A stretch of DNA of 64,000 nt, taken from Solibacteraceae bacterium. GTDB lineage: Bacteria; Acidobacteriota; Terriglobia; Bryobacterales; Bryobacteraceae. Position 1 is the stretch's first letter, and every line of letters starts with the position of its first letter. The position numbers and the translations under genes are program-made. The stretch lies in the NCBI GenBank assembly GCA_021324015.1, contig JAJPJX010000125.1:1-64000 (forward strand). The letters run 5' to 3'. This document shows, in pieces, positions 1 through 64,000 of the stretch. The notes under the pieces are model-generated. The model made no database searches and had not been told where the DNA came from. It was given only the letters and a program-made list of their open reading frames with translations.

Positions 1-1254
1 GTTGGCCTGCCGCCCCTGGTTTCGATGATGAATTCGCACGGCACGGCCTACGCGGCGGAGCCGGCCGCCAGGATCGCCGAAAAGCCCATCGAAAGCCGCT
101 TCGTGCTGTGGTTCAACGGCAACGGGATTCCAGAACGGTATTGGATTCCATCGGAAGAAGGCGCCCGCTATTCTATTACACCGTGCCTCGCTCCGCTTGC
201 CGGATTCCGCAACGACGTCCACGTGCTGAGCGGCGTAGATAACGCTGCCGCGAATGGCAATGGCAACGGCCACACGAATTCCATGAGCGGACTCATGACC
301 GGTACGCCCTTCACGGGGCGAGGCGCCGGCGGACCTTCTATCGATCAGGTTATCGCCTCCAAAGTGGGTCACGAATCCCGCTTTCGTTCATTGCAAATCG
401 GTGTCTCCCAAGAGTCCTTCGGCGAGAGCATGCAACGGAACATGACTTGGTCCGGCTACGAGCGCGCCCTGCCGCCCGAGATGATCCCGCACCGGCTCTT
501 TGACCGTCTCTTCGGAGCGCGAGAAGAAGGTTGGGTGAACCGCAAGCGGAGTATTCTGGACACCATTAGCGAGGACGCCAACCTCCTGAAGACGAAACTG
601 CCCTCCGAAGACCAAGCCCGTCTGGACGAACACCTGTCCGGCATCCGCGAACTGGAGCGCTCCGTCGCCAGCCTGCCTCCGCAATACCGGGAAGTTGATC
701 CGCCCGACTTTGACGGCGACATGAAAGACTGGCCGCGCATCGCGAAGCTGCAAAGCGACCTGCTGGCGCAGGCGCTCGCCACGCGTCAGACGCGGGTCGC
801 CTCCTATATGCTGACCAAGTGCCAGGGGCTCTCCCGATTCCCGTGGCTCGGCTACACGTCCGCGCGGCACCACGACTACACCCACGCCGATGGTAAGGCT
901 CCGGGCGCCGACGGAGTGGAAGGCCAGCGCGTTCTGCGCGACATCTGCAGGTGGCATGTCGAGGAGTTTGCCTACCTTGTGGCCAAACTGAAGTCCGTGC
1001 CGGAGGGCGATGGCACGGTGTTCGATCACACCTGCCTGCTGTTTGTACATGAGCATGCCGAGGCGAATCCGCACAAGAACAGCGGCCTGGCCATGATTGT
1101 GGCGGGCGGCATGAGCCGTCTTGCCAAAGGCACGCACACCCGCGTTACAGGAACGGTCGGCGATGTCTATCTGACGCTGGCCGACGAAGTGGTGGGAGCA
1201 GGCATCGGCAAATTCCCCACGGCCACCAAGAAGCTCAGCGCGCTGCTGGCCTGA
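1..1254 (+). CDS. DUF1552 family protein, 5' end outside the window
   Basis: The reading frame is open from base 1, so the true start lies upstream and 417 C-terminal residues are visible. The protein matches the DUF1552 family, common in Planctomycetes and Acidobacteria; its biochemical role is not established. Supporting segments are an [11 protein letters not shown]-like stretch, [20 protein letters not shown] and a late HHDYTHA motif. Family members are usually exported and are often paired with DUF1592/DUF1588 cytochrome-like genes, which would lie upstream here. An internal ATG at 25 is not a credible start because family-like residues precede it. The family call is firm; the function is unknown. 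Confidence 0.8.
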
Positions 1255-1272
1255 TTTAGCCGCGTTCGTCCG

Positions 1273-2154
1273 CTACAGAACGACCACGGGGTGATAGAGG
1301 TTCGGCAAGCGGGCCTCGCCGATAGCGATCAGTTCGCCTTCGCGCGACACGGCTTTTACATACCGCGCACCCGCCTGGACGCGGAAGGGCGATACGGGGA
1401 AGTTGCGGCCCTGGCGAATCTGGCCGATCAGGGGCGACTCCACGAACACCGCCGGGAAAGCGGGCAGGACTTGCGCCGCGGGGATGAGCGCTTCGCCCAG
1501 GCGGCCGTCGGCGGCTAACTGTGCCAGTTGCTCGATGGTCCGGGCCTGCTCGATAGTGAACTCACCGGAGGCCGTGCGCCGCAGGGCGGCCAGGTGCGCG
1601 CCGCATCCCATCGCCTGGCCCAGGTCGTGGGCCAGGGAACGCATGTACGTGCCGCCCGAGCAGCGTGCGCGCACCACCGCATAGGGCGGCTCGACGGCCA
1701 GCAGGGTCAGTTCGAAGACGGTAACCGGCACCGGCGGCAGTTCCACGGCGACCTTGCGGCGCGCCATCTGGTAGGCCCGCACGCCATCCACCTTTTTGGC
1801 CGAGACCGGCGGGGGCGTCTGCAGAAACTCGCCCCGGAAGCGTTCCAGGTTCTGCTCGAGTTCCGTCTGTCCGATGGACGGATCAGTCACCGGCGACGTG
1901 GGCGTTCCCGAGCTGTCGTAGGTATCGGTGGAGTAGCCGAAGCGGATCCGGGCCTCGTAGACCTTGTCACTGCGCGTGTAGAATTGCGCCAGGCGCGTGG
2001 CGCGTCCCGCCACCAGCGGCAACACGCCGGTGGCGATGGGATCCAGCGTTCCCAGGTGGCCTACCCGCCGGGTGCCGGCAATGCGGCGCACCTTGTTCAC
2101 CACGTCGTGCGAGGTCCACCCCTCGGCTTTGTCGATCACGAAAACTCCGTCCAC
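1273..2154 (-). CDS. truB: tRNA pseudouridine(55) synthase TruB
   Basis: Converts U55 in the T-loop of elongator tRNAs to pseudouridine in the cytoplasm. The 293-residue length is normal. The catalytic motif HLGTLDP carries the nucleophilic Asp at about residue 38, followed by KVYEARIRFGYSTDTYD and SGGTYMRSLAHDLG, both typical of TruB, and a C-terminal TruB_C/PUA-like region. The start is GTG at 2154, six bases after the M28 peptidase stop and with AAGGA just upstream, so it is the last gene of a leftward run that begins with a glycosyltransferase. truB usually sits with rbfA/infB; here it does not. Confidence 0.95.
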   Translation of the reverse strand: MDGVFVIDKAEGWTSHDVVNKVRRIAGTRRVGHLGTLDPIATGVLPLVAGRATRLAQFYTRSDKVYEARIRFGYSTDTYDSSGTPTSPVTDPSIGQTELEQNLERFRGEFLQTPPPVSAKKVDGVRAYQMARRKVAVELPPVPVTVFELTLLAVEPPYAVVRARCSGGTYMRSLAHDLGQAMGCGAHLAALRRTASGEFTIEQARTIEQLAQLAADGRLGEALIPAAQVLPAFPAVFVESPLIGQIRQGRNFPVSPFRVQAGARYVKAVSREGELIAIGEARLPNLYHPVVVL

Positions 2155-2160
2155 GAATCC

Positions 2161-3069
2161 TTATCCTTCCAGCTCTTGCAAGACTTCCAGCAGCACCGTG
2201 CCCACGACCTCGAAGCTGTGCGCGCTCAGCTTGTCCATAGTGTCGTCGGGCGTGTGCCAGTAGGGTTTGTCGAAATCGATGAGGTCCAGCGCGTTCACGC
2301 CCGCCTGCAGAAACGGCATGTGATCGTCCTCGGTGGGGCCTCCCTGTTCGAGGAAATACTTGCCGTATCCGAGCCGCGCGGCGGTGTCCCACACGAGCTT
2401 GCGCAACGCGGCCGAGGAATTCATCTCGGGCATGATGTCGAGGTCCTTGTCGCCGATCATATCGACGTTGATGAGCGCCTTGATCCGGCTGAGTGTGCCG
2501 TCGGTCGCCCAGCGTTCAGCCAGGTGACGGCTCCCGTAGAGGTTATCCGTTCCCGCCCATTGGCGGCGAAAAGCCTCTTCCCCGTCGAACCAGACCAGGT
2601 AGACGTCATCCCTCCGCGGACGGCCTTCCAGTGCGGCGGCTATTTCCAGCAGGAAGCCGGCCGAGGAGCCGCCGTCGTCGGCGCCCACGAAAGTGGCGCC
2701 GGGCATCGACTTAGTGTCGTAGTGTCCGCTGAAGACGATGGCCCGCCCGGAGCGGCCTGCAAAGCGCGCGATGATGTTCTTCATGCCCACCGGACCGGCG
2801 GGCGTCTGAGCGGTGAAATCATCGGACATCACCTCGCATCCTCGCTGCTTCAACTGGGCCAGGATATAAGTCTGCAACTGGCGGATGGCGGGCGAGCCCG
2901 GGGGACGCGGGCCAAAGGAGACGGCCTTGCGGGTGTACTCCAGGGCCTGTGCGCCGCTGAAGCTATGGAGGACGGGCGTCTTGGCCTTGCGTGCCGCGTG
3001 ATCCGCGCTCCAGGCGCCACCGGGCAGGCAAACGGCCATCAACAGGATGAGGGCTTTCTCGCGGTGCAT
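2161..3069 (-). CDS. Exported M28 family peptidase, glutaminyl-peptide cyclotransferase-like
   Basis: A 302-residue protein with an N-terminal signal peptide (hydrophobic to about residue 22). It carries M28 residues FSGHYDTK (His116), GADDGGSS (Asp131), WFDGEEAF (Glu164/165), NVDMIGD (Asp203), EDDHMPFL (His250) and YWHTPDDT (His272). The FDGEEAF and LYGSRHLA stretches are closest to glutaminyl cyclases, which turn N-terminal Gln into pyroglutamate on exported proteins; a plain aminopeptidase is the alternative. Its start overlaps the preceding methyltransferase by 31 bases; a later ATG that overlaps the stop would remove most of the signal peptide, so the longer start is preferred. truB follows after six bases. 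Confidence 0.85.
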   Translation of the reverse strand: MHREKALILLMAVCLPGGAWSADHAARKAKTPVLHSFSGAQALEYTRKAVSFGPRPPGSPAIRQLQTYILAQLKQRGCEVMSDDFTAQTPAGPVGMKNIIARFAGRSGRAIVFSGHYDTKSMPGATFVGADDGGSSAGFLLEIAAALEGRPRRDDVYLVWFDGEEAFRRQWAGTDNLYGSRHLAERWATDGTLSRIKALINVDMIGDKDLDIMPEMNSSAALRKLVWDTAARLGYGKYFLEQGGPTEDDHMPFLQAGVNALDLIDFDKPYWHTPDDTMDKLSAHSFEVVGTVLLEVLQELEG

Positions 3070-3746
3070 ATGTATCCGAGTGTGAAATCGCGGTCCCGGT
3101 CAAGACCGTCCAGAAACGGCAGAACCAGGGCGGGGGGAACCAGGAAAATCGCGGCCGGGAGAAACCACACCCAGCGCAGACCTCCTGTAAAGAATTGTAG
3201 CCCGTTGAGCAGGCGTCGCGCGAGCAGGCGGAAGTATCCGCCCACGGGGCGTATGTCGGCCTCCACCAGGCCGGCCTGCTGGAGCAGGAAGGCCAAGCCG
3301 TAGCGCGTGTAGCGGAAATAGTCGTGCGGCGCCTGGTGCACCTCCCACTCGTGGGGGGCTACCACGAGGAGCACTCCGCCAGGGGCCAGCGTGCGGGCGA
3401 TCTCGCGCAGGACGGCTTCGGGGCGGCGCACGTGTTCGAGCGTCACCACGTGGATGGCGGCGGCGAACAGGCCGGAGGGGAAGGGCAGCGCAGCCAGATC
3501 CGCGCGGGCATCCACGCGGGAGTAATCCCAGGCGGGGTCGCCCACGGCCAGGTCCACGCCGGTATACCGCTGGCGGCGGAAGAGGGGGGCGTAACGGCCT
3601 TCTCCGGAGCCCGCGTCGAGCACGCGCGCTCCCGGCGGCAGAGCGCCGGCCAGCGCGCCCACGGCCTCTTCCAGGGAGGCTTCGAAGTGCAGCACATGAC
3701 CACGCAGGAAGTGCGGCAGCCGGTGGGCCAGCGCGGTGTAGCTCAT
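3039..3746 (-). CDS. Class I SAM-dependent methyltransferase
   Basis: A 235-residue methyltransferase of the Methyltransf_11 type. Motif I reads VLDAGSGEGRYAPLF, followed by an acidic VDLAVGDP strand and a post-motif AAIHVVTLEHVRRPEAVLREIARTL, where the HV/LEH pattern is typical of small-molecule or glycan methyltransferases. A hydrophobic stretch near the C-terminus (about residues 200-220) suggests membrane contact. It overlaps the upstream methyltransferase gene by four bases (ATGA) and the downstream peptidase by 31, so these genes are probably translationally coupled. The glycosyltransferase in the same operon points to a cell-surface glycan or lipid substrate; this is inference. Confidence 0.85.
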   Translation of the reverse strand: MSYTALAHRLPHFLRGHVLHFEASLEEAVGALAGALPPGARVLDAGSGEGRYAPLFRRQRYTGVDLAVGDPAWDYSRVDARADLAALPFPSGLFAAAIHVVTLEHVRRPEAVLREIARTLAPGGVLLVVAPHEWEVHQAPHDYFRYTRYGLAFLLQQAGLVEADIRPVGGYFRLLARRLLNGLQFFTGGLRWVWFLPAAIFLVPPALVLPFLDGLDRDRDFTLGYICTARKPSSC

Positions 3747-4684
3747 AGCCGTTTGCGCGCCTCGAACATCACCGTGGAGCCGGCGCGCGCGGCGGCTTCG
3801 AGCGCCGTGAAGGGCAGCGCGGCCAGGAGGAGCGCCAGGTAGAGCAGATCCTTGCCCAGTTTTTTGACCGGTGATTCAGTCAGGCGCCGCACGCGGCGCG
3901 CCATGGGATCGAGCGCGGGCGCCAGGCTGCTGGCCAGCCCGGCGGGGTTGTCGCGCAGCGAAAAGTATTTCCGGCGTACGATGGCGAAGCCGGCGCAGGC
4001 CAGCATGGCGTCCAGGTCGCTGGCGCGGAAGTTCACCAGGTGGCGCGGCACGTCCACGCCGTTCCACCGCTCGCCCAGCAGGCGGAACTGCCAGCAGGAG
4101 GCGTTGGGCACCTGCACGATCAGCCGGCCATCGGGCCGCAGCAGGCGCCAGGCCGCTATCAGATAGGCCGACGGATCGGGCAGATGTTCGAGCACATGAA
4201 ACATGGTAACTGCCGCGCAGGCGCCCTCGGCCAACGGATTCTGCTCGAGGCTGCCGCACACCACGGGGACTCCCTGGCGCCAGGCCACCACGGCGGCTTC
4301 GCGGGAAAAATCCAGCCCCAGACCTGGAAAGCCGCGGCGCCGCATCTGGGCCAGAAAGAGTCCGCCGCCGCAGCCGACATCCACGAGCGGCCCGCGCGCG
4401 CCCGCTTGCCGAAGCGCGCGGCTCACAAAGCGCACGTGATCGCGCAGCACCAGCCGGCGCCAGACCTCTTCCAGGCGGCCCGCCGCGCTGCGGTCCGGGG
4501 CAAACCAGTAGTTCTCCGGATAATAGGCCGCCAGTTCCGCGGGTGCGGGCCGCGGTTCCAGGCGCAACAGCCCGCAAGAGGCGCACTCCACAACGCGGAA
4601 GGACCGGTTAGTCGTGCGGTACAGCCGGTCGGTGGCCGTAAACCGCGAGCGGAACGCCGTTTCTCCGCAGGCCACGCAACTCAT
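3743..4684 (-). CDS. Zinc-ribbon class I SAM-dependent methyltransferase
   Basis: A 313-residue protein that starts with a Cys4 zinc ribbon (CVACG and CASCG within the first 40 residues), then a YYPENYW segment, and a Methyltransf_23-type fold with motif I VDVGCGGGLFLAQM and FHVLEHLPDP. This arrangement is frequent in O-antigen and exopolysaccharide loci, where such enzymes methylate glycan or lipid-linked sugars. The C-terminus has a hydrophobic stretch (LLYLALLLAALPFTAL). It is joined by four-base overlaps to the glycosyltransferase upstream and to the second methyltransferase downstream. The exact acceptor cannot be read from the sequence. Confidence 0.87.
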   Translation of the reverse strand: MSCVACGETAFRSRFTATDRLYRTTNRSFRVVECASCGLLRLEPRPAPAELAAYYPENYWFAPDRSAAGRLEEVWRRLVLRDHVRFVSRALRQAGARGPLVDVGCGGGLFLAQMRRRGFPGLGLDFSREAAVVAWRQGVPVVCGSLEQNPLAEGACAAVTMFHVLEHLPDPSAYLIAAWRLLRPDGRLIVQVPNASCWQFRLLGERWNGVDVPRHLVNFRASDLDAMLACAGFAIVRRKYFSLRDNPAGLASSLAPALDPMARRVRRLTESPVKKLGKDLLYLALLLAALPFTALEAAARAGSTVMFEARKRL

Positions 4685-5694
4685 GCCAATTCCCGCAGTG
4701 GGATCCGGTACTGAAAGATCAGGCGGCGCACCTCGGCGGGGGAGAGCTTGCGGATACGCTCCAGATCGCGGCGCTTGCGCAGCATCCGCGGCAACAGTCG
4801 TAGAGCTTCCAGATCGCCGGCGGCTAGGGCGCGGACGATCGTGAGCTTACCGCGGAGGCCGGGGAAATGGGCCGTGTCTCCAGTCCCTTTCCGCGCGTAC
4901 CACAGGCCCGCCGCCAGTCGCGCCAGATAGTAAGCGCCGTTCAGCCACAGCAGGCTCCAGGGGAACAGCTTGGCCGCCAGCAGGACGCGGTTGCGCTCGA
5001 TCAGTTCGAGACGCCGCGCGGACTGCAAACCCAGCGTGGCCCCGCGATGGTGCCGCACCACGGCCTCCGGCACGTAGAGGCAGCGCCAGCCGGCGATGCG
5101 CGCGCGCAGCCCCAGTTCGGCGTCGTCGCCGTAAGCGAAAAAGTCTTCGTCGAAGGCGCCGATCTGTTGCAGCATGGATTTTCGATACATGGCGGCGCAC
5201 CCGTCGGGCCACAAGGCCTCTTCCAGGCAGTCGAACTGGCCCTGGTCGCGGGCGCCGCTGCCGCGGCCACGATTCTGCCCGTCCGGGTAGATGAGGTGGC
5301 CGGCCTTATCGATGCGCTGGGGGTCCTCATATACCAGGATTTTCGAAGCCGCCATGCCCACCGCGGGCTGCCCGAAGGCGCGCGCCAGGGCCGCCAGCCA
5401 GCCGGGTTCGGCCTCCGCGTCGTTGTTCAGCAGCGCGATCAGTTCTCCCCGCGCGGCCGCGATGCCCTGGTTGTTGGCCGCGCAATATCCGCGGTTTTCG
5501 GCGTTGCAGATCACGCGGAGCGGCAGGCGGGGGGCGGCGAATTCCGTCCGCGCCATCTCCACCGAGCCGTCCATGGAGCCGTTGTCGACCAAAATGATCT
5601 CAAATTCCGCACGCTGCTGCCCCTCCAGCGAGCGCAGGCAGGCGCGCAGCAGATCGCAGCGATTCCAGTTGACAATGATTACGGAAATCAACAC
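4681..5694 (-). CDS. Glycosyltransferase family 2
   Basis: A 337-residue GT-A glycosyltransferase. The N-terminal ISVIIVNWNR, ILVDNGSMDGS and LLNNDAEAEPGWL (in place of DxD) segments and the later DEDFFAYGDDAELGLR acceptor-site motif resemble rhamnosyl- and other sugar transferases of the WbbL type. It probably acts at the inner face of the cytoplasmic membrane in cell-surface glycan assembly. The start is GTG at 5694. It is the first gene of the leftward run that includes two methyltransferases, the M28 peptidase and truB, and it is divergent from rodZ. Confidence 0.9.
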   Translation of the reverse strand: MLISVIIVNWNRCDLLRACLRSLEGQQRAEFEIILVDNGSMDGSVEMARTEFAAPRLPLRVICNAENRGYCAANNQGIAAARGELIALLNNDAEAEPGWLAALARAFGQPAVGMAASKILVYEDPQRIDKAGHLIYPDGQNRGRGSGARDQGQFDCLEEALWPDGCAAMYRKSMLQQIGAFDEDFFAYGDDAELGLRARIAGWRCLYVPEAVVRHHRGATLGLQSARRLELIERNRVLLAAKLFPWSLLWLNGAYYLARLAAGLWYARKGTGDTAHFPGLRGKLTIVRALAAGDLEALRLLPRMLRKRRDLERIRKLSPAEVRRLIFQYRIPLRELA

Positions 5695-5779
5695 GGCCGG
5701 CAGGACGCGAGAACGATAAAGGAATGCAAGTTCAATAGCTTGCCTGTTGTATTATACCTGTAGGGGCCTGTGTGGGGCT

Positions 5780-6766
5780 ATGACTGCCATCGGCGAAACC
5801 TTACGCCGTGAACGCACGCGGCGCAGCCTGAACCTCGACCAGATTTCCCGCCAGACCAAGATCTCCGTCCGGCTTCTCGAGGCGATTGAGAACGAGCAGT
5901 TCGACAAATTGCCGGGCGGTGTTTTCACGAAAAGTTTTGTCAAGCAGTACGCGCGCGCACTGGGGTTGGATGAAGACGAAATCGCCAGTGAACTGGAGCG
6001 TGTTCTGCAACCTCCGGAGGCGCCGCCACCCGGCGCACAAGCCGCACCCGCAGAACCGGCCATTCATGTGCCGCGGGTGACCGAATGGGAAGGCGTGGCC
6101 GCGCGGTCGCGGGAGAAGTCCTCGCTGCCGGCTCTGGCCATGGTAGTGGCGGTCATGTTGGTGTGCTCGGGCTTCTATGCGTGGTGGCAGCGGGCGCGGC
6201 GTCCCGCACCAGCGAGAGAGAGCGTTTCCGCGGCGGCGCAGACGGTCCCCGCCACCAGAGCGGAAACACCGCCTGCGGAGCCTGAGACGGCTTCGCGGGG
6301 AGTTGCCGCGGCGCCGATGACAGGCGCCGCGGCGGTGACTCCGGCGGTGGGAGGGTCTCCCACATCTGCCGGCCTGAGGCCCGCTGCCGGCACTCCGGCA
6401 TCGCCTGCGGCCACCGCCCCGGTTGCCGCGCCCCCCGCGCAGCCGGCCGGTCCGCTAGGCAATCCCGCAGGGCCCGTGCAGGTCACTCTGAAGGCCACCG
6501 AACCAGTGTGGGTCAAGGCCTGGGTGGATGGAAAGGTGCTGCTGGTGACAACCCTTCAGGCCAATGAAACCCGTACGCTGGGAGCTTCCGAGGACGTGAG
6601 GTTGCGGCTGGGCAACGCCGGCGGGTTGGAGGTGGAACTCAACGGCAAGCCGGTGGGACCGCTGGGGCCCAAGGGCCAGATACGAGTGGTGGAGCTTTCG
6701 CCGCGCGGCGTAGAGGTCATCCCGACGACGCCGCCGGCCCCGCCGGGTCAGCCGGATACCTTGTAG
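5780..6766 (+). CDS. rodZ: RodZ-like helix-turn-helix membrane protein
   Basis: From the ATG at 5780 the protein has 328 residues: an HTH_25 domain (TAIGETLRRERTRR and following, about residues 1-80), a single transmembrane segment (LPALAMVVAVMLVCSGFYAWW), a long Pro/Ala-rich periplasmic linker and a C-terminal DUF4115 beta domain (VQVTLKATEPVWVKAW onward). This is the RodZ architecture, which links MreB to the cell-wall elongation machinery. An in-frame ATG at 5747 adds 11 residues without homology; 5780 fits the family N-terminus. The last 50 bases overlap the convergent pgsA gene. RodZ homologues beside pgsA are common in several phyla. Confidence 0.85.
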   Translation: MTAIGETLRRERTRRSLNLDQISRQTKISVRLLEAIENEQFDKLPGGVFTKSFVKQYARALGLDEDEIASELERVLQPPEAPPPGAQAAPAEPAIHVPRVTEWEGVAARSREKSSLPALAMVVAVMLVCSGFYAWWQRARRPAPARESVSAAAQTVPATRAETPPAEPETASRGVAAAPMTGAAAVTPAVGGSPTSAGLRPAAGTPASPAATAPVAAPPAQPAGPLGNPAGPVQVTLKATEPVWVKAWVDGKVLLVTTLQANETRTLGASEDVRLRLGNAGGLEVELNGKPVGPLGPKGQIRVVELSPRGVEVIPTTPPAPPGQPDTL

Positions 6767-7418
6767 CCGCCGCCTCGCGGTGCGCCCGCCGCTCCCGCAG
6801 CGCGGCCAGTTTGCGCTGGCGCTCGTAGATCAGCAACTCGCGGCGGCGGCGCTTCTTGACGCGGCTATCCACGCGGCGCCAGAACTTGCGGAAGTAGCTG
6901 GCCGCCGAGAGCAGGGAAAAGACCACCACCCCCCACATCAGAACCATTCCCGGGGCCGCCAACGACGGGTGCCGCAAGCTGAGCAGCAGGCAGGAGACCG
7001 CCGCGACCTGGGAAACCATCTTGGTTTTGCCCAGGTCGCTGGCGCGAATCGTATAGCCTTCGGCAGCGGCGATGCTTCGCAGGCCACTCACCGCAAACTC
7101 CCGGCCGACAATCAGCACCACCATCCAGGCAGGCACGGCGCCCACCTGCACCAGAGAAATTAAGGCCGCCGAAATCAATAACTTATCAGCGATGGGGTCG
7201 AGCAGCGTGCCGATCGTGGTGATCTGGCCCCACTTACGCGCCAAATAGCCGTCGAGAAGATCGGTGGCTGCGGCCGAAAGGAAAATGGCCAACGCCAGCA
7301 GGTCGTTGGAGAGCACCAGCCCGTCGATCCGGACCCTCACCGTCTCCTGAACCAGTGCCGCCACCAGCAGCGGCACGAAGAAGATCCGAAGCAGGGTGAG
7401 AGAATTGGGTAGGTTCAT
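6717..7418 (-). CDS. pgsA: CDP-diacylglycerol-glycerol-3-phosphate 3-phosphatidyltransferase
   Basis: Makes phosphatidylglycerophosphate from CDP-diacylglycerol and glycerol-3-phosphate in the inner membrane. The CDP-alcohol phosphotransferase signature is complete: DGYLARKWGQITTIGTLLDP followed by IADK, with the four Asp residues in place, plus several membrane segments. The start is the ATG at 7418 (MNLPNSLTLLRI), four codons inside the longest frame. An unusually basic C-terminal tail (about 45 residues, rich in Arg and Lys) follows the last membrane helix, and the final 50 bases are shared with rodZ on the other strand. Confidence 0.93.
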   Translation of the reverse strand: MNLPNSLTLLRIFFVPLLVAALVQETVRVRIDGLVLSNDLLALAIFLSAAATDLLDGYLARKWGQITTIGTLLDPIADKLLISAALISLVQVGAVPAWMVVLIVGREFAVSGLRSIAAAEGYTIRASDLGKTKMVSQVAAVSCLLLSLRHPSLAAPGMVLMWGVVVFSLLSAASYFRKFWRRVDSRVKKRRRRELLIYERQRKLAALRERRAHREAAATRYPADPAGPAASSG

Positions 7419-7431
7419 CGCCCACCCCAAA

Positions 7432-7458
7432 TATATAATTCGCCGCCCACAAGTTCAA
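7432..7458 (-). promoter_or_regulatory. Candidate sigma-70 promoter of pgsA
   Basis: On the minus strand TTGAAC (7453-7458) is followed after 15 bases by TATATA (7432-7437), 14 bases before the pgsA ATG. The AT-rich core stands out from GC-rich surroundings. The spacer is shorter than the 17-base optimum and the leader would be very short, so support is moderate at best. Confidence 0.35.
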
Positions 7459-7664
7459 TCATTGTGGAAAATGCCGGCCCGTGACGGCACGCATCGGAGG
7501 GCCGAGCCAAAGGTACACAACGCGCCGTGGAAAATGATAGCAAGTATCATAATTTTGTTTTATTTGAGTGGAAATGCTGCGAGGTGGTTCATTTTCCGAT
7601 CAAGGCCTTCATTTCAGGCAAGTTAACTCTTCTGGTCGAAGATTCCCACATAAATTTCCACAGC

Positions 7665-8990
7665 CTACCGGCGGACGGTGGAGTAGGCGGAGAGGCGTCG
7701 CATCAGAGACTCGGAGACTTCCGCCTCCATTTCGCAGTAGCCTGGCTCATAGCGCGTGTCGAGCACTCTGCCGCCGTCATGGACCAGGGAAATCAGGCCG
7801 GCTTCCTGGATGGGGAAGCGGAAGCTCGCGCGTACCAGGGGGTCAAACGGCAGCACGTCGTCCATGGCGCTGCGCAGATCATCCAGGTGCAGCCCGGTGA
7901 GGGCGGAAACCGCTACCACGCGCACAGGTTTTTCCGGGCCACCCGAGCCGATAAGGCGGCCGCGGAGGCTCGCCAGGGTCGTTCCGGGCTCCTCCAGGCG
8001 GTCGACCTTGTTGAGAACCAGCAACTGGGGCAAATCCGCCGCGCCGATTTCGTGGAGCACTTTGAGCACATGGGCGGTCTGCGCGTCGGCATGGGAGGAG
8101 GTGGCATCCACCACGTGGAGCACCAGGTCGGCTTCGGCCACCTCCTCCAGCGTGGCACGGAAAGCCTCGACCAGAGTGGTGGGCAGGTTTCGGATGAAGC
8201 CCACGGTGTCGCTGACCAGCACGCGGCGCCGGCTGGGGAGGGTCAACACTCTCACGGTGGGATCCAGGGTGGCAAACATGCGCGCGTCGGCCAGCACACC
8301 GGCCTGGGTAAGGCGGTTGAAAAGGGTGGATTTGCCGGCGTTGGTGTAACCCACCAGAGCGACCGTGGCCAAGGGTACGGCCTGGCGTTTTCGGCGGTGC
8401 AGGGCGCGTCCGGCCCGCACCCCTTCCAGATCCCCACGGATCTTGCGAATACGCCGGGCGATGCGCCGGCGGTCGGTTTCCAACTGGGTTTCGCCTGGTC
8501 CACGAGTGCCGATTCCGCCGCCCAGACGAGACATCTCCACGCCTCGTCCGGTGAGGCGGGGGAGCAGGTAGCTCAACTGCGCGAGTTCCACCTGGAGGCG
8601 GCCTTCCCGGGTGCGGGCGCGAGCGGCGAAGATGTCCAGGATGAGCTGGGTGCGGTCGAGGACTTTGGCCTCCAGGGCGTCTTCCAGGTTGCGCTGCTGG
8701 GTGGGGGTGAGGTCGTGGTCGAAGATCACCGTGGGGGCGCCCAAAGAGCGCGCGGCGGCGGAAAGCTCCCTGACCTTGCCGCTGCCGATGAGGGTGGCGG
8801 CATCCAAAGCGAGCCGCGCCTGCACGAACCGGCCGGCGACCTCGGCGCCCGCACTGCGGGCTAGTTCGGCTAATTCTTCCAGGGATTCCTCAGCGCTCGA
8901 AACGGGCTGGGCACCGGGCGTGCGGCGGCTCTTCAGATCGAGGCCGACCAGGATCGCGCGTTCCGGCGCGGGGTGGCGGAGATCGCCGAT
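7665..8990 (-). CDS. hflX: GTPase HflX, no canonical start codon
   Basis: Ribosome-associated GTPase that splits stalled ribosomes. The body is a clear HflX: VIFDHDLTPTQQRNLE, DRTQLILDIFAARARTREG, GGIGTRGPGETQLETDRR, then the G domain with Walker A GYTNAGKST, DTVGF and NKVD. The first possible GTG is at 8825, but the frame upstream still encodes HflX-like sequence (ERAILVGLDLKSRR, matching the family's first beta strand) back to the in-frame hfq stop at 8991-8993. No ATG, GTG or TTG exists in between; the likely start is ATC at 8990, directly after the hfq TAA, giving 441 residues. A GTG start at 8825 would lose about 55 residues of the N-terminal domain. Confidence 0.88.
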   Translation of the reverse strand: MGDLRHPAPERAILVGLDLKSRRTPGAQPVSSAEESLEELAELARSAGAEVAGRFVQARLALDAATLIGSGKVRELSAAARSLGAPTVIFDHDLTPTQQRNLEDALEAKVLDRTQLILDIFAARARTREGRLQVELAQLSYLLPRLTGRGVEMSRLGGGIGTRGPGETQLETDRRRIARRIRKIRGDLEGVRAGRALHRRKRQAVPLATVALVGYTNAGKSTLFNRLTQAGVLADARMFATLDPTVRVLTLPSRRRVLVSDTVGFIRNLPTTLVEAFRATLEEVAEADLVLHVVDATSSHADAQTAHVLKVLHEIGAADLPQLLVLNKVDRLEEPGTTLASLRGRLIGSGGPEKPVRVVAVSALTGLHLDDLRSAMDDVLPFDPLVRASFRFPIQEAGLISLVHDGGRVLDTRYEPGYCEMEAEVSESLMRRLSAYSTVRR

Positions 8991-9305
8991 TTAGGCCTCC
9001 GTGGACTCCGAGTGACTGCCCGCTGCGGCCGGCTGGGGAGAGGGTACGCCCGGATTTTGGGCGGCCGCCGGCTGGGTGCTCGCGGAGTAGCTGTGGGAGG
9101 ACTTGAGCGTCACGACGGTGGAGATCGCGTGCTTGAAGATCAATTGTTCCTGGTTGTTGGTTTCGAGCACCAGCGAGTACTTGTCAAAGCTCTTGATCCT
9201 TCCCGACAGCTTGACCCCGCTCATGAGATAGATGGTGAGGACGATTTTGTCTTTGCGAGCGTTGTTTAAAAAACTATCTTGAATATTTTGCGCCGGTTTC
9301 TCCAT
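8991..9305 (-). CDS. hfq: RNA chaperone Hfq
   Basis: A 104-residue Sm-like hexameric RNA chaperone that assists small RNA-mRNA pairing. The Sm1 part ([25 protein letters not shown]) and Sm2 part ([10 protein letters not shown], equivalent to YKHAIST) are intact, including the Gln and Phe that bind uridine. A disordered Ala/Pro/Ser-rich tail of about 30 residues follows. The hfq-hflX order is the same as in proteobacteria. The stop codon is in the same frame as the hflX coding sequence immediately downstream. Confidence 0.95.
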
Positions 9306-9424
9306 ACTGTCCCCCAGCCCTATTCGGGTAAACGAAAAATGCAGTTGGGATTGGCACCCTCATTGTACACCGAACCGTGCGCGGGTTGAGCCTAAGGGCG
9401 CGTTCGCGGCGCCCGGCGGGCGTG

Positions 9425-9727
9425 TTACTCGTCGTGATCCTCGGCGTGGGCGGTTTCGGCGCCGGGGGCGGCGGTGAAAGCCGCCAGTTGCTCGCGACTT
9501 AGCCGCCGCGGCTGGGGCTGGTGCTTTTGGCCGCTGGAGGCAGGCTCGACCACGAATTGCTGCGCCTGGGCGACCTGCTCTTCCAGATTAAAATCCGCCG
9601 CGGCACGCAGCGCCGGTACCTGCGCGATGCCGTGCTCGTTGATCACACACTCCATCCCGTTGGAGAGGGGGAAACGGATCCGTAAACCTTTGCGCACGCT
9701 CGCCCGGCGCAACTCCGCCAAGGTCAT
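9425..9727 (-). CDS. Hypothetical protein coupled to the DksA-type gene
   Basis: A 100-residue soluble protein that I do not recognise. It starts MTLAELRRASVRKG; the ATG at 9727 overlaps the stop of the zinc-finger gene as ATGA, so the two are probably co-translated. A longer frame upstream is only the shadow of that gene. The first 60 residues look folded (a beta-rich IRFPLSNGMECVINEHGIAQVP stretch), and the rest is Gln/Ala/Pro-rich with an acidic end (HAEDHDE). No catalytic motif is visible. Confidence 0.7.
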   Translation of the reverse strand: MTLAELRRASVRKGLRIRFPLSNGMECVINEHGIAQVPALRAAADFNLEEQVAQAQQFVVEPASSGQKHQPQPRRLSREQLAAFTAAPGAETAHAEDHDE

Positions 9728-10113
9728 CGTTCGGCCTGCTCGTAGGCCTCGTCTTCGACCCGCGCTGCGATCATCTCCTGGCACTTGACGCAGTACTTAG
9801 CCCATGGCACTGCATCCAGCCGCTTGGGGGAGATGGGCTCCTCACACTCATGGCAGATGCCATAGCTGCCGGCATCGATGCGATGCAAGGAGTCCTCGAC
9901 TTCGCGCAGCAGCTTCATGTCCAGAGTGTTGCGGTTCAGAAAGATCCATTCTTCGTGGCTCTGCTGGCTCAAATCGCCTTCGTCGCCTACGTGATCCCGG
10001 CGAGCCACCAACTGGGCGACCTTCTGGGCCGACATACTGCGCCGGACCTCGTCGGCCTTTTTTTCCAGGATCTTGCGGTAATTTTCAAACTTCGACTTCC
10101 CAATCGTTTTCAT
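9724..10113 (-). CDS. DksA/TraR family C4 zinc-finger transcription factor
   Basis: From the ATG at 10113 (MKTIGKSKFENYRKILEKK) the protein has 129 residues: a long N-terminal coiled coil, a DEGDLSQQSHEEW segment and a C-terminal Cys4 zinc finger (YGICHECEEPISPKRL and YCVKC). This is the DksA/TraR fold, which reaches into the secondary channel of RNA polymerase and works with ppGpp; some members act instead as general stress or RNA polymerase-binding factors. The open frame runs much further upstream, but that extension is antisense to the ceramidase-domain gene and is not coding. GGAA precedes the ATG. The ATGA overlap with the next gene suggests coupling. Confidence 0.88.
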   Translation of the reverse strand: MKTIGKSKFENYRKILEKKADEVRRSMSAQKVAQLVARRDHVGDEGDLSQQSHEEWIFLNRNTLDMKLLREVEDSLHRIDAGSYGICHECEEPISPKRLDAVPWAKYCVKCQEMIAARVEDEAYEQAER

Positions 10114-10299
10114 GAGTTCCCTACGATTCCAGTGATTCTTAATGACGCCAACCGCGTGCGAAAAGTTGCAAGAAAGAGGAGGCGTGAGGCGGATTGGGAA
10201 TTGTAGCCGCATTGGCGCCGTCCCGTCAAGCGCATTCTTAGCGTTGTCTTCGCGTTCTTCGCGTTTCCGCAGGGGCTGCACTATCATATAGAACCAGCC

Positions 10300-11814
10300 A
10301 TGAACCGACGACAGTTTTTGCAGAGCGGGGCGGCTCTCCCGATGGCTCCGGCCGCCCTGGCGCAATCCTCCGAAACCGGGTTTCGCGCGGGATTCGCCGA
10401 GCGGGACATCACGCCCGAACTCGGCATGGAGCAGCCGGGCGGCTACGGCAAAGCGTTTCACCACAAATTCCACGATGCCTGCAAGGTGCGCGCGGCGGTG
10501 TTCGACGACGGGCGCACGCGGGTGGCGCTGGTGGGGATTGACGCGCTGATGGTCCCGCGAGCGCTCGTGCTGGCCGCGCGCCGCGCCATCCACGAGCGCA
10601 GCGGCATCGCCGGAGAGGCCATCCTGATCGGCGCTTCGCACTCGCACTCTTCCGGACCCACCGGCATGATCCAGCCGGGGCAGTACGATTTCGCTTCGAC
10701 GCTGGTGCGGCGGCTGGCCTACGAGAAATCCTCCTGCGCCGACGCCGGCTATCTGCAGCGCGTGGAGACGGAGATCGTGGCGGCGGTGTGCCACGCGGAC
10801 AGCTTCCGCGAGGAGGCGCGCATCAGTTTCGGCTTGGGGCACGAAGACCAGGTAGCCTTCAACCGCCGCCTGCGCATGAAGAACGGCCTGACGTATTCGC
10901 ATCCGGGCAAGGGCAACCCGGACATCGCGGACTACGCCGGGCCCACAGATCCGCAGGTGGGCGTCATCGCCGCGTGGACCCGGGACGGCCGTTTGCTGGG
11001 CGCGGTGGTGAACTATGCCTGCCACGCGACCACTAATCCGGGCGGTATTTCGGCCAACTGGGTTCACTACCTGGAGCAAACTGTGCGAGGCGCCATGGGC
11101 GCGGATGTGCCGGTGGTTTTCCTGCAAGGCGCCTGCGGGGACGTAACCCAGGTGGACAACCTGAGCGCACACGGTGACCCGCCGCCGGAGCAGTGGGCGC
11201 GCTTCGTGGGGGGGCGGGTGGGTGCCGAAACCGTCAAGGTGCTGGTGGGCGCAGTGGCGGTGGACGGAGCGAAGCTGGACAGCCGGTCCCGCGTGCTGCG
11301 GATCAAGCGCCGCGTGCCCAGCCCCGAGCACGTGCGGCAGGCGATGGAGTTGGTGGAGCGCGACCCCAAGGAAGTGGGGGTCACCGAGTGGACCTTCGCC
11401 AAGGAGACGGTGTTGCTCGACGCCATGCTTCAGCGCGAGCCGGTGGTGGACGTCGAGGCGCAGGCCGTGCAGGTGGGCCCGGCGGTGTTCGTCACCAATC
11501 CGGCCGAGTATTTCTGCCAGTTGGGGCTGAACATCAAAGGCCGCAGCCCATTTCCCCTGACTTTTCCGGTGGAGCTGGCCAATGGCTGCGTAGGCTACGT
11601 GCCTACGGAAGAAGCCTTCGGCCCGCACGGCGGCGGCTACGAAACACGCCTCACCAGCTACAGCAACCTGGAGACTACGGCGGGCACGCAGATGGCTGAG
11701 GCGGGCGTGGGACTAGCGCGGCAACTCACGCCGGAGAAGCTGCCCGAGCGGCCCCCGGCGCCGCCCTTCCGCGAGCCGTGGTCGTACGGCCGGGTGCCGC
11801 CGCAGGTGAGCTGA
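10300..11814 (+). CDS. Exported neutral/alkaline ceramidase-domain protein (copy 1)
   Basis: A 504-residue protein with a Tat-like signal (NRRQFLQSGAALPMAP). It carries the neutral/alkaline non-lysosomal ceramidase N-terminal domain: the FAERDITPELG opening, GASHSHSSGP with the HxH pair, and NYACHATTNPGG with the Cys-His of the zinc site. The late sections (FPVELANGCVGYVPTEEAFGPHGGGYE) are also typical. True ceramidases are about 650-700 residues with a C-terminal Ig-like domain that is missing here, so the substrate may be another amide or ester. It is the first of three members in the window. The gene stands alone between the DksA-type gene and the KdpD-like sensor. Confidence 0.85.
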   Translation: MNRRQFLQSGAALPMAPAALAQSSETGFRAGFAERDITPELGMEQPGGYGKAFHHKFHDACKVRAAVFDDGRTRVALVGIDALMVPRALVLAARRAIHERSGIAGEAILIGASHSHSSGPTGMIQPGQYDFASTLVRRLAYEKSSCADAGYLQRVETEIVAAVCHADSFREEARISFGLGHEDQVAFNRRLRMKNGLTYSHPGKGNPDIADYAGPTDPQVGVIAAWTRDGRLLGAVVNYACHATTNPGGISANWVHYLEQTVRGAMGADVPVVFLQGACGDVTQVDNLSAHGDPPPEQWARFVGGRVGAETVKVLVGAVAVDGAKLDSRSRVLRIKRRVPSPEHVRQAMELVERDPKEVGVTEWTFAKETVLLDAMLQREPVVDVEAQAVQVGPAVFVTNPAEYFCQLGLNIKGRSPFPLTFPVELANGCVGYVPTEEAFGPHGGGYETRLTSYSNLETTAGTQMAEAGVGLARQLTPEKLPERPPAPPFREPWSYGRVPPQVS

Positions 11815-11987
11815 AGGCCCGCGACAAACCGCCCCCTCACGGTTGCGGGTCGGTCAGGGTCGTGAAAGCATCAGTAGCACCCAGACGAATCTCAAGGTTT
11901 TCCGAAGGAGCGGAACCTCACCTTTCCAAGTTCCCGAAATGGGGCCGGACGGACGGGTGTGATAAGCTCCGCAATAGGGGCAGCGCC

Positions 11988-13445
11988 ATGTTTCCAGTGC
12001 TCCTTTCCAGGGGACTTCGGGTCTGTTTATCCGCGGGAGTAATTGGGCTGTTGCTGGCCGCGGGCCTCTATTGGCACCACGTAAACACCACCAGCGTGGC
12101 GCTGGCCCTGGTGCTGCTGGTCTTCTCGATTGCCTTGCTGTGGGGATCGATCGAGGCCCTGATAGCGGCGTTTGTGGCCGGCCTGGGCCTGGATTACTAC
12201 CTTCTGCCCCCGAGGGGCTTCGGCTTGGGTGAGCCCCAGCACTGGCTGTCTCTGCTGGTATTTGCGGCGACCGCGCTGGTAACCGGTCAACTTTCGGCGC
12301 GTGCCAATCGCCACCGGACCGAGGCCATCCGCCGCCAGCAGGAAATCGAACAGCTATACCGGATCACGGATACTCTCTGGGAAGGCGAAAACGCCGGGGC
12401 CATTGTACAAAAACTGGGAAGTTCGTTGCGCGAGATTCTGGGGCTGGAAGCGGTGGCGGTCTTCGAGAAGGACACGGGACGCGTGTTCCGGTCGGGGAGC
12501 GGGGGCGAGCAGATCACCGAAGAGCACCTGCTCGAGGTGGCAGTATCCGGGAACCGCTTTCTGGACGCCGGCAAGCACGTGGCGGTCGAACCCGTCCGCG
12601 AAGGCGCGCAATTTTGGGGCAGCCTGGGCGTGGCGGGAGCGGCGGTGCCGGTCCGATTGCTGAAAGCCATCGCGGAACGCGTGGGCGCAGCCATCGGGAA
12701 GGCTCACGCCGCGGAGCGAGCCACGGCAGAGGCACTGGCGCGCCGCGCGGACGAACTGAAGGCCGCGATTTTCGATGCGCTGGCTCACGAAGCGAAAGGT
12801 CCGCTGGCTTCGATCGCTATAGCCGCCAGCGCGCTGCTCGCGGAACCCCAGGGCAGCGCGGAGCAGCAGCGTGAGTTGCTGGCCGTCATCAAGGAGGAGG
12901 CGCAGCGGTTGAACCGCTGGATCGACGAAGCCGCCCGGGTGAGCCGGACCGATGCGCGCCAAATTGCGCTGGACAAATCGCCGCGGGACGTGCGGGACCT
13001 GGTTTCCAGGGCCCTCGAAGGGCTGGGCAGCCAAGCGAGTGGGCGGTCGATCCGCCTGGAGATCGCGGAATCTCTCCCCATGGCCCTCTGCGACCGGGGA
13101 TTGATCCAGAAAGTGCTCGGCCTGTTGCTGGACAACGCGCTGAAGTACTCGCCCGCCGGATCGGCGGTTACGATCTCAGCGCACGAGGACCATGAAATGG
13201 AGATGATCGTGGTGAGCGTATCGGACGCGGGGCCAGGTGTTCCGGACGAGGAGAAGGCGCGTATCTTCGAGAGACACTACCGGGGAGCGCGGCACAGGGA
13301 GAGTGTCCCTGGGATGGGCGTGGGCCTGGCGAGCGCCCGGTACCTGGTGGAGTCGCACGGTGGGGAGATCTGGGTGACGGACCGGCCGGGCGGCGGCGCG
13401 ACCTTTCATTTCACGCTGCCTGCGGCCATCCGGGCGAGGGTATGA
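11988..13445 (+). CDS. KdpD-like membrane sensor histidine kinase (DUF4118-GAF-HisKA-HATPase)
   Basis: From the ATG at 11988 (AGGGG upstream) the protein has 485 residues. Four membrane helices (about residues 10-101) form a DUF4118 domain as in KdpD, followed by a GAF-like region, a HisKA helix with the phospho-acceptor His267 in LAHEAKGPLAS, and an HATPase_c domain (DNALKYSP, SDAGPGVPDEE, GMGVGLASARY). The large cytosolic KdpD N-terminal domain and the universal-stress domain are absent, and no kdpFABC lies nearby. It overlaps the response regulator by ATGA. It may sense envelope conditions for the neighbouring surface-protein locus; that link is inferred from position only. Confidence 0.9.
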   Translation: MFPVLLSRGLRVCLSAGVIGLLLAAGLYWHHVNTTSVALALVLLVFSIALLWGSIEALIAAFVAGLGLDYYLLPPRGFGLGEPQHWLSLLVFAATALVTGQLSARANRHRTEAIRRQQEIEQLYRITDTLWEGENAGAIVQKLGSSLREILGLEAVAVFEKDTGRVFRSGSGGEQITEEHLLEVAVSGNRFLDAGKHVAVEPVREGAQFWGSLGVAGAAVPVRLLKAIAERVGAAIGKAHAAERATAEALARRADELKAAIFDALAHEAKGPLASIAIAASALLAEPQGSAEQQRELLAVIKEEAQRLNRWIDEAARVSRTDARQIALDKSPRDVRDLVSRALEGLGSQASGRSIRLEIAESLPMALCDRGLIQKVLGLLLDNALKYSPAGSAVTISAHEDHEMEMIVVSVSDAGPGVPDEEKARIFERHYRGARHRESVPGMGVGLASARYLVESHGGEIWVTDRPGGGATFHFTLPAAIRARV

Positions 13446-14140
13446 AGGTCCTGGTGGTAGACGATGATCCTCAGGCCCGCCGCGTGCTGCGGACGGCGCT
13501 GGTCATCCAGGGGTTCGAGGTGAATGATGCGCGCAGCGGCGAGGAGGCCCTGGAGAAACTGCGGAAGGAGACGCCGGACACGATTCTTCTGGATCTCAAG
13601 ATGCCCGGCATGGGGGGCATCGACGCCTGCCGCCAGATCCGGGAACTGTCGGAAGTGCCGATCATCATCGTGTCCGCCAGGAATTCGACGGAGGACCGGA
13701 CGGAAGCCTTCGAGGCCGGGGCCGACCAGTACGTCTCCAAGCCGTGTGGAATTCAAGAAATCGTGGCGCGCATCCGGGCCGCGAAGCGGCGCGCCGATCT
13801 GGTGCGCTCGCCGGCCCTAAGTTTGGGCGAGGTGGAAGTAAACTTCGAGACGCACGAAGTGAAGCGCCCGGACGGCACCATGCATCTCACGGCCAAGGAG
13901 TTCAAGCTGCTGCATTTTCTCGCCTCCCGCGCGGGAGAGATCGTCTCGCACCGGCGCATCCTGCAAGCCGTGTGGGGACCCGACTATGGCGACGAGGTCG
14001 AGTATCTACGGGTGTGCATTAACCAACTGCGCAAGAAGATCGAGCTCGATCCGGCAAGCCCGGTCCACCTTCTGACCGAGCCGTCGGTGGGATATCGCTT
14101 GTCCTTGCCGCGCGCCGGCCGGTCCGCCCGGCAGGATTGA
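13442..14140 (+). CDS. OmpR/KdpE-type response regulator
   Basis: A 232-residue regulator with a receiver domain (acidic Asp8/Asp9, phospho-acceptor Asp51 in ILLDLKMPG, Lys in YVSKPCG) and a C-terminal winged-helix DNA-binding domain (LTAKEFKLLHFLASRAGEIV, VWGPDYGDEVEYLRVCINQLRKKIE, VGYRL). The closest type is KdpE. It partners the sensor kinase it overlaps. The YVSKPCG motif has Cys in place of the more common Phe or Leu. Two inverted repeats downstream (14167-14199 and 14958-14985) are possible binding sites for it or for another dimeric regulator. Confidence 0.92.
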   Translation: MKVLVVDDDPQARRVLRTALVIQGFEVNDARSGEEALEKLRKETPDTILLDLKMPGMGGIDACRQIRELSEVPIIIVSARNSTEDRTEAFEAGADQYVSKPCGIQEIVARIRAAKRRADLVRSPALSLGEVEVNFETHEVKRPDGTMHLTAKEFKLLHFLASRAGEIVSHRRILQAVWGPDYGDEVEYLRVCINQLRKKIELDPASPVHLLTEPSVGYRLSLPRAGRSARQD

Positions 14141-14166
14141 CTCTTCCGCGGGTAGGGCAAGCATAA

Positions 14167-14199
14167 AAGGAATCATAATGCCGTCCTTATGATTTCCTT
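14167..14199. promoter_or_regulatory. Inverted repeat upstream of the DUF4136 gene
   Basis: AAGGAATCATAA (14167-14178) and TTATGATTTCCTT (14187-14199) form a 12-base-pair inverted repeat with one bulged base and an 8-base loop. It lies 27 bases after the response-regulator stop and 43 bases before the DUF4136 ATG. It has no U-tract on either strand that would make a good intrinsic terminator, so an operator or mRNA stem-loop is at least as likely. Confidence 0.55.
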
Positions 14200-14241
14200 A
14201 GGGCGCCTCCATATGATTTTGACAGAGTGGAGGGAGATCCC

Positions 14242-14814
14242 ATGCGAGAAAAGCTCAAGATAGCGAAGGTTGCTCTGGCCCTCCTGGCAGGCGGCACGGC
14301 CTGGGCCCAGACGGTTCGCGTGAACTGGCAAACCAGCGCTCTATTCAGCGACTACAAGACCTACGAATGGAAACCCAGTAAAAAGCAAGGCAGCCACTTT
14401 TACGGACAGTGGATCCACAAGGATGTGGACATGGAACTAGCCAAAAAAGGCCTGACTTTGGCCCCACCCAAACAGACCCCGGACCTTTGGGTGATCTACC
14501 ATTTTGTCACCGACGAGGTAATGGACTCCGAGACTACCAGCGACGGATTCGGGTGGGGCGGCGGCCGCTGGGGCTGGTGGGGAGGATGGGGTGGATGGGG
14601 GGATGTAGGACCGGACATCAGCACGACCGAAACGCAGCCGCGCATGATGGGGATGCTTTCCGTCGACCTCGTGGATGTCAAGACGAAACGACTGGTCTGG
14701 CGCGGCCAGGCCACTGAGGATAGCCTCTCCAGCACCCAGAAAGGCGACGAAAAGCAGGTGCTCAAGTCGGTGGATAAGATGTTCGAGCAGTACCCGCCCA
14801 AGGAGAAGAAATAG
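14242..14814 (+). CDS. DUF4136 domain exported protein
   Basis: From the ATG at 14242 (AGGGAG upstream) the protein has 190 residues with a signal peptide (KIAKVALALLAGGTAWA). The rest is a DUF4136 domain, in which VNWQTSALFSDYKTYEW and LVDVKTKRLVWRGQATE are characteristic; the family is exported, often lipid-anchored, and of unknown role. A very Gly/Trp-rich insert (about residues 110-125, GWGGGRWGWWGGWGGWG) interrupts the domain. No lipobox Cys is seen. It opens the cell-surface locus that continues with the LPQTG protein, VWFA protein and sortase. Confidence 0.82.
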   Translation: MREKLKIAKVALALLAGGTAWAQTVRVNWQTSALFSDYKTYEWKPSKKQGSHFYGQWIHKDVDMELAKKGLTLAPPKQTPDLWVIYHFVTDEVMDSETTSDGFGWGGGRWGWWGGWGGWGDVGPDISTTETQPRMMGMLSVDLVDVKTKRLVWRGQATEDSLSSTQKGDEKQVLKSVDKMFEQYPPKEKK

Positions 14815-14957
14815 GGCTCAGTCGGATCACGGATTCCCCACGCTCCGGCCGGGGAAGGGCCCGAACCGCCTGGCTGCGTTCAGATCATCACAACGCACCG
14901 GCTTTTGAGGGAGGCCACTTGTGCGAAAGAACATGTTCCGGCATATCGGCGCGGGCC

Positions 14958-14985
14958 ATAAAGAAAAACATAAGGTTTTCTTTAT
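14958..14985. promoter_or_regulatory. Perfect AT-rich inverted repeat upstream of the LPQTG gene
   Basis: ATAAAGAAAA (14958-14967) and TTTTCTTTAT (14976-14985) are perfect inverted copies separated by 8 bases. The element lies in the 275-base gap between the DUF4136 and LPQTG genes, about 105 bases before the LPQTG ATG. It could be an operator, or a bidirectional stem-loop that ends DUF4136 transcription; the A- and T-rich arms and the lack of a GC core argue against a strong terminator. The rest of this gap shows no gene. Confidence 0.5.
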
Positions 14986-15089
14986 TCGCGGCTAATCCGG
15001 CGTGGCTACACTGCCGGGTGAAGACAGGCCCGTACACGCCGTGACAGAACCCGCGGGCAATCCTCTCAGGAGACAAAGGAGTAGCCGAA

Positions 15090-15794
15090 ATGAAGAACGT
15101 GCAAATCCTCGTTTTCGTCTGCCTTGGCATGCTCGGCGCTATGCTGCCGCAGGCCAAGGCAAGCGAGTCGAACCAAAAGACCATCTTCAAATTCAGCGGA
15201 CCCGTAGAGATCCCCGGGCAAGTGTTAAGTCCGGGTACGTACGTTTTCAAGCTGGCGGATTCGATGACCGATCGGGATGTGGTCCAAGTCTACGACAAGA
15301 GGGAAGACCACTTGTACGGCACGTTCCTGACAGTGCCGGACTATCACTTGAAACCGGCCGGTAAGTCAGTCCTCACGTTTGAGGAGCGGGCCGCTGGGGC
15401 TCCGGAAGCAGTCCGGGCGTGGTTCTACCCCGGCGACAATTACGGCCATGAATTCGTCTATCCCAAAGTGAAGGCGGTTGCCCTGGCCAAGGCCAACAAA
15501 CAGCCGGTGGCCTCCATGCCGGATGAGTTGACCACCAATACTACTAAACCCGCCCAGACGATGCAGGAGCCGCACGTAGTAGCAATGAAGCACGCGAAGC
15601 TGATGGCGCAGCAGCCGACCGAGGAGGAAGTGGAAATCGCCGAGGTTTTCCTGCTGCCCCCTGAGCATGGGGAGCCATCGGGGCTGCCGCAGACCGGCAG
15701 CATGCTGCCCATGGTTGGCCTCCTGGGATTGCTGTCCCTCGGGACGGCAGGGCTGCTGCGCTACGCCGGAGCCAGAATGGAGGAGAGAAGATAG
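15090..15794 (+). CDS. Secreted protein with C-terminal LPQTG sortase signal
   Basis: A 234-residue protein with an N-terminal signal peptide (cleavage near AKA, residue 24) and a complete cell-wall sorting signal at the C-terminus: LPQTG at residues 199-203, a hydrophobic run (MLPMVGLLGLLSLGTAGLL) and a basic tail (RYAGARMEERR). The mature part (TIFKFSGPVEIPGQVLSPGTY) resembles a small beta-rich domain seen in acidobacterial exported proteins; I cannot name it. AGGAG precedes the ATG. A class D-like sortase is encoded two genes downstream, so this is its probable substrate. Covalent anchoring in an organism expected to have an outer membrane is unusual. Confidence 0.85.
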   Translation: MKNVQILVFVCLGMLGAMLPQAKASESNQKTIFKFSGPVEIPGQVLSPGTYVFKLADSMTDRDVVQVYDKREDHLYGTFLTVPDYHLKPAGKSVLTFEERAAGAPEAVRAWFYPGDNYGHEFVYPKVKAVALAKANKQPVASMPDELTTNTTKPAQTMQEPHVVAMKHAKLMAQQPTEEEVEIAEVFLLPPEHGEPSGLPQTGSMLPMVGLLGLLSLGTAGLLRYAGARMEERR

Positions 15795-15819
15795 CAGAAG
15801 CTGTACCTGCGCATACCCG

Positions 15820-16809
15820 ATGAACAAGGCGCTTTCGGCGGGAGGGCGCTCCCCCACCACTTTGGTACGCGCCTTCCCGCTTTTCTTGCTGATCGCGGGG
15901 CTTGGCTTTGCCAGCCAAACAACGGCCGCGTCCAGGAGCGGGACGATCTCCGTGGACGTGGACTTGGTGGTGGTGCACGCCACGGTCCGCGATCGGAAGG
16001 GAGGCTTTGTTTCCGGCCTGCAAAGGGAGAACTTCCAGGTGTTCGAGGACGGCATGCCCGAGGCGATCCGGATCTTTCAACACGAGGACGTACCGGCGGC
16101 GATAGGGCTGGTAGTGGATAACAGCGGGAGCATGGGTCCGAAGCGGAAAGACGTGACAGCGGCGGCTCTGGCTTTCGCGCGATCCAGCAACCCGCAAGAC
16201 GAGATGTTCGTGGTCAACTTCAACGAACAGGTTTCTTTCGGGCTGGCTGGCACGAAACTGTTCTCCGCCAGCGGGACGGAACTGGAGGGAGCGCTGAACG
16301 GCGTGCCGGCGCACGGCAGGACGGCGCTCTATGATGCGATCGAAGCCGGCCTCGCGCATCTACGGAAAGCCGCCCTGGACAAGAAGGCTCTGATCGTGAT
16401 CAGCGACGGAGGAGACAACGCCAGCCATCACACGCTCGGCCAGGTCCTGGAGAGCGCGGGGCGGTCGGACGCGATGATCTACACGGTCGGGCTGTTCGAC
16501 GAATACGACGAGGACCGCAACCCGGGCGTACTACGAAAGATCGCGCGGGCGACGGGCGGCGAAACGTTTCTACTCGAAGAGACCGACAAAGTGGTGCCGA
16601 TTTGCGAGCGGATTGCGGCGGACATCCGCAACCAGTACACGATCGGTTACGCGCCGTCGAACCAGCGGCTGGACAGCGCCTATCGGACCATACGCGTGAC
16701 GGCCAGCGGGCCGCACGGACAGAAGTACCGGGTGCGCACTCGGGAGGGTTACCTGGCCACGCCGGCACGCGGGAGCCAGCCGGAGTCTGCCGCGGAGAAG
16801 CTTCGATGA
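15820..16809 (+). CDS. VWFA-domain exported protein
   Basis: From the ATG at 15820 the protein has 329 residues: a signal peptide (LVRAFPLFLLIAGLGFA), a short VDLVVVHATVRDRKGGFVSG segment typical of the acidobacterial VWFA-related family, and a von Willebrand A domain with the MIDAS motif DNSGSM (Asp100, Ser102, Ser104) and a later VISDGGDN. The C-terminal RNQYTIGYAPSN stretch is also a family mark. VWA domains bind metal and usually mediate adhesion or protein-protein contacts. It has no LPxTG signal itself. The stop overlaps the sortase ATG as ATGA, which ties the two together. Confidence 0.88.
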   Translation: MNKALSAGGRSPTTLVRAFPLFLLIAGLGFASQTTAASRSGTISVDVDLVVVHATVRDRKGGFVSGLQRENFQVFEDGMPEAIRIFQHEDVPAAIGLVVDNSGSMGPKRKDVTAAALAFARSSNPQDEMFVVNFNEQVSFGLAGTKLFSASGTELEGALNGVPAHGRTALYDAIEAGLAHLRKAALDKKALIVISDGGDNASHHTLGQVLESAGRSDAMIYTVGLFDEYDEDRNPGVLRKIARATGGETFLLEETDKVVPICERIAADIRNQYTIGYAPSNQRLDSAYRTIRVTASGPHGQKYRVRTREGYLATPARGSQPESAAEKLR

Positions 16810-17423
16810 GGCCGGCCGTGCCCGCCACCCGCCTCGGGCGGGGGATCCGCATGGCGCAGCACGCGTTCACGGCGGCGGGAGTGCTGGCATTGGGATACTG
16901 CCTGATCGTGTTTCTTGAAGCAGCGCTTTTCCAATCGCGGGAGGCACGGGAGTTCGCGCAGCAGCTTGGCACGGGGAGGCCGGCATCCCCCGCATTCGCG
17001 GTCCACGTGGGAGCCGGAGGTGTGCTGGGCCAACTCGAGATTCCCCGCCTGGGAGTCTCGGTGATGGTGGTGGAAGGGGTGGACCAGGAAGACCTGAGAC
17101 GGGCGGCCGGCCATCTCCCCGGCACGGCGCTGCCGTGGCAGACGGGCAACGTGGCGATCGCTGCCCACCGGGACACGTTCTTCCGCCCACTGTGCGGCAT
17201 TCGGAAGAACGACGCTGTCACGCTGCGCACGCTGCGGGGAGCATACCGCTACCGAGTGGTTTCCACCAGCGTGGTGCGGCCGGAGGACACGCGGGTGCTG
17301 AACGCCGGCACACGGGATAGCCTGACGCTGGTCACGTGTTTTCCGTTCCACTACGTGGGGGCGGCGCCCATGAGATTTATCGTCCGGGCCGAACGCGTAG
17401 AGGCCGCACCTTCCGGGAGTTGA
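16806..17423 (+). CDS. Class D-like sortase
   Basis: A 205-residue membrane-anchored transpeptidase that cleaves LPxTG-type signals between Thr and Gly. An N-terminal signal anchor (about residues 21-42) precedes the sortase beta barrel. The catalytic His121 (IAAHRD), Cys178 (TLVTCFPFHYVG) and Arg190 (PMRFIVRA) are all in place, and the TLVTC-FPF-YVG pattern fits class D best, with E the alternative. It starts on the ATG that overlaps the VWFA gene stop. Its substrate is most likely the LPQTG protein at 15090. Confidence 0.92.
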   Translation: MRPAVPATRLGRGIRMAQHAFTAAGVLALGYCLIVFLEAALFQSREAREFAQQLGTGRPASPAFAVHVGAGGVLGQLEIPRLGVSVMVVEGVDQEDLRRAAGHLPGTALPWQTGNVAIAAHRDTFFRPLCGIRKNDAVTLRTLRGAYRYRVVSTSVVRPEDTRVLNAGTRDSLTLVTCFPFHYVGAAPMRFIVRAERVEAAPSGS

Positions 17424-17453
17424 GCAGTTATGATGGGGTCAGTGAGGGTCACG

Positions 17454-18002
17454 ATGCTCAAACGTTTCTTTACTATCATCATGCTGGCGATCTTGTGCCT
17501 GCCGGCGCTTGCGATTGAGCGCCGCCACGGCGTTCTGGTTGGGGTTATCGAGAGGCTGGACGCCAAGACGAAAACGGCGGTCGTCAAGCTGGGTGACGGC
17601 ACCGAACACACGCTGCATTTCGTGAAGCGCACCACGGTGCATGGGATGCAAGGCGCCGCCGCGGGGGCTACGGATGCCTTCCACGGATTGAAAGAGGGCA
17701 GCGAGGTGGCGGTGCACTATAGCGCCAAGGGGGCCACCGAAACGGCAGAGGAAGTGGACCACATCGGCAAGGACGGCCTGAAAACCACCGAAGCCACGGT
17801 CACCCATATTGACCGGGGCGCCAAGACGCTGGCGGTGAAGACCAGCGACGGCACCGAGGAGACCTACCGGCTGACCGACAGCGCCGCCAAGGATGCTGGC
17901 AAAGACATCGCCGCGGGCAGCGAGAAATCCGCCAAGGTGACGGTGTATTACACGGAGGAAGCCGGGCACAAGGTGGCGCATTTTTTCAAGCGGGCCATTT
18001 AG
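17454..18002 (+). CDS. Exported protein of unknown function beside the sortase
   Basis: From the ATG at 17454 (GAGGG five bases upstream) the protein has 182 residues with a signal peptide (MLKRFFTIIMLAILCLPALA). Two similar beta-rich halves follow: ERLDAKTKTAVVKLGDGTEHT and HIDRGAKTLAVKTSDGTEETY look like an internal duplication of a domain with a K-x-x-DGTE core. No sorting signal or lipobox is present. An in-frame ATG at 17430 is the alternative start. It lies 30 bases after the sortase stop and is probably in the same transcript. Confidence 0.72.
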   Translation: MLKRFFTIIMLAILCLPALAIERRHGVLVGVIERLDAKTKTAVVKLGDGTEHTLHFVKRTTVHGMQGAAAGATDAFHGLKEGSEVAVHYSAKGATETAEEVDHIGKDGLKTTEATVTHIDRGAKTLAVKTSDGTEETYRLTDSAAKDAGKDIAAGSEKSAKVTVYYTEEAGHKVAHFFKRAI

Positions 18003-18040
18003 CGCCACTCCCTCCGGCCGCGGCTCACAAACCCTATGAC

Positions 18041-18208
18041 TTAATCGGAAGTGCCCCGGCGCGCGAGTGCCCGAGTGTTGACGCGGCGGTGGGACCGGGG
18101 ATGTCCCAGCAGCACTTGGATGGTACGCAGATCGGCGCCCGCCTCGAGCAGGTGGCTGGCATAGCTGTGCCGACTATGTTGCCGAAGAAATAGGCCCCAC
18201 ACCGCGGC
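18041..18208 (-). pseudogene. Tyrosine recombinase C-terminal remnant (leftward)
   Basis: The minus strand encodes [19 protein letters not shown] followed by VLLGHP, the HxxR box and following helix of XerC/D-like or IS91-associated recombinases, then an unrelated tail to a stop at 18041. The catalytic Tyr region and everything before the HxxR box are gone. It meets the rightward remnant head to head at about 18198-18208, close to a tRNA-Glu gene. Confidence 0.7.
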
Positions 18209-18419
18209 GTCGTAGCTGGTGATGAAAGGCGAAGACCTTTACACGGTCGGGCAACTGCTCGGGCATCGAACCCCACGCATGACGCAGCGGTACGGTCACC
18301 TCTCCCCGAAGTACATGGCCGGCGCAGTTGGGAAGCTGGATTCCGTCTTTGGTGAAGTGATGCCGGAACCAGCCCCGCGGGGCCTCTTGGAAGTCCGCGC
18401 AGCACGGCAGCGGCGATAG
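18198..18419 (+). pseudogene. Tyrosine recombinase C-terminal remnant (rightward), with amber codon
   Basis: The plus strand encodes HTAAS[15 protein letters not shown] then GQLLGHRTPRMTQRYGHLSP, the last third of a phage-type integrase including the GHR and catalytic RYGH (Tyr) boxes. The TAG at 18213-18215 stands where the family has Trp (ASWLVMKG). The part before the HxxR box is missing. It is a second, different integrase from the one on the opposite strand, since the residues differ throughout. Confidence 0.75.
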
Positions 18420-18664
18420 TTCAGCGGCTAATCCAAGGAACCCGCGATTCTGTCCAGCCTCCCCTCTGGGCAGTGGCCGGGGATTTCAGAAGTGCAGCAT
18501 TCCAGCGATCCTGTTGGTAGAGCGTGGGCCCTGCCCAATTTCGAGCTAACACGCCGAGTCGTTTTGCCCGAATTGCCGCCCACCGGTGACCCTCCATACG
18601 TCACCATAGCGTTACCGGATTCCGGACACGCGAAAAGGCATGCTGTTAAGTTGTTGAATCGACA

Positions 18665-18742
18665 TGGCGTCCCCAGGGGGATTCGAACCCCCGTTACCGC
18701 CGTGAAAGGGCGATGTCCTAGGCCGGGCTAGACGATGGGGAC
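18665..18742 (-). tRNA. tRNA-Glu (anticodon UUC), CCA encoded
   Basis: The minus strand folds as a cloverleaf: acceptor GTCCCC...GGGGAC, anticodon stem CGCC/GGCG-like arms around CTTTCAC with anticodon TTC, and T-arm GGGGGTTCGAATCCCCC. The discriminator G is at 18668 and the CCA end at 18665-18667 is genomic. The integrase remnants just beside it suggest the locus served as an integration site, but I see no second copy of the tRNA 3' end in the window. The 245 bases between the remnants and the tRNA show no gene. Confidence 0.95.
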
Positions 18743-18863
18743 GGCTGGCCGAAAGGAAGTTGAACTCTTTTACTGTAGCGTCCTCAAGGGGCTACCGTCA
18801 ACGCGCCCGGCTCGGCTGGAGGCGGCCCGGCGAGCGCGAAGCACCAGGGCCTCACTCCACGAG

Positions 18864-19745
18864 TCAGCGGTTTAGGGATTTGGCCACCATCGCATCCCAC
18901 AGCCGGTGTTGCTCGATGGTCGCCTGGAGGTTGTCCGGCACCTTCGAACTGGCCTCCAGCAGCCACCAGCCATTCCAGCCCGCATCGATGAGCAGGTCGG
19001 ACTGAAGCTGATAGGGAAAATCTCCGCGGCCCAGTTCGTGAAAGTGCAGGGTGTCGTCGAGGATATCTTTGACCAGTGAAAAGCGGCGCGCGAAATCCCC
19101 GGCATCCGCCGGGTGTCCGTTGAGCTTGATACGCACATTCTTCCGGGTCACTCCGTCCATGATCTTTCGCACAGTGACCAGGTCGCCCGCCGAACCGTGG
19201 TTTTCGAGACGGATGGTCTGGCCATACTCGGAGCCAATCTTCCCGACGGTATTGAGCGCCCTGGTGACCTGCTCGATGGTCTTCTCGTGCGGAACTTCCT
19301 TGTGCCAGTCGTTCACAAACACCCGCAGCCCCCATCCGCCGACGTCGTGGCTCAGTTTCAGGTGGGCGCGCGTGCTTTCTATCGCCTCTTTCAGCTTCGC
19401 CGGATCGATCCAGTCATAACGCACCGAACATGCCAGGCCTACGAGCTTGACAGGGCTGTCCTCAAACCGCTTCCTGACCTCGCGGCGCTGGGCTTCCGAG
19501 AGTGTTATCTCCACGCCGGCGGCGTAGTTCTCCTGAGTCCGCAGTTCGACACCGAATGCCTTCGCCTTGGTGCAATTCGCGATGGTAGTTGGCACATCCC
19601 AGCCCTTGCCCCACTGATACGAAGTGAATCCAAAGCGCATCTTGGAGACCCGGCTGGCGCCAACTGCCGCCGAACCCAACGCGGCCAGACCCCCGCCGGC
19701 CTGGAGACCGCGCGAAACAAACCCGCGCCGGGTCATTCTCTTCAT
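18864..19745 (-). CDS. Tat-exported sugar phosphate isomerase/epimerase family protein
   Basis: A 293-residue protein with a Tat-type signal (KRMTRRGFVSRGLQAGGG). The rest fits the xylose isomerase-like TIM barrel (AP endonuclease 2 family): MRFGFTSYQWGKGWDV, FGVELRTQENYAAG, the IRLENHGSAGD strand with the metal-binding Glu-Asn-His, and HFHELGRGDFPYQ. These enzymes are often clustered with Gfo/Idh/MocA dehydrogenases; a broken one lies divergently at 19934. The substrate is unknown. Confidence 0.82.
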   Translation of the reverse strand: MKRMTRRGFVSRGLQAGGGLAALGSAAVGASRVSKMRFGFTSYQWGKGWDVPTTIANCTKAKAFGVELRTQENYAAGVEITLSEAQRREVRKRFEDSPVKLVGLACSVRYDWIDPAKLKEAIESTRAHLKLSHDVGGWGLRVFVNDWHKEVPHEKTIEQVTRALNTVGKIGSEYGQTIRLENHGSAGDLVTVRKIMDGVTRKNVRIKLNGHPADAGDFARRFSLVKDILDDTLHFHELGRGDFPYQLQSDLLIDAGWNGWWLLEASSKVPDNLQATIEQHRLWDAMVAKSLNR

Positions 19746-19933
19746 ACAAACGCTCCTCCCACAATCGCCATCGCGGAATCTCGGAGACGCAGGTTACCTC
19801 ATTCTCCCTTCGCATTGCAAGAAACTCGCCAGGCGAAGCCTTTTGCGTTTCGTGCTATAACCAAAGAGCCAATCGGACCTCGTATGCGAAAAAGTCCGGG
19901 TGACGCTCGACAGCTCCGAGGAGGAAAGGATCT

Positions 19934-21262
19934 ATGGACCGGAGATACTTCCTGATGAATACGGTAGCGGCTGGCGCGGCGATTCGCGCAAATGCTCTCG
20001 CCAGCCCGAACAATACCGTCCGCGTGTGCTGTGTGGGAGTTCACGGGTAGGGCCAGGCCCACCTGCGGGCCTACGCCAAGATGCCCAACGTCGAGATCGC
20101 CGCTATCTGCGATGTGGATGAGTCGGTACTCCAACAGCGTCTCAACGATACCGAGCGCATGACCAGGAAGCGTCCGGCCGGCTTCACCGACCTGCGCAAG
20201 GCGCTCGAGGACAAATCCATCGATGCCATCTCGATCGCCACGCCGAATCACAACCATGCCCTGCAGGCGATCTGGGGATGCCAGGCGGGCAAGGATGTCT
20301 ACGTCGAGAAACCATGCGCCCATAATATCTTCGAAGCAAAGCAACTGCTGGCCGCCGCGAACAAGTACAACCGGATCGTGCAGCACGGGACCAATGGCCG
20401 CTCGTCAGCCTCCATGCAGGAGGCCGTGAGGCTGGTCCGCGAGGGTGTGATCGGAGACGTGTACCTTTCGCGCGGCTTGTGCTTCAAGTGGCGGGACACC
20501 ATCGGCCGGAAACCAATCGAGCCCGTCCCCGCAGGGGTCCATTATGACGAGTGGCTCGGGCCCGCGCCCAAACGCGAGTTCACCCGGAACCGCTTCCATT
20601 ACAACTTCCACTGGTTCTGGGATTACGGCAACGGCGACATCGGAAATCAGGGCGTCCACCAGATGGATGCGGCCCGCTGGCTGCTCGGCGTCAAGTACCC
20701 GACCAAGGTCAGCGCCATGGGCGGCCACTTCATGTTCGATGACGACCAGGAGACGCCCAACACGATGACCGCCTCCTTCGAGTTCCACGAAAGCGGCAGG
20801 AAGAAGATGCTGGTGTTCGAAGTACGTCACTGGATCTCGAATCCCGAAGCCGATATTCAGGACATCGCCGACCCTATGGCCGGTCCCGCCGCCGGCACCC
20901 GGACGACCGTGGGCAACATCGTGTACGGATCGAAAGGGTATCTCAGCACCGCGAGGCCGGGCTTCAAGATCTGGCTCGGTAAAGAGCAGCAGCCCGGGCC
21001 TGCCCCGAGCGGTCCGCGAGGCGGCGATAACTGGGCGAATTTTATCCAGGCGGTCCGCAGCCGGAAGCAGTCCGATCTGAACGCCCCCATCGAAGAGGGC
21101 GCGCCCTCAGTAATTCTGATTCACCTGGCGAATATCTCCTACCGGCTGGGCCGCACGCTGTACTTCGACCCCGACACGCTGACGTGCAAGAACGATGCCG
21201 AAGCCAACGCGATGTTCACTCGCGACTACCGGGTGCCGTACGTGGTGCCGGAAAATGTGTAG
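19934..21262 (+). pseudogene. Gfo/Idh/MocA oxidoreductase with in-frame amber codon
   Basis: AGGAAAGG precedes an ATG at 19934 that opens a Tat-like leader (MDRRYFLMNTVAAGAAIRAN) and the start of a Rossmann fold (NTVRVCCVGVHG), then a TAG at 20048-20050 in place of the Arg-like residue of GVHGRGQ, then GQAHLRAYAKMPNVEIAAIC and an otherwise intact 394-codon body with VEKPCAHN and GNQGVHQMD. The first ATG after the stop is at 20081 and would lose the first Rossmann strand and the glycine loop. A nonsense mutation is the simplest reading; readthrough or a base-call error are alternatives. It is divergent from the isomerase-family gene. Confidence 0.82.
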
Positions 21263-21265
21263 CCC

Positions 21266-21772
21266 TCAGGTTTTTCCGCCAGCCTTGGCACAGACCGATT
21301 GAATCTTGCCGCCGGTCATATTCTGCAATTGGCCGGGCGCGATTGCAAAGACGGAGAAGGGTGTGCCTGCGGCAGCCCAGATGATGTCAAATTGCAGCAA
21401 TTCCCGGTCGATCCAGGTCTCTATTGCAATGGAATGTCCGACCGGAGGTACGCCTCCAATTGCGAACCCCGTCGTCTCGCGAACGAAATCGGGAGTGGCC
21501 TTTTCGATCTGCTCCCCAATGAATTCCCCCATCAGGCGCTCGTCGACGCGATTCGCACCGCTGGCCACGATCAGCACAGGTCTCCCGGAATGCGCGGTTC
21601 GGAACAAGATGGATTTCGCGATCTGGGCGACGGAGCACCCGATCGCCCGGGCAGCCTCTTTGGCCGTCCGCGTCGTGGCCGGCATCTCCATGACCCGTGC
21701 ATCCACGCCAACACTCCGCAAGTATTCCTGTATCTTTTGTGAGCTGGGATTCATTTGTGAGCTGGGATTCAT
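21266..21772 (-). CDS. YbaK/prolyl-tRNA editing domain protein
   Basis: A 168-residue YbaK/EbsC-type protein, a family of trans-editing enzymes that hydrolyse mischarged Cys- or Ala-tRNA(Pro). Recognisable parts are the conserved Lys in CSVAQIAKSILFRT, ASGANRVDERL, the GFAIGGVPPVGH loop and WAAAGTPFSVFAIAP. The N-terminus reads MNPSSQMNPSSQK because an 18-base unit is repeated in tandem, which gives two possible ATG starts (21772 and 21754). The stop is four bases from the end of the broken dehydrogenase gene on the other strand. Confidence 0.88.
   Translation of the reverse strand: MNPSSQMNPSSQKIQEYLRSVGVDARVMEMPATTRTAKEAARAIGCSVAQIAKSILFRTAHSGRPVLIVASGANRVDERLMGEFIGEQIEKATPDFVRETTGFAIGGVPPVGHSIAIETWIDRELLQFDIIWAAAGTPFSVFAIAPGQLQNMTGGKIQSVCAKAGGKT
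21736..21771. repeat. Tandem 18-base duplication over the YbaK start codon
   Basis: The unit TTTGTGAGCTGGGATTCA occurs twice without a gap (21736-21753 and 21754-21771). Each copy carries a start codon (CAT on the plus strand), so the duplication is in frame and adds six residues. Confidence 0.9.
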
Positions 21773-21999
21773 TCGGTGATCCGGAATTCGAAATGAGCGG
21801 CCGCAGGCTCGAATTGGTTCTGGCTTCTACAAGCCGTCCGCCCGCCGCATCTCGATGGTCATTCCGCCCGTTTCAGCGAGGGCATAGCCATGATGATATC
21901 CCAAGTTCAAGATGACGCTTGCGGCATTGCCCCTGATTGTGTATCCCCTTGGTTGAGAGCCCGCCCGCTTCCTCGCCCGGAAGTTCTATTCTTAAGCGT

Positions 22000-22447
22000 A
22001 TGTATGACCATCGGATCCTGCTGCGGAAGGTCCTGGTGGGCATAGCTGCCGTGAGCGGTGCGGACGCGCCGCGCAGACCTCCGCCTATGCCGCCGATTAC
22101 TCAGCCTGTGCTGTTCGGGACCCCCGGGGCCGACCGGATCCTCGCTGCTCTCCAGGTTTTTCCGCCGGACAATCCATGGAACCAGGACATCTCCGGTAAG
22201 CCCGTACAAGCGAACTCCGCACGCATCATCGCCTCCATCGGCCGGGACAAGCATCTCGGCTACAACCTCGACGTGAACTTCGTGATTGTGCCGCCCCAAT
22301 CAGAAGCGGGTCCCGGTCAAGATCCTGGAATACCCAGCCGACTCGGATCCCGGGCCCTTTTCGATCCCCGCCAACGCCCCCATTGAAAACTGGCCCCTCG
22401 CCCGGAATGAATATACCGCCGCGCTACCGAAGCCCGGCGAGACACTG
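22000..22447 (+). pseudogene. Frameshifted and truncated hypothetical gene
   Basis: The first frame runs from an ATG at 22000 through PITQPVLFGTPGADRILAAL and HLGYNLDVNFVIVPP; the matching continuation (NQKRVPVKILEYPADSDPGP and IENWPLARNEY) is one base out of phase, with the shift at a CCCC run at 22294-22297. The continuation stops making sense at about 22447, where transposase debris begins. The phrases recall exported acidobacterial proteins of unknown role. Both a frameshift and an insertion have damaged it, so it is a pseudogene. Confidence 0.7.
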
Positions 22448-22835
22448 CCGTACGATCTTGGCCGCCAGGAAGAGAAACCACAATCGTGCCGTCGCCAGCG
22501 TGGTGTGGTGCACGTCCTCGGTCTTGACGTGCTCCTCCCGGTTGAACAGCATCAGCCAGCAGTTCAGGTTGTAGGCCAGCATCGCCACTGGAAGGGCACG
22601 CAGTTCACCGCCCATCGCCCAGATGGCTGCACCGCCAAGCCCGCGTCGTTGGCGGCTTCCTTGATTGGATTCTCCGCCCCCGCCCGTTGCCGGTAGAATC
22701 CCGAGTCCGCCCGCGCGTACGCCCTCTGCACCGTAGTCGGCAGTGCGGCGAACACGCTGTCCAGGTGCGCGGCGATTTGCTTGCCGGTCGGTGGCTCACC
22801 TTTCCGCAACTCGCCGCTCGCGTAATGACTTCCAA
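22424..22835 (-). pseudogene. IS1380-type transposase remnant (leftward)
   Basis: Two minus-strand pieces in different frames carry transposase text: GELRKGEPPTGKQIAAHLDS and YARADSGFY (about 22640-22835), and LAYNLNCWLMLFNREE with TTLATARLWFLFLAAKI (22424-22600). These match the middle and C-terminal parts of IS1380-family DDE transposases. The N-terminal third is absent from this strand and a frameshift separates the pieces. Its left edge cuts the hypothetical gene at about 22447. I could not define terminal inverted repeats. Confidence 0.72.
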
Positions 22836-22927
22836 GCGTCGAACCTGACGGCCTGCGGCGGGTCGTTCCCCGTGGCCGTCGTTGCAACTGAGGGTGGTGC
22901 GGCAAACTACCGGAAGTGGAGCGGCCG

Positions 22928-23083
22928 ATGCGGCACCGGGTGTGGGAAGCGGCGCACGTGGAATTGAAGGATGTCACGCTGGATTCCGATGCGACCGTGG
23001 CCGGAGGCTACCCGTGTGGTCTGGAAATGTGCCTGCCGGCAGTCAATTCTCCGCGCGCTGGAGTGTGCGGGTACGCCTGCTAG
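22928..23083 (+). pseudogene. Possible IS1380-type transposase fragment (rightward)
   Basis: A short plus-strand frame with VELKDVTLDSDATVAGGYP resembles the VTLDxDxTV motif that holds the first catalytic Asp of IS1380 transposases. It lies in the opposite orientation to the remnant at 22424-22835, so a second insertion or an inversion is implied. The stretch is short and the assignment is tentative. The interval from about 22836 to 22927 shows nothing recognisable. Confidence 0.42.
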
Positions 23084-23095
23084 GAAGCGAGCCCT

Positions 23096-26000
23096 TCAGT
23101 AGTTGATCTTCAAGCCGATCTGAAACTGCCGGGGGTCGAAGGCCGAGGTGAAGGAAAGCGGCAGGATGGGGTCGGCACGCTGGCCCACCAGGGGGCTGGG
23201 CAGATCGGAAAGCTGCAGGTCTCCCACCATGTTGTTCACGTTCTTGAAATTGGTGCGGTTGAGCAGATTGAAGCCCTCGATGATGAACTCCACGTTGTGC
23301 CGGCCTTCGGCGCCGAAGGGGATGCGCTTGCCGGCGCGCAGATCCACGGTGAAGTAATCCGGGCCCAGGCCGATGTTGCGCCCCGCGCCGTAGGGGCGGT
23401 GCGTGGTGGGGTGATTGTCGCCCACGTTGTCATAGCCGGTGAGCAGGTTGAAGGGCCGGCCGGAACTGGCCACGATGATGGGCGCCACACCCCAGCCTCC
23501 CAGGAAGTTGCGCCAGAAACCCCGGCCGCGGCCGGCGGCCACCGGAGACTCGAACATGCCGGAAGCCACGAAGCGGTGCCGCTGGTCGAAGCTCGAGAGC
23601 GCCCGCTCGGCCCGGGCGTTGAGCTGGTCGTTGGGCTCGAAGTCGCTGTTGAAATCCGTAACCTCGTCGATGGACTTGCTGAAGGTGTAGTGCGCGTTCA
23701 GGGTGAAGTGCCGGCTGAAGCGCTTGGAGAGCTGCACGATCAGGGCGTCGTAGAAGGAATTGGCGGTGGACTGGAGCACGTTGTATTGCAGGATCTGCGG
23801 ATCGTAAAAGCCGTAGGTGGGCTGGCCGGTAGCGGTGTGGCCGCTGTAGTAGAGGTTCTGGTCCAACTCGCGGGGCAGGCGCGCGCCTCGGTTGAACTCG
23901 TAACCCGCCGAAAGCGAGTAGCTCCCGAAGGCGTGCTCGATTTCGAAGCTGGCCTGCTGCGCGTATGGGTTGACGTAGTCCGGCGAGATGCCGAAGAGCA
24001 CGCGCCCGGGCGCGTTCGGTCCGGGCACCAGGCCGAACTGCGCAATATCGGCCTTGGTGATCGTGCGCGTGCCGAGCACGTTCTGCTGCTGAAGCGTCTG
24101 CCAGACGTCAAAGGAGGTAAGCGGCGCGCCGGTCAGCGGGTTGTTCAGGCCCGGCACTCCCAGGGCGGTGATGCCCACCTGGGCGATGCGGACGCCGTTC
24201 AGAGTGGCGGGTAGGTTAGCAATCTGGGCATTGACGGGCGCGTAATAGATGCCGTATCCGCCGCGCAGCACGGTCTTGCCGTTCTTCCAGGGGGTCCAGG
24301 CGAAGCCGATGCGCGGCGCCAGGTTGTTCGTGTCGGTGTTGACCCCCTGCGGCTCGCCCTCAAGTTCATAGCGCGCTCCCAGATTCAGCGTGAAGTTGGG
24401 CCGCAGCTTGAAGGTGTCTTGGACGAAGAAATTGTAGTTCCGGAACCAGGCCGTCCAGTTGGGATCGCCGAATCCCTGCTGGTACAGGATGGGCAGGCCC
24501 AGGTTGTAGGCCTGCAAGGCAGTGATGTTCTGATCCAGGTAGGGCACCAGGTCCTGCCTGCCAGCGAGGCTCATCAGACCGGCTAACTGAGCGGAGGTGT
24601 TGGGATCGCCGGAAGCCGTGTTCAGCAGCGCGCTCAGCGGGATGTTTTGCGCGAACAGGAAGCGCCCGCCGAAGAAGGTCTCCGAGCGCGCCGTGACGCG
24701 CACGGGATTGATATCCGCGCCGAACTTCAAGGAGTGCCGGCCGGAGGTGTAATCGAAGTTCTGCACGAACTGAAAATGCCGCTCGAAGGTGGTGGAGGGC
24801 AGGAACAGCTCGCGGCCGAAGGACCCGTAGCCGGTGATGGTCACGTCGGGGCCGTAGGGGTCGTTGGGCGTGATGCTGTTCTTGTTGTAGTCAAACATGA
24901 GACGCGTCTCGCTGACCCATTTGGAGCCGAGGATGCGGGTGTTGCCCAGGGTGATACTGGAATCGTTGGCCCGGAAATTGCGCCCGCGGTTGTACGCGAT
25001 CAGCGCCCCCAACTGGGCGTTCTGGTTGTCATCGTTCACGAACACGCCGCGGGCAAAGAAGAAATCCGTGGGGCTGAACTGGTGGTCCAGGCGCACGGAG
25101 AACTGGTTCTCGGTCTCGGCGAACGGGAAGTTGCCGCTATTCGCGTCAAACAACTGCACGGTGGCCGGATAGTTGCTGGTAAGCAAGGCGTCGTGAAGCT
25201 GCTGGCCGGTGGATTTCAATCCCACGAAGGGGCCGTTCTCGAAGAAGTCGATCAGCGCGCTCTGGCCGGGGGTCAACTGGTTGAAGACGGACCGGTCCTG
25301 GAGGATAGGAACGAAGGCCGTCTCGTGCCGGTCCAGCCGCTCGTAGGCGGTAAACAGAAAGGTCTTGTCCTTGCGGATGGGGGCGCCCAGGGTGGCGCCG
25401 TATTGCCCGCGGGTGAAGGCGGACTTACCAGGATCGAAGTAATTGCGGGCCTGCAGATCCCGCTGCCGCAGGAAGCCGAACACGTCGCCATGCACCTCGT
25501 TGGTGCCGGACTTGGTAATGATGTTGACGGAGCCACCCAGCGACCCGCCGAACTCGGCGCTGAAGGTGCTGCGGTTGATCTGGAACTCGCGCACGGCTTC
25601 CTGGCTGGCGGAGGGCCGCACACCGCCGGAGGTAACGTAACTTTCCGCACCGTCTACCGTGAAGGCGTTGCCGCGCCCGTTGCCGCCGCCGAAACTAAGG
25701 CCGGACTGAGGGGTCTGCGCCACCCGGAAATCATTGCCGTCCACGATATCGTTGGTTTCGCTGACACCGGGGGAGAGCAGCGCGAAGTCCAGATAATTGC
25801 GCCGGTTGATGGGCAGGTTCTCGATGCGATGGCTGTCGATGGTGGTGGCCTGCTGGGTGCGCTCGGTCTCGATGACAGGTGTCTCCGCGGTGACGGTCAC
25901 CTGGCTGGAGACCGCGCCAATCTCGAGCTGGGTGCGCAGCGCCACGGTATCGCCCACGCGGATGACCACGCCATCCAGCACTTTGCTGGTGAAGCCCGCG

Positions 26001-26248
26001 GCTTCCACGCGCACCTGGTAGGTACCCGGCGGAAGCAGCGGGATGCGGTACTCGCCGGCGGCGTCGGTGGTGGTGGAGCGCTGGACGCCGTGGGCCGGGT
26101 CCGAGGCCCGCACCTTCGCCTGGCTGATGGCCGCTCCCCCGGGATCGGTGACCGTACCTCTCAGGTCGCCGGAGCTGGCCTGCGCCTGGGCAAAAAGCGG
26201 TGCTGCGGCGACACCAATCCACAGCAGAAGTAGGCGCAATTGTCTCAT
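23096..26248 (-). CDS. Oar-like TonB-dependent receptor with carboxypeptidase-regulatory domain
   Basis: A 1050-residue outer-membrane protein: signal peptide (LLLLWIGVAAAPLFAQA), an N-terminal carboxypeptidase-regulatory-like beta sandwich (GDLRGTVTDPGGAAISQAKV, AGEYRIPLLPPGTYQV), a plug domain (VTVTAETPVIETERTQQATT, INRRNYLDFALLSPGV, FTVDGAESYVTSGG) and a long beta-barrel ending QFQIGLKINY with a terminal aromatic residue. These large receptors are abundant in Acidobacteriota and are thought to take up glycans or peptides. It is divergent from the ceramidase-domain gene at 26301. The plug's GGSVNIITKSGTNEVHG is intact, so it is likely functional. Confidence 0.93.
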   Translation of the reverse strand: MRQLRLLLLWIGVAAAPLFAQAQASSGDLRGTVTDPGGAAISQAKVRASDPAHGVQRSTTTDAAGEYRIPLLPPGTYQVRVEAAGFTSKVLDGVVIRVGDTVALRTQLEIGAVSSQVTVTAETPVIETERTQQATTIDSHRIENLPINRRNYLDFALLSPGVSETNDIVDGNDFRVAQTPQSGLSFGGGNGRGNAFTVDGAESYVTSGGVRPSASQEAVREFQINRSTFSAEFGGSLGGSVNIITKSGTNEVHGDVFGFLRQRDLQARNYFDPGKSAFTRGQYGATLGAPIRKDKTFLFTAYERLDRHETAFVPILQDRSVFNQLTPGQSALIDFFENGPFVGLKSTGQQLHDALLTSNYPATVQLFDANSGNFPFAETENQFSVRLDHQFSPTDFFFARGVFVNDDNQNAQLGALIAYNRGRNFRANDSSITLGNTRILGSKWVSETRLMFDYNKNSITPNDPYGPDVTITGYGSFGRELFLPSTTFERHFQFVQNFDYTSGRHSLKFGADINPVRVTARSETFFGGRFLFAQNIPLSALLNTASGDPNTSAQLAGLMSLAGRQDLVPYLDQNITALQAYNLGLPILYQQGFGDPNWTAWFRNYNFFVQDTFKLRPNFTLNLGARYELEGEPQGVNTDTNNLAPRIGFAWTPWKNGKTVLRGGYGIYYAPVNAQIANLPATLNGVRIAQVGITALGVPGLNNPLTGAPLTSFDVWQTLQQQNVLGTRTITKADIAQFGLVPGPNAPGRVLFGISPDYVNPYAQQASFEIEHAFGSYSLSAGYEFNRGARLPRELDQNLYYSGHTATGQPTYGFYDPQILQYNVLQSTANSFYDALIVQLSKRFSRHFTLNAHYTFSKSIDEVTDFNSDFEPNDQLNARAERALSSFDQRHRFVASGMFESPVAAGRGRGFWRNFLGGWGVAPIIVASSGRPFNLLTGYDNVGDNHPTTHRPYGAGRNIGLGPDYFTVDLRAGKRIPFGAEGRHNVEFIIEGFNLLNRTNFKNVNNMVGDLQLSDLPSPLVGQRADPILPLSFTSAFDPRQFQIGLKINY

Positions 26249-26276
26249 AGAAGTTCCACTATTCTAACGTTGTTCG

Positions 26277-26282
26277 TATAAT
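26277..26282 (+). promoter_or_regulatory. Candidate -10 element for the ceramidase-domain gene
   Basis: A perfect TATAAT lies 18 bases before the ATG at 26301, in the 52-base gap between two divergent genes. No good -35 match is seen at the right distance, so only the -10 is noted. Confidence 0.35.
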
Positions 26283-26300
26283 TGTGGCCGGATTTAGGCG

Positions 26301-27668
26301 ATGCGGGGAATACTGGCGGTCCTCATTTGCGTACCAGTCCTGGCGGCGGCGGACTACCGGGTGGGCGTGGCGGCGATTGACATCACACCGCGGGAACCGG
26401 TGTGGCTGGCTGGCTACGGTAACCGGAACCACCCCTCCGAGGGCGTGAATTTGGATTTGAAAGCAAAGGCGATGGTCATTCAGGACGCCAAGGGACAGCG
26501 GGTGGCCATCGTGACCACGGACCTGGTGGGACTGCCGCGCGCCATCGCCGATCCGGTGGCCGCGCGCATCGAGAAGTCCTACGGATTGCCGCATTCGGTT
26601 CTAGTACTGAATTCTTCGCACACCCACACGGGCCCGCTGCCGCTGGACAACCGCATCATGTTCGACCTGAACGGGCGCGACCGGGAGGCGGTGGAGAGCT
26701 ATGCGCGCAGCCTGGCGGACAACCTGGTGGCAGTGGTGGGCGCGGCCATCCAGCAACTGGCGCCGGCCGATGTGTGGCTGGGGAGCGGCAGAGCGCACTT
26801 TGCGATCAACCGCCGCGAGCCGACTCCCGCCGGGGTGAAGATCGGCCTGAACCCGGAGGGGCCCACCGATCCCAGCGTGCCGCTGCTAAAGGTGACTACC
26901 CCGGACGGGCGCCTGCGGGCGGTGCTGTTCGGCTACGCCTGCCACAACACCACCATGACCGGCCAGATCTACCAGATCAGCGGGGATTACGCCGGGTTCG
27001 CGCAGGAGGAGATCGAGCGGAAGTATCCTTCGGCCACGGCCATGTTCCTGGAGTTATGCGGCGCAGACCAAAATCCCAATCCGCGCGGCACGGTGGAGCT
27101 GGCGCGGCAGCACGGGCAGGAACTCGCGGCGGAAGTCGAGCGCGCGATGGAGGGGAAGCTCGAGCGCGCGCGCGGTCCAATCCACGCCGCTTACCAGGTG
27201 GTGGACCTGGCGTTCGCCCACCACACGCGGGAGACTTACGAGGCGCGTTTGGGAGAGAAAAACCCGGTCCGAGTGCGGCATGCGCGGGCTATGCTGCGCA
27301 GTTACGACGAGGGACGGCCCATCCGGCAATACCCCTATCCGGTGCAGGCCATCGCCTTCGGAAAAAGCTTGGTGCTGGTGGCGCTGGGCGGCGAAGTGGT
27401 GGTGGACTACGACCTGCGGATCAAGAAAGAGTACGGAGCGAGGGGCGTTATCGTGGCGGGCTATTCGAACGACGTGATGGCGTACATCCCATCATTGCGT
27501 GTGCTGAAAGAAGGCGGCTACGAAGCCGACGACAGCATGATCTATTACGGTCAGCCGGGGCCCTGGGCGGACGACGTGGAAGAAAGGATTTTTGGCGCCA
27601 TCCACCGGGTGATGCAGAGGGTGGGATGGAAGCCGGCGATGGTGGCGGGAGGCAGCCCGGGAGAGTAA
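26301..27668 (+). CDS. Exported neutral/alkaline ceramidase-domain protein (copy 2)
   Basis: A 455-residue protein with a classical signal peptide (ILAVLICVPVLAAA). The ceramidase N-terminal domain is clear: YRVGVAAIDITPREPVWLAG, LNSSHTHTGPLP with the HxH pair, and FGYACHNTTMTG with the zinc-site Cys-His; LELCGADQNPNPRG and IVAGYSNDVMAYIPS follow. It lacks the C-terminal domain of true ceramidases. It is divergent from the TonB receptor and followed, after 136 bases, by an ADOP permease. The substrate could be a sphingolipid-like amide or another amide or ester. Confidence 0.86.
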   Translation: MRGILAVLICVPVLAAADYRVGVAAIDITPREPVWLAGYGNRNHPSEGVNLDLKAKAMVIQDAKGQRVAIVTTDLVGLPRAIADPVAARIEKSYGLPHSVLVLNSSHTHTGPLPLDNRIMFDLNGRDREAVESYARSLADNLVAVVGAAIQQLAPADVWLGSGRAHFAINRREPTPAGVKIGLNPEGPTDPSVPLLKVTTPDGRLRAVLFGYACHNTTMTGQIYQISGDYAGFAQEEIERKYPSATAMFLELCGADQNPNPRGTVELARQHGQELAAEVERAMEGKLERARGPIHAAYQVVDLAFAHHTRETYEARLGEKNPVRVRHARAMLRSYDEGRPIRQYPYPVQAIAFGKSLVLVALGGEVVVDYDLRIKKEYGARGVIVAGYSNDVMAYIPSLRVLKEGGYEADDSMIYYGQPGPWADDVEERIFGAIHRVMQRVGWKPAMVAGGSPGE

Positions 27669-27804
27669 GGTGTGAGCCTCGTAGGGCGGCCCAAGGCTCC
27701 CGATCGAAGGACATAGTGGGGGGCGAGCGCCTGCCGCGCGCGATGAGGCAACGCGCCGTTCGAACTGCCGAACATTTTTCAGATTTTTGCGTCTGAAACT
27801 TTGT

Positions 27805-30219
27805 ATGGCTGGCCTTCTGCACGAATTCCGTGGCGCCGCGCGATCTCTTGCCAAATCGCCAGGCTTCAGCACCGTGACGGTTCTCACGCTCGCGTTGGGA
27901 ATCGGGGCGAATACGGCTGTGTTCTCCCTGCTGAACGCCGTGCTGCTCCGGCCTCTGCCGTACGCCGATCCCGAGCGCCTGGTGCTGGTTTGGGAGAGCG
28001 CCCCGTTTTTCGGCGTCGCAGACAGCCCGGTGTCGCCCGCCAATTATGTGGACTGGAAAACACGCGCCCGCTCATTCGAGCAGATGGGCGCTTTGGAGAT
28101 TGCGGGCTACCGACTTACGGGCGATGGTCCGCCCGAGCTGGTGTTGGGAGCGGTCGTCACGGCCGGCCTGTTCCGGGCTCTGGGCACGCGTCCGCTGCTG
28201 GGGCGGGTGTTCCGCGATGACGACGACCGGCTGGATGCGGCGAAAGTGGCCATCCTCGGGGAACCACTATGGCGGCGGCGCTTCGGCGGGGACCCGGAAA
28301 TCATCGGCAAGGCGATTCGGCTTGGCGAGGAGAAGCACATCGTGGTCGGCGTAATCGCCTCTGGAACCGAGCCACCCTCCCAGTATGTCAGCAAGTTGGG
28401 CGAGGTCTGGACGCCGCTCGGCGCCTCCTACACCCCGAAGCAATGGAACGAGCGAGGCCGCCACAACTGGATGGTGATCGCGCGCCTGAACCCGGGCGTC
28501 ACCCTGGCGCAAGCCAACGCGGAAATTCACGGCATCGGCCAGGCTTTGGCCCGCGAGTACCCGGAGACGAACGAGAAGGTTGGCGCGTTCGTAGCTCCGC
28601 TGCGCGACCACTTTGTCCGAGGTAGCCGGCACATCCTGATGCTGTTGTTCTGCACAGTTGCGTTTGTGCTGCTGATCGCCTGCTGCAACCTGGCAAACCT
28701 GTTGCTGTCGCGTGCCGCAAGCCGGAAAAAGGAGGTCAGCGTTCGCGCCGCACTCGGAGCCGGAACGTGGCAGATTGCGCGCCGGTTCGTTTGTGAAAGC
28801 CTGCTGGTTTCCGCTCTAGGCGGCGCGTTGGGACTTCTGCTCGCGACGATGACGTTTCAATTTCTGGCACACCTCGCTCCAGGAGATATGACTGGACTTA
28901 AGTCGCTAGCAGTGGACGTTCGCGTGCTGGGGTTCACTTCGGCGCTCTCCATCGCTGTGGCGCTTGCTTTCAGCCTCATTCCGCTTTTGCACGTCCGGCG
29001 GCTGGACCTGATCGATTCGCTGAAACAGAACGCCCGTACGTTGGCCTCCTCGGATGCGAACCGGACACGAGCATTGCTGGTCGGCTCGGAGGTAGCGCTC
29101 GCGTTTGTGCTGGCTGTCGGCGCAGCCCTGTTGATCCAGACTTTTACGAGGCTTCGGAGCGTGGATACCGGCTTCCGCACGCGCAACCTTCTCACGGTGG
29201 GACTACCCAGGCTGAGTGCGGCGCGCCCGGCTCTGTCAGAGATCGCAAGCTGGCAGCAGGAGATGCTGCGGCGAGTGGCAGCCATCCCTGGCGTGGTTTC
29301 CGCCGGGTTCACCAATCACGTTCCCATCGCGTTCAAAGGCGACATTTCCGGGGTGACTGCGGAAGGGCGGAATCCGCGGGACAGAGTTCAGTGCCGTTCC
29401 CGAGCGGCCGGTCCCGGATACCTGGCGACGATGGGCATTCCGGTCCTTCGAGGCCGCGACATTGCGGAATCCGATCGGGAGGGCACACCCCCGGTAGTGC
29501 TGGTGAACGAGACGCTGGCGCGCGAGTTGTGGCCGGACCAGGATCCGGTTGGGCGCAAGCTGATTTTCGAATCTGGCGTCTCCGTTCGCGTGATTGGCGT
29601 CGTGCGGGACATTCATCAGGACGGGTTGGACGCCGCGCCGAAGCCGGAGTTCTACATATCGTCGCTCCAGGCGGGATTCCCGTCCGGTTCGCTGGTCATC
29701 CACACCAAAGTCGAGCCCTCCAGCATCGCGGGGGCCGTACGGCGCGCCGTGTGGAGCGTGGATCCGGAGCAACCGGTGACTGACGTTTTCACGATGGATC
29801 AGATTCTCGACAAGGAAGTCTCGCAGCGCCGGATGCAGGGGCTGTTACTCACGGCGTTCGCGGCTCTTGCCCTGCTGCTGGCCGCCATTGGATTGTACGG
29901 AGTTCTGGCCTACTCGGTGGGCCGGCGGTGGTCCGAGTTTGGAGTGCGGATGGCGCTAGGCGCCTCGCCCGGGATGCTCCTCGGCCACATTGTGGCACAA
30001 GGGTTGGCGCTGACCCTGCTAGGGCTCGCAGCCGGAGTTGGCGCGGCCCTTGCGCTGTCGCGGCTGCTGGCGGCCTTCCTGTTTGGCGTACAGGCGACAG
30101 ACCCAGCGACCTATGCGATGGTGGCTGGGGTCATGCTGCTGACTGCCGGACTGGCCAGCTACCTGCCTGGGCGCCGTGCGATGCGGGTAGACCCTGCCGT
30201 CGCGCTAAGACAGGAGTAG
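27805..30219 (+). CDS. ADOP-type permease (duplicated MacB/FtsX module)
   Basis: From the ATG at 27805 the protein has 804 residues with two MacB_PCD-FtsX modules in tandem: the first opens SLAKSPGFSTVTVLTLALGI and ends with its FtsX part (LLFCTVAFVLLIACCNLANL), the second opens at LVGSEVALAFVLAVGAALLI and ends YLPGRRAMRVDPAVALRQE. This is the acidobacterial duplicated orphan permease family; no ATPase gene is adjacent, as usual. Its roles are not established; MacB-like export or signalling is assumed. A TTG six codons earlier is a weaker start. The second module is homologous to the 3' half of the chimeric gene at 61572. Confidence 0.92.
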   Translation: MAGLLHEFRGAARSLAKSPGFSTVTVLTLALGIGANTAVFSLLNAVLLRPLPYADPERLVLVWESAPFFGVADSPVSPANYVDWKTRARSFEQMGALEIAGYRLTGDGPPELVLGAVVTAGLFRALGTRPLLGRVFRDDDDRLDAAKVAILGEPLWRRRFGGDPEIIGKAIRLGEEKHIVVGVIASGTEPPSQYVSKLGEVWTPLGASYTPKQWNERGRHNWMVIARLNPGVTLAQANAEIHGIGQALAREYPETNEKVGAFVAPLRDHFVRGSRHILMLLFCTVAFVLLIACCNLANLLLSRAASRKKEVSVRAALGAGTWQIARRFVCESLLVSALGGALGLLLATMTFQFLAHLAPGDMTGLKSLAVDVRVLGFTSALSIAVALAFSLIPLLHVRRLDLIDSLKQNARTLASSDANRTRALLVGSEVALAFVLAVGAALLIQTFTRLRSVDTGFRTRNLLTVGLPRLSAARPALSEIASWQQEMLRRVAAIPGVVSAGFTNHVPIAFKGDISGVTAEGRNPRDRVQCRSRAAGPGYLATMGIPVLRGRDIAESDREGTPPVVLVNETLARELWPDQDPVGRKLIFESGVSVRVIGVVRDIHQDGLDAAPKPEFYISSLQAGFPSGSLVIHTKVEPSSIAGAVRRAVWSVDPEQPVTDVFTMDQILDKEVSQRRMQGLLLTAFAALALLLAAIGLYGVLAYSVGRRWSEFGVRMALGASPGMLLGHIVAQGLALTLLGLAAGVGAALALSRLLAAFLFGVQATDPATYAMVAGVMLLTAGLASYLPGRRAMRVDPAVALRQE

Positions 30220-30301
30220 GAGAGGCTTTACGGCCGGCCGACACTCCACAGAGCCGCAGGGTTCGGTTTCGCAGCACGGCCAGCGTTTACCGATCTTTCT
30301 C

Positions 30302-31993
30302 TCAAGCCATACCCGGAAAGTCTTCTTCGAAGAATTCCAATGCTTTCCGGCCGGCCCCGGCCGGCCGCGAGTGCTCGTCTTTCCGTAGCTGCGCCCGGCG
30401 AATTTTGCCCGAAACGGTTTTTGGCAGCTCGCAGAATTCCAGGCGGCGAATGCGCTTGTAGGGCGCCAGATTTTGTCGGGCAAACGCGAAGATGCTGCGG
30501 GCCACATCTTCGCCCGGACTGCAGTTCGGCGCTAGCGCCACGAACGCTTTCGTAACAGCGAGGCGCAGGGGATCAGGACTGGGGACCACGGCCGCCTCCG
30601 CGACGGCGTGGTGCCGGATTAACACGCTTTCCAGCTCAAAAGGGCTTATGCGATAGTCGGAGGCCTTGAAGACGTCATCGGCGCGCCCGATATACGTGAG
30701 GTAGCCATCTTCGTCCCGGAAGGCCACGTCGCCCGTGTGGTAGTATCCTCTTCGCATCGCTTCGGCAGTCCTCCCCACCTCGCCCGCATAGCCCAGCATC
30801 ATTCCCAGCGGAGGCGGGGAGAGGTCCAGGCATAGCTCTCCTTCTGCAGCGGGCTGGCCTTCGCTGTCCAGTATTTCGATGCGGTAGCCGGGTAAAGGCC
30901 GACCCATGGAGCCGGCCTTCACCACCTGGCCCGGCGAATTGCCGGCTACGGCCGTGGTCTCCGTTTGGCCAAAACCATCGCGGATCGTGATCCCCCAGGA
31001 AGCCCGCACCCGCTCGATGACCTCAGGGTTCAATGGCTCTCCCGCGGCGACAGCTTCCCGCAGACGGACCGGATAGTCGGCCAGTTTCTCCTGTACCAGC
31101 ATTCGCCACACGGTGGGCGGAGCGCACAGAGTCGTGATCGGTTTACTGGCCAGCATGTTGAGCACGGCCTTCGCACTGAAACGCGAATAGTTGTACGCGA
31201 ACACGGTGGCCCCAGCATTCCACGGGGCAAACACGCAACTCCAGGCATGTTTCGCCCAACCCGGCGAACTGATGTTCCAGTGTACGTCGTCAGGCTGCAA
31301 ACCGATCCAATACATCGTGGACAGGTGCCCGACTGGGTAGCTCTGCTGGGTGTGGTGCACCAACTTCGGCTCCGCGGTTGTTCCCGATGTGAAGTACAGC
31401 AGTAGGGGGTCGGCGGCGCGACTCGCGCCTTCCGGCGTGAATGACCCCGATTCGCCGTAAGCCTCTTCCAGCGGGCGCCACCCCGGTATCGCTTCGCCGA
31501 CGCAGATGCGCGTGTAGCCGCCGCTCAGAGCGGCAAACTTGCCGGCGTGAGCCGATCCTACGATCGCGTGGCGCACCTCGCCTCGATCCAGCCGGTCCCG
31601 CAGGTCATCGGTTCCAAGCATCGCGGCCGCGGGAATCACCACGGCGCCGATCTTAAATGCAGCTAATAGAGCCTCCCAGAGTGGCACTTCATTGCTGAGC
31701 ATGAGGAGAACATGGTCGCCGCGCCGCACACCCAAGCGTTGCAAGAAGCAGGCGACCTTAGCCGATCGCTCCGCCAGCTCCGCAAAGCTGGCCTTGATTT
31801 CCGCGCCGCTGTCATCCACTACCCATAGCGCCGTGCGTGCGTTGCCAGCTGCCATGACATCGAAGTAGTCCAGCGCCCAGTTGAATTCGTCGAGCTTGGG
31901 CCAGCGAAATTGCCGACACGCAAGTTCATATTCGGTGCGGTGAGCGAGCAGAAAATCACGGGCCTTCAGGAATTCGGCGCCGCCATTCACCAT
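30302..31993 (-). CDS. AMP-dependent acyl-CoA synthetase (medium-chain/benzoate type)
   Basis: A 563-residue adenylate-forming ligase that joins a carboxylic acid to CoA through an acyl-AMP. The P-loop LLLYFTSGTTAEPKLVHH, the ISSPGWAKHAW segment, the DGFGQTETT motif, YYHTGDVAFRDEDGYLTYIGR and the C-terminal KTVSGKIRRAQLRKDE with the catalytic Lys are all present. The WAKHAW stretch fits the medium-chain (ACSM/MACS) branch; the true acid is unknown. It follows the amine oxidase by 33 bases on the same strand, so a shared pathway from amine to acid to acyl-CoA is plausible, though no aldehyde dehydrogenase is present. Confidence 0.9.
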   Translation of the reverse strand: MVNGGAEFLKARDFLLAHRTEYELACRQFRWPKLDEFNWALDYFDVMAAGNARTALWVVDDSGAEIKASFAELAERSAKVACFLQRLGVRRGDHVLLMLSNEVPLWEALLAAFKIGAVVIPAAAMLGTDDLRDRLDRGEVRHAIVGSAHAGKFAALSGGYTRICVGEAIPGWRPLEEAYGESGSFTPEGASRAADPLLLYFTSGTTAEPKLVHHTQQSYPVGHLSTMYWIGLQPDDVHWNISSPGWAKHAWSCVFAPWNAGATVFAYNYSRFSAKAVLNMLASKPITTLCAPPTVWRMLVQEKLADYPVRLREAVAAGEPLNPEVIERVRASWGITIRDGFGQTETTAVAGNSPGQVVKAGSMGRPLPGYRIEILDSEGQPAAEGELCLDLSPPPLGMMLGYAGEVGRTAEAMRRGYYHTGDVAFRDEDGYLTYIGRADDVFKASDYRISPFELESVLIRHHAVAEAAVVPSPDPLRLAVTKAFVALAPNCSPGEDVARSIFAFARQNLAPYKRIRRLEFCELPKTVSGKIRRAQLRKDEHSRPAGAGRKALEFFEEDFPGMA

Positions 31994-32026
31994 ATTGCCC
32001 CCATCATTGTTCCGTCTCGCCGCGGT

Positions 32027-33640
32027 TTACGGAAAGATCCCATTCTTGTAATCGGTCAAGATTTCACTGGCAGCGCGAGCCCCTTCCTCGGCTGCGCCTT
32101 CCATGTACCCTTGAAAGTCCGTGGAACAGTGCTCTCCGGCGAAGTGGCAGTGGCCGGATCGCTCTTTCTCGGAGCCGCTGAACAGCGTATATTGGCCAAC
32201 CTTCCAATTAAAGTAGGACCCCAGCAGATACGGACTCCTCCAAGGCGTATCAAGCGTTGCCCGGCCATTCCACTGGCCCGTGATGCCCGAAAACACGGGC
32301 TCAAGCTGGCCCAGGAACGCGGAGGCGTACCCTTGGATGACCGAAGGATCACCCAAATCGCCGGTGAAAGAGGCTCCTATGTTGCCTCCGGTGTAATCCA
32401 CAAGTATTCCTGTGGCCCCGGGCTGGGCGCGCGTCACTTCCCAGGTGTTCTGATATCCGGTGTCGGAGTAGCTGGAACCTGTACTGACACCCCACGGTCC
32501 AGATTCGTTCCAAAATCGATTCGCGAACTGAAGATGCAGCTTCGAATTCGTTCCATAATCCAGTTGCTGAATGCCGGTGACCTTGACAGCATTAAATCCA
32601 GAGTGGCTATAATCCAGATTGCGCAAGACGGAGAAAGGAATCGTCAGAATCACGCGATCGGCGATGATGTCGAAATGCGAGAACCCGCTACTAAAGCTGA
32701 GTGTATAACTCGCGTCGTCATTCCGAGAAATCGCGGTCAAAGACGTCCCCGTCACGATGCTTTCCGCGGGCAGCAACGCGGCGATTGCTTTGGGCAACTG
32801 GTCGTTGCCTCCACGCATGTGATACCGCTCGTCGGATCGTCCGAACAGGCTGAGGTTTCCCGGTGAGTTGTAGCCAAGCAGGTATACCAGGTTGAGCGAA
32901 CTTTGGATATTCGTCTCTGCCCCGTACTCGATGTTGTACGCTACGTCCAGCAACTGACCCAGGGGGGAGCCGTGTCCGCCCGGAACACGGGCCTCGATCC
33001 ATTCGTAGACGCTGAGGCCGTCCAAGGCCAAGCCGGCGAAATTGTAGCTGTTGTAAAGCGTCGGGTATCCGGCGGCGCGGAGATCGTCTTTCACGGCGTG
33101 ATAGACCGGCTTGAAGTCCGCGTTGGCCTGAGCAGCCGTGTAGTAGTGACCGGCGAAGGAGTAGGTACCGGTCGAATGCCGGGGCTCGGCTGCCTTGAGG
33201 TCGTCCACCGGAATGTTGAAGCGATTGGCCAGTTTCAGGATCGTCTTATGGCCGGAGTCGATCAACTCTCCGCAATGTTCGGTAACCTGGCCGTTGGCCC
33301 ACGACGTGGAATTCGAATACATTCGCCCGCCGATTCTGCCAGACGCTTCGTAGACAGTCGAAGCGTAGCCGGCGTCACTCAAAACCAAAGCTGCATTCAG
33401 ACCAGCGATTCCCCCACCGACGATCGCGATTCGCGGCGAGCCGGCGGCTGACAGTCTCGCGGGACGAGCCAGGACCCGAACTGCCGCCGCGCCTCCCGCG
33501 GCCTTCAAGAATCCGCGGCGTGTGTGGCGCAGGCGGTGACGCTCCGCCTGGATCTCATCCACCGAGCGGCCGAGCTTTTCTGCGATTTCAAGATCACGAT
33601 ACAACTGCTGGAACCAACGCAGGAGAGGTGTGTGGGCCAT
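32027..33640 (-). CDS. FAD-dependent flavin monoamine oxidase family protein
   Basis: A 537-residue oxidase. Its N-terminus has about 40 residues before a Tat-like RRGFLKAAGG motif, then the FAD-binding Rossmann stretch IAIVGGGIAGLNAALVL, YEASGRIGGRMYS, a substrate domain and the C-terminal FAGEHCSTDFQGYMEGA, where FAD contacts are completed. It oxidatively deaminates amines or amino acids with release of H2O2. The twin-arginine motif sits unusually far from the start, so either the true start is later or the protein is exported in an atypical way. It is the first gene of a pair with the acyl-CoA synthetase. Confidence 0.88.
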   Translation of the reverse strand: MAHTPLLRWFQQLYRDLEIAEKLGRSVDEIQAERHRLRHTRRGFLKAAGGAAAVRVLARPARLSAAGSPRIAIVGGGIAGLNAALVLSDAGYASTVYEASGRIGGRMYSNSTSWANGQVTEHCGELIDSGHKTILKLANRFNIPVDDLKAAEPRHSTGTYSFAGHYYTAAQANADFKPVYHAVKDDLRAAGYPTLYNSYNFAGLALDGLSVYEWIEARVPGGHGSPLGQLLDVAYNIEYGAETNIQSSLNLVYLLGYNSPGNLSLFGRSDERYHMRGGNDQLPKAIAALLPAESIVTGTSLTAISRNDDASYTLSFSSGFSHFDIIADRVILTIPFSVLRNLDYSHSGFNAVKVTGIQQLDYGTNSKLHLQFANRFWNESGPWGVSTGSSYSDTGYQNTWEVTRAQPGATGILVDYTGGNIGASFTGDLGDPSVIQGYASAFLGQLEPVFSGITGQWNGRATLDTPWRSPYLLGSYFNWKVGQYTLFSGSEKERSGHCHFAGEHCSTDFQGYMEGAAEEGARAASEILTDYKNGIFP

Positions 33641-33918
33641 TAGCGTGCTCCGTTTCTAAATAATGACACCCAGTTTACTCGACGAAGGCCTTCGTCTGCG
33701 GTGGCTCGATGTGCGCGGGGCATCGATCCCGGCGTGCCGGCTCGGCCCACAAGTCCTGCCGCGGCCCCACCTGCCGCATGCGCATGAAACGTTCGCGAAT
33801 CGCCGCGTCTCTACATGCGGAATCTCCGGTATTTTGGGTCGATGCCCCTCATCCACACAAGCATGCCGGATGCTACCCTGAGCCTGCCGCGCCCACCCGG
33901 GGCGCGAGGAGATGGCGC

Positions 33919-35235
33919 ATGACATCGTCGAGAAGAGCGTTTCTGAGTTTAGCGGCGAGCTCGGCTGGAGCCTCCCCACTGACGGCGCGGCCGAGTGGCG
34001 CCGCGGAGTTGCCGCAGGGCCGTATCTCGCCCATGGATGGCGTACGGCGCGAAAAGATCAAGATCACCGGCCTCAAGGTGATCAGCCTCGGCTACCGGCT
34101 CAAGCCGGAAGAGGAGTGGCCAGACGGCGACGACAACGTCATCATCTACAAGACCGAGTCAGTGATCGTGGAACTCACCACGGACGTAGGCCTGAAGGGC
34201 ATCGGTGGCGCCTCCCGCTACAACGCCCCGGCGCAGATGAAGGAGTACGCCGAGGCCGTAGTGAAGCCGGCCATCCTGGGCAAGAACCCGTTCGACGTGG
34301 AATATCTCGCCGCGGGCCTGTGCGGGCCGCGGGCCCGCGGCGTATGGGCGGGCGTGGACACCGCCATGTGGGACATCATCGGCAAGGCCAAAGAGCTTCC
34401 GCTCTACAAAATCCTGGCCACCGACACCAAGCCCGTCACGCACATCCGCATGTACGCCTCGGGCGGCGAGTTCACCTGGCAGAAGGGCTCCCGCTTCGTG
34501 GGACCGGACGACCTGGTGAAGCAGGCCCTGCGCCACAAGGCGGCCGGCTACACTGCCTTCAAGTACCGGCCCGGCGGCGGTTTCGGAAGGTTGGGCATCA
34601 AGATAGCGGATTACATCCCGTACATGCGTGATCTACGCGGGGCTGTGGGATCGAACTTCGACCTGATTCAGGAAGCCAACACACGATGGTCGATGGAGCA
34701 GTGCATGGAGATCGCTCCGGTGCTCGAAGAGCTGAAGTACCTCTGGTTCGAGGAGCCCACGCGCAAGAACATCGACGACTACGTCAAGCTCAAGAGGTAC
34801 CTGCCCACGGTGAGGATCTCCGGCGGCGAGACCATGCCGAACCGCGCCACCCTGGCCGAATGGGTGGACCGCGGCGCCTACGATATCGTGCAGCCCGGCT
34901 GTGACGACGCCGGCGTCACTGAGTGCTGGCACATGGCTCGCATGGCCGGCAGCCGGGGAAAGCTCATCTGCCCTCATAACTGGCAGGACGGGCTGATCAC
35001 TGCGGCCAACGCGCACCTGCTGGCTGCCGTGCCGAACCGCTTCCTGCTGGAATCAAACATGACTCCCAACCCGTTCAAGGAGGGGTTGTTCAAAGAGAAG
35101 TTCCAGGCGGTCGACGGCTACATCGAAGTGCCCCAGAAGCCGGGGCTGGGTGTGGAACTCAAGGAGGGGCTGGAGGAACTGTATCCGCCGATTCCGGGCA
35201 ACTGGAACATGCCCGACCCGAACTTCCCCCGGTAG
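33919..35235 (+). CDS. Tat-exported enolase-superfamily (mandelate racemase/muconate lactonizing) protein
   Basis: From the ATG at 33919 (GAGGAG upstream) the protein has 438 residues with a Tat-like leader (SSRRAFLSLAASSAG). The enolase-superfamily barrel shows the Lys segment GYTAFKYRPGG, the metal-ligand segments DLIQEANTRWS, LWFEEPTRKN and RISGGETMPN, and the PHNWQDG His. The first ligand appears as Glu (QEAN) where DAN is usual. Members are acid-sugar dehydratases or racemases; the substrate is unassigned. A longer frame upstream adds low-complexity sequence with no homology. The 278-base gap before it shows nothing recognisable. Confidence 0.85.
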   Translation: MTSSRRAFLSLAASSAGASPLTARPSGAAELPQGRISPMDGVRREKIKITGLKVISLGYRLKPEEEWPDGDDNVIIYKTESVIVELTTDVGLKGIGGASRYNAPAQMKEYAEAVVKPAILGKNPFDVEYLAAGLCGPRARGVWAGVDTAMWDIIGKAKELPLYKILATDTKPVTHIRMYASGGEFTWQKGSRFVGPDDLVKQALRHKAAGYTAFKYRPGGGFGRLGIKIADYIPYMRDLRGAVGSNFDLIQEANTRWSMEQCMEIAPVLEELKYLWFEEPTRKNIDDYVKLKRYLPTVRISGGETMPNRATLAEWVDRGAYDIVQPGCDDAGVTECWHMARMAGSRGKLICPHNWQDGLITAANAHLLAAVPNRFLLESNMTPNPFKEGLFKEKFQAVDGYIEVPQKPGLGVELKEGLEELYPPIPGNWNMPDPNFPR

Positions 35236-35260
35236 CTCCGGATCGTTTCCTTCTCTGGGG

Positions 35261-35277
35261 GCCGGACGGGCTCCGGC
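35261..35277 (+). terminator. Weak hairpin after the enolase-superfamily gene
   Basis: GCCGGA (35261-35266) and TCCGGC (35272-35277) form a six-base-pair GC stem with a five-base loop 26 bases after the stop. There is no T-run, so it is a weak terminator candidate. The remaining bases to about 35500 show no gene. Confidence 0.25.
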
Positions 35278-35565
35278 AAGGCCAGCAATCATCTCCCCCC
35301 GAATAGGCCACCCGGCCGCATGTCGACCTGATTGTGGACGGCCAGGTGGACGGCAATACCGAGATGCCCGGCCACAAGTCAGCCCGCCCGCGCGACTCCG
35401 TTAGGTTTGTACGTCTACAATGACTGATAGTCAACCGAGGCGCAAGCTGAATAGGGGTGAAATGAGCATTTCAACCGGTTCCATCGTTCTGAGTTGAAGC
35501 TTCCGTTCCAGCCCAGGAGTTTTCGCAATTTGAACGCGACTACGATTCCCGTACTCTCATTTTTC

Positions 35566-37851
35566 ATGCGCTGGGCCTGCATGCTACTTTTCTGCTGCAC
35601 CGGCATGTGTTCCGCCCGGGAGCCCGTTCTTCCACAGGGCGAGGCTCCGCCCGCGCTGGTGAGCCCTCATTTTCCAGACCGCCTCCACGAGTTCGTCTGG
35701 CGAAACTGGAATGCCGTCGAACCGGCAAAGCTCGCCCGGATCGTCGGTGCCTCCACCGGGGACATCACCCGGCTGGCTGCGTCCATGGGATTGCCCCCTG
35801 CCGCTACGGTCCCCGCCGCACAAAGGGAACGGGGTTACATCACCTTAATCCGGAGGAACTGGCATCTTCTGCCTTACGATCAGTTGCTCCAGCTTTTAGA
35901 AATGACGCCCGAGCGCCTGGCCTTCACCCTGCGCGAAGACGACATGCTGTGGGTCAAGCTCGGGCGCTTGAAACCGAGGTGCAAGCCGCTCCGATATCAT
36001 CTTCCAGACCATGCGGCGATGCTGCGCGAAGCCGAGATTCGCCGGGTCGTCGAAAAGGAATTTGGGCCGGAGATCCGCCGCGCGGCCGAACCGCGTTTCG
36101 ATTTCGTACAGCGTCTCAGCGACCCGCTTCCTGACTTCTCTCCTCCCCAGCCGGACCGCGTCCGGCCGGAACCTCTGCGGATTGTCTATTCGTATTTGGC
36201 GGTCTACGGCGATCCCCTGTCCAATCCAAAACTGGATCCCTATCCCGACGGACTCCTCCAGCGGTTGTCGTCGGTCGGAGTGAATGGGGTCTGGCTGCAC
36301 GTGGTTTTGCGCGACCTGGCGCCAGGCGGGCCGGCGTTTCCTGAGTTTGGTGCCGAATCCGCGCAGCGCCTCGCCCGGCTGCAATCGCTGGCCAGACGCG
36401 CCGCGCGCTTTGGAATCGGCATCTACCTGTACCTGAACGAACCGCGCGCGATGCCCGAGTCCTTCTTCCGTGCACGGCCCGAACTGGCCGGCGTGCATGA
36501 GGAAGGATACGCGACCTTGTGCACCTCCCAGGCGGCGGTCCGGAATTGGATTTCCGGGGCCCTGGCGCACGTATTCTCGACCGTGCCCGAACTGGCTGGA
36601 GTCTTCACCATGACGGCTTCGGAAAACCTCACCAACTGCGCCTCCCACGGCCGCTGGCGGGAGTGTCCCCGATGCAGAAACCGGAGCGATGCCGAGATCA
36701 TCGCCGAAGTCAATGCAGCCATCGAAACCGGCATTCACCGCGGCAACCCCCAGGCGAAGGTTCTGGTGTCGGACTGGGGCTGGAGGGGCCACGGCCCTGC
36801 GCCGGACATCATCGCTCTGCTTCCGAAATCGGTTTGGCTGATGTCGGTCAGTGAATGGTCCAAGCCCATCGAACGCGGCGGAATCCAAACCAAGGTAGGC
36901 GAGTATTCCATCTCCGCGGTGGGACCGGGGCCGCGAGCCGTCGGCGAGTGGGCGGCCGCCAGCCGGGCCGGACTCCGGAGAGCAGCCGAGGTTCAGTTCA
37001 ACAACACCTGTGAAATCGCCAGCATTCCGTATCTCCCCGTGATGGATCTGATCGCCGAGCACATCCGCAACCTCGCGCCTGCTAAGCTGGACGGAATGCT
37101 GATTGGCTGGACGATGGGCGGATATCCTTCTCCCAACTTTCAACTTGTTCAGCGGCTGGGCCGCATGCCCACTCCGGACATCGACACGGCGTTGGATGCG
37201 ATGGCAGCGGAGCGGTTCGGCCCCGAGGGTGCCCCTCATGCGCGCAAAGCGTGGACCCTGGTGAGCAAGGCTTTTCGCCAATATCCGTTTCACATCAGCG
37301 TCGTGTATACCTCTCCGGTGCAGATCGGTCCGGCAAACCCGCTCTATCCGTCGAAGACCGGGTACAAGGCCACCATGTGGGGGATCCCCTACGACGACCT
37401 GGACAGTTGGCGCGGTCCATATACGCCGGAGGTGCTTGCGGCACAGTTCGAAAAGATGGCCGACGGGTGGGAACCGGGAATTGCGGAGTTACAGGCCGCG
37501 GTGGAGAAGTCACCCCCGGAGCGGCGCAGTGCTGTGGCGGAGGACCTGCGATTCGCCCGGGCAGCCGCCATCAATTTCCGGTCTGTCGCGAACCAGGCGC
37601 GCTTCATCCTCGCGCGCGACGCGCTGGTCGATTCCTCGAAGCCTCTCGCGCCCGAGCAGCAGCGGCGCTTGCGGCTGGAGATGAAGGACCTGCTGGAATC
37701 CGAGATCGCACTGGCGCGGCAGCTCTTTACCCTCACCAGGGACGACTCGCGGATCGGTTTTGAACCTTCCTGCCAGTACTTTTACCTACCCCTGGACTTG
37801 GTGGAAAAAGTGGTCAACTGCCGGTGGTTATTGAAGCAATTCAGTGAGTGA
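35566..37851 (+). CDS. Exported TIM-barrel glycosidase-like protein
   Basis: I read a 761-residue protein from the ATG at 35566, which supplies a signal peptide (WACMLLFCCTGMCSA); a TTG at 35494 is the alternative. After an N-terminal helical region, the middle (IVYSYLAVYGDP, LQRLSSVGVNGVWLHVVL, ARFGIGIYLYLNEPRAMP, VFTMTASENLTNC, VLVSDWGWRG) has the alternating pattern of a TIM-barrel glycoside hydrolase, and the end (DSRIGFEPSCQYFYLPLDLV) resembles uncharacterised glycosidase-like proteins. I cannot name a GH family or the catalytic acids. It overlaps or abuts the substrate-binding gene of a Pot-type ABC importer, which suggests it feeds that importer. Confidence 0.68.
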   Translation: MRWACMLLFCCTGMCSAREPVLPQGEAPPALVSPHFPDRLHEFVWRNWNAVEPAKLARIVGASTGDITRLAASMGLPPAATVPAAQRERGYITLIRRNWHLLPYDQLLQLLEMTPERLAFTLREDDMLWVKLGRLKPRCKPLRYHLPDHAAMLREAEIRRVVEKEFGPEIRRAAEPRFDFVQRLSDPLPDFSPPQPDRVRPEPLRIVYSYLAVYGDPLSNPKLDPYPDGLLQRLSSVGVNGVWLHVVLRDLAPGGPAFPEFGAESAQRLARLQSLARRAARFGIGIYLYLNEPRAMPESFFRARPELAGVHEEGYATLCTSQAAVRNWISGALAHVFSTVPELAGVFTMTASENLTNCASHGRWRECPRCRNRSDAEIIAEVNAAIETGIHRGNPQAKVLVSDWGWRGHGPAPDIIALLPKSVWLMSVSEWSKPIERGGIQTKVGEYSISAVGPGPRAVGEWAAASRAGLRRAAEVQFNNTCEIASIPYLPVMDLIAEHIRNLAPAKLDGMLIGWTMGGYPSPNFQLVQRLGRMPTPDIDTALDAMAAERFGPEGAPHARKAWTLVSKAFRQYPFHISVVYTSPVQIGPANPLYPSKTGYKATMWGIPYDDLDSWRGPYTPEVLAAQFEKMADGWEPGIAELQAAVEKSPPERRSAVAEDLRFARAAAINFRSVANQARFILARDALVDSSKPLAPEQQRRLRLEMKDLLESEIALARQLFTLTRDDSRIGFEPSCQYFYLPLDLVEKVVNCRWLLKQFSE

Positions 37852-37864
37852 GGCTCGGGCTCAA

Positions 37865-39067
37865 ATGCATGCGGGCTTTCATCGGGATCTGTTGGAAAGC
37901 AAGCTACGTACAAACGTGAGCCGCCGGCGGTTCCTCAGCCGCGCGGGGAGCCTTCTGCCGGTGACCCTGATCGGATCCGCGCTATCGGTGGGATGCCGCG
38001 CATCGCGCACGGCGTCCCCCGGGAAATCCACGGGCGGCGGAAAACTCGGTGGCGTGCTCAACTTCTTCGGATACGATGGCGAAGACGGCGCAAGCGTCGC
38101 GAAGCCTTTTCTGGAGTCTCACGGCATCCGGCTACAGACAACGTTTCAGAGTTCCGCGGACGAGGCGCTTACGCGGTTCCAGACCGGCGGACGCGGAGCC
38201 ATGGATATTGTGGCCTCCAACAAGGATTTTCATCGGGCGATTCTGGCTTCCGGCGTGGAGTTCCTCCTGCCGCTGGATATGAACCGGATTCCGAACGCGG
38301 ACGGCCTGTTCCCGGCCTTCAAGAATGCACCCTGGCTGACGCGCGGCGGCAGAACCTTTGCCGTACCCCTGATCTGGGGAGACGAGCCTTGCGTCTACAA
38401 TCCGAAAAAATGGAAAGGCGTTCCGCCGAAATATACGGACTTTGCGGATCCCCGGTATAAAGGCGAGTTGGTCTTCCTCAATGACCCGTACTCCAACATC
38501 TGGTTATTCGCCACTTCGCTCAACATGCCGCAGCCTCACCTGCTCACCCAGAAACAACTGGACCAGGTCATCGCCGCTATGCTCACGGTAAAACCCAATA
38601 TCGTGGCGTTCGGTGCGTCGCTCGGAGATATGGCCGACATCCTGATTCGTGGAGATGCATCCATGGCGATCGGCGGCTGGGTGTTCCAGGCGGTGATTGC
38701 AGCCGAAAAGGGCGTCGAGTTGCGTGTGGCTTCGCCGGGTACCGACGGGACCTTCTTCTGGTCGGATGCCTATGCGATCGCGCTGGATGCCCCCGACCTC
38801 GACAATGCATACGCCTTCATCGACTTCATGATGCGGCCCGAGTCCAATGCCGCGATTGCGTCCAAGCTCGGCTCCGGCGCCACCATCGAGAAAGCCGTTG
38901 ACCTCATAGACAAAAAGCTCAGGGATCTCCATCCGTATGACATCGTGCGCAAGCCCAACGGTGGAATCCTGAACACGCAGATCGTGATTCCGCCGCAGGA
39001 AGACCGGGGAGACATCGTGGGGGCGGCAAAGTGGGCCAAAGCGTGGGAAGCCTTCCGGCTGAGTTAA
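37865..39067 (+). CDS. Pot-type ABC importer substrate-binding lipoprotein
   Basis: From the ATG at 37865 the protein has 400 residues; a GTG at 37844 would overlap the preceding gene by eight bases. The N-terminus joins a twin-arginine motif (SRRRFLSRAG) to a lipobox-like Ala-Leu-Ser-Val-Gly-Cys, so it is probably a Tat lipoprotein. The body (LNFFGYDGEDGASVAKPFLE, DIVASNKDFHRAIL, AVPLIWGDEPCVYNPKKW, FWSDAYAIALDAPDLDNAYA) matches the SBP_bac/PotD-like family for polyamines and related small cations. The two permeases and the ATPase follow immediately. Confidence 0.88.
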   Translation: MHAGFHRDLLESKLRTNVSRRRFLSRAGSLLPVTLIGSALSVGCRASRTASPGKSTGGGKLGGVLNFFGYDGEDGASVAKPFLESHGIRLQTTFQSSADEALTRFQTGGRGAMDIVASNKDFHRAILASGVEFLLPLDMNRIPNADGLFPAFKNAPWLTRGGRTFAVPLIWGDEPCVYNPKKWKGVPPKYTDFADPRYKGELVFLNDPYSNIWLFATSLNMPQPHLLTQKQLDQVIAAMLTVKPNIVAFGASLGDMADILIRGDASMAIGGWVFQAVIAAEKGVELRVASPGTDGTFFWSDAYAIALDAPDLDNAYAFIDFMMRPESNAAIASKLGSGATIEKAVDLIDKKLRDLHPYDIVRKPNGGILNTQIVIPPQEDRGDIVGAAKWAKAWEAFRLS

Positions 39068-39103
39068 AGGCCCGGGCAGCTTTGCGCAGCGAATCGAGTG
39101 CGG

Positions 39104-39985
39104 ATGCCGTCACCGACTGAGACACCGGAACATCAGGGAGACCGCCTCCCGGCGGTGCTACGCCTGGTAGGACCTGCCTCGGCGTTCTATGTTGCGTTTT
39201 TCCTGGCGCCCATTCTGATTCTCTTCGCTCTCAGTTTCTGGAGCATGCGCGGCTTTAACCTGGCGCCGGGCTTCACTCTCTTGAATTACTTGCAGGGCAT
39301 GACATCCAGCCTCTATCGTGCCGTACTCCTTCGAACCGTCCTGGTCGGTTTTATCACGGCTTGTCTGGTGGTCCCGGCGGCGTACCTGTATTCGTATCTC
39401 ATGCGGTTCGTCTTTGCGCATCGGGCGCAGTTGCTGCTGGATCTGGTCCTGGCTTCCATGTTCAGCGGGTACCTGGTGCGCATCTATGCCTGGCGCACCA
39501 TCCTCGGAAAGGATGGCATTCTCAACTCTGTCCTGCTGGAGGTGCACTTCATCGACAAGCCTCTTCGATTTCTCATCTTCAGCAACTGGGCCGTGATCAT
39601 CACGCTGGTGGGATTGCTGATTCCGTTGGCACTCTTGCCCATTTATTCCTCCATGTCCAACGTTTCCAAAGACCACCTGGAGGTAGCCAGGGATCTCGGT
39701 TCCAGCGGATTCCATCTCCACCGGACGATCCTGATTCCCATGACGCTTCCCGGACTAAGGATGGCGTTTGCCTTCGCTTTCCTGTTGTCCGTGGGTGACT
39801 TCGTGGTTCCTGCGTTGGTGGGCGGGACGCAAGGCCTGATGATCGGAAACGTGATCGCCGACCAGTTCCGCGGCATCGGCTCCAACTGGCCTCTCGGCGC
39901 CGCGCTGGCCGTCCTCGTCATGGCCGCCGTCCTTGCCATCTGGTATGCGATCACCCGCATATCCCGGGGGGTCCTGGAGCGATGA
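39104..39985 (+). CDS. Pot-type ABC importer permease 1 (PotB-like)
   Basis: A 293-residue inner-membrane permease from the ATG at 39104 (a GTG two codons earlier is possible). Six membrane helices are visible, and the ABC-loop contact is the EVARDLGSSGFHLHRTILIP segment near residue 190, followed by LPGLRMAFAFAFLLSVGDFVVP. This is the PotB/BinPD_transp_1 type. It overlaps the next permease by ATGA. It forms the channel with the 39982 gene for the substrate delivered by the lipoprotein at 37865. Confidence 0.9.
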   Translation: MPSPTETPEHQGDRLPAVLRLVGPASAFYVAFFLAPILILFALSFWSMRGFNLAPGFTLLNYLQGMTSSLYRAVLLRTVLVGFITACLVVPAAYLYSYLMRFVFAHRAQLLLDLVLASMFSGYLVRIYAWRTILGKDGILNSVLLEVHFIDKPLRFLIFSNWAVIITLVGLLIPLALLPIYSSMSNVSKDHLEVARDLGSSGFHLHRTILIPMTLPGLRMAFAFAFLLSVGDFVVPALVGGTQGLMIGNVIADQFRGIGSNWPLGAALAVLVMAAVLAIWYAITRISRGVLER

Positions 39986-40770
39986 CTGGACCTCGGACAA
40001 GGGCGCATGGCCTTCTCGCATGGGGGTTCGCGGTGGCCGTCCTGCTCTATCTCTTTGTTCCTGTCGCGGTCACGGTCCTGTTCTCGTTCACCACGTCTCC
40101 GCGGCTGAGCTTGCCTGTAACGGGGCTAACTCTGGATTGGTATGAGAAGGCATTTTCCAACCCCCTGTTCACCGATGCGCTCGCCAATAGCCTGATCCTG
40201 GCATTCCTCAGCGCCGTGGTTGCAGGAGTGCTTGGAGCTTCTTTCGCCTTCGGAGTTGCGAGGCTCAGGCGGCGCACCCGCAACATCCTCTTGACCGCCG
40301 GCGTGCTGCCTGCCATCGTCCCGGCGCTCGTTCTCGGCATCTCGCTAGCGCTGTTCTTTCAGGAGGCCGGGCTTTCCCAAGGACTGCGCAATGCGGCTAT
40401 CGGACAGGCCCTGGTGGGCCTTCCCTTTGTGATCCTGACCATGTATGCCCGCCTCGAAACCTTCGACTTCTCCACGCTGGAAGCGGCACGTGATCTCGGA
40501 GCATCTCCTTGGCGGGCCTTCCGCGATATTACCTTTCCCCTGGTCCGGCCATCCTTGCTGGGCGCTGCGCTGCTCGCCATGGCGCTCTCGCTCGATGACT
40601 TTGTGGTCACCTGGTTCAACGTGGGGAGCAGGCAGACCTTGCCGGTGCTGATCTGGGGTCTTCTGCGCAGGGGCATCGATCCCTCGATCAATGCGCTGGC
40701 ATCCACGGTATTGCTCTCTCTCGTCACCCTGGTCGTGCTGGCGAAGCTCTTAAATCGGAAGAAGCTATGA
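39982..40770 (+). CDS. Pot-type ABC importer permease 2 (PotC-like)
   Basis: A 262-residue permease of the PotC type with six membrane helices and the EAARDLGASPWRAFRDITFP coupling motif, then LLGAALLAMALSLDDFVVTW, the SLDDFV signature common in PotC and related permeases. It overlaps the PotB-like gene upstream and the ATPase gene downstream by four bases each (ATGA). It completes the membrane channel of the importer. Confidence 0.92.
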   Translation: MTGPRTRAHGLLAWGFAVAVLLYLFVPVAVTVLFSFTTSPRLSLPVTGLTLDWYEKAFSNPLFTDALANSLILAFLSAVVAGVLGASFAFGVARLRRRTRNILLTAGVLPAIVPALVLGISLALFFQEAGLSQGLRNAAIGQALVGLPFVILTMYARLETFDFSTLEAARDLGASPWRAFRDITFPLVRPSLLGAALLAMALSLDDFVVTWFNVGSRQTLPVLIWGLLRRGIDPSINALASTVLLSLVTLVVLAKLLNRKKL

Positions 40771-41855
40771 GCCGGTTTGCCGTGGAGGTCATAGGCGTGG
40801 CGAAGAGATTTGGGAAAGTGGCCGCGCTCGACGGGATCCATCTGACCATCCGGCCGAACGAGTTCGTCTCGCTCCTGGGCCCGAGTGGCTGTGGGAAATC
40901 CACCCTGCTGCGAATCGTCGCTGGCTTCGAGTTCCCGACCACGGGACGTGTGCTCATCCACGGCAAAGACACGACGCGTGTGCCTCCGGAGCGCCGGCCC
41001 ACCAACATCGTTTTCCAGCGGGGCGCGCTATTCCCGCATATGAACGTTTTCGACAACATCGCCTACAGCCTGAAATTGCGAAAGTGGCCCAAGCCGCGAA
41101 TCGCCGCCAAGGTGGAGGAGATGCTCTCCCTGGTGCATTTGGAAAACCTGGGCCACCGTGGGGCCACGGAACTGAGCGGCGGACAGATCCAGCGTGCCGC
41201 GCTCGCCAGGGCGCTGGCAGCGGAACCGAGCGTCCTCCTCCTCGATGAGCCTTTGTCCGCGCTGGATCTCAAGCTTCGCCAGCAGATGCAGATCGAGCTT
41301 CGGGCGATTCAGCGGAAGCTGCGCGCGACCTTCCTATTCGTCACCCACGATCAGACCGAGGCGCTGGTCATGTCGGATCGTATCGCGATCATGAATGAAG
41401 GACGGATCATTCAGGAAGGCACCCCGCAAGAAGTGTATACCCGGCCTGTCTCTGCATTTGCCTCCGGGTTCATCGGCGAAACCAATCTGCTGCAAGGCAT
41501 CGTCGTGAGCACGGAGGATCTGGTTGTGACTCTCGCGGTTGGCGAAGAAGGCCACTTCCGGGCGAAGACTTCACTGCCGTTGGCGCCCGGCACACGCGTG
41601 ACGCTCTCCGTGCGGCCGGAGGCCATCCGGGTCGGGGTGCGCGAATCCTCCGGCAACGGCCAGGGCATGCTCGGGCACATTGGAGAGGTCGTGTACCTGG
41701 GCAGCCGGATCCGGATTGGAGCCGTAACCAGGAACGGCGCGGTGGTATGGGCGGACCTTCGCGACGACGAGGCTGAGGGCCTGAAGGCAGGCACGCCGGT
41801 GGTCTTGAGCTGGGCGCCATCGGCGGCGAGCGTTTGGGCAGAAAGTTCAGATTGA
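40767..41855 (+). CDS. Pot-type ABC importer ATP-binding protein
   Basis: A 362-residue ATPase with Walker A GPSGCGKST, a Q-loop (NIVFQRGALFPHMNV), signature LSGGQIQRAALARAL, Walker B VLLLDEPLSALD, the switch His (FVTHDQTEAL) and a C-terminal TOBE domain (about residues 280-350). This is the PotA/UgpC-like layout. The four-base overlap with the permease gene and the complete set of four components indicate a functional importer. The amidohydrolase gene follows after 37 bases. Confidence 0.94.
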   Translation: MSRFAVEVIGVAKRFGKVAALDGIHLTIRPNEFVSLLGPSGCGKSTLLRIVAGFEFPTTGRVLIHGKDTTRVPPERRPTNIVFQRGALFPHMNVFDNIAYSLKLRKWPKPRIAAKVEEMLSLVHLENLGHRGATELSGGQIQRAALARALAAEPSVLLLDEPLSALDLKLRQQMQIELRAIQRKLRATFLFVTHDQTEALVMSDRIAIMNEGRIIQEGTPQEVYTRPVSAFASGFIGETNLLQGIVVSTEDLVVTLAVGEEGHFRAKTSLPLAPGTRVTLSVRPEAIRVGVRESSGNGQGMLGHIGEVVYLGSRIRIGAVTRNGAVVWADLRDDEAEGLKAGTPVVLSWAPSAASVWAESSD

Positions 41856-41892
41856 AGCCGGCCCGGCATTTTCCAACTTTTTGGAGGCTAGA

Positions 41893-43343
41893 ATGACGTT
41901 TCTCAGCGACAATGCGCCACGCCGCAGTGTGAATCTCGCCATTATTCACGGATATGTCGTCACGATGGACGAGCACCGCAGGGTCTTCGCGGACGGCGCG
42001 GTCGCGATCGCCGGCCGTGACATCGTCGCCGTGGGTCCAACCGCAGAGATCCTCGCACAGTTCGAACCCGCGCGCACCATCGATGCCGCCGGCGGTGTCG
42101 TCCATCCGGGTTTTGTGGAATGCCACACCCACGTCACCTACCACATCGCGCGCGGCGCCTTCGGCGATACGATCTCCTATGCCGAACTGGGCCGCAAACG
42201 GAGTGCGCCTTCGTCAACGCCATAGACGAGGACGCAGAGTATGCTTCGACCCTGCTCGCCTGCTTCGAGATGGTGGGCAATGGAACGACCTGTTTTATTG
42301 AAGCCGGTACGGCGTATTCGCCCGCGGCGGTCGCAACGGCCAGCGAGGCCTTCGGGATGCGCGGCCTCGTGGCGGACCCTTTCCTGTGGGACGCGGAGGA
42401 AACGCCGGGCGGCTACAATGCCTACCGGCTGGAGCGGGCGCCAGCCAGTACGAAAAGGGCACTGTCCCTGCTCGGGACGGAACTTCGCCGCAATCGGGAC
42501 CCGAATGCGCTGGTAGGCGGCCATATCGCAATCGCCGGCATGGGCACGGCTACTGACGAACTGGAACGAGCTGCGAAAGCCGCCGCGGATGGGGCCGGCA
42601 CGGTGCTCAACCAACACCAGTCGTATTACCAGGTCGATACCGAGACGGACGACCGGCGGCACGGCCGTCACGCCATCCTGCATCTGGAGGACATTGGCGT
42701 CTTAGGGGAGAATTGCCTCTTCTCGCATATGAATGTGATCCGCGAAGACGAGATCGAGCCGATTGTGCGCAGCGGATTGTCGATCGCGTGGTGTCCCGCG
42801 GGCTCCATGCTATGGGGTGTCGGCGGCACGTTCCACGGCCGTCATGCCGAGCTATATCATCGCGGTGTCAACATCGCGTTGGGGTCGGACTCAGCGAACT
42901 GGTCGAATCGCTTTGACCTGTGCTTGCAAAGCTACCTGGCGGTCCTCTCGGCGCGCGAGAAGTGCGGCAACCGGACCATTCTGACGGCCGAGGATGCGCT
43001 CGCGATGGCAACCATCAACGGAGCCAAGGCGGTCGGCCTCGATGCGCGGATCGGGTCGCTGGTTCCCGGCAAGCGTGCTGACCTCGTCGTGCGCGCCAAT
43101 GACATCGCGGAGGCATTTCCTTTGACGGACCCGATTTCACAGCTTGTTTACAGCGCCGGGGCAAAGAGCGTGCACACCGTTTTGATCGATGGCCGTGTCG
43201 TGCTTGAAGCGAGACGCCCGACGCGTGTCGATCCGCGGTCCATCTTCGACGCTGTCGAGACGTCGGTCAAGCGGATCTTCGACCGCATGGGATATCGGTT
43301 CCAGCCGAATTGGGCTCCGCTCGACCAGCCTGGCGACAGATAA
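41893..43343 (+). pseudogene. TRZ/ATZ-family amidohydrolase with a frameshift
   Basis: GGAGG precedes the ATG at 41893. The first frame has the IHGYVVTMDEHRRVFADGAV opening and the metal motif GFVECHTHVTYH, then goes off after SYAELGRK at about 42198-42204 and ends at a TAG at 42223. The rest (TECAFVNAIDEDAEYASTLL, GNGTTCFIEAGTAYSP, FSHMNVIREDE, NIALGSDSANWSN, AVGLDARIGSLVPGKRADLV) is in the -1 frame to 43343. Joined, it is a 480-odd-residue hydrolase of the guanine/SAH deaminase-atrazine chlorohydrolase group. One lost base is the simplest cause; an assembly error is possible. It belongs to the Pot operon by spacing. Confidence 0.82.
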
Positions 43344-43404
43344 ATCGGAACTTGACCACACAGGCATGGCACAGCATTCGGCGCCAACCAAGCCGGCCGG
43401 TGGA

Positions 43405-43431
43405 TTCATATGTTTCAGACCTGTTTATACT
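43405..43431 (+). promoter_or_regulatory. Candidate promoter of the acid-sugar genes
   Basis: TTCATA (43405-43410) and TATACT (43426-43431) are separated by 15 bases and lie 21 bases before the ATG at 43453, in an AT-rich patch between the amidohydrolase and the dehydratase gene. The -10 is good; the spacing is short. Confidence 0.4.
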
Positions 43432-43452
43432 AGATTAGCAACGGGAGGTTCT

Positions 43453-44637
43453 ATGGCTCGGACGCCAGTCTCGCGCCGTTTCTTTCTCGGCGGTGTCACT
43501 GCGGGGGTGGCCGCGCAGGTAAGTGCCGCGGCGGGCATCAAACCCGGCGATCTGCCCGACTTGACCATCAAGGAGGTCAAAGTCTACGTCACCGACCATG
43601 GGCGGCTGGCTTCGGTGGTGACCAAGAGCGGTATCGAGGGCAACTACACCCTCGGCGATCGATACTGGCACCCGGATTGGAACAACGCCGGGTGGGTAGA
43701 GTTCGCCAAACAAGCCCTCTCCGGCAAGAGCGCGATCGAGCGGCCCGCCCTCACCTCGCAGTGGGATCCGCCCAAGCGCCGGCGCGGACAAAGCTCCTAC
43801 GCCTCCGCCATCGACAATTGTCTGTGGGATATCGCCGGCAAGGCGGTCGGCTTGCCCGTTTACCAGATACTCGGCGCATACCGCGACCGCGTCATGGCTT
43901 ATGCCAGCTCCCAGCACATGAAGACAGTGGACGACTTCGTCCAATCCGTCCTCCAATGCAAGGCCGAAGGCTTCCGCGCATATAAGATTCATCCGCCGGA
44001 ACTGCCCTCCCGCGGCAACGGCAGCGACTACAAACTCGACATGGAGGTCTGCAAGGCGGTGCGCAAGGCCGCCGGCGACGACTTTATCCTGCTTATGGAC
44101 CCAGTGGGAGTGTACAGCCGGCAGGAGGCCATGGCCGTCGGCCGCCTGCTCGATGAGCTCAAGTTCGTGGCGTTTGAAGATCCCATCCCCACCAAGGACA
44201 TCGAAGGCCTCGCCGAGCTCTGCCGCGCGCTCGACGTGCCCATCCATGCCGGTGAATTCATCTTCTCCATCTACGACTACGCCGAGTACCTCCGCCGCGG
44301 CGCGGTGGACGTGGTCCGCTTCATCGTGGATAACGTCGGCGGCATCACCGGCGGCATGAAGATCGCCAACCTTGCAGAATGCTTCGGCATGGAATGCGCC
44401 CCGCACAATTGGGGCGATACGCTCGACCACGCCGTGCATTTCCATTGCGAATTGGCCATGCCGAACAACGTCTGGTTCGAGATGACCGTGCCGCAGGGCG
44501 TCTACGCCAGCCCGTACATGAAGGACCAGATCCGCATCGCCGCCGACGGCTACGTACATGCCCCAGTCAAACCCGGACTCGGCTATGAGATCGACCACAA
44601 CATTCTGGACAACCTGACCAAACGCATCGAGCGTTGA
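43453..44637 (+). CDS. Tat-exported enolase-superfamily dehydratase-like protein
   Basis: From the ATG at 43453 (GGGAGG upstream) the protein has 394 residues with a Tat-like leader (VSRRFFLGGVTAGVA). The enolase-superfamily barrel is intact: FRAYKIHPP, ILLMDPVGVYS (Asp ligand), KFVAFEDPIP and PIHAGEFIFS (Glu ligands) and CAPHNWGD. This is closer to the mandelate racemase/acid-sugar dehydratase group than the 33919 gene, with different active-site text. A GarR-like reductase follows after 21 bases, the usual partner in glucarate/galactarate breakdown. Confidence 0.86.
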   Translation: MARTPVSRRFFLGGVTAGVAAQVSAAAGIKPGDLPDLTIKEVKVYVTDHGRLASVVTKSGIEGNYTLGDRYWHPDWNNAGWVEFAKQALSGKSAIERPALTSQWDPPKRRRGQSSYASAIDNCLWDIAGKAVGLPVYQILGAYRDRVMAYASSQHMKTVDDFVQSVLQCKAEGFRAYKIHPPELPSRGNGSDYKLDMEVCKAVRKAAGDDFILLMDPVGVYSRQEAMAVGRLLDELKFVAFEDPIPTKDIEGLAELCRALDVPIHAGEFIFSIYDYAEYLRRGAVDVVRFIVDNVGGITGGMKIANLAECFGMECAPHNWGDTLDHAVHFHCELAMPNNVWFEMTVPQGVYASPYMKDQIRIAADGYVHAPVKPGLGYEIDHNILDNLTKRIER

Positions 44638-44658
44638 CGGCAAGAATACGAAAGGACT

Positions 44659-45522
44659 ATGCCAATGCAAGTCGGATTCATTGGTCTGGGCATCATGGGG
44701 CAGCCCATGGCTGCCAACCTGATCAAAGCCGGTTTCACGCTGACGGTCTTCGACCGCGACGAGGCGCGCGCCGTGCCGCTCGTCGAGATGGGGGCGCAAG
44801 CCGGAGCCTCACCGGCGGCGGTCGCCGGAGCGAGCGAGATGGTCGTCACCATGCTCCCCGAAACGCCTCACGTGGAGGCCGTGCTGTTCGGAGAAAACGG
44901 AGTAGCGCAAGCCCTCGAACCGGGCTCCGTCTTCATCGATATGAGCACCATTTCGCCCAGCGCAACCGTGGAGTTTGCCGGGCGCCTGCGCGAGCGCTCC
45001 GTTGAATTGCTGGATGCGCCGGTGAGCGGCGGCCAGCCTGGGGCCAAGGCGGGGCGCCTGTCCATCATGGTGGGCGGCGACCGGGCGGCTTACGACCGCG
45101 CCCTGCCACTCTTCCAGGCCATGGGCAACAACGTGGTCTACACGGGGCCCAACGGCTACGGACAGAAGACTAAACTCGTCAACCAGATTGTCGGCTCGCT
45201 GAACCTCCTGGCCATGGTTGAGGGCGTGCGCGTTGCCTCGGCTGCCGGGCTGGATCTGAAACTCACGCTGCAAGCCGTCGCCGGCGGTGCGGCAGGTTCT
45301 TGGATGTGGTCGAATCTCGGTCCGCGCGTGGCCGAACAGGATTACCGCCCGGGCTTCATGATCCGCCATCACGCCAAAGACCTCCGCCTCACCGTCCAAC
45401 TGCTCGAAGAACTGGGGATAGCCGCGCCCGGCGCCGAGTTGTGTCACCGGCTCTTCCAGGAAGCCATGCAAAAGGGCTTTGGCGAACTCGGCAACCAGGG
45501 CCTCATCAAACTGTGGTGGTAA
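44659..45522 (+). CDS. GarR-like beta-hydroxyacid dehydrogenase
   Basis: A 287-residue NAD(P)-dependent oxidoreductase of the 3-hydroxyisobutyrate/tartronate-semialdehyde reductase family. The N-terminal VGFIGLGIMGQPMAANL nucleotide loop, DAPVSGGQPGAKAG, the catalytic Lys in YGQKTKLVNQIVG and KDLRLTVQLLEELGIAAPGA are all family marks. AAGGA precedes the ATG. In acid-sugar pathways this enzyme reduces tartronate semialdehyde to glycerate, which fits the dehydratase gene upstream. 3-hydroxyisobutyrate dehydrogenase is the alternative. Confidence 0.9.
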   Translation: MPMQVGFIGLGIMGQPMAANLIKAGFTLTVFDRDEARAVPLVEMGAQAGASPAAVAGASEMVVTMLPETPHVEAVLFGENGVAQALEPGSVFIDMSTISPSATVEFAGRLRERSVELLDAPVSGGQPGAKAGRLSIMVGGDRAAYDRALPLFQAMGNNVVYTGPNGYGQKTKLVNQIVGSLNLLAMVEGVRVASAAGLDLKLTLQAVAGGAAGSWMWSNLGPRVAEQDYRPGFMIRHHAKDLRLTVQLLEELGIAAPGAELCHRLFQEAMQKGFGELGNQGLIKLWW

Positions 45523-45526
45523 ACCG

Positions 45527-46834
45527 ATGAAACGAATCCTTTCGATCCTGGCCGCCGTGCTCCTGGCGCTCTGTAGCTGCGCGGGCGCCGACGGCTCCTC
45601 CGCGCGGCTGGCGGCGGAGACCTTCGATTCCGGCTTCGCGCTCTCGCACGCCACGTTCAACGGTATGCTGTCCGCGAGCGACGGGAAGATTTACTACGTG
45701 CTGTGCTCCGATTCCATCGACGCCGGCGCGCAGATGTATTCCTACGACCCCGCCACCAACCAGATCCGGCACTTGGGCGACCTTACCGAAGCTTCCGGGG
45801 AGAAGGGTCTCAAAGCCATTCCGCAGGGCAAGAGCCACGTCAACTTCGTTGAATGGAACGGAAAGCTCTATTTCGCCACGCACGTGGGCTACTACACCAT
45901 TCAGAACGGTATAGAGAAAATGGGCGTGCCGCCCCTCGGCTACAAACGGTATCCCGGCGGCCATTTTCTGTCCTACGACATCGCTTCCGGAGTGTTCCAG
46001 AACCTAGGCAATGCACCCGCCGAGCAGGGCATCCTGGCCATGAGCATGGACACCAAGCGCAGTCGTCTCTACGGATTGACCTGGCCGAACGGCTATTTCC
46101 TGCGCCTCGACCTCGCCACGCATGACCTCAAAAATCTCGGCCCCACCTCCAAGGAAGGCGAAGTCGGCAACGGCGCCAACTACCGCGTCTTGTGCCGCTC
46201 GCTCCCCGTGGACCCCGAGGACGGCTCCGTCTACTTCACCACCGCCGATGGCGACATCCTACGCTACCGCTACGACAGTGACAGTCTCGAAACCGTACAG
46301 GGCGAAAACCTCCGCAAGGATTACTTTGGCTCGTTCAACCCCTCGGCGGGCGGAGGCATGGCCTACAACTGGCGTCAGACCTTCTGGTACGCCCCGGAAA
46401 AGATGATCTACGGACTGCACGGGCGCTCCGGCTACCTGTTCCGGTTCAATCCTCGCGTACCCCGCGTGGAAGTGATCGAACGCCTCGCCTCGGAGCCTTC
46501 CAAACGCAGCGGCATGTACGATTCCTTCGCTTACGGGTATCTCAGCTTCGCTCTCGGTCCGGACGGGCGAACCGTCTACTACCTGACCACCGGTCCCGCC
46601 GCCGGGAACGCGCCCCGCCCCCGCCGCGGACGCGCGGAGGACCTGCGCCTCGTCACCTACGATATCCCCACCGCGAAGTACGAGGACCACGGCGCCATCT
46701 TCCTGCCCGACGGACAGCGCCCCACGCTCGTGCACTCCATCGCCATCGCCCGCGACAATGCCATCTATGCGCTCGCCAGTTTCAACCGCAACGGGCGCCA
46801 GATGAGCGATCTGATCCGCGTTCGCATGAAATAG
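45527..46834 (+). CDS. Exported beta-propeller protein
   Basis: From the ATG at 45527 the protein has 435 residues with a signal peptide (ILSILAAVLLALCSCAGA); a Cys follows, but the lipobox is poor. The rest is a run of blades with short hydrophobic strands and Asp/Tyr turns (KIYYVLCSDSID, MYSYDPATNQIRHLGDLTEA, LYFATHVGYYTI, YFLRLDLATHDLKNLGP, SVYFTTADGDILRYRYDSD), the pattern of kelch or SMP-30-like propellers. It starts four bases after the GarR-like stop, so it is probably co-transcribed. The ligand is unknown. Confidence 0.78.
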   Translation: MKRILSILAAVLLALCSCAGADGSSARLAAETFDSGFALSHATFNGMLSASDGKIYYVLCSDSIDAGAQMYSYDPATNQIRHLGDLTEASGEKGLKAIPQGKSHVNFVEWNGKLYFATHVGYYTIQNGIEKMGVPPLGYKRYPGGHFLSYDIASGVFQNLGNAPAEQGILAMSMDTKRSRLYGLTWPNGYFLRLDLATHDLKNLGPTSKEGEVGNGANYRVLCRSLPVDPEDGSVYFTTADGDILRYRYDSDSLETVQGENLRKDYFGSFNPSAGGGMAYNWRQTFWYAPEKMIYGLHGRSGYLFRFNPRVPRVEVIERLASEPSKRSGMYDSFAYGYLSFALGPDGRTVYYLTTGPAAGNAPRPRRGRAEDLRLVTYDIPTAKYEDHGAIFLPDGQRPTLVHSIAIARDNAIYALASFNRNGRQMSDLIRVRMK

Positions 46835-46853
46835 GGTTTCATACTTGTACCTC

Positions 46854-46882
46854 TTGAATTCGAGACGTATTTGCAGTAAGAT
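46854..46882 (+). promoter_or_regulatory. Candidate sigma-70 promoter of the zinc-ribbon gene
   Basis: TTGAAT (46854-46859) and TAAGAT (46877-46882) have exactly 17 bases between them and lie 20 bases before the ATG at 46903. It is the best canonical promoter match I found in the window. Confidence 0.5.
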
Positions 46883-46902
46883 CCAGGTGCGAGAGGCAGG
46901 TT

Positions 46903-47127
46903 ATGCTCGTTGCGCAAGAAGTAAAGGTTTGCCCCTATTGCCAGGAGGTCACCGAAGGTTTGGTGTGCCGATCCTGTGGAAGCCTGCTCGCCGCCACCGA
47001 GGACTTGGTCTTCGGCCAGGACCTCCCGCCTGAACAAGCACCGCAGTGCCCGTACTGTTCCGAGGAAATTCAGCCGGACGCGGCGGTATGCCACTCCTGC
47101 GGGAGCCTGCTCGCCGCCCACGGATAG
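46903..47127 (+). CDS. Small double zinc-ribbon protein
   Basis: A 74-residue protein with two zinc ribbons: CPYCQ with CRSCGSLLAATE (residues 10-32) and CPYCSEE with CHSCGSLLAAHG (about residues 49-74). The two halves look like an internal duplication joined by an acidic linker. Such double zinc ribbons are common in small bacterial proteins of unknown function and may bind nucleic acid or protein. GAGG precedes the ATG, and a good promoter lies just upstream. It converges on the oxidoreductase gene at 47133. Confidence 0.82.
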   Translation: MLVAQEVKVCPYCQEVTEGLVCRSCGSLLAATEDLVFGQDLPPEQAPQCPYCSEEIQPDAAVCHSCGSLLAAHG

Positions 47128-47132
47128 CCGCG

Positions 47133-48200
47133 CTACCAGATCGCCTTCTCGTCCTCGAGCGGCAGGGAGACCGGAGCCCCGAGCTTGGCCGAAAGATACA
47201 TGGCTAGGCACCACTCGAGCGTCGGACGCACGCCAGGCAGCGTAATCATGGGTTCACCCCCGCTCAGAATGGCCTTGGCCAGGTCTTCGATCACCGCCTG
47301 ATGATCCTGAAATCCCAGGTCGGCTGCTCCCGTCGCGCCGGTTGCCACGGCTGCGCTGCCGTACGAGCGGATCTCCGCGTCTTCGGGGCGCTCGTCCCGG
47401 AATTTCCACGTATCCATGCGCTCCCCAGACATGATCGCGGTTCCGTTCTCGCCGTTGATCTCGATGCGGATATCGGTCCCCGGCCATAGCGCCGTGGATG
47501 CCTGCACCACGCCCTGCGCGCCGCTCTCATAGTCCACGAAAGCCAGCAGCGTGTCCTCCAGGTCGATCGCGGGATGCGCCAGGTTCCGCATCCGCGCGTG
47601 CACCGTCCGAGCCGGGCCGGCCAAATATTGCAGCAGGTCCACATAGTGAAATGCCTGCTGAATCGTGACACCCGCGCCCGACCTTCGCGACATGCGCCAC
47701 GCATCGGAGCGGTAATAATCCGCCGAGCGGAACCATTTCATGTAGGCGTCCGCGTGGTAGATGGTCCCGAACCTGCCCTCGCGCGCTGCCCTCCGGATCG
47801 CCTGCACGGCTTTCCGAGTACGGCACTGCACGCTGACGCAGGCCTTCACCCCGGCCGCCTGACAGGCCTTGATCATCTCGTCCGTCTCCCGCAGCGTCAT
47901 CGCCGGCGGCTTTTCGATCAGCACGTGCTTGCCCGCGGCGGCAGCTTTCATGACGGCATCGTAGTGCAGGTGATTCGGAGTTAGCACGCTCACCGCGTCC
48001 ACCGCCGGATCTTCGAGCATGACCTCGAGCGACGGATAGCCTTTGCAACCGAAAGCACTGGTGATCTTGGCCATCCGCCCGGCGTCCAGATCCGTCACCC
48101 CGATCAGTTCCGCCACCTGTGAGGCCTGCAATGCCCGCGCGTGAAACGGCGCGATCAGTCCCGCGCCCAGTAATCCGAAACCCACACGTGAATCCCGCAT
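47133..48200 (-). CDS. Gfo/Idh/MocA family oxidoreductase (cluster copy 1)
   Basis: A 355-residue NAD(P)-dependent dehydrogenase without a signal peptide, so it acts in the cytoplasm. The N-terminal VGFGLLGAGLIAPFHARAL, VSVLTPNHLHYDAV, LIEKPPAMTL (the EKP motif) and FHYVDLLQYLAG are family hallmarks; the usual substrates are sugars, inositols and their derivatives. GAGGAG precedes the ATG. It is the last of nine closely spaced leftward genes and follows the M20 gene by 26 bases. Confidence 0.92.
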   Translation of the reverse strand: MRDSRVGFGLLGAGLIAPFHARALQASQVAELIGVTDLDAGRMAKITSAFGCKGYPSLEVMLEDPAVDAVSVLTPNHLHYDAVMKAAAAGKHVLIEKPPAMTLRETDEMIKACQAAGVKACVSVQCRTRKAVQAIRRAAREGRFGTIYHADAYMKWFRSADYYRSDAWRMSRRSGAGVTIQQAFHYVDLLQYLAGPARTVHARMRNLAHPAIDLEDTLLAFVDYESGAQGVVQASTALWPGTDIRIEINGENGTAIMSGERMDTWKFRDERPEDAEIRSYGSAAVATGATGAADLGFQDHQAVIEDLAKAILSGGEPMITLPGVRPTLEWCLAMYLSAKLGAPVSLPLEDEKAIW

Positions 48201-48226
48201 ATGGCTCCTCGATCGACGATCATCTG

Positions 48227-49465
48227 TTACCAGGCTTGCACGAAACGCAGCAGGCTGACCGCCGCAGTGCAGATATCATCCATGCGGATGTGCTCTTCGC
48301 GGGAGTGCGCCACCGAAAGGCTGCCTGGTCCGAATACCACCGAAGGAATCTTGAGCTGATTGTTGTAGAACCAGGAATCGCAAGACGCGGTCATGGCCCC
48401 GATCTCCCCACGCAGTCCGCTATCCTGGCAAGCCGCGGCCAGTCCCGCGGCCAAAGGGTGGCTCGGGTCGAGCACGTGCGAATCGTGCCGGTACATGAAA
48501 TCCAGCCGGTGATGCGCCCGCAGCCATTCATCGGCGTTATCCAGGATCGCCTGCCGCACCTCGTCCATCACCTGGTACCGCGTCTTGTTCGGCAGCAGCC
48601 CCAGCACGCCTTCGATCACCGCCTGCGCCGGCGCCGATGCCGGCCAGTTCCCGGCTTGCAACTTTCCGAACGTGATCGGCATGGGATTGGGGTATTGGTC
48701 GAACAGCGGGATCCCGCGTGAAGCAGCCAGCAGGCGCGCGTGGTAAGCCTCCAGAATCTCGATCACCCGGATGGCCATCTTAAGGGCGCTCACCGTGTCC
48801 CCCGCCCGCCCGCTGTGTCCTGGTTTGCCCGTGCACGTCACGCGGAACCAGACCGCGCCCCTTACCGACGACAGGATTCGCAGATCCGTCGGCTCCATCA
48901 CGATGCATCCATCGGCGCGCTCGCCTCTGCGGATCATCGCCAGCGTACCGTTCCCGCCAACTTCCTCTTCCACCACCAGGTGCGCCAGCAGGTCGCCATC
49001 CAACCGAACGCGCATGCGGTTGAGTGCCGCCAGCACCGTGTAAATGGTCGCCACCTGACCTTTCGCGTCGCACGCGCCCCGCCCCCGCACGACCCCGTCC
49101 TCCGCCGCGGGGTCGAACGGGCGATCCTGACCTTCCGATGCCGGCACCACGTCCAGATGCGTATTGAATAGCAGCGACCGCCCGCCGTTCGTCCCCGGCA
49201 CCCGCAGGCGCAGATTCGCGCGCCCTTCGTACTCGAGCCCGGGCACCGGATCGGCGTAATCCTCGTCGCGCCGCAGATCGTTCGAAAGCGGGATGCGCGC
49301 GACTTCCGCCAGTCCCTCGAACCATTTCGCGGCGCAATCCACCGCGTCCGCTTCGTTGCCCGCGAGCGATGGCACCTGAATCAGTTCGCAGAGAAACCTC
49401 TGCGCGTCCTGGCGCACACTCTCCACCGCCGCTTTTGCGTCACACAAGGAGATCTCTGTGGTCAT
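48227..49465 (-). CDS. M20 family amidohydrolase/deacetylase
   Basis: From the ATG at 49465 (GAGGGGAAGAG upstream) the protein has 412 residues. Zinc-peptidase marks are FNTHLDVVPAS (metal His and Asp), RGRGACDAKGQ (bridging Asp), LVVEEEVGGNG (catalytic and metal Glu) and MEPTDL. The C-terminal AHSREEHIRMDD supplies the last His. Members are ArgE/DapE-type deacylases, peptidases and N-acyl hydrolases. It follows the class III aminotransferase by 14 bases, a pairing seen in N-acyl-diamino acid pathways, but the substrate here is unknown. Confidence 0.9.
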   Translation of the reverse strand: MTTEISLCDAKAAVESVRQDAQRFLCELIQVPSLAGNEADAVDCAAKWFEGLAEVARIPLSNDLRRDEDYADPVPGLEYEGRANLRLRVPGTNGGRSLLFNTHLDVVPASEGQDRPFDPAAEDGVVRGRGACDAKGQVATIYTVLAALNRMRVRLDGDLLAHLVVEEEVGGNGTLAMIRRGERADGCIVMEPTDLRILSSVRGAVWFRVTCTGKPGHSGRAGDTVSALKMAIRVIEILEAYHARLLAASRGIPLFDQYPNPMPITFGKLQAGNWPASAPAQAVIEGVLGLLPNKTRYQVMDEVRQAILDNADEWLRAHHRLDFMYRHDSHVLDPSHPLAAGLAAACQDSGLRGEIGAMTASCDSWFYNNQLKIPSVVFGPGSLSVAHSREEHIRMDDICTAAVSLLRFVQAW

Positions 49466-49479
49466 GTCGGCTCTTCCCC

Positions 49480-50808
49480 TCACAGCATGCCGAGGGATTT
49501 CTCGAAGATATCCAGGCTCTCGTGCGCCTCGGCTTCGGTAATGACCAGGGGCGGCGCCACCCGGATCACGCTTCCGAACACCCCCACCGACCCGATTAGA
49601 AGCCCGTTTTGCGCCGCCACGTCGATCAGTTTGCGCGTGAGATCGGGCGCCGGTTCTTTGGTCTTCTTGTCCTTCACCAGTTCCACACCCATCACCAGTC
49701 CCAGCCCGCGCACGTCTCCCACGTACGGGCACTTTTCTTTCATCTCGAGCAGGCGGCTCTTCATCAGCGCACCGACCCGCAGCGCATTCTGCTCCAGCTT
49801 TTCACTCTCCAGGATCTCCACCACCGCTACCACCGCCGCGCACGACACCGGGTTGCCGCCCATAGTGCTGCTCATCTCGCCTTCCCCGAGCGCGTCGATC
49901 ACCTGGCCCCGTGCCGCCACGGCAGATGTGGGGATACCGCTGCCGATGCCTTTGCCCAGCGCCACCAGGTCCGGCTCCAGATTCTCCCATTCCATCGCGA
50001 ACAGTTTGCCCGTGCGTCCGAACGACGACTGCACTTCGTCCAGCGTGAATAGCAGTCCGTGCGCACGGATCCACTCCTGCAATCGCGCGAACCATCCCGG
50101 CGGCGCGAATACGAATCCCGCCGAGCCCTGATACGCCTCCACCATCACGCCCGCCAGGCTTCCCGTGCTGTTCGCACGCACGGCATCGTCCAGGTAGTCC
50201 AGGCACAGAAGGTCGCAGGTTTCCGGCTCCGCGCGGAACGGACACCGGTAGCAATACGGAAAGGGTACGCGGATAGCGCCGGGCAAGGTGGGACCGTACC
50301 CCTTCTTCGGACCCGCCAACCCGCCGGAACTGAGCGCGGCATAGGTACGCCCGTGAAAGCCGCCGTGGAAGCTGATGATCTCGAACTTCCCGGTCTTCCG
50401 CTTCATGATGCGCACGCAGGCTTCCGTCGCTTCGCTGCCGGTGCTCAGGAAGAAACACTTGTCCAGGTGCGGCGGCAGGATGGACACCAGCTTTTCAGCG
50501 GCGTTCACCCGCGGCTCGTTCAGGCACTCATAGTTGTTCATGAGTTTGGCGCACGCCGCCTGCACCGCCTGCACCAGGTGCGGATGACAGTGTCCCACGT
50601 TGGTCACCAGCACACCCGAAGTCCAGTCCAGGAACGTGTTGCCGTCCACGTCCGTGACTACCACGCCTTGCGCCCGGTCCCAGCAAACCCGCGCCTGATA
50701 CCCCGTACACTGCGCCTCGGCCTTCGCCCAGCGCTCGAACAACTCGCGCGAGCGCGGACCGGGCAACGTCCCGTGCAGCCGTGCCACCGTAGTTGTCTGG
50801 CTCGTCAT
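49480..50808 (-). CDS. Class III pyridoxal-phosphate aminotransferase
   Basis: From the ATG at 50808 (GGAG upstream) the protein has 442 residues. It has the class III marks FLDWTSGVLVTNVGHCHP, FFLSTGSEATEACVRIMK, FHGGFHGRTYAALS, LFTLDEVQSSFGRTGKLFA and the PLP Lys in LVALGKGIGSGIP. The type is 4-aminobutyrate/omega-amino acid aminotransferase. A Cys-rich insert (YCYRCPFRAEPETCDLLC) is notable and could bind metal. It follows the D-2-hydroxyacid dehydrogenase by five bases. The amino donor or acceptor is not readable. Confidence 0.92.
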   Translation of the reverse strand: MTSQTTTVARLHGTLPGPRSRELFERWAKAEAQCTGYQARVCWDRAQGVVVTDVDGNTFLDWTSGVLVTNVGHCHPHLVQAVQAACAKLMNNYECLNEPRVNAAEKLVSILPPHLDKCFFLSTGSEATEACVRIMKRKTGKFEIISFHGGFHGRTYAALSSGGLAGPKKGYGPTLPGAIRVPFPYCYRCPFRAEPETCDLLCLDYLDDAVRANSTGSLAGVMVEAYQGSAGFVFAPPGWFARLQEWIRAHGLLFTLDEVQSSFGRTGKLFAMEWENLEPDLVALGKGIGSGIPTSAVAARGQVIDALGEGEMSSTMGGNPVSCAAVVAVVEILESEKLEQNALRVGALMKSRLLEMKEKCPYVGDVRGLGLVMGVELVKDKKTKEPAPDLTRKLIDVAAQNGLLIGSVGVFGSVIRVAPPLVITEAEAHESLDIFEKSLGML

Positions 50809-50813
50809 CTCGA

Positions 50814-51812
50814 CTATCTCCTCTGCTCCGCGCCCGCGAATTTCACGCCGTTGGCCACATACCGCGGCGGCAAACCGGCCAGGAACCGCTCGATTTCGAG
50901 GACGATCAGTTCCCGGATTCTCCACCCCGAATCTTCCGAGTACCACGCCAGGTGCGGAGTCAGAATGGCGTTCGGCAGGGCGAACAGGGGGTAATCCGCG
51001 GGCGGCGGCTCCGTTTCGTAAACATCGATCGCCGCGCCCGCAATCGTGCCGTTCCGCAAAGCCTCGGCCAGCGCGTCCACGTCCACCATGGCGCCGCGGG
51101 CGGTGTTGATCAGGTACGCGGTCCGTTTCATCATGGCCAGCGTTTCCCGGTTTGCGATGTGCCGGGTTTCCGCCGTCAGCGGGGTGTGGATCGTGACGAA
51201 GTCCGACTCGCGAAAGACGGTTGCCTTATCTACCACCTCTATGCCCAGCTCTCGCTTTCGCTCCGCGCTAAGAAAAGGATCGCAGATCAAAAACCCGAAG
51301 CCGAAGCTCTTCAGCTTCTCGTAAACCCGGCTGCCGATGCGCCCACACCCGATGATGCCCAGCTTCTGCCCGCCCATCCGAAACACCGGAATGGTCTCTG
51401 TGAAGTCCCAGCGCCCGTTTTTCGAGGAAGCCTCCAGCACCCTTCGCCCGGTAATCAGCCTGCGCCCACAGGCGAAGATCAGTGCGATCGCCTGCTCCGC
51501 CACCTCGTCCACACAGTAGTCGGGGATGTAGCAAAGCGGAATGCCCGCCTCGTCCATGGCCTTCAGGTCCACGTTGTCGTAGCCCACCCCGTGCCGGATC
51601 ACCAGCCGGCAGCGCGTCCAGGTCCGCACCAGGTCCCGGGTCACCGGGACCATGTTGACCACCACCACGTCCGCATCCCGCGTGGCGCCCGCGACGTCTT
51701 CGAGAGGCGCGAACTTCAATTGGTGCGCTACGAAATCGATGCCTTGCTCCGTCAGCTTGCAGGTTTCCCAGCCCAGATCGGGCTCGATGTAATCGGTGAC
51801 TACGACTTTCAT
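50814..51812 (-). CDS. D-2-hydroxyacid dehydrogenase
   Basis: From the ATG at 51812 the protein has 332 residues. The NAD loop is GIIGCGRIGSRVYEKLKSFG, and the catalytic residues are Arg (INTARGAMVD), Glu (YETEPPPADYPL) and His (LTPHLAWYS). It reduces 2-oxoacids to D-2-hydroxyacids or the reverse, with phosphoglycerate-like substrates common. Its ATG is two bases after the stop of the oxidoreductase gene upstream, so translation is coupled. A longer frame upstream is only the shadow of that gene. Confidence 0.91.
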   Translation of the reverse strand: MKVVVTDYIEPDLGWETCKLTEQGIDFVAHQLKFAPLEDVAGATRDADVVVVNMVPVTRDLVRTWTRCRLVIRHGVGYDNVDLKAMDEAGIPLCYIPDYCVDEVAEQAIALIFACGRRLITGRRVLEASSKNGRWDFTETIPVFRMGGQKLGIIGCGRIGSRVYEKLKSFGFGFLICDPFLSAERKRELGIEVVDKATVFRESDFVTIHTPLTAETRHIANRETLAMMKRTAYLINTARGAMVDVDALAEALRNGTIAGAAIDVYETEPPPADYPLFALPNAILTPHLAWYSEDSGWRIRELIVLEIERFLAGLPPRYVANGVKFAGAEQRR

Positions 51813-51814
51813 CT

Positions 51815-52897
51815 TCAATCGGCTCCGGCCAAAATGGGACTTCCCGGCCGCACCGCCCGTCCGGTTTCGGCCGATTCGTAAATTGCTTCCACCACCTCGA
51901 GCGCTCGCAGGCCGTCCTCTCCGCTGATCGCCGCCGGCTTTCCGGCCCGAATCGACTCCGCCAGGTCTTTCAGGAACGGCAACGTGCAAGGGCCCGCATA
52001 TCCGGCTTGGGGATCGAGTTCAAAAGCAATATGCCGGCGCGTGGCCGGCGCGAATCCTGCCGCGTCGCTGCACACGAACAATTCCTCTTTGAGGCCTTCG
52101 AAAGAAGGGCTCCACGAGAGCACGCCCGCGGTGCCGCGCAGCGCCAGGTACAGATCGCGCCCGTAAGGAAACGCGTCTGGCACCGTATAGCTAATGTCCA
52201 GCGAGAGCACCGTTCCGCGCGAGAACGTCACCAGGGCGAACGAATTGTCCTCGATGTCGTACTCCTCGTTGATCTTGACGTTCTTGCCCAGGACCTCCAC
52301 CACTTCATCGTCGAGCAGCCATCGGTACAAATCGATCCAGTGCACGCCCAGGTTGTTCATCGGCCCGCCCCCACTCATCGCGCGGCTCAGCATCCACCGG
52401 GCGTTGCCTTCGATGTACCGGTGCAGGCGCCCCGCGGCGCAACGCCCTTCGCAGCCCACCACCCGCCCCAGCGCGCCCTCCTCCAGGTACCGCTTCATCG
52501 CCCGCGCCACCGGGTGGTAGCGCCACACGTATGGCGAGGAGAGCAGCACGCCGGCTTTCGCCGTAGCCGCGATCATGTGCCGCAGTCCCTCCGTACCCGA
52601 CGCCATGGGCTTTTCCGCCAGCACGTGCACGCCCTGTTCGGCGCACGCCACCGCCGCCTCCGGACACTGGCAATGCGGCAGGAACAGCACTGCCAGGTCA
52701 AGCTGCTCCTGTTCCAGCATCATCCGCCAGTCGCGATAAGCGCGCACAGGAAAGTCGCGTGTGAAGGATTCGAGCACCGCCGGGTTGCTCTCGGCAACCG
52801 CCACCACCTCCAGCTCTCTTGCGGCGCGGAACACCGGCATGTAGCTTTTGGGATGCAAGTGGGACAGGCCGATAAAGCCCACGGATAAGTAGCCCAT
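51815..52897 (-). CDS. Gfo/Idh/MocA family oxidoreductase (cluster copy 2)
   Basis: From the ATG at 52897 (GGAGGA upstream) the protein has 360 residues. The Rossmann start is VGFIGLSHLHPKSY, with GLSHLHP instead of the usual GxGxxG, so cofactor binding may be altered; LAEKPMASGT (EKP) and NNLGVHWIDLYRWLLDD are typical. It is distinct from the copies at 47133 and 57874. It starts 133 bases after the heparinase-family gene, the largest gap in the cluster, so an internal promoter is possible here. Confidence 0.9.
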   Translation of the reverse strand: MGYLSVGFIGLSHLHPKSYMPVFRAARELEVVAVAESNPAVLESFTRDFPVRAYRDWRMMLEQEQLDLAVLFLPHCQCPEAAVACAEQGVHVLAEKPMASGTEGLRHMIAATAKAGVLLSSPYVWRYHPVARAMKRYLEEGALGRVVGCEGRCAAGRLHRYIEGNARWMLSRAMSGGGPMNNLGVHWIDLYRWLLDDEVVEVLGKNVKINEEYDIEDNSFALVTFSRGTVLSLDISYTVPDAFPYGRDLYLALRGTAGVLSWSPSFEGLKEELFVCSDAAGFAPATRRHIAFELDPQAGYAGPCTLPFLKDLAESIRAGKPAAISGEDGLRALEVVEAIYESAETGRAVRPGSPILAGAD

Positions 52898-53029
52898 TGA
52901 TTCCTCCTGCCGCATTGCCCGAACCGGCATCCGCGGGCTCTTTTCCTCAGCGAGTTCAATCCTAGTTTAGGACTCTGTTATCTTGTCGTCAACATTTGGG
53001 AGAGCCTGCTGCATAGCGGAGGAAGCCGT

Positions 53030-56000
53030 TTACCGAATGGTCAAGTGCTGCTGACCGGCGGGCACATTCCAGTCCGCGAGCGAGCCGTCCGCGCGGGCGA
53101 CCTCCCCCTTCGCAGCCGCAGGCGCGTTGAAGGTCAGATCGAGGTGATCGCCCTTTTGCTCCGCCACGAAGCTGACCGCCCGGTCGCTCGTAAAAAGCAC
53201 CCGCCCGCCGCGCTTGAGTGCCGTTACCTGCTGGCCCGCCAGGAGCGTGTCGCCGCCGTTCTCACGACGCGCCAGCCAGGCTGCTGCATCGGTGGACCAG
53301 TCCGCATAGGGCGCCTCCCCAACCGCCGGTTCCTTACGGAACAACACCAGGTCGGCGTGATCCCCGGACGTCTCGAACCCCTCCCATCCAGCCTCATCGA
53401 TCCGCCTCGCGCTCGACACGAATGCACGCGCGTCCGCTTCCGAGCGGGCGTGCGCCAGCAGCACCAGAAAACGTGTCTGGCTGGCCGGCGCCCGCGTGCG
53501 GATGTCCAGGATGGCCGGATTCGGCGGAGCAACCTGCGGAGCCGAGGGGTTGAAGATCGAGTAGGGGAGATGCCCGCTTTCCACGCGCAGTGCGGCATCC
53601 GCCGGAAACAGCGCAAGGACCGCCAGTGACGCTTTGGGCCCCACGTAGACTGCGGACGCGCCATCTGTCTTCACCTGCGCGACGTCCGGCAGGTGCACGC
53701 GCCAGTCGAAAGGCGTTGGAGTTCGGTCGGCTACCAGATCGTCGCAGATCACCAGGTAGCCTGGCGGCGCCGACAGGATGCGCCGGGTGTAGCTGCGCAA
53801 ACGGCCGCGATATACCTGCTCGAGTTCGGCGGTGGCGGCGCCCAGAGACAGGCTGAGCAAAACATCGGCCATTCTGGGGTAGCGGTTGAGCGCGGGGAAT
53901 CGCTGGGTGTCGGCCACCTCCTGGCTCTCCGGGTCATCATCCACCAGCAAGGTGTTGTGGCCCGCGGCCTGCTTGAAAAAGCTGTCGTAGTACGGGTCCT
54001 GGTAGTAGTGCGCAGGACCGGCTTCCCGCACCAGGTTTTCGCCGAAGACGCGCAGCAGAAACGATCCCTGATCGGCGTGGTTGTGGTTGAAATTCGGCCC
54101 GGCGCGAAAGAGCACAAGCGTGTCTTCCTCGCCCCAGCCGGTGCGGAAAATCACGTATCCTTTGCGCGCGAAATAGCGCGAACCGGGTCCGGACGGGGGC
54201 TGCGCAGGCAGGGAAAGGTCCGCAAAGACAAAGTCATGGAACGACCGGTGCTGGAAATGGTCGTAATACCACGCGAATACCGGATCGCGCAGCCGCGCGA
54301 CAATCGGCGCGCTGGTGTAGCCGCTCGGGGAATGCGAATCGCCCGTATCCAGGCTGCCCCGCACCGGTTGCGCGAGCGTCGCCAGCGGATAGGCCAGCGA
54401 GTCCTTCACATAAGAGCGGTCCCAATAATTGAGCCCCAGCACGCGCTCGATCGCGGTCAGAGCCAGCCCGGTGGATTCCAGGTCGAACTCCTGGTAACTG
54501 ACGCCCTCCCCGTACGAACCGTCATCCAGGTAGCTGGCCGCGAGGTGATCTTCGAACTTGCGCAGCAGGCCATTGGTCTGGAGCGGAAGATCCCCGTCAT
54601 CCGCGTCACCCCAGATCGCTGCCGCTGCAACCAGCGCGCCTCCCACGGTATGGCCGATCCAGTTACTGGTGTTCGCCAAGATGCGATTATCCGCCACATA
54701 CTCGTGGTAGCTGCGGGCAATCCCGTACTCGCGCAGAGCGCCGCGCACCACACCCCGCTCGTCCGGCGTTAAACGGTCATATAAGAGGTCGTACGCGAAA
54801 GCCACCCTTTCCGTGAGTTGCCCCGCCGGATAATAGGTGTGCTGGCCATGCTCCGGAAACCACGGCGGCGCCCAGGCGTTCCACCGCGCAATCGCCAGGA
54901 GCGCCGTCTTGGCGGCCGCGCGGGATTCCGCATCGTCCGTCAGGTAGGCATCCAGGGAATTCAGCTCCACGGACTCGCCGGCCGAATCCGCGATGTTGAT
55001 GTAGCCCGGCAGCGTGGGCAGCAGGTAAACGGGGTCCAGGAGGGCAAATAGGGCCGGCACGTGCGACCAATCGCGCCGCCCCCGCGCCAACCGGGCACGT
55101 TCTCGCAGGTGCTGCCATATGGGGGCGTATTTCGGATCCCTGGTCCGCGCGGCCAAACGGTCGCGGTCCTCCGGCCCAAAGAACAGCCGCGGATGAATCG
55201 CCGCCGTAGCAGGACGGCGCAGCACCCGCACGCATGTAGAGATCGTCCGTCCGTCTTCCGCAGTGCCGCGCAGAACCAGCGTGTATATGCCGGCCCCTGC
55301 GGCAGGCACCGCGTCATTCGACCACACTCCTTCATGCGCGGTGTCATGCAGTTCTCCACCGCCCACCGGGCGCCCATCCTGATCCTCGACCACGCATTCC
55401 GCCTTGCTCAGCCGCAGCGGCGCCACAGCCTTCACCGCGATCGGCCGCCCGCTCTCCACATTCACCGCGGCGAACAACTCAGGCCAGTGTGCGATCGATA
55501 CCACACGCGGAGTGCGCACATCGAAACACATTTTGCGCGCGGCTTCCAGGCGTAGATCATCGATGAGAAACCGATACGTAATGTCGGCGCTGGCCTTCCT
55601 GAGAGTTGCCACGATAAACAGGGCCTCGATCCCGGTATGCGCGGGCGCGGCGCGCCCCGCCGGGTCCAGCAAGCGCGCCAGCGGAATGTGCACCGCGTGC
55701 CACGCCTCGCCGCCTTCGACAGCCACCGTAGCCGCGTAACGCTTCGCATTGGAGCCTGCGATGCCTACTTCGAGCGTGTCTCCCAGCCTGGCGAAATCCA
55801 GGCGGTAGCTGAAGGTCAGGCTGCCTTTCGCGGCGGTCACCAAGTCGAGCGCCCGAATAAAGCCGAAGCGCTCTTCCCCGGTGCGCGACGGCTTCAGGAT
55901 GCGCATCAACGCGCGTCCGCCGGGTGCGCCGAATCCGGTTGCCGGGGAAAGCGACGGATCGTAGCCCACATCCTGCACCGGCGGATAGCTGGCAAACTGC

Positions 56001-56122
56001 CCCAGATCGGAGCCTTGAAAATCTTCCTTCCACGTGTAGGAAGACACGGCAGCTTGCGGGACGGCGGCCGCCATCGCCACGCAGGCGCACAACGCAGCTA
56101 GAAAAATCGACCTACTTCGCAT
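53030..56122 (-). CDS. Heparinase II/III family polysaccharide lyase-like protein
   Basis: A 1030-residue exported protein from the ATG at 56122 (GAGGTG upstream), overlapping the symporter gene by 11 bases. A signal peptide (IFLAALCACVAMAAA) is followed by a carbohydrate-binding-like beta sandwich (about residues 30-200), an alpha/alpha toroid (HPRLFFGPEDRDRLAARTRD, NTSNWIGHTVGGALVAAAA, YGEGVSYQEFDLESTG) and the C-terminal heparinase II/III beta domain (GPNFNHNHADQGSFLLRVFG and RYPRMADVLLSLSL). The NHNHADQGSF motif with the catalytic His is the family signature. It cleaves uronic-acid glycans by elimination. The symporter and dehydrogenases around it suggest import of the products. Confidence 0.9.
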   Translation of the reverse strand: MRSRSIFLAALCACVAMAAAVPQAAVSSYTWKEDFQGSDLGQFASYPPVQDVGYDPSLSPATGFGAPGGRALMRILKPSRTGEERFGFIRALDLVTAAKGSLTFSYRLDFARLGDTLEVGIAGSNAKRYAATVAVEGGEAWHAVHIPLARLLDPAGRAAPAHTGIEALFIVATLRKASADITYRFLIDDLRLEAARKMCFDVRTPRVVSIAHWPELFAAVNVESGRPIAVKAVAPLRLSKAECVVEDQDGRPVGGGELHDTAHEGVWSNDAVPAAGAGIYTLVLRGTAEDGRTISTCVRVLRRPATAAIHPRLFFGPEDRDRLAARTRDPKYAPIWQHLRERARLARGRRDWSHVPALFALLDPVYLLPTLPGYINIADSAGESVELNSLDAYLTDDAESRAAAKTALLAIARWNAWAPPWFPEHGQHTYYPAGQLTERVAFAYDLLYDRLTPDERGVVRGALREYGIARSYHEYVADNRILANTSNWIGHTVGGALVAAAAIWGDADDGDLPLQTNGLLRKFEDHLAASYLDDGSYGEGVSYQEFDLESTGLALTAIERVLGLNYWDRSYVKDSLAYPLATLAQPVRGSLDTGDSHSPSGYTSAPIVARLRDPVFAWYYDHFQHRSFHDFVFADLSLPAQPPSGPGSRYFARKGYVIFRTGWGEEDTLVLFRAGPNFNHNHADQGSFLLRVFGENLVREAGPAHYYQDPYYDSFFKQAAGHNTLLVDDDPESQEVADTQRFPALNRYPRMADVLLSLSLGAATAELEQVYRGRLRSYTRRILSAPPGYLVICDDLVADRTPTPFDWRVHLPDVAQVKTDGASAVYVGPKASLAVLALFPADAALRVESGHLPYSIFNPSAPQVAPPNPAILDIRTRAPASQTRFLVLLAHARSEADARAFVSSARRIDEAGWEGFETSGDHADLVLFRKEPAVGEAPYADWSTDAAAWLARRENGGDTLLAGQQVTALKRGGRVLFTSDRAVSFVAEQKGDHLDLTFNAPAAAKGEVARADGSLADWNVPAGQQHLTIR

Positions 56123-57857
56123 CGCCCGCACCTCGCAGCTTCCCGTTCACGCGCCTGTGCAGCACGTGAAAACCGGCGCCGATCAGGATCAGCGCCAAAC
56201 CCGCGCCCAGGTTGATGCCGCGCCCAAGCCCGGGGGGTTGCAGCGCGGCGGCGCCCCACAGCATCGCGCCGGTGGCCATGGTGATCCACCCCATCACCGG
56301 GAATGGCGAAAAGCCCTCGTCCGGCGCATCTGCTTTCCGCAGGTCAATGGGCGTTTCGAGGCGCGCGAAAAATGCGGAGATGCGCGCGCTCTCCTCCGGG
56401 CGAATGCGCTCCAGTTTCGTCACCAGCAGCATGGTGCCGAGCGTCACTGCGAAATTCGTGAGGATGCTGATCGCCTCGAAGTCATATCGCAGCCAGTTGG
56501 CGTCGATGCCCGGCTGCTTCGAAAGCACCAGCAGCTTGTAGAGGAACAGCCCGAAGCCGGCGACAAATCCGGCTCCCATGCCCGCCGCGGCTCCGCGCCA
56601 CGTGATGTGCCGGCTCAGCAGACCGGCCAGCATCGGAATCAGCATGGGGCCGACGAACAAACCGAATAAGGTCACCATGATTTCGAAAAGCCCCTTCGCT
56701 GCCGAGCCGACCAGGTACACTCCTGCGCACACGGTGATGGAACCCACCAGCAGCGTAGCCACGCGCCCCACCACCACCAGGCGTCTTTCGCTGGCATTCC
56801 GGTCGAAGAGCCGGTGATAGATGTCCTGGGTCAGCACGCTGGCCATCACGTTGTAGTCGGCGCTCAGCGTGGACATGGTGGCGGAAAACATCGCCGCAAT
56901 CATGAGCCCCATCAGCCCTGACGGCAGAAACCGCAGAGCCAGCGCCGCGTAGGTGTATTGCGGAGAATTGGGCGGCACCTCCAGCTCCGGCATCAGCGTC
57001 CGCGCGGCCATGGCCGGCAGGATGAACAGAGGCGGTCCCACGAGCTTCAACGCCATGGCCAGCAGGCCGGCTTTTCGCGCCGCCCGCTCATCTCGCACAG
57101 AATAAAACTTCTGGGCGAATGCCCAATTGCCGTTGTAGCTGAGCTGCACCAGAAGATAGAACGCGAACACGTAAAGCAGGGAGAAGGGCGCGTGCACCGG
57201 CGAGAGGAAACCTGCCTGCGCTCCCTGCCCCAGAATCGAGAAGGAGCCCATTCGGGAAAAAACCAGTGGGAACAGCACCGTCACGCCGAGCGTCAGGATG
57301 ATGAACTGAATATAGTCGGTGACCACCACCGCCCACAGCCCGCCCATAAAGGTGTAGAGCACCATGACGGTGCCACTCGCCAGCACGCTCATCTTCAGGT
57401 CGTACCCAAGTCCCGCGGAAACGAAGATACCGGTGGCGTAGATTTTCAGCCCGTCGTCGATGAGCCGCAGCGGCAGACCCGCCCAGGCCATCATCTGGCG
57501 AATCTGCGTGCTGTAACGGGCTTCCAGGAACTCCACCGGGCTGATGATGCGCGCCCGCCGCCAGCGCCCTGCCAGAAAAATGGTGCCCACCAGCATCGCC
57601 GCCGCGGAACTCCAGACCAAGGTGATGGCCACCATGCCGTACCGGTAGGCCATCTCGCAATACGCCACGAAGGTGAACGCGCTGAAGGCCGTCAGATAAA
57701 AGGACACCCCGGCCAGCCACCACGGAATACTGTGCCCCCCGGCAAAGTAATCGCGTGCGCGGCGCATGCGCTTCCAGAAGTAGATTCCGACAAACGCCAG
57801 GAGCACGAAATACCCGACGATCACGACGTGGTCGGCGGGATGAAGCGTTTTGGGCAT
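56112..57857 (-). CDS. Sodium:solute symporter (SSS family)
   Basis: A 581-residue inner-membrane symporter with about 13 helices. The start is MPKTLHPADHVVIVGYFVLL; later segments include FWKRMRRARDYFAGGHSIPWW, AVVVTDYIQFIILTLGVTVL, MIAAMFSATMSTLSADYNVM (the Na2-site helix) and LFVGPMLIPMLAGLL. The SSS family carries sugars, myo-inositol, sialic acid, amino acids and others with Na+. It overlaps the heparinase-family gene by 11 bases and follows the oxidoreductase by 16, so it is the probable importer for its breakdown products. Confidence 0.92.
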   Translation of the reverse strand: MPKTLHPADHVVIVGYFVLLAFVGIYFWKRMRRARDYFAGGHSIPWWLAGVSFYLTAFSAFTFVAYCEMAYRYGMVAITLVWSSAAAMLVGTIFLAGRWRRARIISPVEFLEARYSTQIRQMMAWAGLPLRLIDDGLKIYATGIFVSAGLGYDLKMSVLASGTVMVLYTFMGGLWAVVVTDYIQFIILTLGVTVLFPLVFSRMGSFSILGQGAQAGFLSPVHAPFSLLYVFAFYLLVQLSYNGNWAFAQKFYSVRDERAARKAGLLAMALKLVGPPLFILPAMAARTLMPELEVPPNSPQYTYAALALRFLPSGLMGLMIAAMFSATMSTLSADYNVMASVLTQDIYHRLFDRNASERRLVVVGRVATLLVGSITVCAGVYLVGSAAKGLFEIMVTLFGLFVGPMLIPMLAGLLSRHITWRGAAAGMGAGFVAGFGLFLYKLLVLSKQPGIDANWLRYDFEAISILTNFAVTLGTMLLVTKLERIRPEESARISAFFARLETPIDLRKADAPDEGFSPFPVMGWITMATGAMLWGAAALQPPGLGRGINLGAGLALILIGAGFHVLHRRVNGKLRGAGDAK

Positions 57858-57873
57858 GCGTCACTGGCCGGAA

Positions 57874-58908
57874 TCAGAGGGAGGGCGGCGTGACCGCGCA
57901 GGTCTGGCCCGTGGCGAGCGACCGCGACACGGCATCCAACACCGCCGTCACCTGCCGTCCGTCGAAAGCTGTCACCTGCGGTTCGGTGTCGTTCAAGATG
58001 GCGCTGAGAAAATCGCCCAGGCACTCCACAAACGCGCCCCGCAGCTTGCCGAACACCTCGTTCGACAGGAACACCTTCGGGTAGCTGAAACGCTCCTCGG
58101 TGCTCATTTCAATGGATTCGCGCTTGCGGTCGAAATGCAGATGCCCGGCGCTGCCCAGCACCTCCACGAAGGAATCCACGATGGTCGGGAAGGTGTTGGG
58201 ATAGATCCACGCGGATTCGAACGTGGCGAACGCGCCGCTGGCGAACTTCACCTGCGCCTGGATCACATCGTAGGTATCCACTCCACGCGCCGTCAGCACC
58301 CCCTTCGATCCGTAGGCGTGCACCTCCACCGGCTCGCTGGCGAAGAACCAGCGCATCAGGTCGATATCGTGCGCGCCCAGGAAGTGCACCGGCGTCGATT
58401 GCGCCGCCCACTTGAGCAACTCCGTGGATACCCAGATGGTGTCGTTCTTGCGAGCGAATCCGGCCACCGGTTTTCCGATCGAGCCGTTCCGGATCGAAGC
58501 ATATCCTTGATAGTAGGAGGAGAGCCAGCGGTGGTTGAAGGCGACCTGCAGTTTCTGCCGGGGACGGCTGCGGCTCAGACCCAGCAGTTCGTCCGCCTCC
58601 GCCAGGTCCGTGGTGAAAGGCTTCTCGCAGAGCACGTGCTTGCCGGCTTCGAGCGCCTGCTTGACCGGCGTGTAGTGCGCGAAGTCCGGCGTCGCCACGC
58701 ACACGGCGTCCACGGGCGCTTCAGCAAGCAGACTCTCGGCGTCGCCATAGCGCCCGGCGACCTTGTACTTGTTTCCGATCTCTTCCAGGCGATCGGGCTT
58801 CGAGTCCGCGATAGCCGTGACCTCGGCCAGCGGATGAACCTGGTAGATGCGGGTATATTGCTCACCCATGGTCCCCAGGCCAATGACTCCGATCCGTACC
58901 TTATTCAT
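57874..58908 (-). CDS. Gfo/Idh/MocA family oxidoreductase (cluster copy 3)
   Basis: From the ATG at 58908, which overlaps the ceramidase-domain gene stop as ATGA, the protein has 344 residues. The GxGxxG loop is VRIGVIGLGTMGEQYTRIY; VCVATPDFAHYTPV, LCEKPFTTDLAEADEL (EKP) and HFLGAHDIDLMRWFF (active-site His and Asp) follow. It has no signal peptide. It is the third of three different dehydrogenases in this cluster, which suggests successive oxidation, epimerisation or reduction steps on a sugar or cyclitol. Confidence 0.92.
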   Translation of the reverse strand: MNKVRIGVIGLGTMGEQYTRIYQVHPLAEVTAIADSKPDRLEEIGNKYKVAGRYGDAESLLAEAPVDAVCVATPDFAHYTPVKQALEAGKHVLCEKPFTTDLAEADELLGLSRSRPRQKLQVAFNHRWLSSYYQGYASIRNGSIGKPVAGFARKNDTIWVSTELLKWAAQSTPVHFLGAHDIDLMRWFFASEPVEVHAYGSKGVLTARGVDTYDVIQAQVKFASGAFATFESAWIYPNTFPTIVDSFVEVLGSAGHLHFDRKRESIEMSTEERFSYPKVFLSNEVFGKLRGAFVECLGDFLSAILNDTEPQVTAFDGRQVTAVLDAVSRSLATGQTCAVTPPSL

Positions 58909-60215
58909 GGAATCAACCTCTGTTCGAGTTGCTGGATGGCCTCCAGCAGCCGCTCCGGGAAGTCCGGTCCGCATTTCGCGGAGACCACCTCGTATCCCCC
59001 GCCCTCATAGGCCTCCCGGCACGGCAGATAACCGACGTATCCGTTTGCGAGCCCCACCACGAAGAGCGGAACCCGCGCGGATTGCTTGGCGCTCAGCGCC
59101 ACTTCGACGAACAGTTCCCCGGGCACGGCTACGAAGAGGGCATCGTGGATGCGCAGGCCTTGCAGGCCGATGGGCAGCAGCCCATCCGCGTAACGGGCGG
59201 TTTCACGCGCGTAGAAGTCGGTGATTGAGCAATAGAGCAGTTCGGACCTGGCCCGCCGGTACTCCGCCGATGCGTCACCCGCGCTCTCCAGGCTCCGCAC
59301 CTTTTCCTCCGCCTCCGCCAGAGCCTTGGCCGTTTCCTCGGCAGGTGGATAGCGCTTCAGGGGAAGTTTCACCTCCAGCACCAGAGCCCCCAGTTCGAAG
59401 GAATCCCGCAGTTCCACCTCGGGTAGCACGGATAACACGGCATCCGCGAGCCGGTGTCCGAGTTCGGTCGCATGCTCGAAGGTGCGGCCCGGCGCGATGA
59501 CGCCGATAGCGCTCAACTCGGAGGAATGGCCCATGCTGATGTCCCCCTGCGCGCCGTTCGTGTACATGGCGAAGCTGTCCGGACCCAGCGCAGCCTCGAT
59601 GCGCGCCACCGCCATGTTCGGGAAATCGCCGGTGGCCAGCAGATTGTCCGGACCGAGCACGGTCGGATGGCATGCGTAATTGACCAGCACGCCCCGAGTC
59701 TTCCCGCTCACGTCCGCCACCCGGATGATTCCGACTTCCTCGTCCACAGGTCCGCCCGCGGGATTGCGGCGATTGACGCCGATGCCCGCGACCCGCCCCG
59801 ACCCGTGCCCGACCCGCGCATCGAAGCGATTCTCCCAGGCGCCCGCCACGGCATTCTCGATAGCGGCAGCCAGCCGCTCGATGTATCGCGGGTCCACTGA
59901 CTCATCCGGGTTGAAGAAGGTGCGGATCGTGACCGGCGCCGCGTGCGTGTGAGTACAGGCGACCATGAGGCTGCTCGCCCCAATCGGCACGCGCGCGGCA
60001 ATAGCGCGGCGCACCCTATTCACGAATTCGCCCGGAAGCGCCAGCACGTCGATGCTGACGATCGCGACCGCGGAGGAATCGTTCGCGAGGACGAGCGCAC
60101 GGACGAACAAATCGTCATGGACACCCGAGCAGACACCCTTGCGGGCCGCGAACCCCGCCAGCGAGGCACCCGCGGAAGGAGTGATGCACACTCTCTCAAA
60201 ACCGGCCTGAAGCAA
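58905..60215 (-). CDS. Neutral/alkaline ceramidase-domain protein (copy 3)
   Basis: The best start is a TTG at 60215, placed after AAGGAGG; the longer ATG frame from 60335 adds about 40 residues with no homology. The 436-residue product begins LLQAGFERVCITPSAGASLAG, the usual opening of the ceramidase domain, and has VACTHTHAAPVT (HxH), VNYACHPTVLGPDN (Cys-His zinc site) and FVVGLANGYVGYLPCREAYE. No signal peptide is visible, unlike the copies at 10300 and 26301, so it may act in the cytoplasm. It heads the nine-gene run and is divergent from the DegT-type aminotransferase. Confidence 0.85.
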   Translation of the reverse strand: MLQAGFERVCITPSAGASLAGFAARKGVCSGVHDDLFVRALVLANDSSAVAIVSIDVLALPGEFVNRVRRAIAARVPIGASSLMVACTHTHAAPVTIRTFFNPDESVDPRYIERLAAAIENAVAGAWENRFDARVGHGSGRVAGIGVNRRNPAGGPVDEEVGIIRVADVSGKTRGVLVNYACHPTVLGPDNLLATGDFPNMAVARIEAALGPDSFAMYTNGAQGDISMGHSSELSAIGVIAPGRTFEHATELGHRLADAVLSVLPEVELRDSFELGALVLEVKLPLKRYPPAEETAKALAEAEEKVRSLESAGDASAEYRRARSELLYCSITDFYARETARYADGLLPIGLQGLRIHDALFVAVPGELFVEVALSAKQSARVPLFVVGLANGYVGYLPCREAYEGGGYEVVSAKCGPDFPERLLEAIQQLEQRLIP

Positions 60216-60375
60216 AGGGCCCTCCTTGAGCCACCAGAATAGCAAAAAACGATAACATCCCCTGATTCTCTTGACAGATGCCGAGCAGCGGCTCGAACGC
60301 GAAATGAGATGTCCAAGTATGCTTCTGTAGTACACTGAAGGGCGAACCGAGAGCGATCCTCTCCAGGAGTCCGCG

Positions 60376-61575
60376 ATGCCATCTCTTGCCCTGCTGGGCG
60401 GGCCGCCTGTCCGCCGGAAACCCTTCGCCGCGTGGCCGGTTTTCGATGATTCCGAAAAGCAGGCCGTGCTGGACGTTCTGAACAGCGGCGTCTGGGGCGG
60501 CTACAGCCCCAAGGTTGCGGAGTTCGAGCGGCGATTCGCCGCCTTCCATGAGTCCCGCTTCGGTATCTCCGTTGCCAACGGCACGCTGGCGCTCGAAGCG
60601 GCTCTGGCTGCCGCGGGGATCGGACCCGGCGACGAAGTCGTCGTACCGCCCATCACCTTCATCGCGACCGCCACCGCCGTGCTGCGCGTGGGAGCCGTTC
60701 CGGTGTTCGCAGACATCGACGCCGCCAGCTACAATCTCTCGCCGCAGCGCCTCGCCGAGGCCATTACGCCCAAGACCCGCGCGGTGATCCCGGTGCATTT
60801 CGCCGGACACCCGGCCGACATGGATGCCATCCTCGAAATATCGGCCCGGCACGGGCTGGTAGTCATCGAAGATGCCGCCCACGCGCACGGCGCCTGCTGG
60901 CGTGGGCGCAAAGCGGGCAGCTTCGGCCACTTCGGCAGCTTCAGCTTCCAGCAATCCAAGAACATGACGGCGGGTGAGGGCGGTCTCGTGGCGACGAGCG
61001 ACGCGGAACTCGCCGAACGCACGCGCTCGGTCTGCAACCAGGGGCGCCGCACGGGGGGCGCCTGGTACGAACACGTGCGCTTGGGCAGCAACTACCGGCT
61101 CACGGGCTGGCAGGCTGCCGTGCTGCTCGCGCAACTCGAGCGGCTGCCGGCGCAGCTAGAAAAGCGCGCCCGCAACGCCTCCCTGCTCCACTCCAAGCTG
61201 CTTTCCACGGGCGTGTTGCTGCCGCCCGCCGTCGACCCGCGCGTCAACGTACACGGCTATTATCTGTACACGGTCCGCATGCGCCCCTCCGACCTCCCCA
61301 GGGACCTTTTTCTGCGCGCCCTGGCAGCCGAAGGCATTCCCGGCCTCGGAAGCTATCCTCACCCCATCTACACAAACAAGGTGTTTGACGGGTACCCACA
61401 CCGCCGCGGCGATTGTCCGGAAGCGGAGCGTTTCTGCCGCGAGTGTTTCTGGGTGTCCCACGAAATCCTTCTGGCGGAAGAGTCAGACCTCGCCGACTTC
61501 GTCCGCGCCGTGGAGAAGGTCCGCGATCAGGCCGGGGAACTCCTGGCAGGCGCCTCCCACGGGAGCGCGTCGTGA
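60376..61575 (+). CDS. DegT/DnrJ/EryC1/StrS family aminotransferase
   Basis: A 399-residue PLP-dependent sugar or cyclitol aminotransferase. The N-terminal LALLGGPPVRRKPFAAWPVF, GISVANGTLALEAAL, VIEDAAHAHGACWRGRKAGS and the catalytic Lys in FSFQQSKNMTAGEGG define the family, and the end (VFDGYPHRRGDCPEAERFCR) is typical of the StrS/scyllo-inosose branch. CAGGAG precedes the ATG. The oxidoreductases encoded on the facing strand are the usual partners that make the keto-sugar substrate. The chimeric gene that follows starts on a GTG overlapping its stop. Confidence 0.92.
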   Translation: MPSLALLGGPPVRRKPFAAWPVFDDSEKQAVLDVLNSGVWGGYSPKVAEFERRFAAFHESRFGISVANGTLALEAALAAAGIGPGDEVVVPPITFIATATAVLRVGAVPVFADIDAASYNLSPQRLAEAITPKTRAVIPVHFAGHPADMDAILEISARHGLVVIEDAAHAHGACWRGRKAGSFGHFGSFSFQQSKNMTAGEGGLVATSDAELAERTRSVCNQGRRTGGAWYEHVRLGSNYRLTGWQAAVLLAQLERLPAQLEKRARNASLLHSKLLSTGVLLPPAVDPRVNVHGYYLYTVRMRPSDLPRDLFLRALAAEGIPGLGSYPHPIYTNKVFDGYPHRRGDCPEAERFCRECFWVSHEILLAEESDLADFVRAVEKVRDQAGELLAGASHGSAS

Positions 61576-63941
61576 AGAGGCGAGCGTTCTTCGGCTTAGC
61601 GGGCCTGGCGGCGGCTCCGGCAATCGCTCCGCCCGTGCAGGCGGCGCCCGCCCCCGGGCTGCTGCCCCTCCGACAACTGCGCGATCAGTACTACTTCGAC
61701 CTGTTCGAAGATTTCCTGCCTTTCGTGGACAAGCACGTCCTCGACCGGCAATACGGTGGCTTCTTGTGCCACACCGATCGTGACGGCACGAACCTCAGCG
61801 GCCGCAAAACGACCTGGTACGAAGGCCGCGGCATCTGGGTCTATTCGTTCCTCTACAATCACTGCGGAAAGCAGCCGCAGCATCTGAAAGTAGCCCGCAG
61901 ATCGGTCGAGTTCATCCTTTCCGCAAAGCCCAAGGACGAAGATACGCTTTGGCCGGTGACCTTGACGCGCGACGGCAAACCCGAGACTCCGCCCGCGACC
62001 GCCATCTACGGCGACCTCTTCATCGCCGAAGGGCTCGCGGAGTACGCGCGCGCCACCGGCGAACGCAAGTATTGGGACATGGCCAAACGCCTGGTGCTCA
62101 AGTGCGTCCGCATCTACGACCGGCCGGATTACGAACCTGGTATCGTCGCCAGCTATAGCGGACCCGTGGCTCCTCCCATGTCCGGCGCCAGAATCCAGGG
62201 CGTGTCCATGGTGCTCATCCGCGCGCTCGGCCCCATGCTGGAACAGCGCGCCGACCCGGGACTCCAGCCGATTCTGGACCGCGCTCTAGATGCGGTGATG
62301 AACCGCCACTATAACCCCGAATTCGGACTCAACAACGAGCTTTTGGAACACGACTACTCGCGGCCCCGCAACGTCCTCGCGCAGTTCGTTTACACCGGGC
62401 ACGCCATTGAGACGCTCTGGATGGTGGCCTACGAATCAGCGCGGACGCGCAACAAGAGCCTGTTCGACCTCGCCGCCGAACGCTTCCGGCGCCACGTGGA
62501 AGTATCCTGGGACGGCGTCTACGGTGGCGTCTTCCGCAGCCTGAATCACGTGGACCGCAACCAGTGGGCGTTGGACAAAGTGCTCTGGGCGCAGGAAGAG
62601 GTCCTCATCGGCACGCTCCTGATCTACGAGCACACCGGCGCTCCCTGGGCAGCGGAAATGTTCACGAAAATGAACGACTACGTGCGCGCGAAGTATGTGC
62701 TTCGTCCGCACGGCTATGCCCTATGGATCGTGAACGGCGACCGGAAGGTCACCTACGAGCCGCACACCGCCCGCCTCGAGGTCGCGCTTTCCCTGGTGCT
62801 GCTGGCCGGCGCGGGGCTGCTTATCCGGAGCGTCACCCGAATGGAATCCGCCTCCCTGGGTTTCCGGCCAGATCATCTGCTCAGCCTGCACCTCACGCTG
62901 CCGAAGGAAACCTATTCGGGTCCCGTGCGGATACTCCAGTTCTACGGGCGGCTCACCAATCGTGTTGGCAGCCTGCCGGGCGTGGAAGGATCGGTTCTGA
63001 CGTCTTTTGGCCCTCTACTGTGGCCGGGAACCGAGCCGGTCGACGTGGAGGGCCAGCCTGCGCCGCCCGCGAAGGTGGCTTTAGGCGATACCGGCAAGCA
63101 TTCCATTGGCGTCGGATATTTCAAACTGCTCGGCATCCCGCTGTTGCGCGGCCGCGACTTCGATGAGGGAGACCGCGCGGGTTCGGAGCCGGTAGCGGTG
63201 GTCAACGAGGCGTTCGCGCGGCGCTACTTCCCGGACCGGGACGCCCTGGGAAAGCACGTAAGGATCGGTTTTCCGCTGGAGAAGCAGCCCTGGCTCAAGA
63301 TTGCCGGCGTGGTTGGTAATACGCGGGGGCCCACGGTCTTTCGGGAGATGGCTTGGGTCACGGGCCCATATTTGTACCGGCCCTTGGCGCAGGCGCCTTC
63401 AAACGAGGCTAACGTGCTGGTGCGGTTCTCGGGCGCCGGAAACAGCTTGGCCTCTGGGCTGCCGCAAGCCGTATCCGGACTGGACCCGAGCTTGCCTCTG
63501 GGACCCGTGGGGCTGGTGACTGTGTCCATTGCGGAGAACCTGAAGTACCCGCAGTTCCGGGCCGGCGTGCTCTCCCTGTTTGGCGGCATGGCATCGCTGC
63601 TGGCGGCTATTGGCATCTATGGCGTCGTCGCCCGGATGGTGGTGAGCCATACGCGCGAAATCGGCGTGCGGATGGCTGTGGGCGCGACGCGCGGCCACGT
63701 CCTGCGCCTGATCGGCAGGCAGGGAGCCGTGCTCATACTTCAAGGCGCGGCCCTTGGATTGGCCGCGGCATCAATCTTGAACCGCAGCTTGGGCAGCCTG
63801 CTATATGAAACCGCTCCAGCCGATCCCGTCACCTTTTCGCTGGTCACCTGCGTATTGTGCGGCGCCGGTATGTTGGCCACGTATATCCCGGCGCGGCGTG
63901 CGGCAAAGCTGGATCCGCTGGTGGCGATCCGGCACGAGTGA
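61572..63941 (+). CDS. Chimeric AGE-family epimerase fused to the second half of an ADOP permease
   Basis: The GTG at 61572 overlaps the aminotransferase stop (GTGA) and opens a 789-residue frame. Residues 1-401 are an N-acylglucosamine 2-epimerase-like (alpha/alpha)6 barrel with a Tat-like leader (VKRRAFFGLAGLAAAP), TWYEGRGIWVYSFLYNH, NNELLEHDYSRPRN and GDRKVTYEPHTAR. After residue 401 the text becomes LEVALSLVLLAGAGLLIRS, the first helix of the second MacB_PCD-FtsX module of an ADOP permease, and continues to LDPLVAIRHE. The last 20 or so epimerase residues and the first ADOP module are missing. The frame is open throughout. A deletion that joined two neighbouring genes is the likely cause; whether the product works is unknown. 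Confidence 0.85.
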   Translation: MKRRAFFGLAGLAAAPAIAPPVQAAPAPGLLPLRQLRDQYYFDLFEDFLPFVDKHVLDRQYGGFLCHTDRDGTNLSGRKTTWYEGRGIWVYSFLYNHCGKQPQHLKVARRSVEFILSAKPKDEDTLWPVTLTRDGKPETPPATAIYGDLFIAEGLAEYARATGERKYWDMAKRLVLKCVRIYDRPDYEPGIVASYSGPVAPPMSGARIQGVSMVLIRALGPMLEQRADPGLQPILDRALDAVMNRHYNPEFGLNNELLEHDYSRPRNVLAQFVYTGHAIETLWMVAYESARTRNKSLFDLAAERFRRHVEVSWDGVYGGVFRSLNHVDRNQWALDKVLWAQEEVLIGTLLIYEHTGAPWAAEMFTKMNDYVRAKYVLRPHGYALWIVNGDRKVTYEPHTARLEVALSLVLLAGAGLLIRSVTRMESASLGFRPDHLLSLHLTLPKETYSGPVRILQFYGRLTNRVGSLPGVEGSVLTSFGPLLWPGTEPVDVEGQPAPPAKVALGDTGKHSIGVGYFKLLGIPLLRGRDFDEGDRAGSEPVAVVNEAFARRYFPDRDALGKHVRIGFPLEKQPWLKIAGVVGNTRGPTVFREMAWVTGPYLYRPLAQAPSNEANVLVRFSGAGNSLASGLPQAVSGLDPSLPLGPVGLVTVSIAENLKYPQFRAGVLSLFGGMASLLAAIGIYGVVARMVVSHTREIGVRMAVGATRGHVLRLIGRQGAVLILQGAALGLAAASILNRSLGSLLYETAPADPVTFSLVTCVLCGAGMLATYIPARRAAKLDPLVAIRHE

Positions 63942-63951
63942 CCGTGCCACC

Positions 63952-63968
63952 GGGCGGAAAACCCGCCC
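63952..63968 (+). terminator. GC hairpin after the chimeric gene
   Basis: GGGCGG (63952-63957) and CCGCCC (63963-63968) form a six-base-pair stem with loop AAAAC, ten bases after the stop codon. No T-run follows, so it is a candidate only. Confidence 0.4.
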
Positions 63969-64000
63969 AAGTTGACAGCAGCGCGTCCGTCTGCTGCATT

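Follow-up and report, generated by a model that had tools for sequence, protein, structure and literature searches.

Two genes in the genome of a Solibacteraceae bacterium (GCA_021324015.1) likely record one reciprocal, base-exact exchange between a gene for an AGE-family epimerase and a gene for an ADOP permease. One of them lies in the stretch analyzed here – 64,000 nucleotides of contig JAJPJX010000125.1 (C125), hereafter the window – and the second on another contig of this assembly, C108. The two parental genes would have traded 3' parts at a CTCGAG common to both, the products being an AGE head followed by ADOP module 2 in the window and ADOP module 1 followed by an AGE tail on C108. The best explanation, to which we assign a probability of roughly 55%, is that the cell's own XhoI-family enzyme cut both sites and that the ends were sealed to the wrong partners.

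An epimerase–permease fusion seen in one genome

The earlier note on this DNA had described an uninterrupted 789-codon frame, and a frame with a GTG start and no internal stop indeed occupies 61572-63941 of the plus strand. The note had also named both parents rightly, an AGE epimerase followed by the second module of an ADOP permease. Pfam places GlcNAc_2-epim at residues 63-391, MacB_PCD at 513-618 and FtsX at 669-782 of the protein, with a PF07221 score of 70.8 bits (cut-off 23.4) that identifies the AGE barrel, and residues 402-789 align to positions 422-803 of the 803-position NCBIfam ADOP model TIGR03434. Membership in TIGR03434 was defined as two permease modules in one chain scoring more than 622.3 bits; the window fusion scores 382.7 bits, below this cut-off, and carries a single module.

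The AGE-family head (residues 1-403; 61572..62780, plus strand) ends before the C-terminal ENYHHPRH-type motif, and the second ADOP module (62775..63941, plus strand) comprises one predicted helix, MacB_PCD and an FtsX domain with three predicted helices. They meet at CTCGAG (62775..62780), read in frame as Leu402-Glu403. A junction at this hexamer, as a sequence common to both parents, had been proposed from the sequence; the shared stretch proves to be exactly 6 bp, and the same hexamer forms the C108 junction. Among the matches listed, those to AGE relatives end at window residues 398-404, with one partial match at 339, and those to ADOP relatives begin mostly at residues 399-404, with a few at 385-395. 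Directly upstream of the fusion lies a gene for a DegT/DnrJ/EryC1/StrS aminotransferase (60376..61575, plus strand), whose stop is overlapped by the fusion gene start by 4 bases; since the start sits inside the end of the DegT gene, the two are probably co-produced.

A search of the product against relatives, suggested in the earlier note as a check, led us to reject AGE–ADOP as an established architecture. Among the matches listed, the fusion was found in 1 of 101 related genomes – the window's own – and the others matched one half. We also surveyed 399 genomes of the class with a 201-residue query centered on the junction. Some match was present in 322 of these genomes; the only full-length one, among the matches listed, again came from the window's own genome (1 of 399). 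Some ADOP matches to this query start up to about 60 residues before the junction, and one (G434) covers query residues 44-199 within an open frame of ADOP length. On the AGE side, the match in G271 extends 29 residues beyond the junction and belongs to an AGE of the usual kind, complete with its tail (L058).

The missing halves are joined on a second contig

The AGE tail and first ADOP module had been reported as missing. Both are absent from the window gene, but both are present in the genome, joined to one another on C108. When the window's own genome (8.23 Mb in 214 contigs) was scanned with the ADOP model, 69 matches came up, of which 34 lie above the family cut-off. Two orphan ADOP first halves end at model positions 423-424, one on C189 and one on C108. 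We rejected the C189 copy as the reciprocal partner: it runs up to the last base of its contig (5545 of 5545) and has no word of at least 16 bases in common with C125 on either strand.

The C108 gene (C108:58417-59811) encodes 464 residues, namely an ADOP first module (C108:58417-59706) up to Glu430 and then, in frame, NYHHPRHLMLNLLALDRMIARGGKPSGLLEGAPG followed by a stop. Its junction CTCGAG lies at C108:59701-59706, and in both fusions the hexamer is read as CTC GAG, or Leu-Glu. The protein covers positions 1-423 of TIGR03434 at 417.5 bits, again under 622.3 and with a single module. At the equivalent place AGE relatives read RVENYHHPRHLML or variants, and by this comparison the segment after Glu430 is the AGE tail missing from the window gene.

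The two pairs of pieces are complementary. A GTDB contig scan, which may omit records very close to the window's genome, returned as its sole result an Acidobacteria MAG contig (QHXW01000254.1; L021) with an intact ADOP. The C108 ADOP piece aligns to residues 13-438 of this protein (57.0%) and the window piece to residues 448-820 (54.5%), in a register continuous with the C108 piece. Judging from this one relative, both pieces would come from a single ADOP gene. The AGE head and tail likewise keep a continuous register on intact AGEs; on L022, Glu403 of the window protein and the Glu of the tail fall on the same residue, 494. Judged against relatives only, both products are joined exactly at an intact CTCGAG, without loss or gain in either parent. 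The AGE and ADOP parents share exactly CTCGAG, with zero matching bases on either side, and their arms are not more similar than those of 440 other CTCGAG pairs. Because most CTCGAG sites on C125 and C108 read as CTC GAG, the in-frame state of both products is unremarkable.

Gene neighborhoods of the junctions

Left of the window junction, beyond the DegT gene, the minus strand carries a neutral-ceramidase-like gene (58905..60335; 57.6% to its counterpart in L024), a Gfo/Idh/MocA-type oxidoreductase gene (57874..58974; 73.5%) and a sodium/solute symporter gene (56112..57857; 72.4%), names that we assigned by sequence type. The neighbors of AGE are ceramidase-like, Gfo/Idh, symporter and heparinase-like genes in L024, and DegT and ceramidase-like genes in L028 and L029; weaker relatives of three AGE-neighborhood genes are present in L057. 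This recurrence of DegT, ceramidase-like, Gfo/Idh, symporter and heparinase-like genes around AGE marks the left side of the window junction as the native AGE locus.

To the right of this junction, beyond the window, are GH2 and sugar transporter genes, which under an exchange would belong to the former ADOP locus. To the right of the C108 junction is a GH20 gene on the other strand. Genes on that side would belong to the former AGE locus, and a hexosaminidase next to an N-acylglucosamine epimerase makes sense. None of the relatives examined has the two side by side, however: this GH20 gene gave no match of at least 35% identity in the AGE loci L022-L032 and L034 and none of at least 30% in L055-L061. 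Neither AGE nor ADOP was found beside five GH2 orthologues (L063-L067, flanks up to 1.5 kb). The right-hand side of either parental locus is preserved in no relative examined. Synteny backs the AGE left side only and is silent on the other three sides.

A XhoI-family restriction system in the same genome

CTCGAG is the XhoI site, and the XhoI family was the sole endonuclease family searched, picked because of the hexamer at the junction. Contig C166 encodes a XhoI-family endonuclease (PF04555; C166:14415-15149) that scores 261.8 bits against a cut-off of 25, with an N6_N4 methyltransferase (PF01555) 5 bp away – a PF04555 endonuclease and adjoining methyltransferase that together define a type II system. 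The endonuclease retains an E-F-K sequence that would fit an active site of this type, and PaeR7I belongs to the same family (PF04555). By family membership, the C166 enzyme would recognize and cut CTCGAG. This hexamer is given as the PaeR7I site in PMC3031569. PF04555 is found in 0 of 14 control genomes and in 38 of 299 other related genomes (about 13%), in some of them as fragments or broken copies; since 38 of 299 carry the family, its presence alone would be a one-in-eight coincidence.

The C166 methyltransferase carries a TSPPYW motif, which usually marks N4-cytosine methyltransferases. In this it differs from the N6-adenine type of PaeR7I, and the difference counts against a self-restriction reading. 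Among the XhoI-family loci inspected for methyltransferase motifs (best 10 of 41), TSPPYWTL occurs in a nearby frame at four (L046-L049) and NPPYVRQ at another four (L040-L042, L045), and neither was found at L043 or L044 within the short stretch covered. The window's genome also contains Ku and three-domain LigD genes.

We propose that the cell's own XhoI-family endonuclease would have cut both sites as C^TCGAG, leaving 5'-TCGA ends, with incomplete methylation as a possible occasion for cutting. The cohesive ends would then have been sealed to the wrong partners by Ku/LigD or an ordinary ligase. On one chromosome the outcome would be an inversion if the genes were oppositely oriented, and otherwise a split or exchange. 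We infer that the C166 enzyme made the cuts and that the exchange took the form of an inversion; comparing skew among the four arms did not distinguish inversion from other exchange. Restriction as the cause is favored but circumstantial, the enzyme's specificity being read from its family.

We scanned 31 of the 37 reading frames with CTCGAG on C125 and C108; the remaining six are the two fusions and four frames that are short or overlap. No domain switch was seen at any of the 42 other CTCGAG sites on these contigs: 24 lie inside an uninterrupted domain or alignment (two of them in repeat domains, where such evidence is weak) and 18 are uninformative. With no switch at these sites, there is no sign of widespread self-cutting, and the exchange looks like one event. 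CTCGAG occurs 2369 times genome-wide and 44 times on C125 and C108, where 55.9 are expected; strong avoidance is not evident from either count.

Alternative explanations for the paired fusions

The most serious competitor, which we nonetheless consider unlikely, is a real reciprocal exchange produced by microhomology-mediated or topoisomerase-type illegitimate recombination, with a coincidental match to the enzyme site. A shared stretch of six bases is what microhomology joints typically show, the genome has Ku and LigD genes, and the XhoI family occurs in about 13% of related genomes regardless. However, microhomology joining usually costs flanking bases, whereas here both parents stay in register with relatives across the joint with no flanking loss. 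The identity of the hexamer also argues against coincidence: from 6-mer counts on C125 and C108, a chance 6-bp match would be CTCGAG with a probability of 2.2e-4 and any palindrome with a probability of 0.040. Restriction-modification systems average about 2-4 per genome, according to PMC3488263. Combining this average with the CTCGAG probability, we estimate – having already seen the site – that a chance match would fall on the site of an encoded enzyme about one time in a thousand.

An assembly chimera, in which a cross-join of two contigs would hide that the organism carries both genes intact, is less probable still. The assembly is fragmented (214 contigs) and rich in ADOP paralogues (34 above the family cut-off), and other ADOP genes in it are interrupted, either by a contig end (C189, C128, C5) or by a break in the frame (C87, C103). 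However, a chimera needs two reciprocal misjoins on the same hexamer. The AGE and ADOP parents share 6 bp only, far under assembly word lengths, and assemblers normally do not join on six bases. In addition, the nearest contig end is 10.0 kb away from the window junction (contig of 72.8 kb) and 3.7 kb away from the C108 junction (contig of 63.4 kb). In tetranucleotide composition the four arms agree with one another; the short C108 arm agrees least, yet falls inside the range of same-size control windows. This agreement shows one genome, not the correctness of the joints, and the similar composition is compatible with a misjoin inside one genome.

We give very little credence to a site-specific invertible switch, that is, recombinase-driven phase variation toggling both genes. 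Tyrosine recombinases exchange DNA reciprocally and conservatively around a core of 6 to 8 bp, a pattern that the paired fusions resemble, but neither site has inverted or shared arms: the two junctions show 1 and 4 dyad matches out of 14, where the 42 other sites average 4.1. We rejected a recombinase site or invertible element for this lack of dyad arms around the crossover. Least credible of all is the earlier note's suggestion of a deletion at microhomology, with the AGE and ADOP genes originally side by side: the junction does fall at the shared CTCGAG, but the supposedly lost AGE tail and ADOP module 1 sit fused at the same hexamer on C108, and for this assembly we reject deletion in favor of reciprocal exchange.

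Relation to known restriction-modification systems

Restriction systems are suspected of shaping genomes through breakage of host DNA, and work by Handa et al. in 2001 and Asakura et al. in 2011 reportedly linked restriction-modification systems to genome rearrangement. The case for exchange by self-restriction resembles the PaeR7I/XhoI systems in that the C166 endonuclease is of the same family and the junctions lie on the same hexamer. PMC3031569 and PMC3874152 describe chromosome breakage upon loss or disturbance of such systems, and rearrangement accompanying their movement. The rearrangement joints in the laboratory study of PaeR7I (PMC3031569) were unrelated to PaeR7I sites, which speaks against the proposed mechanism, whereas here both products lie exactly on CTCGAG.

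In the literature searched, which was limited to open-access sources, we found no natural example of a restriction-linked joint. Joints on an enzyme's own site easily escape notice in natural genomes, since an exact swap leaves no trace beyond the site; in this case the two hybrid genes give it away from both sides. At somewhat less than even odds, we would see in the pair a natural base-exact footprint of a cell's own enzyme, made up of two reciprocal in-frame fusions, with a permease split into two complete half-permeases that possibly still pair. If true, self-restriction combined with end joining could create new fusion genes and a large rearrangement at a single stroke. A simple rule for finding more cases would then be to look for complementary half-genes that meet at the palindromic site of an enzyme encoded in the same genome.

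Predicted products of the exchange

The best solved relatives of the AGE part are 6f04, 2gz6, 8bry and 1fp3. The window protein resembles the AGE superfamily (PF07221) in its barrel match, but lacks the C-terminal HxPR-type motif, which the C108 tail and relatives do carry and which holds the equivalent of the 6f04 active-site His373; in the full-length relative L024 this motif aligns with FHVPR of 6f04. According to PMC6333288, 6f04 is a Nostoc enzyme in which His373 lines the active site, and the catalytic roles are debated. Because the active-site His motif was lost with the AGE tail, the window epimerase is probably inactive. A working N-terminal Tat leader would leave the topology puzzle of the earlier note in place, with the epimerase outside although the first ADOP helix normally runs from inside to outside.

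The ADOP pieces agree with TIGR03434 in that model positions 422-803 (window) and 1-423 (C108) both fall on one L021 protein. They differ from it in that separate genes carry the two modules, and each of these covers about half the model and scores under the curated cut-off. Using a simple hydropathy scan, we predicted four helices in the window permease part (404-422, 662-680, 718-736 and 754-772), four in the C108 gene and eight in the intact L021 ADOP. Four plus four against eight suggests that the cut falls between the two ADOP modules, and on paper both half-permeases are complete.

Additional ADOP genes

A second ADOP permease gene in the window, at 27814-30216, is complete. Elsewhere in the same genome we observed two additional ADOP genes that are each divided over two reading frames (C87:29335-31783 and C103:7312-9650) and one that is in three pieces (C162:23489-25389). 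A further ADOP gene, at 4262-5545 of contig C189 (L035), is interrupted by the end of that contig, exactly where the first ADOP module meets the second. That C189 ends at this boundary is perhaps due to similarity of ADOP paralogues there. The ADOP parent's closest relative is encoded on the Acidobacteria MAG contig QHXW01000254.1, where two ADOP paralogues lie adjacent in divergent orientation, at 3158-5605 and 5858-8320.

AGE loci and XhoI-family neighborhoods in related genomes

One relative encodes a pair of AGE genes ~8 kb apart (G033:C23:218346-228944; L022 and L023), each with 60% identity to the AGE head of the window's fusion gene. In another (G068, L030), an ABC transporter of the branched-chain amino acid type accounts for at least two of five AGE-adjacent genes at 9577-15552. 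These five genes share synteny with a cluster at 17066-21875 of C108, the contig with the reciprocal fusion. This cluster lies ~38 kb from the C108 AGE tail.

Methyltransferases that adjoin the XhoI-family endonucleases (L040-L049 in related genomes, and L050) show two motifs, NPPYVRQ or TSPPYWTL.
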